From positions 5,177,205-5,241,204 of the forward strand of contig NC_045138.2 in assembly GCF_008831285.2 (NCBI RefSeq): a stretch of DNA of 64,000 nucleotides. The letters are read 5' to 3'. Position numbers and translations under genes: made by a program. Origin of the DNA: Nymphaea colorata. Lineage: Eukaryota; Streptophyta; Magnoliopsida; Nymphaeales; Nymphaeaceae. The notes below the pieces were generated by a model that saw nothing but the letters and a program-made list of their open reading frames with translations, was not told the DNA's origin and made no database searches. Every line of letters begins with the position of its first letter. Within the stretch, counting starts at the first letter, position 1. Shown in pieces: positions 1 to 64,000 of the stretch.

Positions 1-243
1 CTCCGACTCACACTCAAGCCCAATTAAAATGTCATATTACTAAATTACTTATATAATATATATTGTTCATATATTTTTCTATACAATATAATTATTCAAG
101 TAAACAACTATAATATACATATTTATTTTTATATATATAATAAATTAAAAAATAATAATAATAAAATACCTTCACCTCATCGTTCCACTTAAATTTTTTA
201 AAATATACCGCTACAACACTCACACCTGCACCCCATACACTCA
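1..243 (-). repeat. MITE, copy 1, truncated by the window edge
   Basis: On the minus strand this stretch aligns over its whole length with 41961-42242. Shared landmarks are a G+C-rich end (CACCTGCACCCCATACACT here, GCACCCGCACCCCGCACTC in the other copy), a central AT-rich part with an ATT trinucleotide run, and the block AAGTAATTTAGTAATATGAC. The opposite end (CTCCGACTCACACTCAAGCC) coincides with base 1, so a few terminal bases are probably outside the window. It has no coding capacity. The two copies differ by many substitutions, so neither insertion is recent. Confidence 0.75.
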
Positions 244-636
244 GTTGACATAGCTTACGGCTGTCGGTCAAATAATGCTCCTCACTAATGCGTCGGCCCA
301 TATTGAATTATTTTTTATTTTCTATCAACAAGCATCTTAAAAATACATAACACGATAAAAATTGTTTTATTTTTCAAGCCCACAACGGCCGTACATTATT
401 TTTTTTTAAAAGAAATAATTTCATTTGAAAGTGCATATTAGTAAGTCCCTTGTTTATTTTTCTGCTTAAAGAAAACGTATTTTTTTGAATTACTAGTTAA
501 GCACCTAATTGATGTATTTTAAAAATGTAGGCCCACTAGGCGAAATGTTTTCCAAGGCCCTCCTGGTCGGCCTCCATCTGTCTATAGACAGATTCTCCGT
601 TCCGCCCGTTCTTCGTCCTCATCGGAGGGGCAAAGA

Positions 637-3600
637 ATGGCTGATGCGCTGCTTTCTTCGGTTTTGAACAAGTTGGAGCATCTCATTTCGGAGGAGGTTG
701 GACTTCTCCTCAATGCCAAGGCAGAACTGGGCAACCTCAAGAGTGAACTGCAAGCAATTCGGGACACCATCAAGGCCGCAGACGGGCTGCCGTATTTCAT
801 GGTCGATGGAGTGAAGGACTGGCTGCAAAAGCTAAAGGAGGTGGGGTATGATGCAGAAGATGTTATCGATGAATACCGAGCCAGAATTGCCAGGAGTGAG
901 TATCGGAAGGCTGCTAGCAAGAAAAAGGTAAGTGGCCTCCTTATCAATGCTCCTCTTTTCCTTAATAAGCATGTCAAGCTCCGGTACAAACTAGGAAAGG
1001 AAATCAAAGCCATAAATGAGAGGCTTTCTCAAATAGCAAAAGAGAGGCAACGCTATAATTTTGATGGATTTGCAAGGAAAATCAAAGAAGTTAACACCAA
1101 TCGAAAGACCAACTACCTCTTGATTGAAAAAGATGTCGTGGGAGTGGGCAGGGAGTCTGATAAGGAGGCTCTCGTCGGGAAGCTAATGGTCGATGATGAG
1201 ACATGCGGTAGTGTCTCAATCCTTTCAACTGTGGGGATTGGTGGGGTTGGGAAGACGACCCTAGCCAAGATGGTTTTCAATGATGAGCGGGTTAAGAAAA
1301 AATTTGGGGAATCCATGTGGTGGGTTTTTATTTCGCAGAGACCTAGAGCTGAAGATGTGAGCAAAAAGATACTAGAAGCAGTTAGAAAAGAGGCCATTAA
1401 CATCTCCGAGCTGAACACTGTGTGTGAATTGCTCCATCCCGTGCTTTCAAGGCAGAAGTTTCTGTTGGTTTTAGATGACGTGTGGGATTTAGATTGGTGG
1501 GAACAATTGAAGCCTCTTCTCAGTGGCGGTGCCTGCGGAAGCAAGATCTTGATTACTACGAGGACCGCTCGTATTTCTCATGACATGAGGGCGGTTTATA
1601 TGCATGAACTAGAAACGTTTACGTTCAAGGAAAGCTGGGATTTGTTTCTACAGAAAGCATTGAGGGATGGGGAGACAGACGAGGTCTTGGAGAGGCTAAA
1701 CTTGAAAGATATTGCCCATGTCATTGTTAATAAATGTGGAGGGCTGCCACTTGTAGTTCAAACTGTTGGGAGTGTCATGCATTCGAAGGAAAGAAAAAGA
1801 GAGGATTGGAAAGTTATTAGTGACAGTAAAATTTGGGATTGGAAATTGCCTTCTTCATCCTCCCAAAGTACGTCTCTTCTTCCAGGGATTATATTAAGCT
1901 ATGATGATCTACCATCTAGTCTAAAGTCTTACTTTGCCTACTTTAGCTTGCTGGAGAAAGGTGATACCATGTCGAAGGGGTCCTTTGTTGCAAATGCAAT
2001 GGCACATGGGTTTGTTGAGGATAGTGGTGGAACAGACATGGAAGTTATTGCAGGCCAACAAATTGATGATTTGTTGGGACGTTGCTTGCTTCAACTAAAG
2101 GAGCCTGAAGAAGAACTCAGGTTGTTCATGCATGACGTTCTTCATGATCTAGCGACGTACGTTGCTGGAAGGGAATATTGCAGGTGCAGTAGTTCTATCA
2201 ACGAACATACACGCCATTTGGCCGCAAGAGATTGCTTAATTTCACTTGACGAAATTGTTCTGCGATCAACTAAGAGCTTGCGGACATTGTTGTGTTGCGG
2301 AGGTTTATCAGGAAGCCCACTAGATAGGGATTTCAATAATTTAAAGAGGCTGAGGGTGCTAGATTTCTCTTATTCAACATTTTCCAAATTACCAGACTCC
2401 ATAGGGGACCTAATCCTTCTAAAGCATCTTGGACTAAGGTACTCGAAGATAGAGGAGTTACCTCCTTCAATTGGAAGGCTCTACAATCTGCAGACTTTGC
2501 GCTTATGTGGTAGCAAGATAAAAAGTTTGCCTAAGGAAATTGGGGAACTATGCAACTTGAGGCAACTTGACTTGGAGGATACTTCTGAATTAGTGTTTGT
2601 GCCTAAAGGATTAGGCAAGCTTTCCTGTTTGCGTGAATTGACTAGATTCCTTATATGTGATGGGAATGGCACAGATGTTTCCGGTTCCAATATAAGAGAA
2701 TTGAAAAATCTGAACAAACTCCGTGGGAAACTTGCTATAGAGTACTTGGAGAGGGTGAAGGAAAAGAATAATGCAACAAATGCTGAGCTACAGGAAAAGC
2801 ACTACATTGAAGAATTGGAGCTTGCATATGGGAAGGCCATGGTTGATCAACTAAGCACACAAGAAGAAATAAAAAATGTGGCAGAAGCTCACAAATCTCT
2901 ATTTGAAGAATTGCTACTTCCACCTAATCTTAAACATTTGACTGTGACACTATATTGTGGGAGGTTGCTTCCAATTACTTGGTGTTTATATGACAACCAA
3001 AGGCACCTAAAATCTCTGAAGCTTCAGAGCTGCGCTTGCATAGAAATGCTACCTAATTCCTCTATTCTCACAAGTTTGCATCTCTTCAAATGCCATCATT
3101 TAAGAGGATTGCCTTCATTTCCTTCCTTATTGGAACTTTTAATAGATCAGTGCGACGGGCTGAATCAACTGCCCATTTTGTCAAAACTTGAGACACTGAA
3201 ACTGGAAAAGCTTGTCAATTGGGAAGGCAGCCTGGGATGGAGGGAGAGGCAATGGCATCACTGACCAAATTACAAGTAACCAACTGCCCAAAGCTGAGGA
3301 GATTGCCTCATTTTCCTGCACTCAAGCAACTAGACGTGATTAAGTGTGAAGTTTTATGTACTCTTCAGGAGACACAAGGGGATGTTGAGCTAGAAATGCC
3401 TGCCCTAACAGATCTGGTTATATGTGGTTGTAAAGAATTGTGTGAACTCCCTAGCATGCCCATTTTGAAGAAACTGAAAATGCAAGACTGCCATAGAATA
3501 AAGCAGGTCCCTATATTGAAAGAATTAGAGACTTTGGGAGCGTTTAATTGTGAAAATTGGCAAGGTTGGATGTTAAGAATGGAAAAGGATCCAATGCCAT

Positions 3601-4556
3601 GCCTACAAGCTGTAGTAATAGACAGATGTCCCATGTTGAGGAGTTTACCCTGTGCTCCTGCTCTGAAATACCTGCAATTAAATGTCTGTAAGGAGTTAAA
3701 TGCACTGTGGGATGAAAACGAGCCACCTGTAGGGCTTGAAATTCTTATAGTGGTTGACTGTCAACAATTGGCATTTTCACTCGATTGCTTGCTTCCGTTA
3801 ATCAAACTCACTTCTTTGGCACTCTCTTGGTCCCCAGAAATCACCCAATCAAGCCCATCTCTCTCTGCATATCTTCAACGTCTCCTAGTTCTACACCTAT
3901 ATGGTGTGCCGTCACAAAATCCGTTGCCGGAATGGTTCTGGCATCTCTCCAGTCTTAAGGTGCTGAGATTATATATTATTACCGAGGGGAGAAGCTTGCC
4001 TGGCAAATGGCAGAACTTGAAGCAACTAGAGACCTTAGAAATAAGTTTTTGTCCTGAGCTCACTGCCCTCGATGGGCTCCTCATTAAATCACAAAAGCAA
4101 GATCATGAAGCCCCACACCAAGAGGAAACAAAATTCTCCATTCCCCCAAAACTTGAGCAACTGGAGATCAGAGATTGTCCCAAGCTAGAGTCATTGCCTA
4201 GCTGCCTGCAACAAATCCTCCACTTGAAGCACCTTATACTGGAGAGGTTACCGGAGCTGACATCTCTATCGCAAGAGATCATCATTCCCCCAAAACTTCA
4301 ACTGTTGGAGATCAATGATTGTCCCAAATTCGGGTCATTGCCTAGCTGGCTGCAACACATCGTCCACTTGAGGAGCATAAGACTAAAGAAGTTACCGGAG
4401 CTAACATCTCTGCCACAAGAGATCACCACTCTCCGTAAGCTTGAACTATTAACAATTGAAGATTGCCCCAAGCTCAGTTCGCTGCCGGTGGACCTGAAGC
4501 ATCGGTTGAGAAGGACATTGATCATCAAGGATTGTCCAGCACTAGAAGGAGGCTGA
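637..4556 (+). CDS. CC-NBS-LRR (CNL) disease-resistance protein, one frameshift in the LRR region
   Basis: Intracellular immune receptor of the Rx/RGA2-like CNL class; single-exon layout. The ATG at 637 opens a Rx-type coiled-coil domain with an EDVIDEY motif near residue 79. The NB-ARC domain follows: P-loop GIGGVGKTT at residues 200-208, kinase-2 LLVLDDVW at 276-283, RNBS-B GSKILITTRT, GLPL at 369-372 and MHD at 498-500. LRRs start near residue 570. Frame 1 ends at 3262-3264 (875 codons), but the LRR pattern continues without interruption in frame 3 from about 3219 to the TGA at 4554-4556. The two frames overlap by about 45 bp, which fits a one-base loss between 3219 and 3262. Read together they give roughly 1,300 residues, normal for the family. 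Either it is a young pseudogene, a truncated receptor of 875 residues, or a sequencing error. All NB-ARC key residues are present, so the lesion looks recent. Confidence 0.9.
4143..4480 (+). repeat. 144-bp tandem repeat encoding double LRR units
   Basis: Within the LRR tail the block starting CCCCCAAAACTTGAGC at 4143 recurs as CCCCCAAAACTTCAAC at 4287, and a third weaker copy starts near 4431. The period of 144 bp equals 48 codons, or two 24-residue LRRs. Each unit encodes a DCPK(L/F) motif and an LPELTSL motif. The frame is kept, so this is in-frame expansion of the recognition surface. Confidence 0.75.
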
Positions 4557-6620
4557 GCACACAAAAGATAGAGCTAGAAGTATGTTTCAAATCTATTTGT
4601 CTCCCTCATTTTTCGTTCCATCTTCAACTTAAACTATATCTTTTTCTTTTTTCAACTGTTTTCATCATCTTAAATTCTCATGTAATTAAGAGGAGATGTA
4701 AATAGCATTTGAAATTATGTCTGCCTCTTTACGAAAGTAAGAAGCAGATAAAGTTAGGACATGGTAGCGATTAAATTGTCAAGGAAAGCAAGTCTCCTAT
4801 GAACTCGAATTACCATTCTTAGATCCCTTGTTTTTTATCAAACTCTCAACTAAAACTGAATTCAATTTGGAATCCAACACTTGATGCTAAGATCTGACCC
4901 ATTTTGTGTTCGGATGCAACCTAGGTTGCCAAATATCTGTCCTCGGTAGGTTTCCTAAGGGTTCGTTCTAGTGTCCAATAAACTTGCCCCAATCCTTAGG
5001 ACAGATTCATGTGACGCTCACCAAGTGTATCTGCTGCCAAACAACCCTTTAGAGGGTTGTGGATAGATTGGTGGAACACTAATGCATTCTGTTACCAAAC
5101 ACCCACTTAAATGTTAAAATTTTAACATCTTTTAATTTAAGAAACCTTGAACTGCTGATTAGGCATATGAAACATAAAAAAACAAGTCTTGATTATAATG
5201 CCAATGGGACCATTCAAGTTAATTCTAATAACAATTACCAACTAATTAGTTGCAACTTTGTTTTTGTTCCTTTATTGATATCAATCTCACTTGTTGAATC
5301 CTTTATTAAGCAAAAACATAATGGAAGTAATGAAGGGAGAATTAGAAACCAATGATGCAAGAAACATTTTTGGCTAAAGGATGCAACAGCATGGGGGCTG
5401 GTGGCCACCACTCACAGCAGCCCATTAAAAATTTCTTAGAAAAATGAAAATGACATTATGATAACTTAAAAATTGTTTGGAGCACCCATATCAGACGTGC
5501 TGGCTCTGCCGCTAGTAATGGCCACTATTCATTTTAAGGAGTTTTCTGTGGCACTTTCACTGCACCACAGTGGGGCACAAAGTATATGGACGATGAGATC
5601 GTGAAATATTATTTCATGCATTCAATGAAAAAATCTGTTTCAATGACTCTTTTTCGTTGCTATTGATCTTTTCAATCTCCTTCAGCCAATTAGTAAGAAA
5701 GAGAAGACTCGGGGGAGGATTCCTCCATGACTAGTGAATCTACTTCGGGGAAGGATTTTAGTGAATTCACTATCTGTCTGTAGCTGTAAGAATGGGGATC
5801 CCCTGCACTACATAGAGGGCTGAAACTATGAGGACAACCAATGCAACGAAGCATGTAAGATCACTGACATGTACTAAGAAATATTAGAAGTACAATAGTT
5901 TTATCTAAGTTGAAGAATTGATGATGACAGTGGTAGAGGAAGGAATTTGAGTTGGGATGAGCACTAGTTTGTAGAAAAATGGGACCAAATTCCATAAGTT
6001 GGAGTGTGAAAAAGATATAACGGGCAAATCCATTTTATTGCCTAAGGATATAAAGAATAGTTTATGAAAAGGAAAAATGAGAGAGAAAAAGTAGGTAAGA
6101 GAATCAGTAGCAGAGCGAGAAAAATTTTCTGGAAGGAAATTAATTCGAAGGTTTTCATACCTGGAGGAGCACTTACATGTATAACAAAGTAAATATTAAA
6201 CAATTTTCATATAAAAATGAAAGAAAATTAAGAAACTGGTGTGGGCAACTGCTCACACCAGCCTATATGTGGCAAAGCCACTGGAGAGAGTTACAAAAAA
6301 GAGATGTACTGGAAAAATCAGTCTCAAAATGAGATTGATTGCCATCTCATGACCATATAGGTGGTTAAATTGTGTTTCTAAAAGCAAGCTAGATAGATAC
6401 ATTGAAGATGCTAATGTCCCAAATATTAGAATAAAAAAAGTCAAACCAATATGAACATTTGATTTTATGAAAACCAAGAAACTTAAGAGCATTAATCTAG
6501 AATTTGATTTACGCGTCAAATTTTAAATTAATTTTTGAACATGCAATTTTGGGCATTTTGCATCAGCATAATTAAATTTATGAAAACTGGCTAGATGGCT
6601 AGACCAAATTATCAGAAGAC
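4557..6620. other. Gene-free stretch downstream of the first NLR
   Basis: I see no coding region here. 5390-5520 has ends resembling a common plant non-autonomous repeat (GTGCTGGCTCTGCCGCT at its right end). Elsewhere the DNA is AT-rich without a recognised family. Confidence 0.5.
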
Positions 6621-6623
6621 CAT

Positions 6624-6648
6624 TATATATATATATATATATATATAA
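6624..6648. repeat. (TA)n microsatellite
   Basis: Uninterrupted TA dinucleotide run of about 25 bases in non-coding DNA. Confidence 0.9.
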
Positions 6649-6833
6649 ACGCTTTTAACGACGATTTTTAAAATTGTCATCGGCAACATCTAACCATCAG
6701 CTGATTTCAATTCGTCTCTCTATTTCTCTTCCTCAGTGTGATTGAACACAATGCTTGATGCTAGCATCAGATAGTGTATTGTGAGAGATCCAAAGGTTTC
6801 TCTGTTCAAACCTGGATGGAGATATCCACAAAT

Positions 6834-6853
6834 TGTGTGTGTGTGTGTGTGTA
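6834..6853. repeat. (GT)n microsatellite
   Basis: Ten GT units in a row. Confidence 0.9.
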
Positions 6854-7231
6854 GTAATTGGTAGAAACCAAACCAACACGTTGGAGACAAAAACCAGACC
6901 TATTAAATATGTTCTTTTTTTTTTTTTGAAATCTAACCTTACCAATATGGCCTTATGGATAGGTTAATGCAAAATATATATTAAGTTGATAGTTTTTTGG
7001 GTTTTAATAGTGTTTTTATAATTAGACAAAATGAATGGCTCTCATAGCATCAACAATTTGATAATAGAAAAATATACATTTTTCATAAAAACAACTTGAT
7101 TCAGAGTATGTTTTATATCAAAATAGTTTTTATAAATATATTAGGTTGTTTATATTTTATTTAAAATAATTTTTTAGCAAAAGATTAAAGGGTCTGGTAT
7201 TTATCCCTGCCCTAAGTGTTTGGTCTTTACC

Positions 7232-7233
7232 CA

Positions 7234-7294
<61 letters not shown>
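7232..7294. repeat. Compound (CT)n(AT)n microsatellite
   Basis: A CT run of about 30 bases passes directly into an AT run of about 34 bases. Short open frames across it are translations of the repeat. Confidence 0.9.
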
Positions 7295-7296
<2 letters not shown>

Positions 7297-7639
7297 TGTA
7301 AAGGACAGGAACAAAAGGCGGACATCTTTAGTTCTCCTTAAGAAAATATTTAAAAAAAATATAGATAGTCTTAACAATGTTATCTTCATTGGAAATGGGT
7401 TCTCATTCAGGCCTTCGCCAAAAGATAATACTTCATGGGTTTTACATGTACCAATTGAAAATGTTAGTTTACAAAGTGAAAAAGGATATATGGTTGTTGT
7501 CAAGATCAGTCCAATCAAATAATAGCAGTTCTATGAATATTGTAGACATTGAATGTAATGAAGTTCAGCTGAATGATACCGTTGTATCTGAAGGATCCGA
7601 GTTTGAAATAGCTGAAACTTTTGAATCTACTAAAAATCA

Positions 7640-9330
7640 TCAACCACCTAGCTACTGATAAAATTCAGCAGAGAACACTGTTGAGCAACCTATTGTCAAG
7701 CGTTCAACGTGGAAATGAGACCATCAGTTTTGTTGGGTGTCTTTATTGCAAAAATGCAGTTCAAAGAACTTCAACTATAGAAACCTTGGAGAAAATTAAG
7801 ATGTTCAACTAAGCATCCATTGTCACAAGTACTCTTTTTTCTAACTTTTCTTCTATTTACAGAACTTGCTTACTGAATATCTCACAGTATGTTGAGCCCA
7901 GAACTTATGAACAAGCTAAAGATGATAAAAATTGGCAGCTAGAAGTTCAGTCATTGAGCAGTTGTTGAAGAAAACAATACATGGATGTTAGTTTCACATT
8001 TTGTTGATCTCAAGCCTCTGGGTTTTTATCAAATTAAATGTAAGGAAAATGGTGAGATATAAAGGTTTACGGCAAGATTGGGTGCCAAAGGTTTTTCATA
8101 GGTGGAAGTCCTAAACTTTTATGGGACTTTCGCTCTGGTGTTGAAAGTTGCGACCGTTTGGTGTATTTTGGCAATGGCAGCTGCTAGGAACTGGGTATTA
8201 TATCAAATGGATGTATATATAAGGCCTTTCTGAATGGAGACTTGAATGAAGACATTTATATGACTTTGCCTCCAGGGTATTGGGCTTAGGCAAGCCCCAA
8301 GAAATAGTTTGCAAAACTTTGTTCTGCTATTATCAAGTATTGTCTTCCGGCAGTCTTAAATGTGATTTTTCTTTATTCACTCTTTTACATAGTGGCACAC
8401 TCAAGTGTTACTTGCATAGGTTGACAATGTAATAATTGCTGGAAATAGTTTGAAACATGTTGAGAAGTTTAAGGAATGTTTAAGTGCTGAGCTTCGTATA
8501 CAGGATCATGGTGAACACAAGTTTCTTTCTTGGGCTTGTGTCACAATGCAAATGTGTGTGTGACATACATTTTAGATGAAATAGGTTTGTTGGTGCTAAA
8601 TTTAGTGATGTTCCAATGGAACAATGACTTTATTAGCATTAGACGAAGATTTAATTGATCCTGCTTGGTGTCGAAGATTTGTTGGTTTAATAATGTATTT
8701 CATAATTACAAGATCAAATCTTATGTTTTGAGTGCCCTCGCTTAACAGACATCTGCAACCTCCAACTGTGGTACATTGTAAAGAATCAGTTAAGGCTCTG
8801 AGATATCTTAAATCCAATCCTTGTCTTGCTGTTTTCTTCTCTGCTATGTAGATTTTCAACTTCGAGTTTACTAGGATGCAAATTGGGCTGCCTGCAGGAA
8901 GATCCATTATAGGATACGGTATATTTTTGGGAGAGTTTAGTTTCTTGAAAAAGTAGGAAGCGGTTTCTGAATCTTCTGCAGAAGCTGATATCAAGCTATG
9001 GCGAATTTCTTGCTGTGAAATTGTTTGCTTGCAGCATCTATTAACTAATTTACAGGTTACTTGGCTCTTCTACATGAGTGACAATCGATATGCTATTCAA
9101 CTGGATGCCAATCTACTACGTGAAAGAATAATGCATGTGGAGCTGGACTGTCATTTTGTCAAAGATTTAGTCCAGAGTGATATCATTACAACACATTTTG
9201 TTCATTCTCTTTAACAAATAATGGATATGTTTGGTAAATCATTGGGCAGAGGTCAGTTTCTGTTTTTAAAGTCCATACTGAGCATGACTGATGTCCTTGC
9301 GCTAGTTTGACCATGGGAGTGTTACACTTT
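7640..9330 (+). mobile_element. Degenerate Ty1/copia relic A (RT and RNase H)
   Basis: Translated pieces in shifting frames follow the copia pol order. At 8205-8280 there is a YQMDV-type block followed by AFLNGDLNEDIYMTLPPGY, the reverse-transcriptase region. Near 8670 comes a (R)RFVGLIMYFIITRSN block, the counterpart of [17 protein letters not shown]. At 9115-9190 the RNase H block HVELDCHFVKDLVQS is seen, then a decayed ADIFTK-type tail at 9215-9250. Many stops and frameshifts make it inactive. ACCATGGGAGTGTTACAC at 9310-9327 looks like a decayed polypurine tract followed by an LTR start, so a 3' LTR may occupy about 9318-9498. No 5' LTR, gag or integrase core was recognised. Confidence 0.75.
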
Positions 9331-9492
9331 ATGACAGCTATCATTAAGCTGTAGAAGAGTGTAGAACTTCATCTTGTGGTGACATGTATCTATATGTGAA
9401 TATCATATGCCAGAGCAGATCTTTTGGCCTCTGCAAATTTTACTATGTTTTTTCTTCTCTCTTTTTTGCAATTCCTCTTGGAACTCTTGATC

Positions 9493-9590
9493 ACTACAGG
9501 GGATTTGGCCGGCAGTGATTCAATCACGGTAGTTCTATATATTAATCGGCGACAGTTCTATATATTCATCGGCGACAATTTGGTGGACAT
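9493..9590 (+). mobile_element. Possible CACTA (En/Spm) element end with subterminal repeats
   Basis: CACTACAGGGGATTTGGCCG at 9493 resembles the CACTACAAGAAA-type terminus of plant CACTA transposons. It is followed by two copies of a subterminal unit ending in ATCGGCGACA (about 9543 and 9568). A similar block, TTTTAACGACGATTTTTAAA with TCATCGGCAAC, lies at 6652-6690. No opposite terminus or transposase was found. Confidence 0.35.
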
Positions 9591-9599
9591 GCCATTGTA

Positions 9600-10326
9600 G
9601 GAATTTTCTTTTTCGTGGTCACTCTATCCAAGCATATTGAGGCCTGACTAAATACCTGATGCATTTGGGTATCTAGCAATTAATTTCCATTTAGGACGTA
9701 CCTTTTGGCCATAACTTCAAATACATTCTGCTGAAATTTGCTGAAAAGGGCCTCCCAACAAATCATGACGTATTTGGAATTTGTGCTTCCCAACGTTGCC
9801 TGAATCATTTAACAGCCTTAGAGGAGGAGTTTGGTGCTATTTTCTTAATTCTAACTCGTATTTTAGCTTGAGTTGATAGGCAATGGTAAAGATAGGTCTT
9901 ATGTAAAACTGAGGCCCATGTAAGGAAAATCATAAATGTGAGACACGTATTTGAGATTATGTCCTTGAAAGTCATCCCCTTAAGGGAACCTTGCGCATAC
10001 TTAATGAAACCCGTAAAACGTTGTCCTTTAAAGGGGATAATTCAAAATATTGTATCTGTATAATATGCTAACATATAAAGTTGGTTTTCTCTTTTAAAAA
10101 ATATGCAATTCATGCTGTTATATGTTATCTTATAAAATACTCTCAATCTATTTATAAATATTGGAATTGCAAACAAACTATGTGTAAGGTCAATCTCAAC
10201 TAAGTAGATTCATAGTTCAATTCTGAATAGGTAAGGAAAAATAGAAAAAAGTAGCAAAGCCCCAACGCTGAATCCATTTCATTTACAGCCATAACTTGTA
10301 CTAACAGGCCTGTCCATTAACTAGCC

Positions 10327-10371
<45 letters not shown>

Positions 10372-11270
10372 ATTTTGTGCCTAATGTGGTGTAGACTGTG
10401 TTAAAAAGTAAAGTGTGCAAGCAATTGCAAAATATTTCCACTGGTGATATAGGGAATTCCAGATACATTGTGGACTCATCATATTGTAGACAAATATTGC
10501 AAGGTTTATCTGCTCAAAACTTAGAATATGTTAAGTACATCAACATTATTAGAACATGTAACAACATTTAAACATATGTTTCATTGGCAATACAAAGCAG
10601 TCCAAATAAAATTAAAATTACAACCCCAACATAGCTAAATGAAGCGAAACAAAATGCTTATTTTGTCAAATTATGACCACACATGATATCATAGCATGTC
10701 ATGTATAAGAAGGCCAATGATATAGATTGTTGAATACGACCTCAAAATGACCAAATTGAGCAATTGGAAATTGCCCAAATGGCAGTTGCAGGTACTGTTA
10801 CTTAAAGCCTCCAGCTACGAACCTTCATACAATTTTTATAATGTTAAGCTTCTCAATCAAAAGCTCTTGATAAAAGTGGTAGTACCTTGAATATGTAATG
10901 AACTAAGAGGGATCACAGAAACACAACCAAACGTGCAAACTGAAATGTCGCACAAACACTTCGTTTGCAGTAGATTTGATAAGAGGAAGTGCCAACATCC
11001 AACATGACCAAGAAACCAGTAAAGAAAAATTATGGCAGACATACTTGTTCATGAGAGGATTATGCATAGTTACACAAACACTGCAGTTCTGACCTTGAAA
11101 AAAGGCAAGCAGAAAAGAAGAAAAAACTGATGGCATAAACAAGCAAATATGTTATACATGCCAAAATGTAAGACTTGATCATGCTGGACATTGAAATGTT
11201 TGTGAAAGCTTACCGATGTCCACTGCACAAGTAGAAGATGGCCAGTAGATCTTCTAGAGGCTGAAGGGTG
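9600..11270. other. Gene-free stretch
   Basis: No coding homology was recognised on either strand. The only clear structure is a (GA)n run at 10328-10368. Confidence 0.5.
10328..10368. repeat. (GA)n microsatellite
   Basis: About twenty GA units. Confidence 0.9.
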
Positions 11271-11279
11271 TGACACAAA

Positions 11280-12300
11280 ATCCTCTCTAAAATGATATAG
11301 AAAAGATCATACAATGAAATTTCTCCTAACCCTTGTGCCTTGGGGACCACAACCCTATTTATAGACTTATGAGGGTCCAAATGAAGGCTTTGCCCATCAT
11401 AAACCAGATATGGATCCCCTCTGACTTCTACACATTCTACACAAATAATGTATATCAGATGAGATGATACAAACCCAAATTTATTAGGTCACCTTAAATT
11501 GGGTCTATCTACATACATAGACTATAATGTACGACTATCAATACATTTATAGGCCCAATTAAATGACATAGATCAAGTATGGCTATGCAACATGAAAATT
11601 AGATCTTAACATGTCTATTTCCAATTGGTCCAACCTTATACTTTTGCGAGATCACAACCAAATAAATTCAGAGTGAACTGAAAAGAACTATGTTTTATAA
11701 CAAAAGACTGACATGTCTGGAACAAAAGTGTCCAAGCATAAACTCCCACTCAAACAGATAAGTCCTTAAACAACAAAACATCTATATGAGCAATGTGCTG
11801 ATGAAAGACTTTGGGCAAAACACATTTAGTGAGCGGATCCAGAATCATAGAGTTTATGCCAATGTATTTAATAGACACTTGACCACTCTGAATTTTTTCT
11901 TTAACAACAAGGTACTTAATGTCAAAGTACTTTGACTTTGACGAACTCCTGTTGTTGGAATATAGGACTGCAAAGTTATTGTCACAATATAACTTGCGGT
12001 CTTTCGATTCCATATATAATATGCAGATTAGTGACAAAATTTTGAATTTTGGATGTCTCATAACAAGCAACAAATTCTGCTGCCATAGTCGAAGAAGCAA
12101 TGAGTGTCTATTTGACACTTATCCATGAAATTGCTCTCCCAACCAATAGATAGACGTAGGCTGATGTCGATCTCTCACTATCTTGTCATCCAGCAAAACT
12201 AGAACCAGAATAACCAATGATCTCAAAACGATTTGATTTCCTGTACGTAAACATGTAACCTTTTGTCTTTTAGAGATGTCGCATAACCCTTTTGGCTACT
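11280..12300 (-). mobile_element. Ty1/copia relic F (RNase H end and 3' non-coding region)
   Basis: On the minus strand 12118-11750 encodes the end of a copia RNase H domain: a CDNNFAVLYSNN block, then SKYFDIKYLVVKEKIQSGQ and DPLTKCVLPKVFHQHI. Upstream, to about 12290, further RNase H pieces are readable in broken frames. After the stop, a non-coding stretch contains TTGGACCAATTGGAAATAGA, which closely matches TTGGACCAGTTGAGAATAGA downstream of the copia pol at 51866. The two elements are therefore the same family. A TATAAATAGGGTTGTGGTCC motif on the minus strand near 11360 suggests LTR remains. The element is 5'-truncated and inactive. Confidence 0.75.
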
Positions 12301-13305
12301 TTCCAATGTTCGACTCCATTTACATATTATATGTCATAGGAGATCTTGGTCATTGTCATAGGAGATCTTGGTCATTTATTTATACTTCTTGTAGTAACCG
12401 TTCTGAAATTAAATGTAGCTATATTACAAGCTCATGTTTCTACAATCTCAATCTATATTTACTTGAATGATGCTACAAATCTCCATAAGGTTGGTTCAGC
12501 CAGTAGAGGAATAGCTTGGAACTCTAATAAAAGGCGCGAGGAATGATTTTAGTCAGGTAGAATACAAAATTCATTCCCAACGTGCACATTCTCATTCAAG
12601 GTGGTTGTCCACACCAGCTTCTCAATGTTCCTTTATTTTTATATTGACTGCTTTAGATATTTGTTTTTTATTATATGAACCACTTAACGTATAGAAACTT
12701 CTAAAAGAGTGCCCCTTAATTTTCTGGGCTATGCTATGATCATTAAGGCCTCCATGGTAAAATTATCAATGTACAAAAGGAAGATTTTTTAGTAAAAGAG
12801 GTCCGACTTTTTTGTATGAATTTTTTTTCAATTTCGATGAAAAATGCATGGTAAAATTTATTGTGTTTGATGCTACAGAAAAAACCGTACAAACTTGAAA
12901 AAAAAATCTACCCTATACAGTATTTCTCTTTATTTTTTTGTGCATCAAACGAGGCCTAAAGATAAACTATCAGTTGAGAAGAGTAGATAATAGTTAGAAA
13001 AATTATGTAGTGTCTTGTTCACATGAATCGTACCCGAAGCCGTGACGTCTTCTGTCCGTGACACCTTGAGGCGGTGTTTGATTGCAGGGGCATTCGAGCG
13101 ACCATAACGGTCCTTGGATTTACTCCTCCGAGCCCCTTCTTATCACATAACCGGAGTGTTCCAAGGGGGGAACGGCGTTGCTTGGTGGCTACCCCAGGCA
13201 AAATCGGTCCGTGCATCCATGGATCAGACATTGCCAAACACGGAGGGGCTACCCTCCCGCCTTCCGGGGTTAGAGAGAGAAAGAGAGGACGGTGAAGCGA
13301 AGAAG

Positions 13306-16300
13306 ATGACGGTTGAAGGCCCCTCGACTGATCGTTTGCGTAGTCTACGGACGCTTGTATCGGCTCTGAATCTGATATCCAGAAGCCTTCCTCTCCCTTC
13401 CGACCTCTTGGATGCTGTCTTCTCCATCTACTATTCCGTCGATTCCGGTCCTTCCCAAGAGGTCACCCTCTTCCTCTTCCTTCTTATTTTTCTTGCTTGT
13501 TCTACCTATTTCATTTGCTCATCGGTACGACGAAAGGGTTCGGTGCCTAGCGGTAAAGTATTCTTCTCCTTCACCCTCCCCCCGCGGAGTGATCCACACA
13601 ATTGCTTACGGCGCTTGCTGATGCTGTGGTTTAGGCACGTTTGCTCCAGGGTGCCACTTTTTAGTTTTTACCACAGTTTTTCTGCGAATTGAATGCTCCG
13701 CTACCAATTTAGATTCGTCTTGGTGCCCGAAGGGAAATTCTCTTTTGGCTTCTTCACCTGCTCAAGTAAGTTATCCCTGACCTTGATTGGAGAAAACGGG
13801 GCTGGGACTATCTTCTGCTTACCCGAGCTTTTCCTTCCGAACTCGTCCATTCTGCTGGTTTTAAGCATCATGAAGCCCGTAGACAGGTTACTCTACTTTG
13901 CTGCGGCATATAGATTTGGTAGGGCTTAGCTTTTGATCCGTGTCTTCTCGATTACACATTGGACGTTCAGATACTAACCTTGTACCAGTCCCAGTAGGAG
14001 AGAGAATCAGGTCGCCACCCCTTCCATTGTCAGTGTACTCTTATCAGTACACTGACGTGTGGTCCGTTTTGCTGGGAGGCTCAATCACGAGTGGCTTAAC
14101 CTCAAATTTTCCGGTGCCTCACTTTCTCTAATCCATGGGGAGGAACAGCTAACCATCCTGAACTGATTTTTTCATCGCAGGAATGTTACTTCTTTACTGG
14201 TACACTCAAATCTATTTTGACGAAGAATCTTATAAAACTTCTGACAAAGAGTGCATGCTTGATAGAAATATAGCCTGTCCTTTTACCTGCTATCATGTCG
14301 TCTATAGCGTGTTCTTAAGCATGTCTAAGTAAGGCAAGCGAGGCATGCTCAAAATAGAAGAAATGAGGCCAATATTGCAACTTGGTAATTGATTTTTGAG
14401 GCATTTGAAAGATAAATATCTTTTCTGTTAAATAACCTGCGTAGATAAAATGCTCTAAAACTATTAGAAATCAAAGATGCTCCTAGATGATATTAGTATA
14501 GTTTAAATGTGTTAGTTGTTGCTTGAACCGTACATGCATGGTGTTTCTAGTATTATCAAATTGTTGTCACTTGTCATCCATAGTCCACTAGTATACTAAG
14601 GACATTGAATTTTCTGGTTTCATGCATCTATTCCACCAAAGATATTGTCAAGTTACATTTATATGCTACTTGTCAAGTTTCATTTATATGGTAAGCGACA
14701 CATTCACACAAAAGGACATCAAGCTTAGTGTCTTAAAAAGCGATCATACACCACACTGTATTTTAAATTTTTAATATTTCTACTCACAAGTCTTCTGATT
14801 ATTTTTCTGTTTGTAAACTTGTCCATAGTGAGTTTTCTTTCAGCTTCTGACATAAATACATATCTATATCTAAGTCCGTTACCTTGCTTCTGTATTTCTT
14901 GATGTACCATAAAGGCATAAACTATAAGTATTCACATTTTACAAATTTATCCATGGGGTATTCTTTGAGGAATTTCTGTCTTGTTGTCCCTACAGGTTGG
15001 TGGTGGAGATCCAATTCAAGGAGATCTATTGGAGGATTTCCAAAATGCATTGTTAAAACAAAGATTGAACTATGCTACAAGTGCTTCACTAAAGAAGTTG
15101 GAGGGATATCATCTCCAACTCAACAAACAGCATCGTCTAAATGAACTTGAAGGTCCATACTGACTCAGTCAAACCAATTTGCTGGTTATTTTGGCTAATT
15201 AGTAAATTTTACTTCTGGATTTATCTGTTTCATTGGAATATGTATTCAGGCGTATATGACTTATGGACATGGAATCAGTTATGATGCTCATGTGTGTCCA
15301 CCATGCTAATGTTATTAAAAATCATATTGACAATAATCTGAACAGGGGTGATAGGTTTATCAAATCCGGAACTTACAATTAAAAACAGTTACATTCAAAC
15401 TCATGATGAAAGCAGTAACTAAGCTCCTTCTATCTTCAGCCTCCATGGACGTTGTGTAAAACATTTGAGTCAAGTCTCCTAGGGTGAAATTTGTGTTTTA
15501 TCGTAAGGAAAAAAAAAAAAACATTTGGGAGAAGGCCTCAATGACTGATGTCACTTCTTCAGCAGGTTGCCAACATAACTGAGCTCCGATACGTATTACG
15601 TAATTCCTGTACCACTGTGTACATCAGATTGGAATCCATCTTTAACCGACTATCATAATAGAAATTTGTTGTGACAATTGTTGCACAATTGGATGGTCAA
15701 ATATCTGCTGAATGTGTAAGTTTATGTACAGTGGATGGAAAAGCAAGTTAGCTTTTTTCTCTCAAAACATACATGTTGAATGAGATGGGTGCATGTTCAC
15801 AAAATAGCCCTAGCCAAAGAATGCAGTTGTGTATTCAGCAGTTACTATTTTTTGGTTAGGATTGTTTTTTGCCATCAGTTTTTTGGCTGGCAAGCATTAC
15901 TAACTACTGTGTTGTTATTATGAGGTGTATTTCTTGTTACTTCTGCATATGTGCAATCGTAATAACCTTTGATATTGGTGTGTTTGCTTCAGATCTGCCC
16001 TTCAGTAGGGGAGAAGACATGCAAATGAATTGCTTACTCGAGCTATATGGACTAAGGGTAAGGTCTTCAGTAGCCTTAGTTTTACAGTTTTGAATCTCAG
16101 AATAAGTCTATTGGTTGAACCATTGTTGGGCATGAAACAATGTTCTATGAAACTCAACCATATATGTTCTCTATTGAGTTTTATGTTAATTGTACATGGC
16201 CATGCAGTGATTTAAGTTTATTTGGATGGTTGTCCTCAAGTTTGAGCATCAATTTTGTCTTTAAAGATCTGCAGTTGTTGATTACTCTTTGCCTAGTTAG

Positions 16301-19300
16301 TTAACTTATATAAAAAGTTGCAATATTTGTAATTTTGTACAACAGATAAAATGATGAGTTTGAGTTCAAAATTCTAGGTCCTGCTCTTTACATTAGTAGC
16401 TGTGCTATTAGAGGCATATGCTCGCCTCAGAATCTAGGCACATGGAATGGCGTTGGAGGTGCAGCACATGCTGCACTTTGAATCTTTTGTTAACCAAAAT
16501 CTTAACTGCTAAGAAAAGTCACTACACTCTTTTCCCACACCCTCCTTCTCTATTTTCATTTATTCTTTTGATGATTTCTGTTTTAATGATTGAATAATGT
16601 TAACTTTTGAGTATGTTTTCTTTGGTAGAAATTCATGATTTTCCATATGTCTTCATTGTTTTTATTGTTTGTTTCAGTAATAATATTTAGAACTTTTGAA
16701 GGTTAGCAACAACTGATTTTTCTCCCAACACAAATGAACACAAATAAATAAATATACACATACACCCCCAATATTAGGAGCGACCCTGTTTTATTGTTCT
16801 TGAGAACGTAGTTCTGGTATCATTATAGTATTTGACTTTCCTAAGTAAATTGAACTACAGAAATTACTAATTATTCTTTGTATCTGCATTCTTCTACTTC
16901 ATCAAATTAAAAATTCATACCAATAATTAATTTTTATAATACATAACCACGTGTCAGTGATCTTAATGTCCAAAGGTCCAACGCTGTAAAGTGCACAACT
17001 TAAAGGCACAGTTACATGAAAGAATTACAAAAAAGTAAGGAAACTAGGTTAAATGTTCTCTATGAATGTGCCTTGCATAAGCAAAGATATATAAAAAAAG
17101 TAATAAGAGGCAAACATAAAGCACCAATTGAACATAAATTTAACAAAAAAAAGATCCATATTTCACTTGAACAAAGTACATCTATTAGACCAACTTAAAC
17201 TTGAAGAGTCCTAATGCGTGGGCAAAATTTTAAGTTTTCAACTACATAATTCTAAATTTAAATCCATAATAACAAGCTTTTAAAGACTTGTACCAATCAA
17301 GGTCTTGTCTTTGTAGCATGCTTGGATCTTGGTTGTTACTTATCATTTCCCATTTTGTCTGTGGTTCCACATTCAAGCATATTTGTTTCCGTAGTAAGGA
17401 CAGGAAGAGGACCTTTTAGGAAATGACAAGAATTTTAGAGAATTTTGCTACTTCAAAATGCAAACGAGGCTGCTAAAAGGATTTCTCGTCAAGGTGTTAA
17501 GAAGGCTATATATCACACCAGGGAAAAATTTGCTGTCCAGTGTCATTCTTGCCAGGCAGATCATCATTTTAGTTTGTTTCTCTGTTGGATTTCTTGCATT
17601 GGGGCAACTGGTTTTACTTAAGCACAAGGCTTCTTTTCTAGCAGCTATTGGACCTGCAGAGGAAGGTGCGAGCTGATGTAAGCTCTGAGTACTGGCTGCA
17701 AGAGAAATGCTCATTTCCAGACAAACATTTGTTTGACTGGGGAATGATGAGGCTGAGGCGCAGTCTTCCATTATTTGGTAATGGAGATGCTTCTTATGTG
17801 GAAGTTGATGATCACCAGCGAAAGAGACGGGATGAAGAGGTAAAAAAAATTGTACTTTTTACATCTTTGGTTGGGCTTCATATATAAATCATTTTAGTTT
17901 TGCTTGCTCTAACAAGAATTTTCTCTGTCCAGAGGCTGTCAAGGTTAGAACAAGAAGAGAAAAACAGAACAGAAACCAGAAAAAGAAAATTTTTTAATGA
18001 ATTGCTTAATGCATCCCGTGAGTTCCAAAATCAAGCACAAGCTGCTCTGAAACGTCGAAAACAGAGGAATGATGGGATCCAGGTCTCCTTTGCGTTTGTG
18101 TGTGTGTGTGTGTTGGAATATCTTCTCTCTTAAATCATATGAGGAGATTGATTTGGATATTCTCTTGTCTCTGTAATAATTTAATTGACAGATTTCATGC
18201 TGTTCTATAGGCATGGCATGCAAGACAGAGGCAAAGGGCCACAAGGGCAGAAAGGCTTAGGTTCCAAGCACTAAAAGCAGATGACCAGGAAGCATATTTG
18301 CGGATGGTTGAGGAGAGTAAGAATGAACGACTGACTACTCTTCTAGGAAAAACCAATGAGCTCCTTTTTCGGCTTGGAGCTGCCGTTCAACGGCAGAAGG
18401 ATGCAGAGCATGCTGATGGATCTGAATCTGTTCGAGGATCTGATACTGATGATGCAGCACAGATATCTCTATCTAATGCGGATGTGGTTCTGGATGATGA
18501 ACTAAACATGATTGATATGGATTCAGGTCATTCAGTCAAGACAAATGACTTGCTTGAAGGCCAACGCACATACAACTCAGTTATTCATTCCATCCAAGAA
18601 AAGGTAACTTGATATAGGCATATAGCTGCAATATTTTCTGGAAACTTTATAGCTTAGTTGCACTTAGTCTATTTATGATTGCAAGTGGATGATTTATGCT
18701 GTGGGCTCAGCTCCCACTTCAAGGATAATCAGGTCCGAGTTGCAGAGAACATTTGCCAGTGAAATTTCTCAAATATTGCAAATCAGTTGGTCTTGTGCAT
18801 GTGACAAGTTAATAGGGAAAATTTTCAGCAGGGTTACTTGTGCTGCTTATGATTCAGTTGTCAGCAGGTTGCATCTATATTCACACTAAAGATGCATGTT
18901 ATCAGGCAGATAATGAGTTGAGTTGACATTGAGAAGTCATGATGATCATGGAACACCTTTGCAACTGTTCTCTGGTCTCAGGGTTGTTATACAAAAATAG
19001 TTAATTTTCTTGTATGGTACTTCTGAAATTTTTCCGTTACTTGGCCCTTCTGCAGTTAGATTCCTGAATATATCTATCAAGTTCTCTATTGGGAATTGAA
19101 AGGAAAAATAGAACTAAGCTTTGACATGATTTTTCAGGTTACTGAGCAGCCGGCAATGCTTCAAGGTGGTGAACTTCGGTCATATCAAGTGGAGGGTCTG
19201 CAGTGGATGCTTTCGCTGTTCAACAACAACCTGAATGGCATTTTGGCTGATGAGATGGGGCTAGGGAAAACTATCCAGACAATTGCATTACTTGCATATC

Positions 19301-22300
19301 TAATGGAGAATAAAGGAGTGAGTGGACCACACTTGATTGTAGCTCCAAAAGCCGTACTTTCTAATTGGGTCAATGAATTTGCAACCTGGGCTCCTAGGTA
19401 TGCAGAACTGTGGGGTTCCTTTTCTTATTCTGTTTTGTATCATTTATTTTTTTTGTCTTAATTTCGTTCATTCTTTATTTGGCGAACGGCTTCAAAGGAC
19501 TTCAATTAACAAGGCAGAGATGATAAGAATGAGAGATGATTAATAGTCACCAACATCAGGGCATTGGTTTCAGTGTCGATCTGCTACCTTTTTGTAACGG
19601 GTGCCCCTGGGTACTGACAAGTTCAATCACTTGATGCTGCACCAAGCATTTCTTGTCACCCTCATATAGAATCTTGAATTACAAGCCTATTGCTTTCAAT
19701 CTGATATGAAATACGAACCTATTATCCAACAATTCATTTCCCAAACCTTTCATAATTTACTTTTATAAGCATGATCCCTGGTTAGGATTCATTTGTTTTT
19801 CACCTACAACCTTTTATTTTCTACCTCTCATGACTCGAAAAGGATATGATTTTATTTTTCTTTATTTTTTGTTTGATGACTGCTTAGGAAGCCTCATTTT
19901 TTCATTGATAAGCATATAGAGAAGCGTGCATTATACACATCAAAAGAAAGTGGCCTTCGGACATATTCGGCTAATGATGAATTTGTCTTCTTGATGCTTG
20001 GCTCAAGATTCTAGATCTGGCCTCAGGTTAGAATATAGCAGATCTTTCTAGTAGCAGTAGAATAAAAATGGATTAACCTCCATCCGCTATGGAGCTTTGA
20101 GTCAATTTTCATTGTAAAATCTGTTAATCAGGCCATGATGACCAAGTGCCTTACCTTATAGATGTTATCAAGAAATGTTGCCATTGGATAGGGGTTGAAG
20201 CATGGTTGCTGGAAAGTTTTTCCTGTAAGAACAGTCCATATGTGTCTAGTAGAATTCTTAGATTCACGACCACAGAAACATTGTAGCATCATATATATAA
20301 TGAACAGCAGAAGTTTCAGCTGCTTGAAGGTGGGAAGTGTGATGAGCTGGGAAAAATAAATTAGTTGGTTTTGTTGTGGCCTTGATAGCAAATAGTAGCA
20401 TCTGAAGATACTATTATTGATTGAGAAGAATTTCTGCTTCTATGTCGTTAGAAAGTTGAAATGCAGTTGTCTTCTTGTAAAGTTGGAGTGAAAGTGGTGG
20501 GTCCTCTTGAGTGGATATTTGAAAGGTTAGCGTGTGAGTGCAGGAGCAGCTTCTGTCCCTAGATACTGACTTCAAAGCCAATGTTAGAAGGTGAGCTTAA
20601 GTCTATGATTATGGCTGTTGTTCCTGTTCATATCAAGTTGTCAGGAAAATAAGTGCCGTTTGACTTCTCTGCTCGCCTCGGTGGTTATAGATTGGCTGGC
20701 TCTGTACTTCATCGTTCATCACATCTGAGGCAATGGCTTTGCCATTTGCTTGTGATGCTCTCTCCATCTGCAGTACACCCACTTCCTATGGTGTTGTGGT
20801 TAGGCGACTTGGATAGAATATCCAGAGAAGGCAAGTAGCTGTACTAACTGGCGTAGTTAAGTCTTGTTAATTCAAGTTATTCATTCTTCATCTCTCTCAG
20901 CTCCTTGCCTGAAGCTGACCCACGGCACAACACCTATGTCACATGGGTGCTGGTACGGTATGGGTATGGATACGAAGATGCGGGTATGATGATTTTAGAA
21001 AACTTGGGTATAGGGGTACGACAAAGTGTATAAATTGTAAATATATATATTATATATAATAATCCACAAAAAATCTCAAAATTAAAGAAAAATGAGAGGA
21101 AAATATAGAACCTTAGTGGAAGGGAAATATAAAAGAAGGGACAAATCAAAATCAAAGAAAAAATTAAGTTTGAAAATATAATTTTCAATGTTTTAAAATG
21201 CAGCCTTACCCACGTATCGACACAGGTACCTGGGCAAATCTTCTAGCACAACACCCATTTTCTGGCTGTGTGGAATTGGTACTTTCACATGGGAAATCAA
21301 AGTATTCCGGTATTCCCTGGGTTTGTATTGTAGTTTGTGTGGTTGCAGTGAAGGCAACCATATCCTAGATGCCTTTTAACAAAGTGAGACAAAGCTGGTG
21401 GTATTGAGAGCAAAGGGGGGTAAGGCCTTGAAGGTTTTGAGTTGTATAATGTAAAATTGATCAAGGCATGGCTTCAGTATCTCCCTTGTCATTTTATCAA
21501 GCAAAATTAAGGTGGATATGAGGCTAGGCACTTGCATCTGGTGCCTTCAGTTGCATGTCTGTTATGAGATTTTTACTGGTGGTGTTCTGTCCATATAAGT
21601 ATGAAACCTATGTATGTATTTCTAATTTCATATGTTCCAACAGGGATTTCATATGCTTCTTATTTTCCATTCCTTTCTGTTTGGCACACTTAAGTTTCTT
21701 ATATCTTGTCAGTTCTGTTACCAAGGACTTTAACTGTTCTATAACCTTTTTTCCCTATATGTTGTTTTAGTATTTGAGGATCCAAACAAAGAACATTCTT
21801 TAGATATTTGATGTCAAGGAAAAGGTTCTCACATGTTGGAAGTTGCCAAGTAGTTATCATGTGTCCTTTTTCCAGACTCAGTTTAGTTATTGTGCTTGAA
21901 ATTAAAGAACTGACCCCTCGAAAGGTGCACACTTTTTGTTTTTGACTTAGTTAGAGATCTGGTAAATTTGCATTATTATTTGGTAATGAGTGAAACATAA
22001 TATCGAGGTGCCCTTAATATCCAACCAGTTGAAGAATGGTGGTCATTTTGATTTGGTTCACCAAGATGTATGAGAGTGAACTCCAACTATGTCTTTCTGG
22101 TTGCCATAGACAAAATCAAATGGAGAGATTGAGCCTGTATAATTGACTGATGAAGACAGATGGATCACTCACTAATGTTCTTATGGAGTTGTTTATACGG
22201 CGTCTTCTGGAGATGTAATGCAATGGTTAATGCACTTCAAGTTTTTTTAAGAACAATGTGATTCTAAGCTATCAAGTAGAAAGGAACTAATCTTATAAAT

Positions 22301-23744
22301 TTGGAAAAATAGTCTATGAGGGAAAATTTCCTGGTTAACTAGCCAAAGAATGTTAAGTTACCAGGATGTGTAAATTGAGTGGATTATGTTTTGCAAACTG
22401 TGAGCAGGATTTGATGTAGTACCTGGATGAGCGTGGCGTGATTGCATTCTAATGTTTAGTTGCTCGGGAGGTTTGCACTTATGCATTGATGCCTAACCTT
22501 GTTACTGTGGTCACTATAGATTCAAGGCATACAATCACAAATGGTTATCTCTGTGACATATTTAGGCTTTTGTCATTTATTTAGCGACCATGAGACAGGG
22601 TTCTATTGTGATGGTGGAGAGATTGGTGCAGGGTTGACCTATTGACCTTAAAGGGGCACTATCAACTGAAACTGAAGATTCATGTGTCCAGTGAGGTCAA
22701 TGACATTCATGATAGTATTTCATGCATAATGAGAACCACTAGAAGTAGTTTTTTTTTTCTTTAGCACTTGTCAGGCTTAATTTATTTGCTTCTTTGGATT
22801 GTTTCTTTCCAAAATAATGTATGCACTTCATAATGCCAGCTTCCTTTAGAGTAATCTTTGCTTCATGCAGTATCCTTGCTGTTCTTTATGATGGTCGTGC
22901 AGTTGAAAGAAAAGTACTGAGGGAAGAATATTCTGGTGAAGGAAAATTCAATGTCATGATAACACATTATGATCTCATAATGCGAGACAAATCTTTTCTG
23001 AAGAAAATCCACTGGTACTACATGATTGTTGATGAAGGCCACCGGTTGAAGAACCATGACTGTGCACTTTCACGCACATTGGTGACAGGGTAAACATTTG
23101 TTTAATGTTGATTTCTTTCGGTTTTAATTGTTTGTTTGATGCTCACTATAATGAATGTCTGCACCTAGATGTCACTATAATGGATGTCTTTACCTAGATG
23201 TGCTTACAGCTTATCTCTTTTCTTATATCCTTTGGCTAAAAATGTTCGCGTGAGAATATACCAATGCCAATAAATTCATCACCTGTTCTCTTAATAGCTG
23301 GCACTTTGGTTGGGCTCCCTGAGTTGCATGCATGTTTTAACTTCTTCGTGATGAGAAGAACCTAGAATTATCTATTTGTGTTTGAAAGTTTGATATGTTT
23401 GTTTGTCTTGTTTGTGCTTGATAAATAACAAGTTCCATGCCAACTTGGTTTGTAGACAATACTTTCTTATGATTTTATGTTTATTCTTACGATGAAGGCT
23501 CTTGTTCAAGGTTCTAAAACCCATGACTTGGGACTCAGCTCAAAGTGGATTAATTAGCGACTCCCTTGGTCAATTTGGTAATTGATCCTGTTTTTGCAAC
23601 TTCAAAAGTATTTTTCTCATATGTACATGATATTGTTTCCAATTCATTATAACATTGTTATATTATATATAATATGTATAATAATGTATGTAATATCAAA
23701 AGCAAATTTTAGTTACAGCATTAGTGCAATTATGTTACTAGATG

Positions 23745-23788
<44 letters not shown>

Positions 23789-26700
23789 CTCAATTTAACC
23801 ATGCTGTGACTGTGAGTCACTTTGAGTTTTTAAAGCACTCTACTTATTTGTTTCAATAGTAAATTGCTTGGGCTGATTATGAGATATCATGAGTTGGAAT
23901 CCTGGGTTGGCAACTTCTTAGATCTTTCTTTGTAACACGTAGATTATATTTGTTAACTTTTAAGTAATTTTGATCTTTGATTCTGCATAGAATGGGATAG
24001 CCGACAGAATTTGCCTCAGTATTTGTCACGAGGGTGATGGATCTCATAAAAGTTTGATATATCCATTGCAATGGTTTTGGGAAAAAGAAAGTCATCCCTA
24101 TATTAACCCTAATCTCTCTTAAATAGAGATTAGAGGAATAGTAAAGACATTACATCCAGGTCCACAGAGGAGATAAAAATATTAATCAGTACCCTTAAAA
24201 ACTTTCTAAAATTCTAATAACTATTCAACTAATGTAATTATTTCTCGCAAGACTCTCCCTAAACCTGGAACATATATGTTTATCATATTCAACTTATTAC
24301 AATATTTCGAGAACCCAGACGTAGATAAGGGTTTAGTAAAAACATTTGCAATTTGCCCTTCAGTGGAAACATGAATTGTAGAAATATTGCTTACTTGAAC
24401 CATATCCAGAATAATGATTGTCTACTTCAACATGCTTGATTCTGTCATGAAATACTGAATTGATGGCTGTATAGGATAATAGGTTGATGCCTTATTATCA
24501 CACATCATCTTCATCAGAAGTGAAACCTTTACTCCTAGACAGGATAGCATAGTTTTAACCTATGCCATTTGCTTTAGTTGTCTGAACGATTGCCGTATAC
24601 TCAGATTTTGCACTAGATCTTGCAACAATCGCCTGTTTCTTGCTCCTCCAAGTGATCAATTATCTCCTAGATACAATCCCAGTTGCAGATTTCATGTCTT
24701 CAACTGATCCTACATAATCTACATTAGTGTAGGGCTGTAGGCTATGATGTCCAGAGAATTATTTTTTGTAAATGGAAGTCTTTTTCTTGGAGACAACTTG
24801 AGGTAGTTTAGAACCATCATAGTTGTTCTCCAATGAATTTTTCTTGGTTTCTCTATAACTAACTCAATTTTCCCATAACTAGAGAGATGTTAGGTCGAGC
24901 AACTGTAACATATATGAGTTTGCCAATGAGAGACCTATATGACTTACCATCTATCAATTCTGAATCGTCCTCATACAAGTGGATATGTTGATTCATGAGA
25001 ATATTTGCAGGTTTAGTTCTAAGCATCCCAATTTTTTTGGGCAAGTCAAAGAGATATTATCGCTGTGAGAGAATCAAATCTTTATTGCTCCTCGCTAGTG
25101 CTATCCCCAAGAAGTATCCGAGTTGGCCAAGATCCTTAGTGACAAAATGTTTTTGCAGATACATCTTAGCTTAAGCAATCTCTTCCTTAGAGTCGCTTGC
25201 AAGTATAATATGTTTAACATATACTACCATCACAACCATACCCTTCAGACTCTTATTGATAAACAATGAATAGTCACATGGAGACCGCTGAATGCGAACC
25301 CTAGACATCACTTCATGAACTTTTGAAACCATCACCTTGGGCTTTGCTTAAGCCCATATATTTTTTTCTTCAACTTGCACACTTCCCATATGCCTCTTGT
25401 CACTCACAATGAGGTGGTTGTTGCGAGTAGAGACAGTCTTTGATAGATCACCATAGAGAAAAACAATTTTCATATCAAACTAAGATAAACTCCACTCATA
25501 ATGCACAATTATAGCAACAAACAATCATATACTCTCTAGTCTGGCAACTGGGATGAAAGTCTTAACGAAGTTCATGCTGTAGGTTTGAGTATATCCTTTT
25601 GCTACCAGATGAATTTTATGTCTCTTTATGAGTGATATTTGATAGAGTAGGCCCACTTATAGCAAACTATGCTTGCATAAAAAGGAGGAAAAAACAAGTC
25701 CCATGTGCCTCGAGAAATTAAAACATCCATCTCTTATTTCATTGTCTACATCCATTTAGGATGGAGAAGGGCTTGTTGGTGATAGGTAGCAATGGATGTG
25801 GCTGAAATAAAAGTCTGCATATTTTTGCCAACTCTATTTTTGTTGACAAATTTTGAGATGGGATGCGTAGTGCATTGTCAGATTGCTTTATGCAAAACAA
25901 TCAACAAATCATCATGTACAAGTGGAGTACCTATAAAACAATCATACTCAACTATAGTATCCTCGAGTCCGAAATACATACCTTCGGAGGAGATGACGTT
26001 GGGGACCATGAGCAGACGTGTGCTGCCTAGATTGGACTTATGGAGGATCCTAGAAACGAGAAAGAGAATGAGAGGAACACGACAAGGGAGGACATGACTC
26101 CAAAGGAATAGGAGGAATGGACAATGGAAAGTTGTCAGAGGTTTCAAAGTGGATATGGTGACCAGAACTGGAGAAGTATGAAACTGACTTAAAGAAGGTG
26201 ACATCCTGACATAGTTTTTATAGGCAATAGGATCATAACATTGATATCCTTTTCTATTCTTGGGATATCCAATAAATATACATTTTGTAGCTTGTGGGGA
26301 CAATTTATCTTGATTGGGTCCAAGTTTGTGCTCAAAGCAAACACAACAAAAAGGTTGAGGTGCAATATGAAACAACTGGCCTTCAAAACAAATAATCTAG
26401 ATAGAAATCTTATTTCATATGGCTAAAGATGACATTCTGTTAATAAGGTAGCAAGCAATGAGTATAGCATCTCCTAAAAAATGTATCTAACATATTAGAA
26501 TGTATCATAATCTTGCGAGCCACATCTAGGAGATGCTTATGTTTATGGTCAGTGTAGAAACACGAACCACAAAGAGAGAGAGTGGAGAACGAACACACAA
26601 TCTACGTGGAAAACCTCAGAAAGAGGTGAAAAACCACGGGGAGGCTCTGACCTAGGGGCACACCGCAACCCTAGGAGAGAGAAAATTATATTTCACTTAA

Positions 26701-29213
26701 TTCAACACTAAACACAAGTGACAATATAAAGAGGGAGAGAGGAGAAGCCGCCTAGGGTACCGAGCCCGCCTCGGTACCCGCGCCCCATAGAACCGGGTCC
26801 AGGAATGGATCCGGTTCCCACAGCAACATATTCTAACACTCCCCCTCAAGCTTGGCATACATGTCAAACATGCCAAGCTTGCTAACATTCTTTTCGAATG
26901 AAGAAGTACAAAGCCCTTTAGTTAGGACGTCTGCAACTTGATCTTCAGACTTCATATATGGCAGAATCAGCTCCTTTGAGTCAATGCGTTCCCGGATAAA
27001 ATGACGGTCAATCTCCACATGTTTGGTCCTGTCATGTAGAACTGGATTATTGGCAAGATTAATCGCAGACTTGTTGTCACAGTACATCTTCATTTTATCT
27101 CCCAGTTCCACGCCAATATCAGTCAAAAGAATCTTCAGCCACACCATCTCTGTAACCCCCATTGCAACAGCCCTGTACTCAGCCTCAGCACTAGTCCTCG
27201 AACATACTTCTTGCCTCTTACTTCTCCAAACAACTAGGTTACCTCCAAGAAAGATACAATACCCTGTAGTAGACCTCCTTGTGTCAGTGCAACCTGCCCA
27301 ATCTGCATCTGAGTAGCCCTCAATAGTAAGTTTGTCTTGTCGAGTATACAGCAGTCCTTTTCCTGGGTCATTCTTTAGATATCCCAACACTCTTTCTGCA
27401 CTCTTCCAGTGACAATCCGTGGGAGCATGCATAAATTGACTTAGCACATTTACCGCATACGTGATATCAGGGCGAGTTAGAGTAAGATAGATAAGCTTAC
27501 CTACTAGCCTCTGATATCGCCCTTTTCCTTCCTCATCCAGAATAGTGCCCGTCTTGATACTTATCTTAGTTCCCGACTCTATAGGAGTAAGATAGGGCCT
27601 ACAACCAAGTTTGCCTGTCTCCTTTAGTAAGTCAAGAGTGTACTTCCTTTGATTCATAACCAGCCCTGTCTCTGATCGAGCAATCTCTATCCCCAGAAAG
27701 TATCTCAGCTTACCCAGATCCTTGAGGTCGAATTCCTTAGCTAATCTCTCCTTCATCTTTCTGTTTTCTTCTTCGTCACTGCCAGTGACAATCATATCAT
27801 CAACGTAGACAAGGAGAAGACTCACCAGACCACCTCTCTGCTTTATGAATAGGGTATGATCTCCATTTCCTTGCTTGTACCCAGTAGACTTCATAACGAT
27901 CCTTAGTCTCTCAAACCAAGCTCTAGGCGACTGCTTCAAGCCATACAAAGCTTTCTTGAGGTGACAACATTTTCCCTCTTGAACATACCCGGGAGGCATG
28001 CTCATATAGACTTCTTCCTCCAGATGGCCGTTCAAGAACGCATTTTTAACATCAAGCTGGTCCATGCGCCACTTCCTGTGCACAGCAAGAGCAAGAATAA
28101 CCCTCACGGTCTTCAACTTTGCAACAGGGGCAAAGGTCTCAAGATAGTCGATCCCATACTTCTGGCTGAACCCCTTTGCAACCAAACGAGCTTTATATCG
28201 ATCTACAGTGCCATCAGGTTTGTACTTCACGTTGTAAACCCACTTAGAGCCAACTAAGTGTGTCCCTTTAGGAATATCAACAACTTCCCATGTTTTGTTC
28301 TTAGCTAACGCACCCATCTCCTCTGTCATAGCATGTAACCACTTGGGATCATCCTTAGCATCATCCACCGACCTGGGAATAACAACTTTGGATAAGGTTG
28401 TGATAAAACATTTGTAATTTGTACTGAGCTTAGCATAAGAAACAAATCTCTGAATAGGGTGAGAAGTACATGACCTGGTGCCTTTGCGCACAGCAATGGG
28501 GAGCTCTTCATTCGATGGACTTGGGTCATCCGGGGAGATCACAGGATTGGGATTGGTTCTATCCTCATCACCAACATCTTCCACTGTAGCTTTCTCCTTT
28601 CTGACATAAACCTGGCCAAACAAGTGATCCCGGGCAACAATGGGCTGAGCATCCACCGTGACCCCTTCCATATGGCTGCCCTTCTCATTACTGACCGTGA
28701 CCGTGTCAATCACACTGGGACTAACCTTGTAATCCAAAAACTCCATAAACTGAATTAGCTGATTAGAGGAATACTCTTCCCCTTTGTTCCCAAGACACTC
28801 CCCCTGAAGAGGATTCACCGAAAAATACGACTCATGTTCATGAAATGTGACATCCCTCGAAACATACACTTTGGAAGTAGTGGGATCCACACATTTATAC
28901 CCCTTCTGAGTGGAAGAGTACCCCAAGAAAACTCCTTTAATAGACCGGGGATCAAGTTTTTTGAGAGTAGGGCTATGATTATGCACAAAACAACTGCACC
29001 CAAAGACACGAGGAGTAAGAGGCCACGGATTCTGAGTGGGCCACAGGGTAGAATAAGGAGACTGACCATCCAACACCCTAGTAGGCATACGGTTAATGAG
29101 ATGTGCACTAGTGAGAAGTGCATGCAACAAACCCTTTTGTTTTGAGAAGAGTTGCTCTTTGTGATAGAAATGTAGCACCAATATCTGTAACCCGAAAACA
29201 GCACTCACGCAGG

Positions 29214-29255
<42 letters not shown>

Positions 29256-32200
29256 ACAAGAAGAAACTGAGGAGAAGAAGCCGTAGCCAAAATGGTTTGC
29301 ACGGCCTCTATTTATAATCTCATTTTCAGAATTCTAAGAGTCTCCAATCGTAGAATCCTAGGAGATTTCACAAGCTCCAAGGACATTAATTACATCATAG
29401 AAACCTAAGAGACTTCACATATTACAAGGATATTAACTACAACATAGAATCCTAGGAGACTTCCCATATAACAAGGATATTAACTATAACATAGAATCCT
29501 AGGAGACTCTTCACATGTTACAAGGACATTAAATATTTTAACACATTCTACAAGGAGGTGGAATCCTAAGAGACTCCTCTTCAACGTGCTGGTGAAGGAT
29601 TTATATTTTAACACCCTCCCTCAAGTTGTGCATGGTTTTGCACCATGTACAACTTGCCTTTTAGAAACCAGAATCGTTCCTTTGTTAATCCTTTTGTAAA
29701 TAAGTCTGCAACTTGTTCATCTGTACGAACATAAATAGGCTGAATTTCCTTGTCTTCCACCTTTTGTCTAACAAAGTGTTGATCAATCTCAATGTGCTTT
29801 GTTCGACCATGTTGTACGGGATTAAAGGCAATGTTAATAGCGCTTTGATTATCGCACATTAACATTGATGTTTTAATCTTTTCTCCAATGTCTTCTAGCA
29901 AATGTCTAACCCATGTAACTTCAGCAGTACCTGCAGCCATGCATCTGTATTCAGCTTCAGTGCTGGATCTTGCGACTGCCTTTTGCTTTCGACAACTCCA
30001 AGACACAAGATTACGTCCAATGAAAATACAAAAACCAGAAATGGACTTTATTTGATCGGGATCTCCAGCCCAATCTGCATCTGTGAATGTCATAAGTTGA
30101 TGTCCAGTAGTTATATTTTCACTCTTACCATAAACTAAGCCATCTCCTGCTGTCCCTTTAAGATATCTTAATATTCTTTTGACAGCATCCATGTGAGTAT
30201 CTCTAGGTGCATGCATAAATTGGGATACTTGATTCACAGCATATATAATATCTGGTCTAGTAAATGTAAGATATTGAAGTGCCCCAACAATACTTCGATA
30301 TTGCGTAGGATCTTCATATAACTCCCCATCTTGAGCACTTAGTCTTTGATTTAGAACACTAGGAGTTCCAACAGGCTTACAATCAGACATACCTGACTTT
30401 TTCAACAAATCCAACGTGTATTTCTGTTGTGTCAATGTGAGGCGATTATTGTGCCTATCAATCTCCACTCCAAGAAAGAATCGTAAATCACCAAGCTCTT
30501 TCATTTTGAAGTTTTGCATCATCAAAACTTTAGCTTCTTCTATGTGTTTTTCTGAATTGCCTGTGATAACAATATCATCAACATATATAAGAAGTAAAGT
30601 AAATATGTTTTCCTTTCGATAAATGAAAAGAGAGTGATCTAGAGGACATCTCCGAAAACCACATTCTTGAATCTTGCAAGAGAAACTGTCAAACCACGAA
30701 CGTGAGGCCTGTTTAAGTCCATAAATAGATTTTCTTAGTTTGCAAACCCATGCATGAGAGTCTCCTTTCGTGTATCCTGGAGGTTGTTCCATATATACTT
30801 CCTCCCTTAAATCACCATGAAGAAAAGCATTCTTCACGTCCATTTGATGTAGTCTCCATCCATATTCAACTGCCAATGATATAATCACGCGAATTGTTCC
30901 CATTTTGATCACAGGGCTGAATGTCTCATCATAATCTTCTCCATATTGTTGTGTAAACCCTTTTGCTACTAACCTTGCTTTGTGTCTTTCTATGCTGCCG
31001 TCAGGTTTGTATTTAATTTTGTATACCCATTTGGAGCCCACTACGTTCTTTTCGTGTGGCCTCGGAACGATCTCCCATGTTCCACATTCATGCAAGGCAT
31101 CCATTTCTTCTTTCATAGCCTTTCTCCAATGATGTGATTTTGATGCTTCATCAAATGAAGTAGGTTCTTCCTCCTTGCCAACTTTTGCCATGAATAACTG
31201 AAAATCAAGTGATAAAGAATCATAGCTAACCCACCTGTGAATGGGATGACGAATGCGTTGGGATCTTCTAAGGTGGGGCATGTTGTCTTCTTCACTGTGA
31301 GCATCTCTGTCCCTTAGTCGTCGACTGTAGATAAGACCCGAATACCGATGTGCATCGTTGCTCTGTTCATTATTGTTTTCGTGATGACTTAATGACTGTG
31401 TTGGATCTTCTTGATTTTCACTTTGAGCTATATCCGACGGTTGTATTGCTCTCTCTGAATCTTCACTTTGAGGCACATCATTTTCTATAACAGGATCTGC
31501 ATTGAATAACTGTGTACTGGTCCAGGGATCATAAGATTCAATGGTCATAGGCATTTCATTTGTATTATCAAAACTATGTTCATCAAAAATGACATTTCTT
31601 GAAGTTTTGATACGTTTAGTTGTTGGATCATAGCATCGAAAACCTTTATATTCATCAGCATATCCAACGAATCTACATTGAATAGCTTTGTCTTGAAACT
31701 TGTTCCTCAAGGCAGCATCAACGTGAACATAGCATACACAACCAAAAACCTTCAAGTTCTTGTAATCAGGTTGTTTGCCTAAGAGTGTAAAATATGGCGA
31801 TTTAGACATCAAGAGTGTCATAGGCAAACAATTTATTATGTATACAGCAGTATGGAAGGCTTCAGTCCACAAGGAAATGGGCACATTAGTATCATGCATC
31901 ATGCTCATGGCGCTTTCAACTATATGTCGATGTTTCCGCTCAACTACACCATTTTGTTGTGGTGTGTAAGGGCAGGAAATTTGTCTAGTTATCCCTTTTT
32001 CACGTAGAAATTCAATAAAATCAAGCGATGAATATTCTCCCCCTCCATCACATTGAAAATGCACCACATTGGATGAAAATTTAGTTTGAATCATGGCATA
32101 GAAGTTTCGAAATATGTGAGGTACTTCTGATTTGTGTTTCATGAAGTAAATCCAGGTGAAACGTGAATAAGAGTCAATGAATAAGATATAATATCTTGAC

Positions 32201-34194
32201 CCAGACATGGAATCAATAGGGGCTGGCCCCCATACATCAGAAAAAATAGTTTCAAAAGGTTTGGAAGCCCTTTGATTTATATTATGGAAAGGTAAAATAT
32301 GACTCTTACAAAGTCCACAACTTGAACATTTTTTGACACTTGAAGTAAGAGGTAAACTTGATCTTGGAATGAGACTATCTGTGACAAGTTTTTCAATGAA
32401 ATGTCGACCACAGTGTCCTAGCTGACTATGCCACAAATCAGACTCCAAAAATTGGTTAGGGCCCCTTACTTTTGATTGAAAATGGCAAGAACTTGGCACT
32501 GATGACGCATTATGAGAAAGAGAAAATGTCTTCAATCCTATATCAAAAGTGGATGAATCCTTGGGTAGACATTCCTTGAGGACGTACATATTCCCTTGAC
32601 GCTCCCCTCTAGCGAACATTTTCTTCGTTTGGAGGTCCTTGACATAGACAGAAGAAGGTGTGAATTCAACAGAAGAGCTTGTATCATCAATGAGTTTAGA
32701 AATGGATATGATGTTCTTTTTTATATTGGGAGCAAGAACAACATTAGACAGTGATAGAGACGAGGATGACAATGGAATATGTGCATTTCCAATATGTGTA
32801 ATAGGATGAGATTTTCCATCACCTGTTATAATGCAACTTCTACCGTAATGAGGGGATAAGTTAGTCAATTTACCTGCATTTCCTGTCACATGGGTAGCTG
32901 CACCTGAATCCAAGAACCATTCTCCCTGCTCATTTTGCTTTATAGTCATCTTTGAGAATGCGGCCATCAATAGCTGTTGCATATCTTCAGCGGTGGATTT
33001 AGAACTTTGTCCTCCTTGTTTATAATCATGTCTTACCCCTTTGTTTTTATTTTGAGGATTAAACCAACATTGTGCCTTCATGTGTCCTTTCTTGTTGCAC
33101 TGAAAACAAATTGGTATTTTTCTTGAAGTATCCAAAGGAGACATACCTTGGTTATGTGGTGTTGGTAGAATGCCACGACCACCATGGTTGGAGTTCCCAT
33201 GGCTCTTACCAAACTTTACATTCATAGCCAACACATTTTGGGAGTTCCCTTGATCAGTCCTTTCAATGACTCTTTTCATATTCATTTCATGTTGGAGAAG
33301 TTTACCTTGTAGTTCGTTGAAGGAAGGCAGAACAGGAAGGACCTCAAGAGCTGTAATAAAAGCATGATAATCATGCCCAAGTCCATTCAAGGTTTGCTGC
33401 ACCTTTTCCTTATCAGAAATGTTATTCCCTGAGGCAGCAAGTTGGTCTGCGACGGCCTTAATACGCCCCAAATAATCCATGATAGACGTTGAACCTTTGC
33501 TCAAATTCTGAAATTCTTTCTTTAAGTACATAATTCGAGCTTCTGATATTTGGGAAAAGGTATCAGCAAGGGTTTCCCATAATTCTTCTGCAGTACAATC
33601 ATCAGAAACTGAAAGTAACACTTGTTGAGATAAAGTGGACAAAATATACGCAACCAGACTTTGATCACGTCTCATCCACATAGCATGTTCAGGATTGTTG
33701 TCTTCATGAACAGCAATAACTTCTCCTGCCTCATTTTTTATTTCCTGTAAGACGGATATTGGTGGAGCCTTTGTTGAACCATCGAGATGTCCAAAGAGGC
33801 CTTGACTTCTTATGAAAGGCATGATTTGCCTTTTCCAGATCAGATAATTCTCATGGTTGAGTTTTTCGGTAATAAGGTGAGGAAGAAAACTTGAGGACAT
33901 GCCAGAATGCGAAAGGTTTTCCATGACAGCAGAAAGGAATGGTATATAGGTAGAAGATGAGAGGGAAAGAAGACACGATATAACAAGATGTGTCCTTGGT
34001 AAGCAAGAAGAAAAAGGAACAAGAATTGTGCAAGAGAAAAGTAAATTCAGGATAGAGACAAGATGAGAAAAGAGTTCTAACCAGATCAGACCTGTTTGGG
34101 CATTTCGTTTGGTAGAGATAACGTAACCTGGCTCTGATACCATGATAGAAATGTAGCACCAATATCTGTAACCCGAAAACAGCACTCACGCAGG

Positions 34195-34236
<42 letters not shown>

Positions 34237-37200
34237 ACAAGAAGAAACTGAGGAGAAGAAGCCGTAGCCAAAATGGTTTGCACGGCCTCTATTTATAATC
34301 TCATTTTCAGAATTCTAAGAGTCTCCAATCGTAGAATCCTAGGAGATTTCACAAGCTCCAAGGACATTAATTACATCATAGAAACCTAAGAGACTTCACA
34401 TATTACAAGGATATTAACTACAACATAGAATCCTAGGAGACTTCCCATATAACAAGGATATTAACTATAACATAGAATCCTAGGAGACTCTTCACATGTT
34501 ACAAGGACATTAAATATTTTAACACATTCTACAAGGAGGTGGAATCCTAAGAGACTCCTCTTCAACGTGCTGGTGAAGGATTTATATTTTAACACTTTGG
34601 ATCATGATGGATCTTGTAGAAGTGTGAATATCAGGCACAATTACGAAACATACGGAAAAGATATTTCACTTACCACCAGGAGTATCATTTGTTTCACTTG
34701 GAAACTCAACGTTGCATTTCAATCTAATTATTGTTTCCTGGTTGTCATACCTTTATTTCTTTCTACTTCTGGATCAGAGAGCTTTTGTTCACTTCTAACA
34801 GAAATATATATCTTTTATTTGCAGTTATCATATTAAACGTAGGCTTCTTTTGACTGGAACTCCAATACAAAATAGTTTACAGGAGTTGTGGTCCTTACTC
34901 AACTTCTTGCTTCCAAGCATTTTCAATTCAGTAAAGAACTTCGAGGAATGGTTCAATGCACCTTTTGCAGATCGTGGTGATATTTCTCTGACAGATGAAG
35001 AAGAACTATTGATTATTCGTCGTCTGCATCAGGTAATAATAATTTTTTTTTTATTGTTTAGTTCATTCAGTTCTTTCTCTTATTTTACAATTGGTGTCTC
35101 TCAGGTTATAAGGCCATTTTTACTACGGAGGAAGAAAGATGAAGTAGAAAAGTTCCTTCCAGGAAAAACGCAGGTCATTTTGAAATGTGATCTGTCAGGC
35201 TGGCAGAAAGTTTACTATCAACAGATTACAGATATAGGAAGAGTTGGACTAGATTCAAGTATCGTCTTCTCTGACATTCTTCTTTTCTTCTTCCGGATCT
35301 GTGTTTATTTATTTCCTTATGAGGATATGGAGTTAATAGTTAGAAAGTTTTTGTTCTTTTATAAAGTCAATAGTACCACATACAGTTCCATTTCTGCAGT
35401 AACCATTGAAAACGTACAGGTACTGGAAAGTCCAAGAGCTTACTGAATTTGTCTATGCAACTAAGGAAATGCTGCAATCATCCTTATCTATTTGTTGGCG
35501 AATACAACATGCATCAGAAAGAAGAGATAGTGAGAGCATCAGGAAAATTTGAGTTGCTTGATCGCTTACTCCCAAAACTGCAAAAATCAGGGCACAGAGT
35601 CCTGCTTTTCTCACAGATGACACGTCTCATGGACATTTTGGAAATCTACCTGTCGCTGCATGGATTCTCATATCTGAGGCTTGATGGTGCAACAAAGACC
35701 GAGGAGCGAGGTGCATTACTCAAAAAGTTCAATGCACCAGATTCCCCCTACTTCATGTTTCTTTTAAGCACTCGAGCTGGTGGTCTTGGCCTTAATTTGC
35801 AGACTGCAGATACAGTTATATTGTTTGATAGTGACTGGAATCCGCAAATGGACCAGCAGGCTGAAGATCGAGCTCATCGGATTGGGCAAAAGAAGGAAGT
35901 ACGTGTTTTTGTATTAGTAAGTGTTGGGTCAATTGAGGAAGAAATCCTGGAACGTGCAAAACAAAAGATGGGGATTGATGCTAAAGTTATTCAGGCTGGG
36001 CTATTCAACACTACTTCAACAGGTTAATATGCTTGTCACTAGTTCTTGTTTATCTTAAAATTTGTGACTCCCGTAGGGATACAACTTTTGGTTGTTTGAA
36101 GGCCAAATGTTAAACTTCCTGCAAGTGTGTTTTGGACAGTTCTGAAGCCTTAAACATACCCCGTGTCTTGGAGAAACTGATGGAACAAAGTCTTTCTAAA
36201 TTCATGGGATTGTTTGAAGGCCAAATGTTAAACTTCCTGCAAGTGTGTTTCGGACAGTTCCGAAGCCATAAACATACCCCGTGTCTTGGAGAAACTGATG
36301 GAACAAAGTCTTTCTAAATTCATGGGATCTAGCTGAAACTCATGCCTTCATATGTTTTTTTAAAAATCACCTAATATATGCTTCTCTATAGTACAACCAG
36401 GGGATTAGCTCTTCAGTAATGCTTCTTGAATGTAGAAATAGAGATTTTCAAGGATCAAACTACAATTGTTCGAAATTTTCCCGCTTGGGTTCCCTTTTTG
36501 TACACTAGAAGAGGCATGATTCAACTTCTAAGGTTTTATTCTCATAGGCATGGCATCGTTTGGTTAAGTTTCATTAGAAAAATAGTCCATATGTGTTCTT
36601 AATGGGTTGGCCATCTAATGTTTGATTTTCAGTATTAATATGTTTCAAAACTATGATGTCATGAAGTGGTACTGGATTTACTAATCCATTCACATTTGTT
36701 TATTTGGGAAAAGGTTTGTTGTCGCCAGTACACTTGTTGAACTCTTGAAATCATGAAGGTAGTTTAATGCATATAATCTATTTTTCCTAGAATTTGATGC
36801 ACACATGAAAAAGAAACAAAAATATCTAGGTTGTAGGTTGACTTTGATCAGTACATGAATTTAGGGATTTCAAAGGGGCTAAATCTGAACGCTTGAAACG
36901 TCAATAAGTTAAGAGATGAACAATAGGTCAATTTTTTCTTTCTTTTTCATTTTGTGGAGATTTCCACCACAACATATACGTATTGGTATGTGATTTTTTT
37001 CAAATTTTTTCCTCTACAGCAAAGGATAGAAGAGAAATGTTGCAGGAGATAATGCGCAGAGGTACAAATTCTCTTGGAACAGATGTACCAAGTGAAAGAG
37101 AAATCAATCGGCTAGCAGCTAGGTCGGATGAGGAATTCTGGCTTTTTGAGAAGATGGATGAAGAGAGGCGACACAGGGAAAATTATCGGTCAAGACTAAT

Positions 37201-37741
37201 GGAAGAGCACGAGGTGCCAGAATGGGCTTTTGCTGCGCCAAACAGAAAGGAAGAAAAGACTGTTGGAGATGTGGATAAACATTTAGAGGGCAGCCAAAGC
37301 ACAGGGAAACGACGGAGGAAAGAAGTGATTTACACTGACCTGCTTAGTGATGTCCAGTGGATGAAAGCTGTCGAAAGTGGTGAGGATTTAGCACAGGCAG
37401 TTATGAGAAGCAAGAGAAAAGAACAGCTTGTGAGCACGACTGAGTCAACCAGTGAAATGATGCAAATCGAAAGGCAAGAATCAATAAATGGGGAAGAGGA
37501 GGATGAGGGGACGAGCAGCGATCTCTTTTCCAGTGTACCTAGAAAACTGAAATCTACAAAACCGAAGCCCTTTTTTCCTACCAAGGATGAAACTTTACCG
37601 CTTAACAAGGACGAAGTCGAATATCATGGTGGCAGTGGCTGGCCTGGGGATATTGTTACTTGGAAAGCCCATAAAAGGAGAACTAGTCACCTTGATGCGC
37701 GAGCACAACAGTGCAGTAATAGGGGAAACGGATGGGTATGA
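13306..37741 (+). CDS. CHR12: SWI2/SNF2 chromatin-remodelling ATPase, MINU/CHR12-CHR23 type (12 exons, 1,093 aa)
   Basis: Predicted nuclear DNA-dependent ATPase that remodels nucleosomes. Exons (all GT-AG, phases consistent): 13306-13461, 14996-15152, 15993-16057, 17645-17839, 17933-18082, 18211-18603, 19138-19397, 22871-23089, 34825-35032, 35105-35258, 35420-36022, 37020-37741; 3,282 nt. Order of parts: short N-terminal region; HSA-like charged helix in exons 5-6 (about residues 190-290); SNF2 ATPase with ADEMGLGKT (P-loop 410-417), DEGH 513-516 and LLLTGTPIQ 539-547; helicase C-terminal domain with [16 protein letters not shown] and RAHRIGQ 803-809; SnAC-like segment after residue 854; acidic and basic tail. 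Length matches the family, and there is no bromodomain. An in-frame upstream ATG at 13219 would add 29 residues; I chose 13306 because it fits the usual short N-terminus. The exon 1 donor (GAG/GTCACC) is weak. The symbol is by family resemblance and could equally be CHR23. No inactivating lesion is visible. Confidence 0.93.
17639..17645 (+). promoter_or_regulatory. NAGNAG tandem splice acceptor before exon 4 of the SNF2 gene
   Basis: The intron 3 end reads CTAGCAG/CTATTG. Either AG can be used without changing frame, which adds or omits one glutamine. The downstream AG (exon start 17645) best fits the family spacing between LELYGL and LQRKVRA. Confidence 0.55.
19398..22870 (+). other. Intron 7 of the SNF2 gene (3.5 kb)
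   Basis: Bounded by AG/GTATGC and TGCAG/T, in phase 2. Apart from a MITE-like repeat at 20938-21235 it holds no recognised family or open frame of note. Confidence 0.75.
20938..21235. repeat. MITE-like element in intron 7
   Basis: The left end (CATGGGTGCTGGTACGGTAT) and the reverse complement of the right end (TGCCCAGGTACCTGTGTCGA) are imperfectly alike and G+C-rich. They flank an AT-rich core of about 230 bp, which is MITE architecture. No clear target duplication was found. Confidence 0.4.
23747..23784. repeat. (TA)n microsatellite in intron 8
   Basis: TA run of about 38 bases. Confidence 0.9.
24040..26552 (-). mobile_element. Decayed Ty1/copia element B, interrupted by copia C
   Basis: Minus-strand pieces in pol order: integrase C-terminal region ([15 protein letters not shown] near 26530; [18 protein letters not shown] near 26290), RT ([16 protein letters not shown] near 25370), a [18 protein letters not shown] block near 24930, and the end [14 protein letters not shown] near 24370. 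The catalytic YVDD box reads YVKH (about 25225), so RT is dead even apart from the frameshifts. A polypurine-like tract near 24255 is followed by probable LTR remains down to about 24040. The right end stops inside the integrase domain exactly where the LTR of copia C begins, so C inserted into B. The 5' part of B is missing. Confidence 0.75.
26553..26838 (-). repeat. 3' LTR of copia C (286 bp)
   Basis: Starts TGTTAG and ends TACA on the minus strand, directly after the polypurine tract. No second copy lies in the window. Confidence 0.8.
26553..29161 (-). mobile_element. Ty1/copia element C, 5'-truncated, with open pol frame
   Basis: A 286-bp 3' LTR at 26553-26838 (TGTTAGAATATG...GTTTCTACA on the minus strand) is preceded by a GAGGGGGAG polypurine tract and the pol stop at 26833-26835. 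From that stop back to about 29160, roughly 775 codons are open without a lesion. Order: integrase C-terminal region ([20 protein letters not shown]), linker, RT with IYGLKQ-type block ([13 protein letters not shown]) and [12 protein letters not shown], and RNase H ending [15 protein letters not shown] and [11 protein letters not shown]. Gag, protease, the integrase core and the 5' LTR are absent, so it cannot move by itself. A TATA-like motif and promoter-type leader sequence lie within the LTR. Copia D is inserted at its right edge. Confidence 0.88.
29162..29613 (-). repeat. 3' LTR of copia D (452 bp)
   Basis: TG...CA ends on the minus strand (TGTTAAAATATA to TTTCTATCA). Contains a TATAAATA box at 29309-29316, a (GA)n run, and several imperfect tandem units of about 50 bp carrying GAATCCTAGGAGACT between 29340 and 29580. 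The pol stop codon TAA overlaps the first bases of the LTR. Confidence 0.93.
29608..33924 (-). CDS. Copia D gag-pol polyprotein (1,438 aa)
   Basis: Open from the ATG at 33924 (MENLSHSG) to the TAA at 29608-29610. Domains in order: UBN2-type gag; CCHC zinc knuckle [14 protein letters not shown] near residue 272; aspartic protease [10 protein letters not shown] near 335; GAG-pre-integrase HxxxH...CxxC near 495-545; integrase core with Asp near 560 and 622 and Glu near 658 (NGVVERKHR); RT with AFLHGDL and catalytic YVDDIVITG near 1113; RNase H with FTDADWAGD near 1280 and [14 protein letters not shown] near 1372. Its length and order are normal for a plant copia element. No stop or frameshift is seen. 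An upstream in-frame extension into the leader exists but lacks support. Confidence 0.92.
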   Translation of the reverse strand: MENLSHSGMSSSFLPHLITEKLNHENYLIWKRQIMPFIRSQGLFGHLDGSTKAPPISVLQEIKNEAGEVIAVHEDNNPEHAMWMRRDQSLVAYILSTLSQQVLLSVSDDCTAEELWETLADTFSQISEARIMYLKKEFQNLSKGSTSIMDYLGRIKAVADQLAASGNNISDKEKVQQTLNGLGHDYHAFITALEVLPVLPSFNELQGKLLQHEMNMKRVIERTDQGNSQNVLAMNVKFGKSHGNSNHGGRGILPTPHNQGMSPLDTSRKIPICFQCNKKGHMKAQCWFNPQNKNKGVRHDYKQGGQSSKSTAEDMQQLLMAAFSKMTIKQNEQGEWFLDSGAATHVTGNAGKLTNLSPHYGRSCIITGDGKSHPITHIGNAHIPLSSSSLSLSNVVLAPNIKKNIISISKLIDDTSSSVEFTPSSVYVKDLQTKKMFARGERQGNMYVLKECLPKDSSTFDIGLKTFSLSHNASSVPSSCHFQSKVRGPNQFLESDLWHSQLGHCGRHFIEKLVTDSLIPRSSLPLTSSVKKCSSCGLCKSHILPFHNINQRASKPFETIFSDVWGPAPIDSMSGSRYYILFIDSYSRFTWIYFMKHKSEVPHIFRNFYAMIQTKFSSNVVHFQCDGGGEYSSLDFIEFLREKGITRQISCPYTPQQNGVVERKHRHIVESAMSMMHDTNVPISLWTEAFHTAVYIINCLPMTLLMSKSPYFTLLGKQPDYKNLKVFGCVCYVHVDAALRNKFQDKAIQCRFVGYADEYKGFRCYDPTTKRIKTSRNVIFDEHSFDNTNEMPMTIESYDPWTSTQLFNADPVIENDVPQSEDSERAIQPSDIAQSENQEDPTQSLSHHENNNEQSNDAHRYSGLIYSRRLRDRDAHSEEDNMPHLRRSQRIRHPIHRWVSYDSLSLDFQLFMAKVGKEEEPTSFDEASKSHHWRKAMKEEMDALHECGTWEIVPRPHEKNVVGSKWVYKIKYKPDGSIERHKARLVAKGFTQQYGEDYDETFSPVIKMGTIRVIISLAVEYGWRLHQMDVKNAFLHGDLREEVYMEQPPGYTKGDSHAWVCKLRKSIYGLKQASRSWFDSFSCKIQECGFRRCPLDHSLFIYRKENIFTLLLIYVDDIVITGNSEKHIEEAKVLMMQNFKMKELGDLRFFLGVEIDRHNNRLTLTQQKYTLDLLKKSGMSDCKPVGTPSVLNQRLSAQDGELYEDPTQYRSIVGALQYLTFTRPDIIYAVNQVSQFMHAPRDTHMDAVKRILRYLKGTAGDGLVYGKSENITTGHQLMTFTDADWAGDPDQIKSISGFCIFIGRNLVSWSCRKQKAVARSSTEAEYRCMAAGTAEVTWVRHLLEDIGEKIKTSMLMCDNQSAINIAFNPVQHGRTKHIEIDQHFVRQKVEDKEIQPIYVRTDEQVADLFTKGLTKERFWFLKGKLYMVQNHAQLEGGC
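34129..34142 (-). other. Primer-binding site of copia D
   Basis: TGGTATCAGAGCCA on the minus strand, immediately adjacent to the inner edge of the 5' LTR; matches the 3' end of plant initiator-Met tRNA as established for copia elements. Confidence 0.85.
34143..34594 (-). repeat. 5' LTR of copia D (452 bp)
   Basis: Same sequence as the 3' LTR. TATAAATA box at 34290-34297 on the minus strand, with the probable transcription start a few tens of bases further toward lower coordinates. Confidence 0.93.
36092..36327 (+). repeat. 118-bp tandem duplication in intron 11 of the SNF2 gene
   Basis: Two adjacent copies (36092-36209 and 36210-36327), each starting TTGTTTGAAGGCCAAATGTT, differ at only a few positions, so the duplication is young. 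Confidence 0.9.
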
Positions 37742-37944
37742 CGGGAAATTCTCTGGGCATATTTGCTTTTAGTGTTCTTTGTAACATGAATCATTTGGTT
37801 GGGGGAGTGCTTTGATCTTGGTTGCGCGGGTACAACAGTGCAGTAATGGAGGAAACGGATGGATATGACGGGAAATTCTCCTGGCATTTTTTTTTTCTTT
37901 AGGGTTCTTTGTAACAAGAATCATTGGCCAGAAATGCTTTGATT
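37691..37944 (+). repeat. 127-bp tandem duplication spanning the SNF2 stop codon
   Basis: Copy 1 covers the last codons, the TGA at 37739-37741 and the start of the 3' UTR. Copy 2 begins near 37818 and repeats ACAACAGTGCAGTAAT, GGAAACGGATGG, TATGACGGGAAATTCT and GTTCTTTGTAACA with several differences. The second copy keeps a TATGACGGG block, including its TGA, and is untranslated. Confidence 0.85.
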
Positions 37945-38010
37945 GCAGTCTTCAATCATTGCGCTTTATGTATTGGCACTTCAACCTTTTGTCACATGCA
38001 GGATAAGATT

Positions 38011-38012
38011 TA

Positions 38013-38047
<35 letters not shown>
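38011..38047. repeat. (CT)n microsatellite
   Basis: CT run of about 37 bases, downstream of the SNF2 gene. Confidence 0.9.
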
Positions 38048-38050
<3 letters not shown>

Positions 38051-38059
38051 GGGGACTCT

Positions 38060-38600
38060 GACCCTTGAATTGGTCGTCCGGCCCACCCCGGTCGCACCTG
38101 GTTTGCAAACCGTCGGAAACACTGCATCTTATCGGAAAAATGATGGAAGTCAGGATTGGAACCATCCCCATCGGTTGACATACTTCTTTCCCAGGCTGCT
38201 GTTTTCGCCTCTTCTCTTGCCCTGATTTTCCATGTCCACCAATCCTTCACTTGCCTTTTTTGCCGACTCCGCCTGTCTTCTTGTCCTACGCCTCTGCAAC
38301 TCATCCTACCGTCTCCACCTTGTCCTTAGCCTTCTTTGTTCACCTGCCTTCTTCGCTCCTGCCTCATCCGCTGCCATCTTGTCCTCCTTCGTCCTTACCC
38401 ATTACCCATCCCTTCCTCGTCTCTTTCCCCTGCGTCTATCGTCTTCTCGCTTAACTGCACTTTTGCCCCTTTCCTGAGCTCCCTCCCCTCACTGCTTTTA
38501 CTCTTCACTCTTCTTCCTCTCTCTCTCTCTCAATCTGCAGTGGATGCAGTTGATGCTTTACTTGCCGATCTGGTGGGCTTAATCGCCCCATTCATATTAC
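38060..38600. other. Pyrimidine-rich stretch upstream of a LINE relic
   Basis: C/T-rich on the plus strand, so several frames stay open for 60-100 codons. The translations are Ser/Leu/Pro low complexity and match no family I recognise. Confidence 0.45.
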
Positions 38601-38614
38601 AAAGTTCTTGAATC

Positions 38615-39240
38615 CAACAAGGATGCCCTTTATCACCAACGCTATTCAACTTCACCCTTCATGATCTGGTCGTGTTGCTATCTAGAGCATTTGATGTTGC
38701 CATCTTGGATCCGCTCCCTTTTACAACATGCAAATGACATTCTAGTCTCTGAAGGGAAAAGAATGGGCGTGCAAGTATTTTTGATTTTTTTTTTAATAAA
38801 AGAACATACATTTTAGTCTTTTTTTTTTAACTTCTTTTTGTCTTCCTGAAAAGGGTTTTTTTAAGGTTAAATATAGGGGTATTTTGGTCATTGTGCTTAT
38901 CTATGCACAACTTTTTGTGCACATAACCCGTTTCGCCTCTTATGGTTTCTCAAGCTTGCGTCAATAAATAGGATCCAGAGCTCCTAAAGATTCAGGTCAA
39001 GCTACGAAATTGGAAAGCTACTTATCTCTCTCGTTGGCCAGACGAACTGCTATGATCCGATTTCTTGCCTCTCTTCTGTCTCACTTTCTCGCTGTTCTGA
39101 AAATACCCCTTTCGGTCGAAAGGAAAATCATTCCCATGTTCTCCAACTTTTTTTGGAATGAAGTCAAGTCGAATAGAAAGCATTTGATTTCATGGAATAT
39201 GGACTCCATGCCTCTCTCACATCACATGTTCAATGGTTAT
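38615..39240 (+). mobile_element. L1-type LINE reverse-transcriptase relic
   Basis: QQGCPLSPTLFNFTLHDL at 38615 is the RT motif B block. LQHANDILVSEG near 38720 replaces the YADD box (HAND). After about 190 bp of unrelated sequence, 39000-39230 encodes the RT C-terminal block: a (N)WKATYLS piece followed in another frame by LARRTAMIRFLASLLSHFLA and FFWNEVKSNRKHLISW. Frame changes and the lost aspartate make it inactive. A MITE-like repeat starts right after it. Confidence 0.65.
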
Positions 39241-39247
39241 ACATGTA

Positions 39248-39688
39248 GGGATGTTAAAATATATCTGATTGGATCAGATATCAAATTGAACCCTTCATAA
39301 AAGTTCAGATATGGAAAAAAAATTAATATCCAATTAAAATCAGATCTAATTCAGGTTTAAGAAAAGATATCTGACTGGATTCGGATATACGTTAATATCT
39401 CATTGGATTGGGATTAGGATTCAGATTGGATTTAGTTTTAAATAACTATCACATGTCCTCCAGTGCTCTTACATTTTGAAAATTGGCTAGATTTGGATTA
39501 AAATTCAGATTAGGATTCAGATATGAATGTGAAACCAAATTCATATTGAATTCGGATTATAAAATCAAAATTTTGGATTCGAATTACGATGTGACTTTTC
39601 TTTATTCATTTTTGAACCCAAATATTTGAATATAAAAAAAGCAGAGCTACTAAGTTATATCCTATTCAAATCAATCCGTTGACATCCA
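39248..39688. repeat. MITE-like element, family copy 1
   Basis: Aligns with 44044-44448 in the same orientation. Both are AT-rich, full of ATC/GAT words (CAGATATC, GGATTCGGATAT), and end in GATCCGTTGACATCC-like sequence. The start (GGGATGTTAA) and the reverse complement of the end (GGATGTCAACGGATT) form short inverted repeats. Confidence 0.6.
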
Positions 39689-39689
39689 T

Positions 39690-40420
39690 GTGCACACGTC
39701 TTCTCTCAAGGACAAATATGCTTTATTGGTTTTAGATCAGCATCTCTTCTTGCATGTCATCTGTTTCTTTATCCTGTTACCTGATTCATTTGCCCTCCAC
39801 TTTACGTTACAAGACAAGAAGAAATGGATGCTACTTTGGCGTACTTAGCTCTACACCTTCACCTGGACAATTTGGGATGTCTTAAATTCCGTCTTATACA
39901 GTTATACTGCAGTGCCTCCAATCAATGATTATTCACCACAGCTTCACTAGTATTCAGGTTTGCATAAAAGATCATTTAAACACTCACTCTCTTACAACAT
40001 TTCTCTAATATACAAACTTTGGTTGGTTCACTCTTGTGGGCTCTCTCTCTCTCTCTCAAGATATATATATATATATATATATATATCAACCAGAGTGATT
40101 AAACACAACAAAATGACAGCTGATCTGAGCAATCTGATCTAAACAGATATTGTCTACTTTGTTATCTTTTATTACTTTTTCCTCACTTCCTCGGTTTCCC
40201 TCCCTTCATAGACTTCCTTCCTTCCTTCCTCTGCCTCCCTCCCACCTATGCCAGACCAGGGACGTTGCTGGCAGCATCCCCATGCCGTTGGGGCTCACCG
40301 GTGGATTATTCCACCCATCCTTTGTTTAACAATAGAGGGGAAGAGAGATTACTCCCCCCATACAAGGGCACCCTCTCTCTTCACTTTTGTTTACTATCGT
40401 ATCGTTGTGTTGTGGGAAAT
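39690..40420. other. Gene-free stretch with a (CT)n(AT)n microsatellite
   Basis: No coding homology recognised. A CT run at 40041-40057 is followed closely by an AT run to 40086. Confidence 0.5.
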
Positions 40421-40710
40421 TGTGATCTTGATTAAATTGTGATCAACAGTCGATAATTTAATATAAAAAAGCTTAGTTATAAACACTCTCGGCCAGCTAG
40501 CTTTCACATCAACAATTTTTCACATGGGCTCTGCTCACCTATTTTTATAATTAAACAGAAAGAAGTGAATCAATTGTCCAAACAACACTAAAAATTTAGC
40601 TTGAACTATTTATTATTCACCATAAAAGGCTTCAAAAGCACTTGTTCAGTCCCTTTAGTGTTGCATGTAGAAAAAAAAAAGAAAAAAAAAAGAAAAAAGA
40701 AAACATTGGC
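40420..40710 (+). repeat. Duplicated non-coding segment, partner of 54920-55200
   Basis: Shares ordered blocks with the second locus: TGATTAAATT(G/A)TGAT, GCTCACCTATTTTTATAATT, ACCAT(A/G)AAAGGCTTCAAAA and TTTAGTGTTGCATGTAGAAA, then an A/G-rich tract and a TTGGCC(C/A)ACAA block. At 54.9 kb the copy lies directly before the orphan LRR tail. Confidence 0.75.
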
Positions 40711-41094
40711 CCACAATTGCTCACGAAAATCAAATCTACATTACTAAATTTTTCAAACAAACAAAGCCGCTTATCATGCAAATCTAACTTTAATTTTCTT
40801 TTGATTTGGAAACATGGTACCTACCAAGATGATGTTTTCCACATCACTTAGCTTTTTCATTCATAGTAATATGGGGAACATGGAAAAGTGAGTTGTGAAC
40901 AAGGTCCGCATCGAGGAAAAAAAAAAAAAAGTGAAGGATGTGGGCTGGAGGCTGCCTAGCAAATGCTTCACTCCTTCCAGCCAAGCCCGGGTGAGGTGAT
41001 GTGAGTTGGCAACTCTTCCAATTTTTTTTTTTTTGGTTTGGGGCACATGGTCTAAAGATAAGGTGCGGTCAACTTTAATCTAAGTTGCAATGCA

Positions 41095-41330
41095 GCTCTG
41101 GAGCCCGGGCCGGATGAAAGAAGCGTAGGGCCAGAGTCTGAAATTTTTCATAAAGAGTGTCAAATTAAAATTTTTAAATTTTGATTAGGGCTGAAATATT
41201 ATTTTTTAAAATTTTTATGTATAACAAGTAAATTTTTTTAAAATTTACGAATAATTTTTTTTGAAAAATAAGTTGTGGTGAGGCCAGGGCCCATGCGGGC
41301 CCTATCGAGACTCGGCCCCTAGTATGGTAG
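41095..41330. repeat. Dispersed non-autonomous repeat, AT-rich core with GGGCC-type ends
   Basis: GGGCCAGAGTCTGAAATTTTT at the left, an A/T core, and GGCCAGGGCCCATGCGGGCC at the right recall 54570-54760 and 5390-5520, which have similar layouts. Homology is weak. Confidence 0.35.
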
Positions 41331-41960
41331 TGTCATGGGTGCCAAATGAGTCTGTGGGCCCCACTAAAGTATGGTAGTGTCATGGGTGAAGCTCCAAATG
41401 AGTAATGATTGATTCTTGAGAAAGGGCACCTTCTTTTCAATTCAGCCTTCTTTGAACATGAGGCAAATGCATACAAGGTCTTTTTTTTCAGTTTTTTATT
41501 TTAAAATCGATTCAAAATAGTTTAAATTATGTCTGAAATTCGTAAAATCGAATCAGATGAGATTGTTTGTTTCATAGAGAACTGATTTAATGAACTGTAT
41601 CTTCCCCATGCAAGCAAGAAAGAAGCACGGTTTTCAGATTCATCTGACTTTTGATGCAATTGAAAGATACAAATACATATTAAAAATGTAATTAAGCGAT
41701 GAGTTGAATGGTGTGAGTCAGGACGCACAGAAACTAAAGAGGGGAGCAACGGAGCTGTTAAGAGAACAAAGACCAGAGAATGTGCAGCACCTAGCTTCTA
41801 ATCAGTCTCACAAATATCTATCGTTCTGAAGTTTTTAACAGCAAATAAGTGTCCAAATTCTATATATTCCTGTCAGATCCATACATCTTCAATTACACTT
41901 GGTACAAAATCAAAACCTTCGCCCAGAAATAGAAAGAGACCCAAATCCTATGTTACCAGA

Positions 41961-42242
41961 GTGCGGGGTGCGGGTGCCGAAGCGACACATCTCAAAAAAT
42001 TTAGGTGCGGCGGTGCAGTGAGGGTATTTTATTATTATTATTATTATTTTAAATTTATTATATACACATAACAAAATAAACATGTATATATTATTATTAC
42101 AATTTAGTTATTAACGTATATAAGATACTTGAATAATTGTATTGCACAGGAAAATATCAGAACAACACATATTATATAAGTAATTTAGTAATATGACATT
42201 CAAATTGGGCTCAAGTGTGAGTCGGAGCCGCACCCATGTCCG
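41961..42242 (+). repeat. MITE, copy 2 (about 280 bp)
   Basis: Partner of 1-243. Ends: GTGCGGGGTGCGGGTGCCGA at the left, and GACATGGGTGCGGCTCCGAC as the reverse complement of the right end. These share a GGGTGCGG core, consistent with terminal inverted repeats. Confidence 0.75.
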
Positions 42243-43086
42243 GTGTGCACACGAATCGATGCGACTCGAGTGCGGCAGTAAAATAGAAGAGTCCGGTGAC
42301 TTAGCCCAAATCGTTTGAACAATCGATCAAGAGAGAGAAATCATTGGTAATCGTTTTGTTTTGTCAACAAATCTCTGTTGCTCTTCCCGCTACAAGTTCA
42401 GCCATTCAACATTGGTTCTTCTTCATTTTTTTTTTTCATTATGAAATATCTAAGTGGGTGGTTTAATGGCCGCATCGTTGGTAGGTCAACATGCATGCAT
42501 AAGTAGGTTGCCGATTGTTGGCACATATGGTTCAGGTATCAGCTCTTAATCTTCGTTTGTTAAAACAAAATCCAAACCAAATCCATAAAATTCAGGTATT
42601 CAGGTTTGGATTGAGCTGGATTAATGTGGATCTGAGCGTCCAAGAGGCTTTATCATTAATAATCCATACCCATACATGCGCACTCAAAACTGAAGCCATA
42701 TCTAAGATATTTGGAGCTCTTTCTTTAGCTCGTCTCCTTTTCATAATTCATGGGCTTTTTTGTCATTGTTATGATCCAGAAGCTTGATCTTTAACCTCCA
42801 AGATTTAAAGATCTGAGATCCAAATCACGATGCCATTTTCTTGTCCCTGAATGGGCCTCTTCACTTATTTTAGTTTATGCTCTACTCCCGTAAAGATTCG
42901 CCCAAATTTCATTTGCACATATAGGACAAATGACCCCAGTACCACGATGTCAATGCTTCACAATTAAATTTGATCCTAAGTAAATGGATCGGGTGAGAAA
43001 AAAAATCCAGATCCCATTAGTGTCGTACCTAACTTGATATTATGGTTTCTTGTAATGCAATAAATATTTATTTTTTCACCTGAAAA
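42243..43086. other. Gene-free stretch between two MITEs
   Basis: No coding homology recognised on either strand. Confidence 0.45.
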
Positions 43087-43794
43087 TAGGGCTGCACATG
43101 AGTCGAGTCGCGCTCGAGTTCAGCTGGCTCGAACTCGGCTCGACTCATGTTTAGTGAGCTCGAGCTCGACTCGAGCTCGTCATGAGCTTGTCATCTTCAA
43201 CTTTAGCTCGACTCGAGAAGCTGCCGCCAAGCTCTAGCTCGGCTCGAGCAGCCTTTTTTGTGCTGGTGTCATCGGTAGTCATGAGTAGTGCAAAGTTTTT
43301 TCATATGCTCTTTTCCATTATGGTGATGTCCTCGATAATGGCACCTGCCATGCGAAGTGGTTAAAGGACGTTAAAAACAGTGGGTGAAAAAAGAGGAAAA
43401 CAGAAGGGAAGAACAACTTGGTGAAGAAAGAGAAAAAGGAGAGGGAAAATGAAAATGATGATTGATTGATAGGAAAGCAAGATGATGAAATTGAGGTTTA
43501 ATAATGAAAAAGAAAAGAAAGTGTGGCTGAGTGGGTAAAAATGAAGGGAAAATTAAAGAATACAAAACAAAAAAGAAGAGGAAAAATAAAAACATGAAAA
43601 AAAAGAGATTGAAGTGGAGCTGAGTCGAGTTTAATCGAGTCGAGTTCGTCTAACTCGAACTCGGCTTGTTAACATACTCGAGTTTACATTTAAGCTCGAG
43701 CTTGACTCGTATAAAAATGAGTCGAGCTCGAGTCGAGTTTACTCGAGCGAGTTCGAGTCGAGCCTGAGTTGGCTCGACTCGTTGTGCAGCCCTA
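43087..43794. mobile_element. Non-autonomous hAT-like transposon (708 bp) with target-site duplication
   Basis: Terminal inverted repeats TAGGGCTGCACATGAGTCGAG and, from the right, TAGGGCTGCACAACGAGTCGAG. The flanking 8-mers CCTGAAAA (43079-43086) and CCTGGAAA (43795-43802) differ at one base, matching the 8-bp duplication made by hAT transposases. Subterminal regions are dense in GAGCTCGA/CTCGAGCT palindromic words. The middle is purine-rich on the plus strand with no transposase, so it depends on another element. Confidence 0.85.
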
Positions 43795-44043
43795 CCTGGA
43801 AACAACTCTTCACAGCAACGATAGAGATGGATGGAACTCCTGTTTCAAGAGCGGTAGAGGGAGCAAGAGAGAAGGGCAAGAGAATTAGAGATGGAGGAGA
43901 AGGAGAGACAGAGAAGAGGGCTCGAGTAGAGTTCGCCGCGGGGCAGGAGACGGTCCCAAACGTTTTACCTCGGAACAGGAAGGAACAATGGAGCAATTTA
44001 TACTCCTGTCCAGCCATTCACCCAGAACACCATGTTGGCCGTC
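43795..44043. other. Unassigned G+C-richer segment between two transposons
   Basis: Both strands stay open here (about 90 codons each). The plus reading is rich in Arg/Glu and the minus reading in Ser/Pro/Leu. Base composition differs from the surroundings, so it may be a remnant of an exon or 5' UTR split by the flanking insertions. No family was recognised. Confidence 0.3.
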
Positions 44044-44448
44044 GGGTTGTCAATATATCAGATATTCAACCAAATCGATTTGAAAAAATTCAATATAAAA
44101 AAAATATCCGATTTAAAAATCAGATCAGTTTCAGATTTAAGAAATGACATCCATTCATATTTGGATTCAGATATACATAAATATTTGATTAGATTCGGAT
44201 TTGGATAAGATTTATTTTTAGACAAATATCCTATGATAAAAATTGGCAAAATTTGGTTCAAAATTTGGATTCAGATTTGAATATAAATATAAAAACCAGA
44301 TTCAGATCAGATTCGAATTCTAAAATTGAATTTCAGATTCAGAATCTGATATGATTTTTCTTTATTTGAATCCGAATATGTGAATATCTGAAAAAAGCGG
44401 ATATGATTAAGGGTACAACCGACCAAAATCTGATCCGTTGACATCCCT
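44044..44448. repeat. MITE-like element, family copy 2
   Basis: Partner of 39248-39688. The start GGGTTGTCAATATATCA and the reverse complement of the end, GGGATGTCAACGGATCA, agree at 12 of 17 positions. Confidence 0.6.
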
Positions 44449-44834
44449 ATCCCCCGGGCAGAGTTTGATTTAAAAATCATTTAAATAGAATGTGTGTGTT
44501 CTCTTCCACACTTTCCATGGCAATTGAACGATCTCTTAGAGTGCAACCTTATCAAGTGTTCATGAAAGAAGCCAATTTTGTAAGTATTTGACCCTGCTTA
44601 GAGGGAACTGAATCGCCACCTCCCCCATTTGGTGGAGCCACCTTCTGGCTTCTATGATGCCGCAAACACTTCTTGGAAAGCCTTAGAGGACTAACCTTAA
44701 GGAGGCGTTTGACGACCTTGAATTTTGATATTAAAATTGAAATTATAAAAACAAAATTCCAGGTTCAGCTATAATTGGAATGAAAATTCAAAATTTAGTT
44801 TCCTTTTATATTCCCCAGAATTAAAAGACAAACT

Positions 44835-45430
44835 ATAAAATGCATGAGTTATAAATGATTGTGAATGAATGTATATCGTGCTAGCTAGTGCATCTTCCCA
44901 AGAGTTAAGAATACAAGCCCATTTTTCAAATTGTGTGTATGTGTTTTAAACTTGTGCATGTCATTAGATGAATATTAATGGCTGAACCAAACCAGACCCA
45001 TTGACATGCACCTATTTGCAACCCCAGTGGTATGTAAGTTTTTTTTTAACGTGCAACAAAAAAGGGCGAAGGTGGGCCGAACCGATTTTCGCTTTCATCT
45101 CAGCCATCCATTTTCTTTGATAATTGGTTATGAGGTGAAGGTATTGACTACTTGTAGCTTTTAAATACGGTCACGTTAAATACGTTTGCCCTTTTTAAAT
45201 TTTCAACTTCTTTTTTTTTTTTTTTTTCAATTTAATATATATATATATATATATAAAGTAAAACTGTCTATTCTATCATGATGGACAGTCAAGAGAAATA
45301 AATGAAGAAAAATATTTTGTGGATGCATGAAAATTAAATGGTGATTGGATAAGCTAATAACTAATAGACCAAATGTGTGGTGGTTGAAAGAGCAAATGGA
45401 AAACATGGCAAAACAAATTTGCAAGACCTA
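44835..45430 (-). repeat. 3' flank of the second NLR, duplicated at 56.94-57.39 kb
   Basis: On the minus strand it contains, in order, CACCACACATTTGGTCTATT, ACCATTTAATTTTCATGCAT, TTCTCTTGACTGTC, a (TA)n run, and TGTATTCTTAACTCTTG with AAGATGCACTAGC. The same blocks follow in the same order at 56.96-57.33 kb on the plus strand. A second part (CTACTTGTAGCTTTTAAATA at 45149) recurs at 60914 beside the third NLR. Confidence 0.8.
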
Positions 45431-45503
45431 AATAAAACAAGGGAGAAAAAGAAAAGATCCAACAAAATGCAAAAATATCCACGTTTAACCAAAAAAATTA
45501 GTT

Positions 45504-48500
45504 TCAATCTATTAACATCTGACAATTGTTAACATTCTTCCAACAAGGCAGTGCAGGACATCTGAAAATAATTAACGATTGAAGATTGGAGAGGCAGGCG
45601 GTTTGCTGCTGTGCATCCGTGGGACATGTTTCATTTTGTTGGGGAGTAATACTATTCACGTCCACCAGAGACTTGAGATTGGGGAAGTACCAAAGGGATA
45701 GCTCTCTCAGTTTTGGGAGGCATTGCCAGTGGCCTCTCAAGCAGATGTCCTCAGTGAAACCAGACAGACTCAAGTAGTTCAGTTGGGAGAGACCCCACAC
45801 CCACTCCGGCACCCTTCCCCATTTGACCTCATCAACATTGGTGCCCTCCAGATACAGTGTCTTCAGGGAGGGTAGAAATGTCGATACCTGTGATGGCAAT
45901 GGCGATGGCACTACTACTGCTGATTCTGAATCCAACCCCATGTGAATGACAGCTTTCGGAGCTGAATCGCTTCACCGCCATGCCCCAGCAGCTCCGATAG
46001 AGAATAAATCGAGCTTTCTGTCTACACCTTTGGACAATTCTTAAAATGCGCCACTCTTAAGCATGGCATAGAAGTAAATGTTGTTTCCCCTGATCCACCT
46101 GCTGGCCAAATCATCCATCTCCTCCCAGTTGGCCAAATCATCCATCTCCAACTCCTCAAGTAAAGGAAGGCGAGATGGGAGCCACTTCAAAGTGTTCAGA
46201 TCCCGCAAGCTTAACCGCTTTAAAGCTGGCATGTCAGTGACAGTCTTCAACATATTACATCCTTTCACCTTCAACTGAATGAGAGCAGGCATGTGATGAG
46301 AGATTTCATTCTCTTACATTCATACACCTTCAACGACTAGATACCAGGCATGTGATGAGGTAATTGCTCTAGGCTGTCACACCAACTCACCTCCAACGAC
46401 TCCAATGCAGGCATGTTAACAAGAGCCATCATGCTATTACATCCCAACACCCTCAACGACTTGAGGGCAGGCATGTGATGAGGCAATTCTCTAGGCTGCC
46501 ACAATCTTTCACCTCCAACCACTCCAAGGTAGACATGTGATGAGGTAATTGCTCTAGTCTGCCACAATCTATCACCTCCAATGACTTGAGAGCAGGCATG
46601 TGATGAGGTAATTGCTCTAGTCTGCACCAATCTTTCACCTCCAAGGACTCCAAGGCAGGCATGCTAGCTATTTCACGCAGTGCTTGGCAATTGATGACAT
46701 ATAGTACCTTCAACAAAGTAATGCTTATTAGTGTTTCCCATAAAGGGCATCTTTCCAATGCCAAGCTGGCATCTGTCCTTTATAATGACGTATCTTCAAG
46801 CACTCCAGCCCAAGTGGAGGTTCCAATTCCTCCAGCACACCAGTCTGTTTGTCATCACCACTCTGTTTGTCATCACCTCCAATAATTCCAAAGTCTAATC
46901 GCAAACTGATTATACCATGCTTCTCCTTAAGCAATTGTGCATTTCTTGCACAATCGATTGCTTTTCTAGCCCCCCCAAACATTCTATTGACAATTCTCCG
47001 CTTAGTTTCTTCAAGTCTTTTAGTTCCCTAATATCGCATCCCTTTGTGTCCATTTTGTCATCGCATACCAGAAACCGATGCAAGGTCTATTGGTAAGCTT
47101 CCCCAAGCCTTTAGCTATAAATTTCAATTCCCGTGTACATTTCAGTCCAAGATATCTCAAGTTACACATTTCACCAATTTCCCTAGGCAACTCTTCAATA
47201 TAACGATCATTTAAATCCAATGTTTGCAAGTTACAAAGTCTGCCGATTGAACTGGGCAATTTTTTCACATAAGAGGAGCTTAGATGAAGAAATTTTAGAA
47301 GTGCATGGCATTGAATGGAATTTGGCAACTCATCCATCCTATATCCTCACAAAGACAACACCCTCAACCACTTGAAATTGATCAAGTGTTCAATATAAAC
47401 CTGAAAGTAAGAATCGTAATCAGCCAACAATGTGCACACCTTATTTGCAGTTTCCAAGGCATTATGCTTGTGTACCTCTGCATCGTGTACACCAAGTAAT
47501 GACAGATGGAGGGTGTTCTCAGTAGTAGAGGCATGACTATATTCCCATCCACCTATATAGAAGACAAGGTCATGCAAAATGTCATGCAATTTGATTCTCT
47601 TCAAATCAATTTCTTCAATCAAACACCGCTTTATCAAATCTTCAATGTATTGGTTTGCTGTCACTTCCACATCTATGTATTTCTTTTCATCAATCAATCC
47701 ATGTGCCATCCATTGCATGATGAATCTCTCCCTTTCAATCTCATAATCCTTTGGATAAATGCAGCAATACACAAAACAACTCTTCAAATAATATGGCAAG
47801 TCATCGTAGCTTAGTATGAGACCAGGAAGAATATGGCCCCCCATTTCATATGACAATGTTGTTGCTGCATGCGTCTTCCATTCCCATATCTTACTATGCT
47901 CAACGAACTTCCAGTCGTCGCTACTCATTTTCTTGGTAGGCATCATGGACCCTACTGTCTTAAAAGCGGCAACCCACCACACTTCTTTGTTATTCTCTCT
48001 GCAGCATCTTTGATCTTATGCATCACCAAATCTTCTGTTTGGCCTTCTCTTTATGCCTCCTTTAGAAATAACTCCCAGCTTTGGTCAAAACTAAATTTTC
48101 GTAATTCATGCATATAAGAAGCACACATCCCATCCGACACATCTTTCTTTCTATTGGTAATCAAAATATTGCTCCCGGTTCCCTCCACCTCTTCCCCCCA
48201 CCATTTTACTTCCCACACATCATCAAGGACCAACAAAAAATTTTCCCTTGAGAGCTCGTTCCGTAATTGTGTGCACAACTTACTCAAGGAACAATCAGGG
48301 TTTTCTCCTGGCACTTCCCTTAGTATCTCCCGCATCAAGCCCTTACGGTTTGACCTCTCCTAAACACAAACCCATCATCTATGTTTCCCAAAATGTTTGT
48401 TCGTTTCTTTAAAGACCATTTTTGCAAGAGTTGTTTTGCCGATTCCGCCTTTTCGTACAATAGAAATAATAGAAACTCCACCCTCATGTGTCATACAACC

Positions 48501-49013
48501 CTCTATAGAGTCATTTGACAAGAGCCTTTTTACTATCTCATTTTTATCATCCTCCCTGCCTGTGGGTGGTTGTATGCCCAAGTGATGGGTTGTCTCGCGG
48601 GGGTTGTCATGTTTACCATGAACAGAGTCCTCACCACCCCCTATTGGCGTTGTCATGTTTCAAGCTTTCTTTATTTCATCAAGCCTTTCATAGATTTTCT
48701 TGATTTTGTTACCAAGTTGGTAGCGAGAACAAACATCTTCGTAATGGGAAGAGAATGTAGTGGTCCAAGATCGCTTTCATACCTTGTCCCTATTGCTGGC
48801 CTCAATTTTGCTTTGATATTCATCGATGATGTCCTTGGCATCATAAAGAACATCCTTGAGCTCAACCTCTAGATCTCTGTCACACAGCTTGCTGAAAAAT
48901 GGCTCGCGATCAGCATCTTTGATGGGCTTTTGGAAGATTGTCAGCAAGTTGGTTACAAAAGCCCACAGCTTGGAAATGGCTGTTTGCGCAAGAACGTCTA
49001 TTTCTACCGCCAT
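45504..49013 (-). pseudogene. CNL resistance-gene pseudogene (second NLR)
   Basis: Full-length CNL layout. The ATG at 49013 opens MAVEIDVLAQ and a coiled coil with KDIIDEY. Then come the P-loop GGIGKTTLAK (48420-48455), kinase-2 FLLVLDDVW (48205-48240), GSNILITNRKKDV, CGGLPLL (about 47975), YCCIYPKDYE (RNBS-D), and LHDILHDL in place of MHD (about 47575). LRRs follow to the TAG-type end near 45504. Lesions: in-frame TGA codons near 48777 and 48659, TGA and TAG after the P-loop exon region (about 48375-48355), TAA near 48052, a frameshift inside GLPL at 47965-47985, TGA near 47340, and more frameshifts in the LRRs. Several stops are TGG to TGA or CGA to TGA changes. Not able to make a receptor. 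It is a close relative of the pseudogene at 61.3-64 kb. Confidence 0.88.
46289..46690 (-). repeat. 63-bp tandem LRR array inside the second NLR
   Basis: GCATGTGATG recurs at 46348, 46471, 46533 (as ACATGTGATG) and 46596, close to multiples of 63 bp. Each unit encodes a 21-residue LRR of the type MPALKSLEVIDCGRLEQLPH. A one-base loss near 46488 breaks the frame between units. Confidence 0.8.
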
Positions 49014-49043
49014 CTCTTCTGACCACATGGCCAGTTTCTTGGT

Positions 49044-49510
49044 AGATTAAAGAGCAGAGGAAGAGAAGCAATTTTCAGATGGATACAAAAAAAAGGAAAA
49101 AAACATAAAGACCAGGCTGCCAACAATTATGGTTGACTTGTAGATTCCCATCCCCCATCGGTCCTCTCCTCATAAAAATCAAATCAAGCTGAGTGATTGG
49201 GTCCATTTAATCACCACCACCGCCACATTAACATGTTGCGAGTGGTAAAGAGTAATGCAATGACTCGCCCACTCCCTATTCAATATGATTTCTTCATTCA
49301 CATGCAGTTTGATTGATGTCAGTCGTGGCGTGATCTGTTTTTCTCTTCAATCTAAAGAAACATGTTTCTAATACTAGAATACGAGAAAAAAATACTCAAT
49401 GGTACACTTTTAATTTATAGGTTGTGTTAAAGAAGAAATTCAATTTCTTAATTTACTTTCTCCTAAATAAATCTGGTAGAAAGATCCTCAAAGCCAAGCC
49501 TTCTACATAC
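49044..49510. other. Upstream region of the second NLR, no recognised feature
   Basis: Region lying 5' of the minus-strand NLR. No clear TATA box or other gene is seen. Confidence 0.4.
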
Positions 49511-49519
49511 CCTAGAGTT

Positions 49520-52500
49520 TCCCCTATCGGGATTGTCAGATTTCTTGTTAATCTCATTCTACCTTACCAGAGTCCCTCTGGGGAGAGGCATTAAAGACTG
49601 CAACTTATATTCTAAATAGAGTGCCATCAAAAGCAGTACCAAAAACCCCATATGAATTATGGACAGGCAAAACGCCTAGTATGAGGCATTTTCATATTTG
49701 GGGATGTCCAGCTGAAGCAAGGCCATATAGGCCAAGCGAAAGAAAACTGGACTCTAAGACGGTTAGCTGTTACTTTGTTGGGTATTCTGAAAGGTCAAGG
49801 GGTTATAAGTTTTATAATCTATCCAGTAAGTCTTTCTTTGAAACGGGAAATGCCCATTTCTTTGAGGATATTGAGTTTGGGGGAGGTGATCAGGTTAGAA
49901 ACATTGCCTTTGAAGAGGGACATGAGTCCACTCATACAGGTGTTGTAAGCAACAGTCAGGTATTCATTCCTGCAATTGTTTCATCAACATATTCAGAAGA
50001 AGGCAATGATGTCGATCTCCATACTGAAGAACAAACTCAACAACCTCAAGAAAATCAAGTAGAAGTGCCACTGAGGAGATCCATCAGAGAGAGGAGAAAT
50101 ACAATTTCAAATGATTTTGTCTATCTCCAAGAACATGATGTTGATAAAGGCTTAATGGAAGATGATCCTATTAACTTCCAGCAAGCAATAAAGAGTTCTA
50201 AATCTCATAAGTGGATAGATGCCATGAGTGAGGAAATAAAGTCCATGATGGACAATGACGTATGAGATGTTGTTCCCTTGCCTGAAGGTGTGAAACCCAT
50301 TGGTTGTAAATGGATATTTAAAACTAAGAGGGATTCATTAGGAAACATCGAAAGGTATAAGGCACGTCTTGTTGCAAAGGGCTTTATTCAAAAGGAAGAC
50401 ATTGATTATACAGAGACTTTCTCTCCAGTTTCGTCGAAAGACTCTTTCAGGACCATAATGGCACTTGTGGCTCATTTTGACTTAGAGCTGGCATCAGATG
50501 GATGTTAAGACAGCATTTCTAAATGGAGACATTGATGAAACGATATATATGGTGCAACCAGAAAACTTTGCTTCAGGAAATGCAAAGAAAATGGTTTGCA
50601 AACTTAAGAAATCCATCTATGGGCTAAAGCAAGCTTCCCGTCAATGGTATTACAAATTTCATCAAGGTATAGTTTCATTTGGCTTTGAGACCAATATGGT
50701 TGATGAATGTGTGTACCATAAGTTCAGTAAGGGCAAATTTATTTTTCTGGTTCTATATGTCGATGATATATTGCTGGCAAGTAATGATGTGGGCACATTA
50801 CATGAAACTAAGAAATTTTTGTCATCAAAGTTTGACATGAAGGATCTTGGTTGTGCATCTTTTGTATTAGGAATCCAAATATTTCGAGATCGTTCTCGGG
50901 GTATTCTTGGATTATCACAAAAGACCTACATTGATAAGGTGCTTCAGCGATATGACATGAAGGATTGTAAACCAGGAGATACTCCAGTTGCTAAAGGAGA
51001 CAAGTTTAGTCTCAAACAGTGCCCTAAAAGTGAAATCGAATCTAAGGAAATGGAAAGGATTCCCTATTCGTCTGTTGTGGGAAGCCTTATGTATGCTTAG
51101 GTTTGTACTTGTCCGGATATTGCATTTATCGTGGGAATGTTAGGCAGATACTTAAGTAATCCAGGTTTGGATCATTGGAAAGCAGCCAAAAGGGTATTGA
51201 GGTACTTACAAAGAACAAAAAATTTTATGCTCACATACAAGAAGTCAGACCAGTTGGAGATCATTGGGTATTCAGATTTTGACTTTGCTGGGTGCCAAGA
51301 CAGTCGTAAGTCTACTTCAGGCTATGTATTTATGTTGGCTGGAGGAGCTATATCATGGAAAAGTGTCAAACAGACACTTGTAGCTACTTCAAGCAGCAGA
51401 ATTCATAGCATGTTACGAAGCATCCAATCATGCTTTGTGGTTGCGGAATTTTGTCACGGGGCTGCGCATTATGAATGGTGTAGAAAGACCACTAAGATTG
51501 TTGTGTGACAATAATTCAACAGTCATGTACTCTAATAACAGCCGCAGTTTGTCAAAGTCGAAGCACATCGACATAAAGTTTCTGGCTGTTAAAGAGAGGA
51601 TACAGAATGGTCAGGTGTCTTTAGAGCACATTGGGACAAACTCTATGATTGCGGATCCGCTTACTAAGGGTTTAACACCTAAGGTCTTTCATGAACATGT
51701 TGTTCATATGGGGATCTTATCCTTAGATGATGTGCTGGTTTAGTGAGAGTTTGTATTTTGTTTGCTCTAATGTATGAACACATATTCAGTTTTCTGCAGA
51801 ATAAAGTTTAAAGTTCTTTGGTTCCATTCTGTGTTTATGTTTTGATCTCCATAAGGTTTTAAAGTTGGACCAGTTGAGAATAGACATGTTGTAATCACAT
51901 TGTATGTAATTCTCATGCTATACATCCATATCAGATCTATGTCATTGGTTATGTTAACATTTGTGATCATTGAAGGTTTAGCTAACTTTTGATATAGCGA
52001 AAGCCGCTTTGGTTCTGTGTTGATATGATCATGGACGAGATTGGTGAAATGACGTTTAATAAGATAGCAGTTATGGGCTCTTAAGGTTTTGTATAATGTC
52101 TGAATGTATTAAAACATATTTGGCCCAAATGGGAGATTGTAAGATCATTTGGTGGGCCTGCATATGTCTATGAGGAATTTCAGACATTATGGCTGTCTTA
52201 ATGTAAATATCCGCTTAAGTGATTGCATTTTGGGATATTACGTCATTTTAGATGGTATGGGGTAATTTTGAAATGTATAGATACCAGTACGGAATTACAG
52301 ACTCTTTGATGGGTTGAATCCGTAATTGTCCTTGTTATATAATGGTAGTGGTCCCTAGGGTCGTGAAATGGTTGCCTGAAACATTGGTTTCTAGGGTTTT
52401 CCTCTTCCCCATCTGAGAGAGACCTCAAGCGCGCCGCACGTACCCTGAAAGACCCTGCTGCGATCTTCCCGTGCACCAGATCAGATGGATTCAGGTACGC

Positions 52501-52611
52501 TTCCGCTTCAGTTTAAGGTTTCGTTTATTTCAATGATTTAGCATGAGCATAATCCTGTTTAGGGTATATACGTTTGGTTTTGTATATGCGTTATGGGGAG
52601 AAATCCCAACA
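49520..52611 (+). mobile_element. 5'-truncated Ty1/copia element E with 3' LTR
   Basis: Starts inside the integrase domain ([20 protein letters not shown] at 49567). It continues with the [13 protein letters not shown] block, RT ([45 protein letters not shown] near 50755) and RNase H (GYSDFDFAGC; CDNNSTVMYSNN; SKHIDIKFLAVKE), ending before 51743. Lesions: TGG to TGA at 50263, a one-base insertion near 50490, CAG to TAG at 51098-51100, and a frameshift near 51400. About 390 bp of non-coding sequence follows. AAATGGGAGAT then precedes the 3' LTR, and no 5' LTR is present. Same family as relic F at 11.3-12.3 kb. Confidence 0.88.
52138..52611 (+). repeat. 3' LTR of copia E (about 474 bp)
   Basis: Begins TGTAAGATC directly after the GGGAGAT tract and ends near AAATCCCAACA. 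TATATAATGG at 52336 is a likely TATA box, followed by a GGTCCCTAGGG leader similar to relic F. Confidence 0.65.
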
Positions 52612-54010
52612 TTCAATTCTCTCTCTCCCTTTTTAAAAGTCTTTCTCTCCCTCTCTTTCTTTTACATGACTTTTAATCTCTCTTTTTTCTTTTTTCTTTT
52701 TTAAACCCCCCCTCTCTCTCTCCACCCCTTTTAAACAAATGATGGGTAGGACAATGGTTGGGTTAGGCAGCATGTTACAGCCATGTCTTCAGTTTGATTA
52801 CTTGGAGGGTGCTATCCTAATGGTATTGAGAAACAACCTTGATTTTGAGATTAGGGGTGCCATTATGAGGTCAACTGGACTGGTTCTTGTCTCCTCCCCC
52901 ACCCACTTTTACTCCCCTCCTTTAAGACTTCTCTCCCTTTTACTGTCTCTTCTATTTTTTTCTTTTCTCCCTCTCTCTCTCTCTATTTATATATTAAGCA
53001 AAAAAAATCTCCCATTTTGCATGCCCCAAAATCATTCAACTTCACCAAGGCCAATATGAAGGTGCAATACCCATGATCCTTATCATTCGGACTACATTTG
53101 AATGACATACAACTCATTTTTGAAAACCTTTTTTTTAATATGCATGTTGTGGTATGAATGACTTATCTAATTTTCTTTCAAGCATAGAGAATTCTTTCTC
53201 TTTTCATTTGACTTTCATATTCACCATGCATTCATAAGATTCACGGATACCCACAACCACTCCTTTAGGAAACCTAAGCAAAACATGATCGAGCCTTAAT
53301 AATATGGTAATAGAGTTAGGCTAAAACTTGAGATTAACTTGTGTTTCAAAAGATATCTATTCACTTTCTTTACTTTACAAATGATCATTTCATTAAAGCA
53401 TTTTTATAAAATTTTATCAAAACTCTTATTTCAAAAATTGACTTAATTTTTTTTTTACTTTAAATGATTATTACAAATCAAATGATTCATTAGTTAAGAT
53501 TATTTCTTCTAAAACGTATCTCTTACGATTTTATCAAACAAAAATTATCGAACTTTCTTTTCCAGTGCATAATGAACAATTTTCTTATTTTAAGGATTGA
53601 CTCTTACATCTTTTTTTACTTTATAAAATTTTAAATTCTAAAACACTTTGACATCTTTAACATCCACCACATTGCATTTAAGTTGAGGAAATGCACCAAG
53701 AATGAAGAACGCCACAGAAAAACTAAGCCTCATACCAATGGCTGGTGGACCCCTTTTCTAGTTCGCAAAACAAATTCTCACTAGTGAATGAAAAGAAATT
53801 TTGGGATGCAAATAATATGGCTCTGGTGGTGAGAAATTTCTTCTCACAAACAAGCTTGTAAGGTCTGTAAATGGAACACATATGATATTGATTCTTAATT
53901 CTATATCATTATGGATATAAAAATTTTGACTTATATCATTATGCAATGTGATCTATAAACTAGTTGTACTTCTGATCTCCCCAGTAGAATTATTCACCAT
54001 CCATGCATCT
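52612..54010. other. Gene-free stretch with pyrimidine tracts
   Basis: CT-rich low-complexity tracts at 52615-52735 and 52890-52985. The remainder is AT-rich with no recognised coding. Confidence 0.5.
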
Positions 54011-54059
54011 TGCTCTTGTAGTGGTCCACAGCTAGGATAAGGTCATATAGGACAATTTT

Positions 54060-54262
54060 TTCTTCTCAAATTAGATGTTTCAAAGGCTTATCACAAAGTG
54101 AGATTGTCTTTCTGCACTTTGGGATTTCTTATTTGGGATTTGATGAGGAAAAATATGACTTGTGTTTCTACTGCTTTCTTTGTTGTTGCCTTTAAGAAGT
54201 GAGGGATCCACTTTTTGCAGCCATAGAGGTTGATAACAAGGGGACCCTCTCTCTCCTCTAGC
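54060..54262 (+). mobile_element. L1-type LINE RT fragment
   Basis: KLDVSKAYHKV at 54067-54099 is RT motif A. QGDPLSPL at 54237-54260 is motif B, at the normal spacing of about 57 codons, but in another frame. Cut on the right by a dispersed repeat that begins near 54262. Confidence 0.7.
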
Positions 54263-54590
54263 GGTGTTTGGGTAACAGTATGAAGGTGAAAATTTGGTAT
54301 GAGTATTGGGGATAGGGGATTCTAGAACAACTACTCAAGGAAGATGATCTTATGAAATTATACAGTCACATGCAAGCTACAGAGGAGGCAGTTCTTACCC
54401 ACAAGGAAGAATTTCTTGCTGGAGATATATTTTCTATGTCAGTCTAGTTTCTTATTAGTTCTTCTCTTATTGATTGTGATGATGTTCTGACATGAGGTAC
54501 TCATAATTTCATTAACTTGAGATGAAATGGATATGAAAACAAAAACAGTAGACCGCGAGATCCAGGGGTGAAGCCATCAATTTTTTAAAG
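54262..54590. repeat. Dispersed repeat with a 180-bp extra segment; inverted partner of 57600-57755
   Basis: GGTGTTTGGGTAACAGTA, GGTGAAAATTTGGT, GTACTCATAATTTCATTAAC and TTGAGATGAAATGGA occur here, and in inverted orientation in the same order at 57.60-57.76 kb. Here about 180 bp of other sequence (54313-54494) separates the two halves. Confidence 0.6.
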
Positions 54591-54919
54591 GATGGGCTGA
54601 ACAGTATTTGCAAAAATTATACAAGGGCCAAACAATATTTTTCAAAATTTTTACGTAGGCCAATTTAAATTTTTTTAAAAATGTAAGTGTCATTTTTTCT
54701 TTTCCAAAACAATACGGGGGAGGGGCCATGGCTCATGCCAGCTCCGCCTCCTTCTGCCCCAGCCTAGATCCTTACAATAAGATTATTTGGCAAATGATAC
54801 TTACTATCATGGGTGTCGCTGGTACATTGATGTATCACCAGGATTGGCTTCCTTGTAATGGGCCATACTTGTGTTCATACATCCATAATTTGGAATTTAA
54901 GGTGACGGTGCAAATATTC

Positions 54920-55200
54920 ACTAATCTTGATTAAATTATGATTAGATATTCACTAATCTTAATTTAAGGCGACGGCACAAAAAACTCTTGGCTGTCTAGT
55001 TATCAATCACTAATTTTCACTTGGGCTATGCTCACCTATTTTTATAATTGAACAGAAAAAAGTGGATCAATGGCAAAAAAATTCGAAAATTTTAACTTCC
55101 CATATTTATTCTTCACCATGAAAGGCTTCAAAACCACTTGTCCAGTCGCTTTAGTGTTGCATGTAGAAAAGAAAGAAAGAAAGAAAGAAAAAAAGATTGG
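54920..55200 (+). repeat. Duplicated non-coding segment, partner of 40420-40710
   Basis: See the blocks listed for 40420-40710. This copy ends in a (GAAA)n run at 55169-55190 and leads straight into LRR-encoding sequence. Confidence 0.75.
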
Positions 55201-55204
55201 CCAA

Positions 55205-56290
55205 CAAATTTTAATAGATTTAATGAATACTGAATATACCAAGCTACATTCACCAAAGCTAGAAAGATGCCATTTATGAGAAAAACTAATAAGCCTTACC
55301 TCGTTGAAAGTACTAAATGCCATCAATTGCCCAGCACTATGTGAAATAGCTAGCATAAAGCTGTCTTGGAGTCGTTGAAGGTGGAGGAATGCTAGAGCAA
55401 TTACCTCATCACATGCCAGGTCTCAAGTCATTGAAGGTGTACGGACCTAATGGCTTGAAGGCTCTTGTTAACGTTCCTTTACTTGAGGAGTTGATGGTGG
55501 AAGGGTTGCTCAACTGGGAAGGGTGGCCAGCAGACGGAATAGGGGAAACAACATTGACTTCTATGCCAAGGTTAAGAGGCGAATTTTATGAATGTCCAAA
55601 GATGGAGACAGAAGGCTTGCTTGATGCTCTATTGGAGCTGGTGGGGCATGACGGTCAAGTGACTCATCTCCACAGTCTGTCAGTGATTTGTTGCCTAAGT
55701 GCAAGATTGGGATGGAAATTCCTTGAGCAACTGCCTAACTTCATTGAGTTAAGGTTGGATCCAGACTCAGCAGTACTACTGCCATCGCCATTGCCATCGG
55801 CTGTATCAACATTTCTACCATCCCTCAAGTCTCTGTCTTTGAGTGACACGAATGTTGATGAGGTCTAATTGGATAGGGTGCCGCAGTGGTTGTGGGGACT
55901 CTCCCAGCTGGAGACATTGTACCTAAACTATTTCTATGAGGACATCAGCTTGGGAGGCCACAGGAAATGCCTCTCAAAACTGAGATACCTAGAGCTTCAA
56001 TACTTCCCCAAGCTGAATTCTCTGGTGGACATTACTACCCACCAAAATGAAAATGATGCAGTAGCAACATGTCCCACGGATACAAATGAACAGATCACCT
56101 GCCTCTTGAAGCTTCAAAAGTTGGTAATTTACTTTTGTCCAGCACCCCATCTGCCACAGGAACTCAGAGACCATCTTGGGGAAAGGTTATCCATCCTAGG
56201 CTAAAGTGGTTGAGGTGCTGTTATATCATGTTACGGAACGGAACCTTTTCTGTTTCATAGGCTGAAGCCGTCAGTATTTACATATGTCCT
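55205..56290 (+). pseudogene. Orphan NLR LRR tail (no CC or NB-ARC)
   Basis: Starts in LRR sequence (NTEYTKLHS...LKLERCHL) and continues with EQLPHHMPGLKSLKVYGPNG, GLLNWEGWPADG, STFLPSLKSLSLSDTNVDEV, a TAA, then VPQWLWGLSQLETLYLNYFY and LPQELRDHLGERLSILG, with a stop after 56201. It is nearly the same as the tail of the pseudogene at 61.27-62.25 kb but on the opposite strand, and shares its TAA after NVDEV (55866-55868). The similarity runs on into the 3' flank to about 56285. No promoter or N-terminal part accompanies it, so it is a duplicated fragment and not a gene. Confidence 0.85.
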
Positions 56291-56569
56291 GCACTTGATC
56301 TGCTGCAGGAGTTAAGATGCCATCTTAGAGGAAAGGTAAAAATTATCCGATATGTTGTAGTGTTTAAAATCGGTGACAGATTGTAACTATATTTTTTTGT
56401 GGTCAAGTATGAATCTTTTGCATTCAGTCGGCTCTTTTTTTCTCTCCCCTGTTTGATTTAGGTATTGTACATTTTTTATGTCATGTTTTCCATCTGCATA
56501 AGTAGAGTGAATATGTAAAAATCAATAGATTGCAACTGCTTTCAGCAAACATGACAGAAGTCAATAGGA

Positions 56570-56990
56570 CTTCGTCATGTTGGTGTGCTTTCACTGAGAA
56601 CATCAGCTTGGGAGGCCACAGGAAATGACTCCTGAAACTGAGAAAGCCAGTTCTTTTTTACTTCCCCAATGTCAAGTCTTTTGGTGGGCGTAAATAGTAT
56701 TACTTCTCAACAAAATGATGCAGTAGCAAATACATTTCTCATAGATAAACTGGAACAGATTGCCTCCTTCTAGAAGTTTCAATGGTTGAGCAGCTAAGAG
56801 ACCATCTTGGAGAAAGGTTTACAATTACTAAAATGTTTTAGTTTGTTAAAATCGGTGACAGATTGAAACTAATTTTTTTTTTTTTAAACATGAATCTTTT
56901 TTGCTTTTCGTCGGCTCTTTTCTTTCGCTCCCTTGCTTGATTTAGGACTTGTAAAATTTTTTATGCCATGCTTTCCATTTTCTCTTTCAC
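56570..56990 (+). pseudogene. Second, more decayed copy of the NLR LRR tail and 3' flank
   Basis: AACATCAGCTTGGGAGGCCA, AAATGATGCAGTAGCAA, AGAGACCATCTTGGAGAAAGG and AAAATCGGTGACAGATTG repeat blocks from 55938-56390 in the same order and orientation, with many gaps. The flank ATGAATCTTTT..CGTCGGCTCTTT also recurs. It is a tandem duplication of the unit just before it. Confidence 0.75.
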
Positions 56991-57093
56991 CCACCACACA
57001 TTTGGTCTATTTGTTCTTAGCCGATCCAACCACCATTTAATTTTTATGCATCCACATAATATTTTTCTTCCTTTATTTTTCTTGACTGTCTTA

Positions 57094-57156
<63 letters not shown>

Positions 57157-57390
57157 CAAAATCTGTTGGATCCATATCCAAAACCTGTAAGGTTGTTAGC
57201 AGAGATGCTCTCTTCCTATTGTATTGCTGAGTCCTCCACCTAAGGCTAATATTGGCAAATATTAAAATCTCTAAGTAAGTGGGCTTGTATTCTTAACTCT
57301 TGAGAAGATGCACTAGCCAGTACTATATACATTCCTTCATAATCATTTATAGCTCATGCATCTTAAAATTTCCTTTTCATTCAGGGGGAT
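56940..57390 (+). repeat. NLR 3' flank copy (inverted partner of 44835-45430)
   Basis: Same ordered blocks as listed for 44835-45430, showing that duplication of the NLR tail carried at least 450 bp of downstream DNA. Confidence 0.8.
57095..57153. repeat. Compound (TA)n(GA)n microsatellite
   Basis: TA run followed directly by a GA run; the partner locus at 45232-45255 has only the TA part. Confidence 0.9.
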
Positions 57391-57779
57391 ATATGGAAGT
57401 ATTAAAATTTTAAATTGTTTGCAATGTGTAAGGTTTTAAGAAATCACACCAACATGTCCATATGAAGCTTTTTGGCATCGCTTGTTTTATAAGGAAGCAG
57501 GCCCTACCTGCTGGGTCATTCTTGAATAAAAATTTCCGAATTATTATTTTATCATATGGGTAGAATTATGAGTCGAGAATCTTCTTGCAAATACTATTCT
57601 ACCCTTCCTAAAAAAAAATTGCTGGCTTCGCCCTTGTATCGAGGGTCTTCTTTTTTTTTATTTCAAGTCCATTTCATCTCAAGTTAATGAAATTATGAGT
57701 ACCCCATTCCTCACACCAAATTTTCACCTTTACTGTAACCCAAACACCCCTAAAGTAAGTAACAAACCTCTTCTCAACC

Positions 57780-58600
57780 CCAAAAGGCAGCTTTTCCATA
57801 TCCAAGAGAAATAAACATTACTTTACAGTGTTCACAAGAGAAATAAGTATTGGTGTCTGACCAAAAGAGTACATAAGGAGTTGGTGACGTCAAGAAGGCC
57901 AAGACCACCTTCTTGCATCGGAGCAAGCAGACTTCCAACTAAGTAAGTGACGTTTCCTAATATGATGAGAATCCCCCCAAATAAAATGACAATTTCTTCT
58001 CTACAAAGTTTAGTACAATAAGTGGAAGTCTAAATGCTCTCACCCAATAACCCACCACTTGCTTCAGAACATGCTTCTCATATAAGTAAGTGGATGGTCC
58101 ACCTTTCTACAAAGCTTCTCACACAAGTCATGGGTGAGAGTACCAACAAATAATGGAACCCAAATAAGTAAAGGGAAGTTTAGACAACTGTCAATGAAAT
58201 CAGTTTGCAATGACCATTGTGTTGTCAAGAACATTAAAATGAATAAAAAAATGAAATGAATTTATAGTCAAACTGGCTTTGGAAGTGAAATAAGGTAAAA
58301 CGTGGTTTAAACAAGAAGTGGATTTTCACAACAGCCCAAAAAAATAAAAGGATGTCATTTGCAGAGAAGAAGCACCCCAGGTAAGAAGTAAATTGAGAAA
58401 GTCATTTTAGGGGCTTCCTGCTCTGCCAAAAAATTTTGAAACTATATTTGGCCCGTAAAACTCGCCATTGAAGGTTTTCAGATAAAACTTCCACAACACA
58501 ACAATAGTAAACAAAAGTGGAGAGAGAGGGTGCATTTGTCATCGGCCTCCATGGCAACAAAAAGTGGTTTCCTCCCTTCTTAAAGTTGACAACTAGAAAT
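57780..58600 (-). mobile_element. L1-type LINE RT relic
   Basis: Minus-strand pieces: SANDILLFFWAVVK (decayed YADD box) near 58350, a DLCEKLCRKVDHPLTYMRSM piece near 58100, SFYLGGFSSY near 57985, and APMQEGGLGLLDVTNSL near 57900, the conserved RT C-terminal block (PxxEGGLGL). Several frameshifts; inactive. Neither the endonuclease domain nor a poly(A) end was recognised. Confidence 0.6.
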
Positions 58601-60479
58601 AATCGAGAACAGATTCATTGTCCTTAAAATACTCTTAGGGGTTGTTCGACAACATGCATGAACATTATTATGTGAGTGTTCGATGAAGGATAACACATAA
58701 ATTTTAGTACTTTTTCATGATGCCCTAATCTTTAGAGTGGATTTATTAGACACTCATATAACATCCCAGCAAACAAATGATATCTTGACAACGCACACTA
58801 AATTATTGTAAGGTCTAGAAATATTAAGGAAAATTAACTCTTTCAGAGGCTTGGATTTTTAACTGCCCTTGTTTAATATAATTGGATGAAATGTCGGTTA
58901 GGCTTGTATCTTTACGTTGTCTGATGATTTTCTAAAAAAAACATTTGTGAATAGTAAACATTTATGGTTGTGGAAACCATCTTGTGAGGGTTTAGTTTAT
59001 ATTTTTTTAAACACTGCTATTGCACAAATCATACTTACATGGAATCAAATCAATCAAGCTGGTCAATTCAGTAAAATTGGCTATTTTAACAATTCAATTG
59101 ATTCAACTGTGAATCGGCAAAGCACTATATAAAATTTACCTTTTTTAAAACGATAATACCAAAAACATATATGTACAATTAAATGTGAGTTCGCGACACT
59201 TAAGCTGAAATGTATGATGGGCCCTTGGGTCTTTTCTAGGTAGTGTGGTTGTTAACCTCCTGCTCTGCCAAAAATTTGGCTTAACAGTGATTCGGGTAGG
59301 ATAGGTTAACTTCAGTTTGATTCCAATAATTTTGCTTTAAAGGCATTGATCCAAAGATATACATGAAAAAGTTATGAACTTCCAATAGAATCCTGTTAAG
59401 GAGGAGGCCTGAAGTGTACAAGAAGAATAGCAACAAAAACTTACACACACTTTAGAGGGTGTTTGATAATATGAACATTGTGTTCTTTGGAACCCAAACT
59501 TTCCTGTTAGAATGAGATGTCAAAAACAGAAGAGAGTTCTTAAAAGAAAACTCCAAAAGAAGAAGAATTCAACAATTCTGATTCATAATTGAATTCGGAT
59601 TTGGTACAGTATTGTAACTGTGTCCGATGGATACCAGATTCCAATGGATCTGAAACCCAGCGACATGCAAAATTAACGTTGGCAAATATGGTCTGTCTCT
59701 ATAGCAGAATGAGTGAGCTGTCTTACGGCATGATGGTGAGGGACTCTAGAGAAGGTAGACATGCATGCTATGATTTCTTGCTGGTTTCACACAAATTTAA
59801 GTTTTAATTTTGACGTGGAACAACTGATACGAGCAAAGAGGCCACTGACTGAATAAAACTAGCTAATGAAGCAAGAAATACTTGGGTAGAATATTTGCCT
59901 CAAGTGCCAAGTGTCCTCGACTACTGGGCAGATTGGAGCTCTTCTTACAAGACCCCCACAACTACTTTTCTTCCTTGATGTCGGACTATTTATCTGCAAA
60001 TAGCATCTCCCTCCCCCTGTCTCTCTTCATTAACACAAATAAACAATGCCACAAGTTGAAGAGAAGATGTGGGTGTCTTTTTTATCATTCTAAAAGCAAT
60101 TCCATTCTCTCCTCTACTTTGTGTGAGTGTATGGCCAGCAGACAAAAGGTACTCCGTTGCAACAAATTCAAACCAAATTTACAGTATTATCATATTGGGT
60201 TTATTAGAAGTTCACATACTTAGATTCAAAATTAAGATTTGAATGCTAATGGAAGACAAGTTTATGTGAATGCAAATTTTAAATTTACAGTCTAGATCTA
60301 ATCGGATATCTAGCTTTTACATTAACATGATTGAAGTCGGAATCCAACCTTTAATTATACAATGAAATCCAGACCATATTTTCGTATGTGAAAGCAGAAT
60401 TTTTTTTGTCGCAAGGACCAAATATTGTTTCAAAATTTTAAGAGGGGCTGAAATAAAAAATTTTCAAATTATATATATG

Positions 60480-60525
<46 letters not shown>

Positions 60526-60880
60526 CTTGAATTTTATACATTTACATACAAATTTTTAAAGTTTTTCAAATTTGTTACATTTACATATAAATTCACATCC
60601 AAATCTGATCTAGTGACATTTTTAAAATCCAAATACATCCAATTTCTTAATCGGATGTCAATTTTTTTTTTTTGTTTCCATGTCTAATGCAGTCGGATAT
60701 TGGATCCATCGACAACCTTAGCTCTAAATAGAGATTATTCATCCTCAAAAAAGAAATACCCTTATTTATTCTTGAAGAAATTCGTTGTCCTTAAAGAATA
60801 GGGTGCTTTGAGCTAATGAGAAAAAAATAAAGATACGTTGCTTGTGCCACTAGTACAGTATAGCCAAGGCAAATAATCTT
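58600..60880. other. Gene-free AT-rich stretch
   Basis: A (TA)n run lies at 60482-60521. 60540-60720 contains AATCGGATGTC and CCAAATCTGATC words in inverted orientation that recall the MITE family at 39.2 and 44.0 kb. No coding region was recognised. Confidence 0.45.
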
Positions 60881-61337
60881 ACATCCCTTCCGCTCTGAAT
60901 TAAAATGATAACCACTTGTAGCTTCTAAATGCGGTCACCTTAAATACGTTCGGCCTTTCTATAATTTCTATCAATGTCTATAAGTACTTTTATAAACAAA
61001 CACTTCTTGGCCTTTTTTCCTTTTCGTTTTACCCCAATTTTAAAATTCGTTCCTGAGGACATACATTTCCTTTTTTCCTATACAAAGAATTTCAGCAACT
61101 CACAAGAATACATTGGAAACTTTTCGAACACAAACTCATTTGGACAAGGACATGTTCAAAAATATTATATATAACGAAACTATTTTCTCTCTCTTAAACA
61201 AATAAATAAATTAAACAAAGTATAGGATGATTTAATAAAATGTTGTTGATCAAGTTAATTAATGTGTAAATACTGAAGGCTTCAGCCTACGAAACAGAAA
61301 AGGTTCCATAACATGATATAACAGCACCTCAACCACT

Positions 61338-64000
61338 TTAGCCTAGGATGGATAACCTCTCCCCAAGATGGTCTCTGAGTTCCTGCGGCAGATGGAGTGC
61401 TGGACAAAAGTAAATTACCAACTTTTCAAGCTTCGAGAGGCCGGCAATCTGTTCGTTTGCATCCGTGGGACATGTTGTTGCTACTGCATCATTTTCATTT
61501 TGGTGGGTAGTAATGTCCTCCAGAGACTTCAGCTTGGGGAAGTATTGAAGCTCTAGGTATCTCAGTTTTGGGAGGCATTGCCAGTGGCCTCCCAAGCTGA
61601 TGTCCTCATAGAAATAGTTTAGGTACAATGTTTCCAGTTGGGAGAGACCCCACACCCACTGAGGCACCCTTTCCAATTAGACCTCATCAACATTCGTGTC
61701 GCTCAAAGACAGAGACTTGAAGGAGGGTAGAAATGTTGATACCTCCTAAGGCTTGCACTTAGGCAGCAACTCACTGACAGACTTTGGAGCTGAGTCACTT
61801 GACCGTCATCCCCCACCAGCTCCAATAGAGCATCAAGCAAGCCTTCTGTCTGCATCTTTGGACATTCATAAACTTCGCCTCTCTTAACCTTGGCATTGAA
61901 GTCAATGTTGTTTCCCCTATTCCGTCTGCTGGCCACCCTTCCCAGTTGAGCAATCCTTCCGCCATCAACTCCTCAAGTAAAGGAACGTTAACAAGAGCCT
62001 TCAAGCCATTAGGTCCGTACACCTTCAACGACTTGAGAGCAGGCATGTGATGAGGTATTTGCTCTAGGCTGCAGCATTCCTCCACCTTCAATGACTCCAA
62101 GGCAGGCATGCTAGCTATTTCAAATAGTGCTGGGCAATTGATGACATTTAGTACTTTCAACGAGGTAATGCTTGTATGTTTTTCTCATAAATGGCATCTT
62201 TCTAGCTTTAGTGAATGTAGCTTGGTATGCTCAGTATTCAAATGCCAAGATGGCATCTTTCCTTTATAATTACCTATCTCCAAGCACTCCAGCCCAAGTA
62301 GAGGTTCCAATGCCTCCAGCGCACCACTCCGTTCAGAAGCACCACACTGTTCGTCATTACTCTGTTCAGAAACACCTCCAGTAATTCGAAAGTAGAATTC
62401 CAAACTAATTATGCCATGCTTCTCCTTAAGCAATTGCACATTTCTTGCACAACCAATTGCCTTTCTTGTCACCCCTAACCCTTGTGTCCCCTTTGTCATC
62501 CGTAAATTGGTAAGCTTCCCCAGGCCTTCCACTATAAATTTCAATTCCCACATCCATTTCATCCCAAGATACCTCAAGTTGCAGAGTTCGTCCATTTCCT
62601 TGGGCAACTCTTCAATTTTACTATAATTTGAAACCAATGTTTGCAAGTTACAGAGTCTGCAGATTGAACTGGGCAACCGTCTCACTTTAGAATTGCTTAG
62701 ATTGAGATATTTTACAAGTGAAAGGTATTCAATGGACTTTGGCAGCTCATCCATTTCGCACCCCCTCAATGACAACACCCTCAACCACTTGAAATTGGTC
62801 AAGTGTTCAATATAAACCTGCAAGTAATGATTGGAATCAGCAAACAATGTGGACACCTTATTTGCTGTTTCCAAGGTATTATGCTTGTGTGCCTCTGCAT
62901 TGTGTACACCAAGTAATGACAGATGGTGGGTGTGCTGAGTAGTAGAGGCATGGACATATTCCCTTCCACCTATATATAAGACAAGGTCATGCAAAATGTG
63001 ATGCAATTTGATGCTCATCAAATCAATTTCTTCAATCAAACACCGCCTTATCAAATCTTCAATGTATTGGTTTGCTGTCGCTTCAACATCTTTGCCTTAC
63101 TCAATGAATCCCTACTCATTTTCTTGGTGTGCATCATGGACCCCACCATCTTAATCAGAAGTGGCAACGCACCACACTTCTTTACTAATCCCTCTCCAAC
63201 AAATTTGATCTTATGCATCACCCAATCTTCGTCTGTTTACCCTTCTCTTAAAACCTCCTTCAGAAACAAGTCCCAACTTTGGTGGAAAATAAATTCTTGT
63301 AATTCATGCATATAAAAATCACCCATCCCCTCCGACACATATTTCTTTCTACTGGTAATCAAAATTTTGCTCCCATTGCACCCGCCATCAACGTACACCC
63401 TATCTATTCCTCCCACCATTTTAGTTCCCATACATCATCTAGGACCAACAAAATTTTTTCCTTTGAGAGCTCGTTCTGTAATTGTGTGCATAAGTCAGTC
63501 AAGGAACAATCAGTGTTTCCTCCAAAACTCTTGCACACATCCCTTAGTATCAGCCACACCAAATCCTTATGGTTTGAACTTTCCGAAACACAAACCCACC
63601 ACCTGCGTTCCCAAACTATTGTTCAACTTCATTAATACCATGTTAGCAAGAGTCGTTTTACCGATCCCTCCCTTTCCAACAATGGAGATAATAGAAGCAC
63701 CACCCTTCTCAGTCTTACTACAAAAGTCATTCGATGAGAGCATTTCTACTAACACCTTTTTATCATTTTCCCTGCCTATGGGCAGTTGTACACCTATGTG
63801 ATGGGTTGCCTCTTTGGGGTTGTCATGTTTACCATGAACAGGGTCCTTACCACCCCCTTGTGGTGTTGTTTTGAAACTATCCACCATGTCCCAATCTTTC
63901 TTTATTTTATCAAGCATTTCATTGATTTTCTTCATTTTGTTAACTAGTTGGTAACGAAAAGAAACATCTTCATAATAGGAAGAGGGCGCTGTGGTCAAAG
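61338..64000 (-). pseudogene. CNL resistance-gene pseudogene (third NLR), N-terminus beyond the window
   Basis: Reading from the window edge: end of the coiled coil (SFRYQLVNKMKKINEML), P-loop GKGGIGKTTLANMV (63640-63690), RRWWVCVSESS in a shifted frame (about 63600), kinase-2 ILLVLDDVWE (about 63440), GSKILITSRKKYV, and a GLPL remnant near 63165. A deletion follows, then EATANQYIEDLIRRCLIEE, LHHILHDL in place of MHD (about 63000), LRRs LPKSIEYLSLVKYLNLSN onward, and the tail ending LGERLSILG at 61338. Lesions: frameshifts near 63600 and 63420, loss of about 60 codons between GLPL and the end of ARC2 (RNBS-D and WMAHG block missing), a loss of about 100 bp near 61745, and the TAA at 61677. 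Non-functional. Confidence 0.88.

Follow-up and report, generated by a model that had tools for sequence, protein, structure and literature searches.

In Nymphaea colorata, a gene for a SWI/SNF-type ATPase contains, in the middle of the region coding for its catalytic domain, an 11.7-kb intron that appears to have grown by successive insertions of copia retrotransposons, and the gene is very probably a working one from which this intron is still spliced out in the normal way. The window, namely the whole stretch of 64,000 nucleotides analysed here, corresponds to bases 5,177,205-5,241,204 of contig C1 (NC_045138.2), and the genome searched comprised 407.8 Mb in 783 contigs. The features described below are collected in Table 1.

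Table 1. Features of the host gene and of the copia elements in its intron 8 (positions in the window)
Feature	Position	Strand	Remarks
Host gene, coding span, SWI/SNF-type ATPase	13306-37741	+	12 exons, 1,093 aa; from spliced frame, Pfam, BRG1
Host exon 1	13306-13461	+	
Host exon 2	14996-15152	+	
Host exon 3	15993-16057	+	
Host exon 4	17645-17839	+	
Host exon 5	17933-18082	+	
Host exon 6	18211-18603	+	
Host exon 7	19138-19397	+	
Host exon 8	22871-23089	+	ends within Gly 532 codon, after DEGH motif
Host intron 8	23090-34824	+	11,735 nt, GTAAAC...TTTGCAG
Element B, old copia remnant	24269-26552	-	integrase C-terminal part to RNase H; tblastn to 26468, rest by eye
Element C, 5'-truncated copy of very abundant young copia family	26553-29123	-	from family matches and junction comparison
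C 3' LTR	26553-26836	-	then integrase end-RT-RNase H
Non-C sequence from broken end of C to D	29124-29161	+	38 bp, D left target duplication included
D left target-site duplication	29157-29161	.	CTTTG
Element D, full-length young copia	29162-34594	-	5,433 bp; paired LTRs, target duplication, open gag-pol
D 3' LTR	29162-29613	-	452 bp
D gag-pol frame, uninterrupted	29608-34185	-	1,525 codons, listed from GTG inside 5' LTR
D 5' LTR	34143-34594	-	452 bp
D right target-site duplication	34595-34599	.	CTTTG
Stretch between D and exon 9	34600-34824	+	225 bp
Host exon 9	34825-35032	+	
Host exon 10	35105-35258	+	
Host exon 11	35420-36022	+	
Host exon 12	37020-37741	+	

The twelve exons of the host gene were picked by hand from the reading frame and the splice sites. 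Their spliced coding sequence of 3,282 nt is an open frame of 1,093 codons in which the only stop is the terminal one, and GT-AG borders were found at all of the 11 introns; the start codon is one pick among the in-frame ATGs and is not a proven one. A Pfam search on the joined protein detected SNF2-rel_dom in its complete length (1-290 of 290), Helicase_C, and SnAC, and a bromodomain was absent among the five Pfam families listed. This combination of SNF2, helicase C and SnAC without a bromodomain is the architecture of the MINU/CHR12-CHR23 ATPases, and from the domain architecture we take the host protein to be a putative SWI/SNF ATPase of the MINU1/CHR12-MINU2/CHR23 type. Its alignment with BRG1 (744.6 bits) extended over residues 317-991 and was free of gaps at residue 532. 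For Arabidopsis, four SWI2/SNF2 ATPases are named in the accessible part of PMC7037086. When the host protein was compared by tblastn with eight SNF2 loci of the same genome, no close copy was found, the best-scoring of the eight (L002) being 40.7% identical. We also noticed a 118-bp tandem duplication (97% identical) in host intron 11 (window 36092-36327).

At the left border of intron 8, exon 8 ends with ...ACA GG at 23089 and the donor GTAAAC starts at 23090; at the right border, the acceptor TTTGCAG closes at 34824 and exon 9 opens with T TAT CAT, the codon split between the two exons being GG/T for Gly 532. A first-pass annotation of this DNA had described an 11.7-kb intron dividing the SNF2 ATPase domain of an apparently intact gene, with exons 8 and 9 joining inside a glycine codon and all twelve exons in phase; the coordinates proved exact, and the open frame and the ungapped BRG1 alignment agree with that description throughout. 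The runner-up in length among the host introns is intron 7 with 3,473 nt. Transcripts read through from exon 8 into intron 8 would meet TAA right after Gly 532. Copia sequence accounts for 10,288 of the 11,735 nt of intron 8 (87.7%, with B counted as 24269-26552), by which the earlier figure of about 90% was a fair one, and the three elements B, C and D all lie on the minus strand, i.e., antisense to the host, just as had been claimed.

Among the three, D is the complete one and has the features of a Ty1/copia element: an LTR pair starting with TG and ending with CA (TGATAG...TTAACA), a 5-bp target-site duplication at both flanks, and copia-type gag and reverse transcriptase with the integrase ahead of the reverse transcriptase. 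The two LTRs are 100% identical (0 differences in 452 positions). Pfam domains in the gag-pol frame were Retrotran_gag_2 (157-305), rve (641-742), and RVT_2 (1036-1276), and neither protease nor RNase H was among the eight Pfam families listed for this frame. By eye, the sequence adjoining the 5' LTR is presumably a tRNA-Met primer site and that adjoining the 3' LTR presumably a polypurine tract. Within the LTRs, a ~47-bp unit is repeated in tandem (29347-29536 and 34328-34517). From 498 candidates in the genome, 40 LTR matches of the D family were scored, two of which were D's own, and 20 of the 38 others were compared as ten pairs. LTR matches in the fetched copies measured 442 to 468 bp, and every one of the ten pairs differed by 0-2 substitutions, length differences being left out. 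Since the fetched LTR pairs are nearly identical, the comparison suggests a recent burst of the D family.

Element C, on the other side, is broken. Out of 2,727 first-look candidates of its family, 40 were scored and gave 42 other matches, of which 39 span 26553-29123 at 98-100% and end there; the remaining three were short (72-98%). Past 29123, furthermore, the family sequence differed from the window in all five copies checked. From LTR end to LTR end, two family copies have lengths of 5,295 and 5,300 bp, and because C ends at 29123 with a remnant of 2,571 bp and the family copies are ~5.3 kb, C is truncated and has lost its 5' half. Neither of the two short stretches flanking D matched the missing part of C above chance level (best E 0.076 for 29124-29161 and 0.17 for 34600-34824), and the stretch next to exon 9 gave only chance-level matches with the D integrase as well (best E 0.48).

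Element B was recognized through tblastn of the C protein, which found pieces of the minus strand between 26468 and 24269 that match the integrase end, reverse transcriptase, and RNase H; these were 25-34% identical, save short ones of 21-22 residues at 67-68%. The 5' half of B was not seen within intron 8. In the 84 bp directly before the C LTR (26469-26552), integrase sequence with a frameshift was read by eye, but tblastn of this stretch with the integrase piece of D gave a best E of only 0.23. Partly from this reading by eye, C probably sits inside B. The elements had been described as nested, and this description likely holds for C in B but was wrong for D in C: the left target duplication of D is 33 bp past the end of C, and an insertion of D inside C was ruled out, the insertion site being outside C and in sequence of no C copy examined. 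As the target duplication of D is intact on both sides and lies beyond the break of C, the truncation of C predates the insertion of D. The simplest reading would be that one deletion took the 5' halves of both B and C.

For dating, we assumed between 1.3e-8 and 7e-9 substitutions per site per year, and the ages below depend on these rates. With no difference in 452 LTR positions (95% upper bound 0.0066), D is at most 0.25-0.47 million years old. Out of the 39 other family matches of nearly full length, 25 were compared with C (5 loci and 20 fetched copies; five were used at the junction); C has three private substitutions in 2,571 bp, the mean of the 25 copies being 3.28, and a calculation by hand gives an age of ~0.09-0.17 million years. 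Roughly, both insertions would then be ~0.1-0.5 million years old at most, and C and D are indeed young, as the first-pass annotation had put it.

Repeats of such high copy number as C are typical places of mis-joins, and one might suppose that the two halves of the gene come from separate places and were united by an assembly error. D is nonetheless surrounded by a perfect target duplication, and the halves are on one contig, in phase and in order, with a continuous BRG1 alignment, which makes a chimera exceedingly improbable.

We consider, therefore, a history of intron 8 in four steps: an old copia element, B, would have arrived in the intron; C, from a very abundant young family, would have inserted next, probably into the integrase region of B; a deletion would then have removed the 5' half of C, probably together with that of B; and the full-length D would finally have landed at a distance of 38 bp from the scar of that deletion. 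These insertions may have been tolerated by being sited between the canonical donor and acceptor and in antisense orientation to the host, because polyadenylation signals of antisense elements would not be read by the host polymerase. AATAAA occurs five times on the host-sense strand of intron 8 and eight times on the opposite strand, counts that say nothing either way. Most likely, the machinery that plants generally use for heterochromatic introns (IBM2/EDM2 type) keeps B, C and D silent and lets transcription run across them. Tolerance by orientation would not be universal, however, given that a rice survey, in its accessible part, found intragenic TEs to lack a strong preference for either orientation (PMC7145194).

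Long introns filled with TEs are already published for other plants, as are intact copia elements lying antisense within introns, and the case is ordinary in kind. RAC, an intact copia of 4.77 kb with a frame of 1,438 residues, resides in the first intron of the alpha-SNAP gene at soybean Rhg1; according to the accessible text of PMC6712407, it is antisense to the host and has many genomic relatives, its borders are methylated, and host mRNA and protein are made. In grapevine, the available portion of PMC3058033 describes an EST-supported, genome-wide set of 2,697 large introns (over 3 kb) with >80% repeats, where copia is ~6.5 times gypsy and a group of LTR pairs is 100% identical. D resembles RAC as an intact and antisense intronic copia with many genomic relatives, and intron 8 resembles the grapevine introns as a large intron enlarged mainly by repeats, rich in copia and with an identical LTR pair. 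Unlike RAC, a single element in intron 1, three elements (one of them truncated) are present here in intron 8 and inside an ATPase domain, and unlike the grapevine set, ours is a single gene. Heterochromatic introns are also reported for 4,227 of 37,866 rice gene models of diverse functions (PMC7145194, accessible part).

Alternatively, the allele might be weak or dead, with most of its transcripts ending or being mis-spliced in intron 8, and the open frame might merely reflect the youth of C and D. C and D do look too young for exon decay, and Arabidopsis genes with intragenic TEs show lower mean expression in the part of PMC4417168 at hand. Both splice sites of intron 8 are canonical, though, B suggests that the frame has survived a longer period with copia in the intron, and the soybean host of RAC still makes its mRNA and protein (PMC6712407, accessible text); such an allele is thus unlikely, and we favor a working gene.

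That intronic TEs draw heterochromatin and alter downstream transcription and polyadenylation, much as the first-pass annotation had noted, is in print (accessible parts of PMC4417168, PMC7145194, and PMC10241880). Among 206 intronic TEs of Arabidopsis, early polyadenylation was described at the tested loci upon loss of methylation (PMC4417168), and PMC10241880 likewise describes it at intronic TEs. TEs of ~5 kb lie in introns of RPP7, AT3G05410, and AT1G11270 (PMC4417168), which resemble our case in that the intronic retrotransposons are long and partly intact, and those three genes are expressed. Their methylation dependence and early polyadenylation have been studied.

The annotation had further conceived a feedback between the remodeller and the elements in its own intron; this was not supported, nothing beyond the arrangement itself pointing there. 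Its most specific form would be a sensor of heterochromatin like IBM1, in which methylation of the copia elements decides whether the gene is completed or ended in intron 8, and the remodeller feeds back on silencing. A proven precedent exists in IBM1, a chromatin gene whose isoforms are decided by methylation of intron 7 (PMC11265718, accessible part), and methylation loss at intronic TEs accompanies early polyadenylation at the tested Arabidopsis loci (PMC4417168). As in IBM1, the host is a chromatin regulator with a large intron, and an early-ended transcript would lack the catalytic part: intron 8 splits the catalytic domain, with TAA directly after exon 8 on read-through. In contrast, the mark sensed by the IBM1 intron is the one that the IBM1 protein itself erases, and isoform control of IBM1 is demonstrated; nothing comparable is known for the host gene. 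Moreover, as C and D are recent, any sensor based on them would itself be new and might be restricted to certain alleles. Nor does the mutation spectrum of C carry a signature of methylation: none of its three private substitutions is C>T or G>A, against 44 of 82 in the 25 other copies (chance of 0/3 ~0.10, by hand) and 16 of 24 in a comparison with five copies, but three substitutions are too few and give little power. A signature from dinucleotide and trinucleotide ratios was considered and dropped, the left non-TE part of the intron being as low as B (observed/expected 0.33 and 0.33 for CpG, 0.73 and 0.75 for CHG), and the ratios vary among segments. MINU-type remodellers are not known as TE-silencing factors. 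On balance, we regard a sensor as highly unlikely; if it existed, the transcript ended in intron 8 would encode an ATPase stopping after Gly 532, without the motifs beyond DEGH.

We then looked at other SNF2 genes of the genome, for which nine gaps between SNF2-domain fragments were fetched (2.2-8.8 kb, the larger ones picked by hand); intron 8 is longer than all of them. Copia was found in one of the nine, at the locus L064 (C4:15136046-15144877), with the gene on the plus strand and the element on the minus strand. Its stop-to-stop frame comprises 1,413 residues, its repeats of 166 bp (at 3115 and 8315) are identical, and CATAA was read by eye on both sides as a target duplication; L064 hence appears to be another SNF2 gene in which a domain gap is occupied by a full-length copia in antisense orientation. 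Searched with the proteins of C and D, the other eight gaps had zero matches at E 0.001; three of them contain more SNF2-like pieces and hence exceed a single intron. One could go on to speculate that young antisense copia elements in the ATPase domains of the host gene and L064 act as silencing-dependent dose switches, a recent counterpart of the IBM1 sensor, but we attach hardly any probability to this idea. SNF2-domain matches were also seen on contigs C148, C363, and C458 (41 kb), most of them with internal stop codons and with little room for introns; they are possibly retrocopies, pseudogenes, or foreign DNA.

Elsewhere in the window, an NLR-type resistance gene (Rx_N, NB-ARC, LRR) was noticed at 637-4556; it is divided between two frames that overlap (637-3264 and 3219-4556), an arrangement suggestive of a frameshift. 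More NLR pieces with winged-helix and LRR parts are on the minus strand at 47347-47982 and 62185-63054, and the remodeller gene hence sits in a resistance-gene neighbourhood. Copia remnants outside intron 8 are found at 7837-9301, 11774-12308, and 49558-51725, two on the plus strand and one on the minus strand.

In conclusion, the growth of intron 8 can be dated step by step, namely by an old remnant, a young insertion, a truncation, and a younger insertion, all within the region for a conserved catalytic domain whose frame has been kept. The case illustrates the speed of intron turnover in plants and alone alters no current view. If an allele without D exists, alleles with and without D would provide a natural pair for examining effects of the element on splicing.
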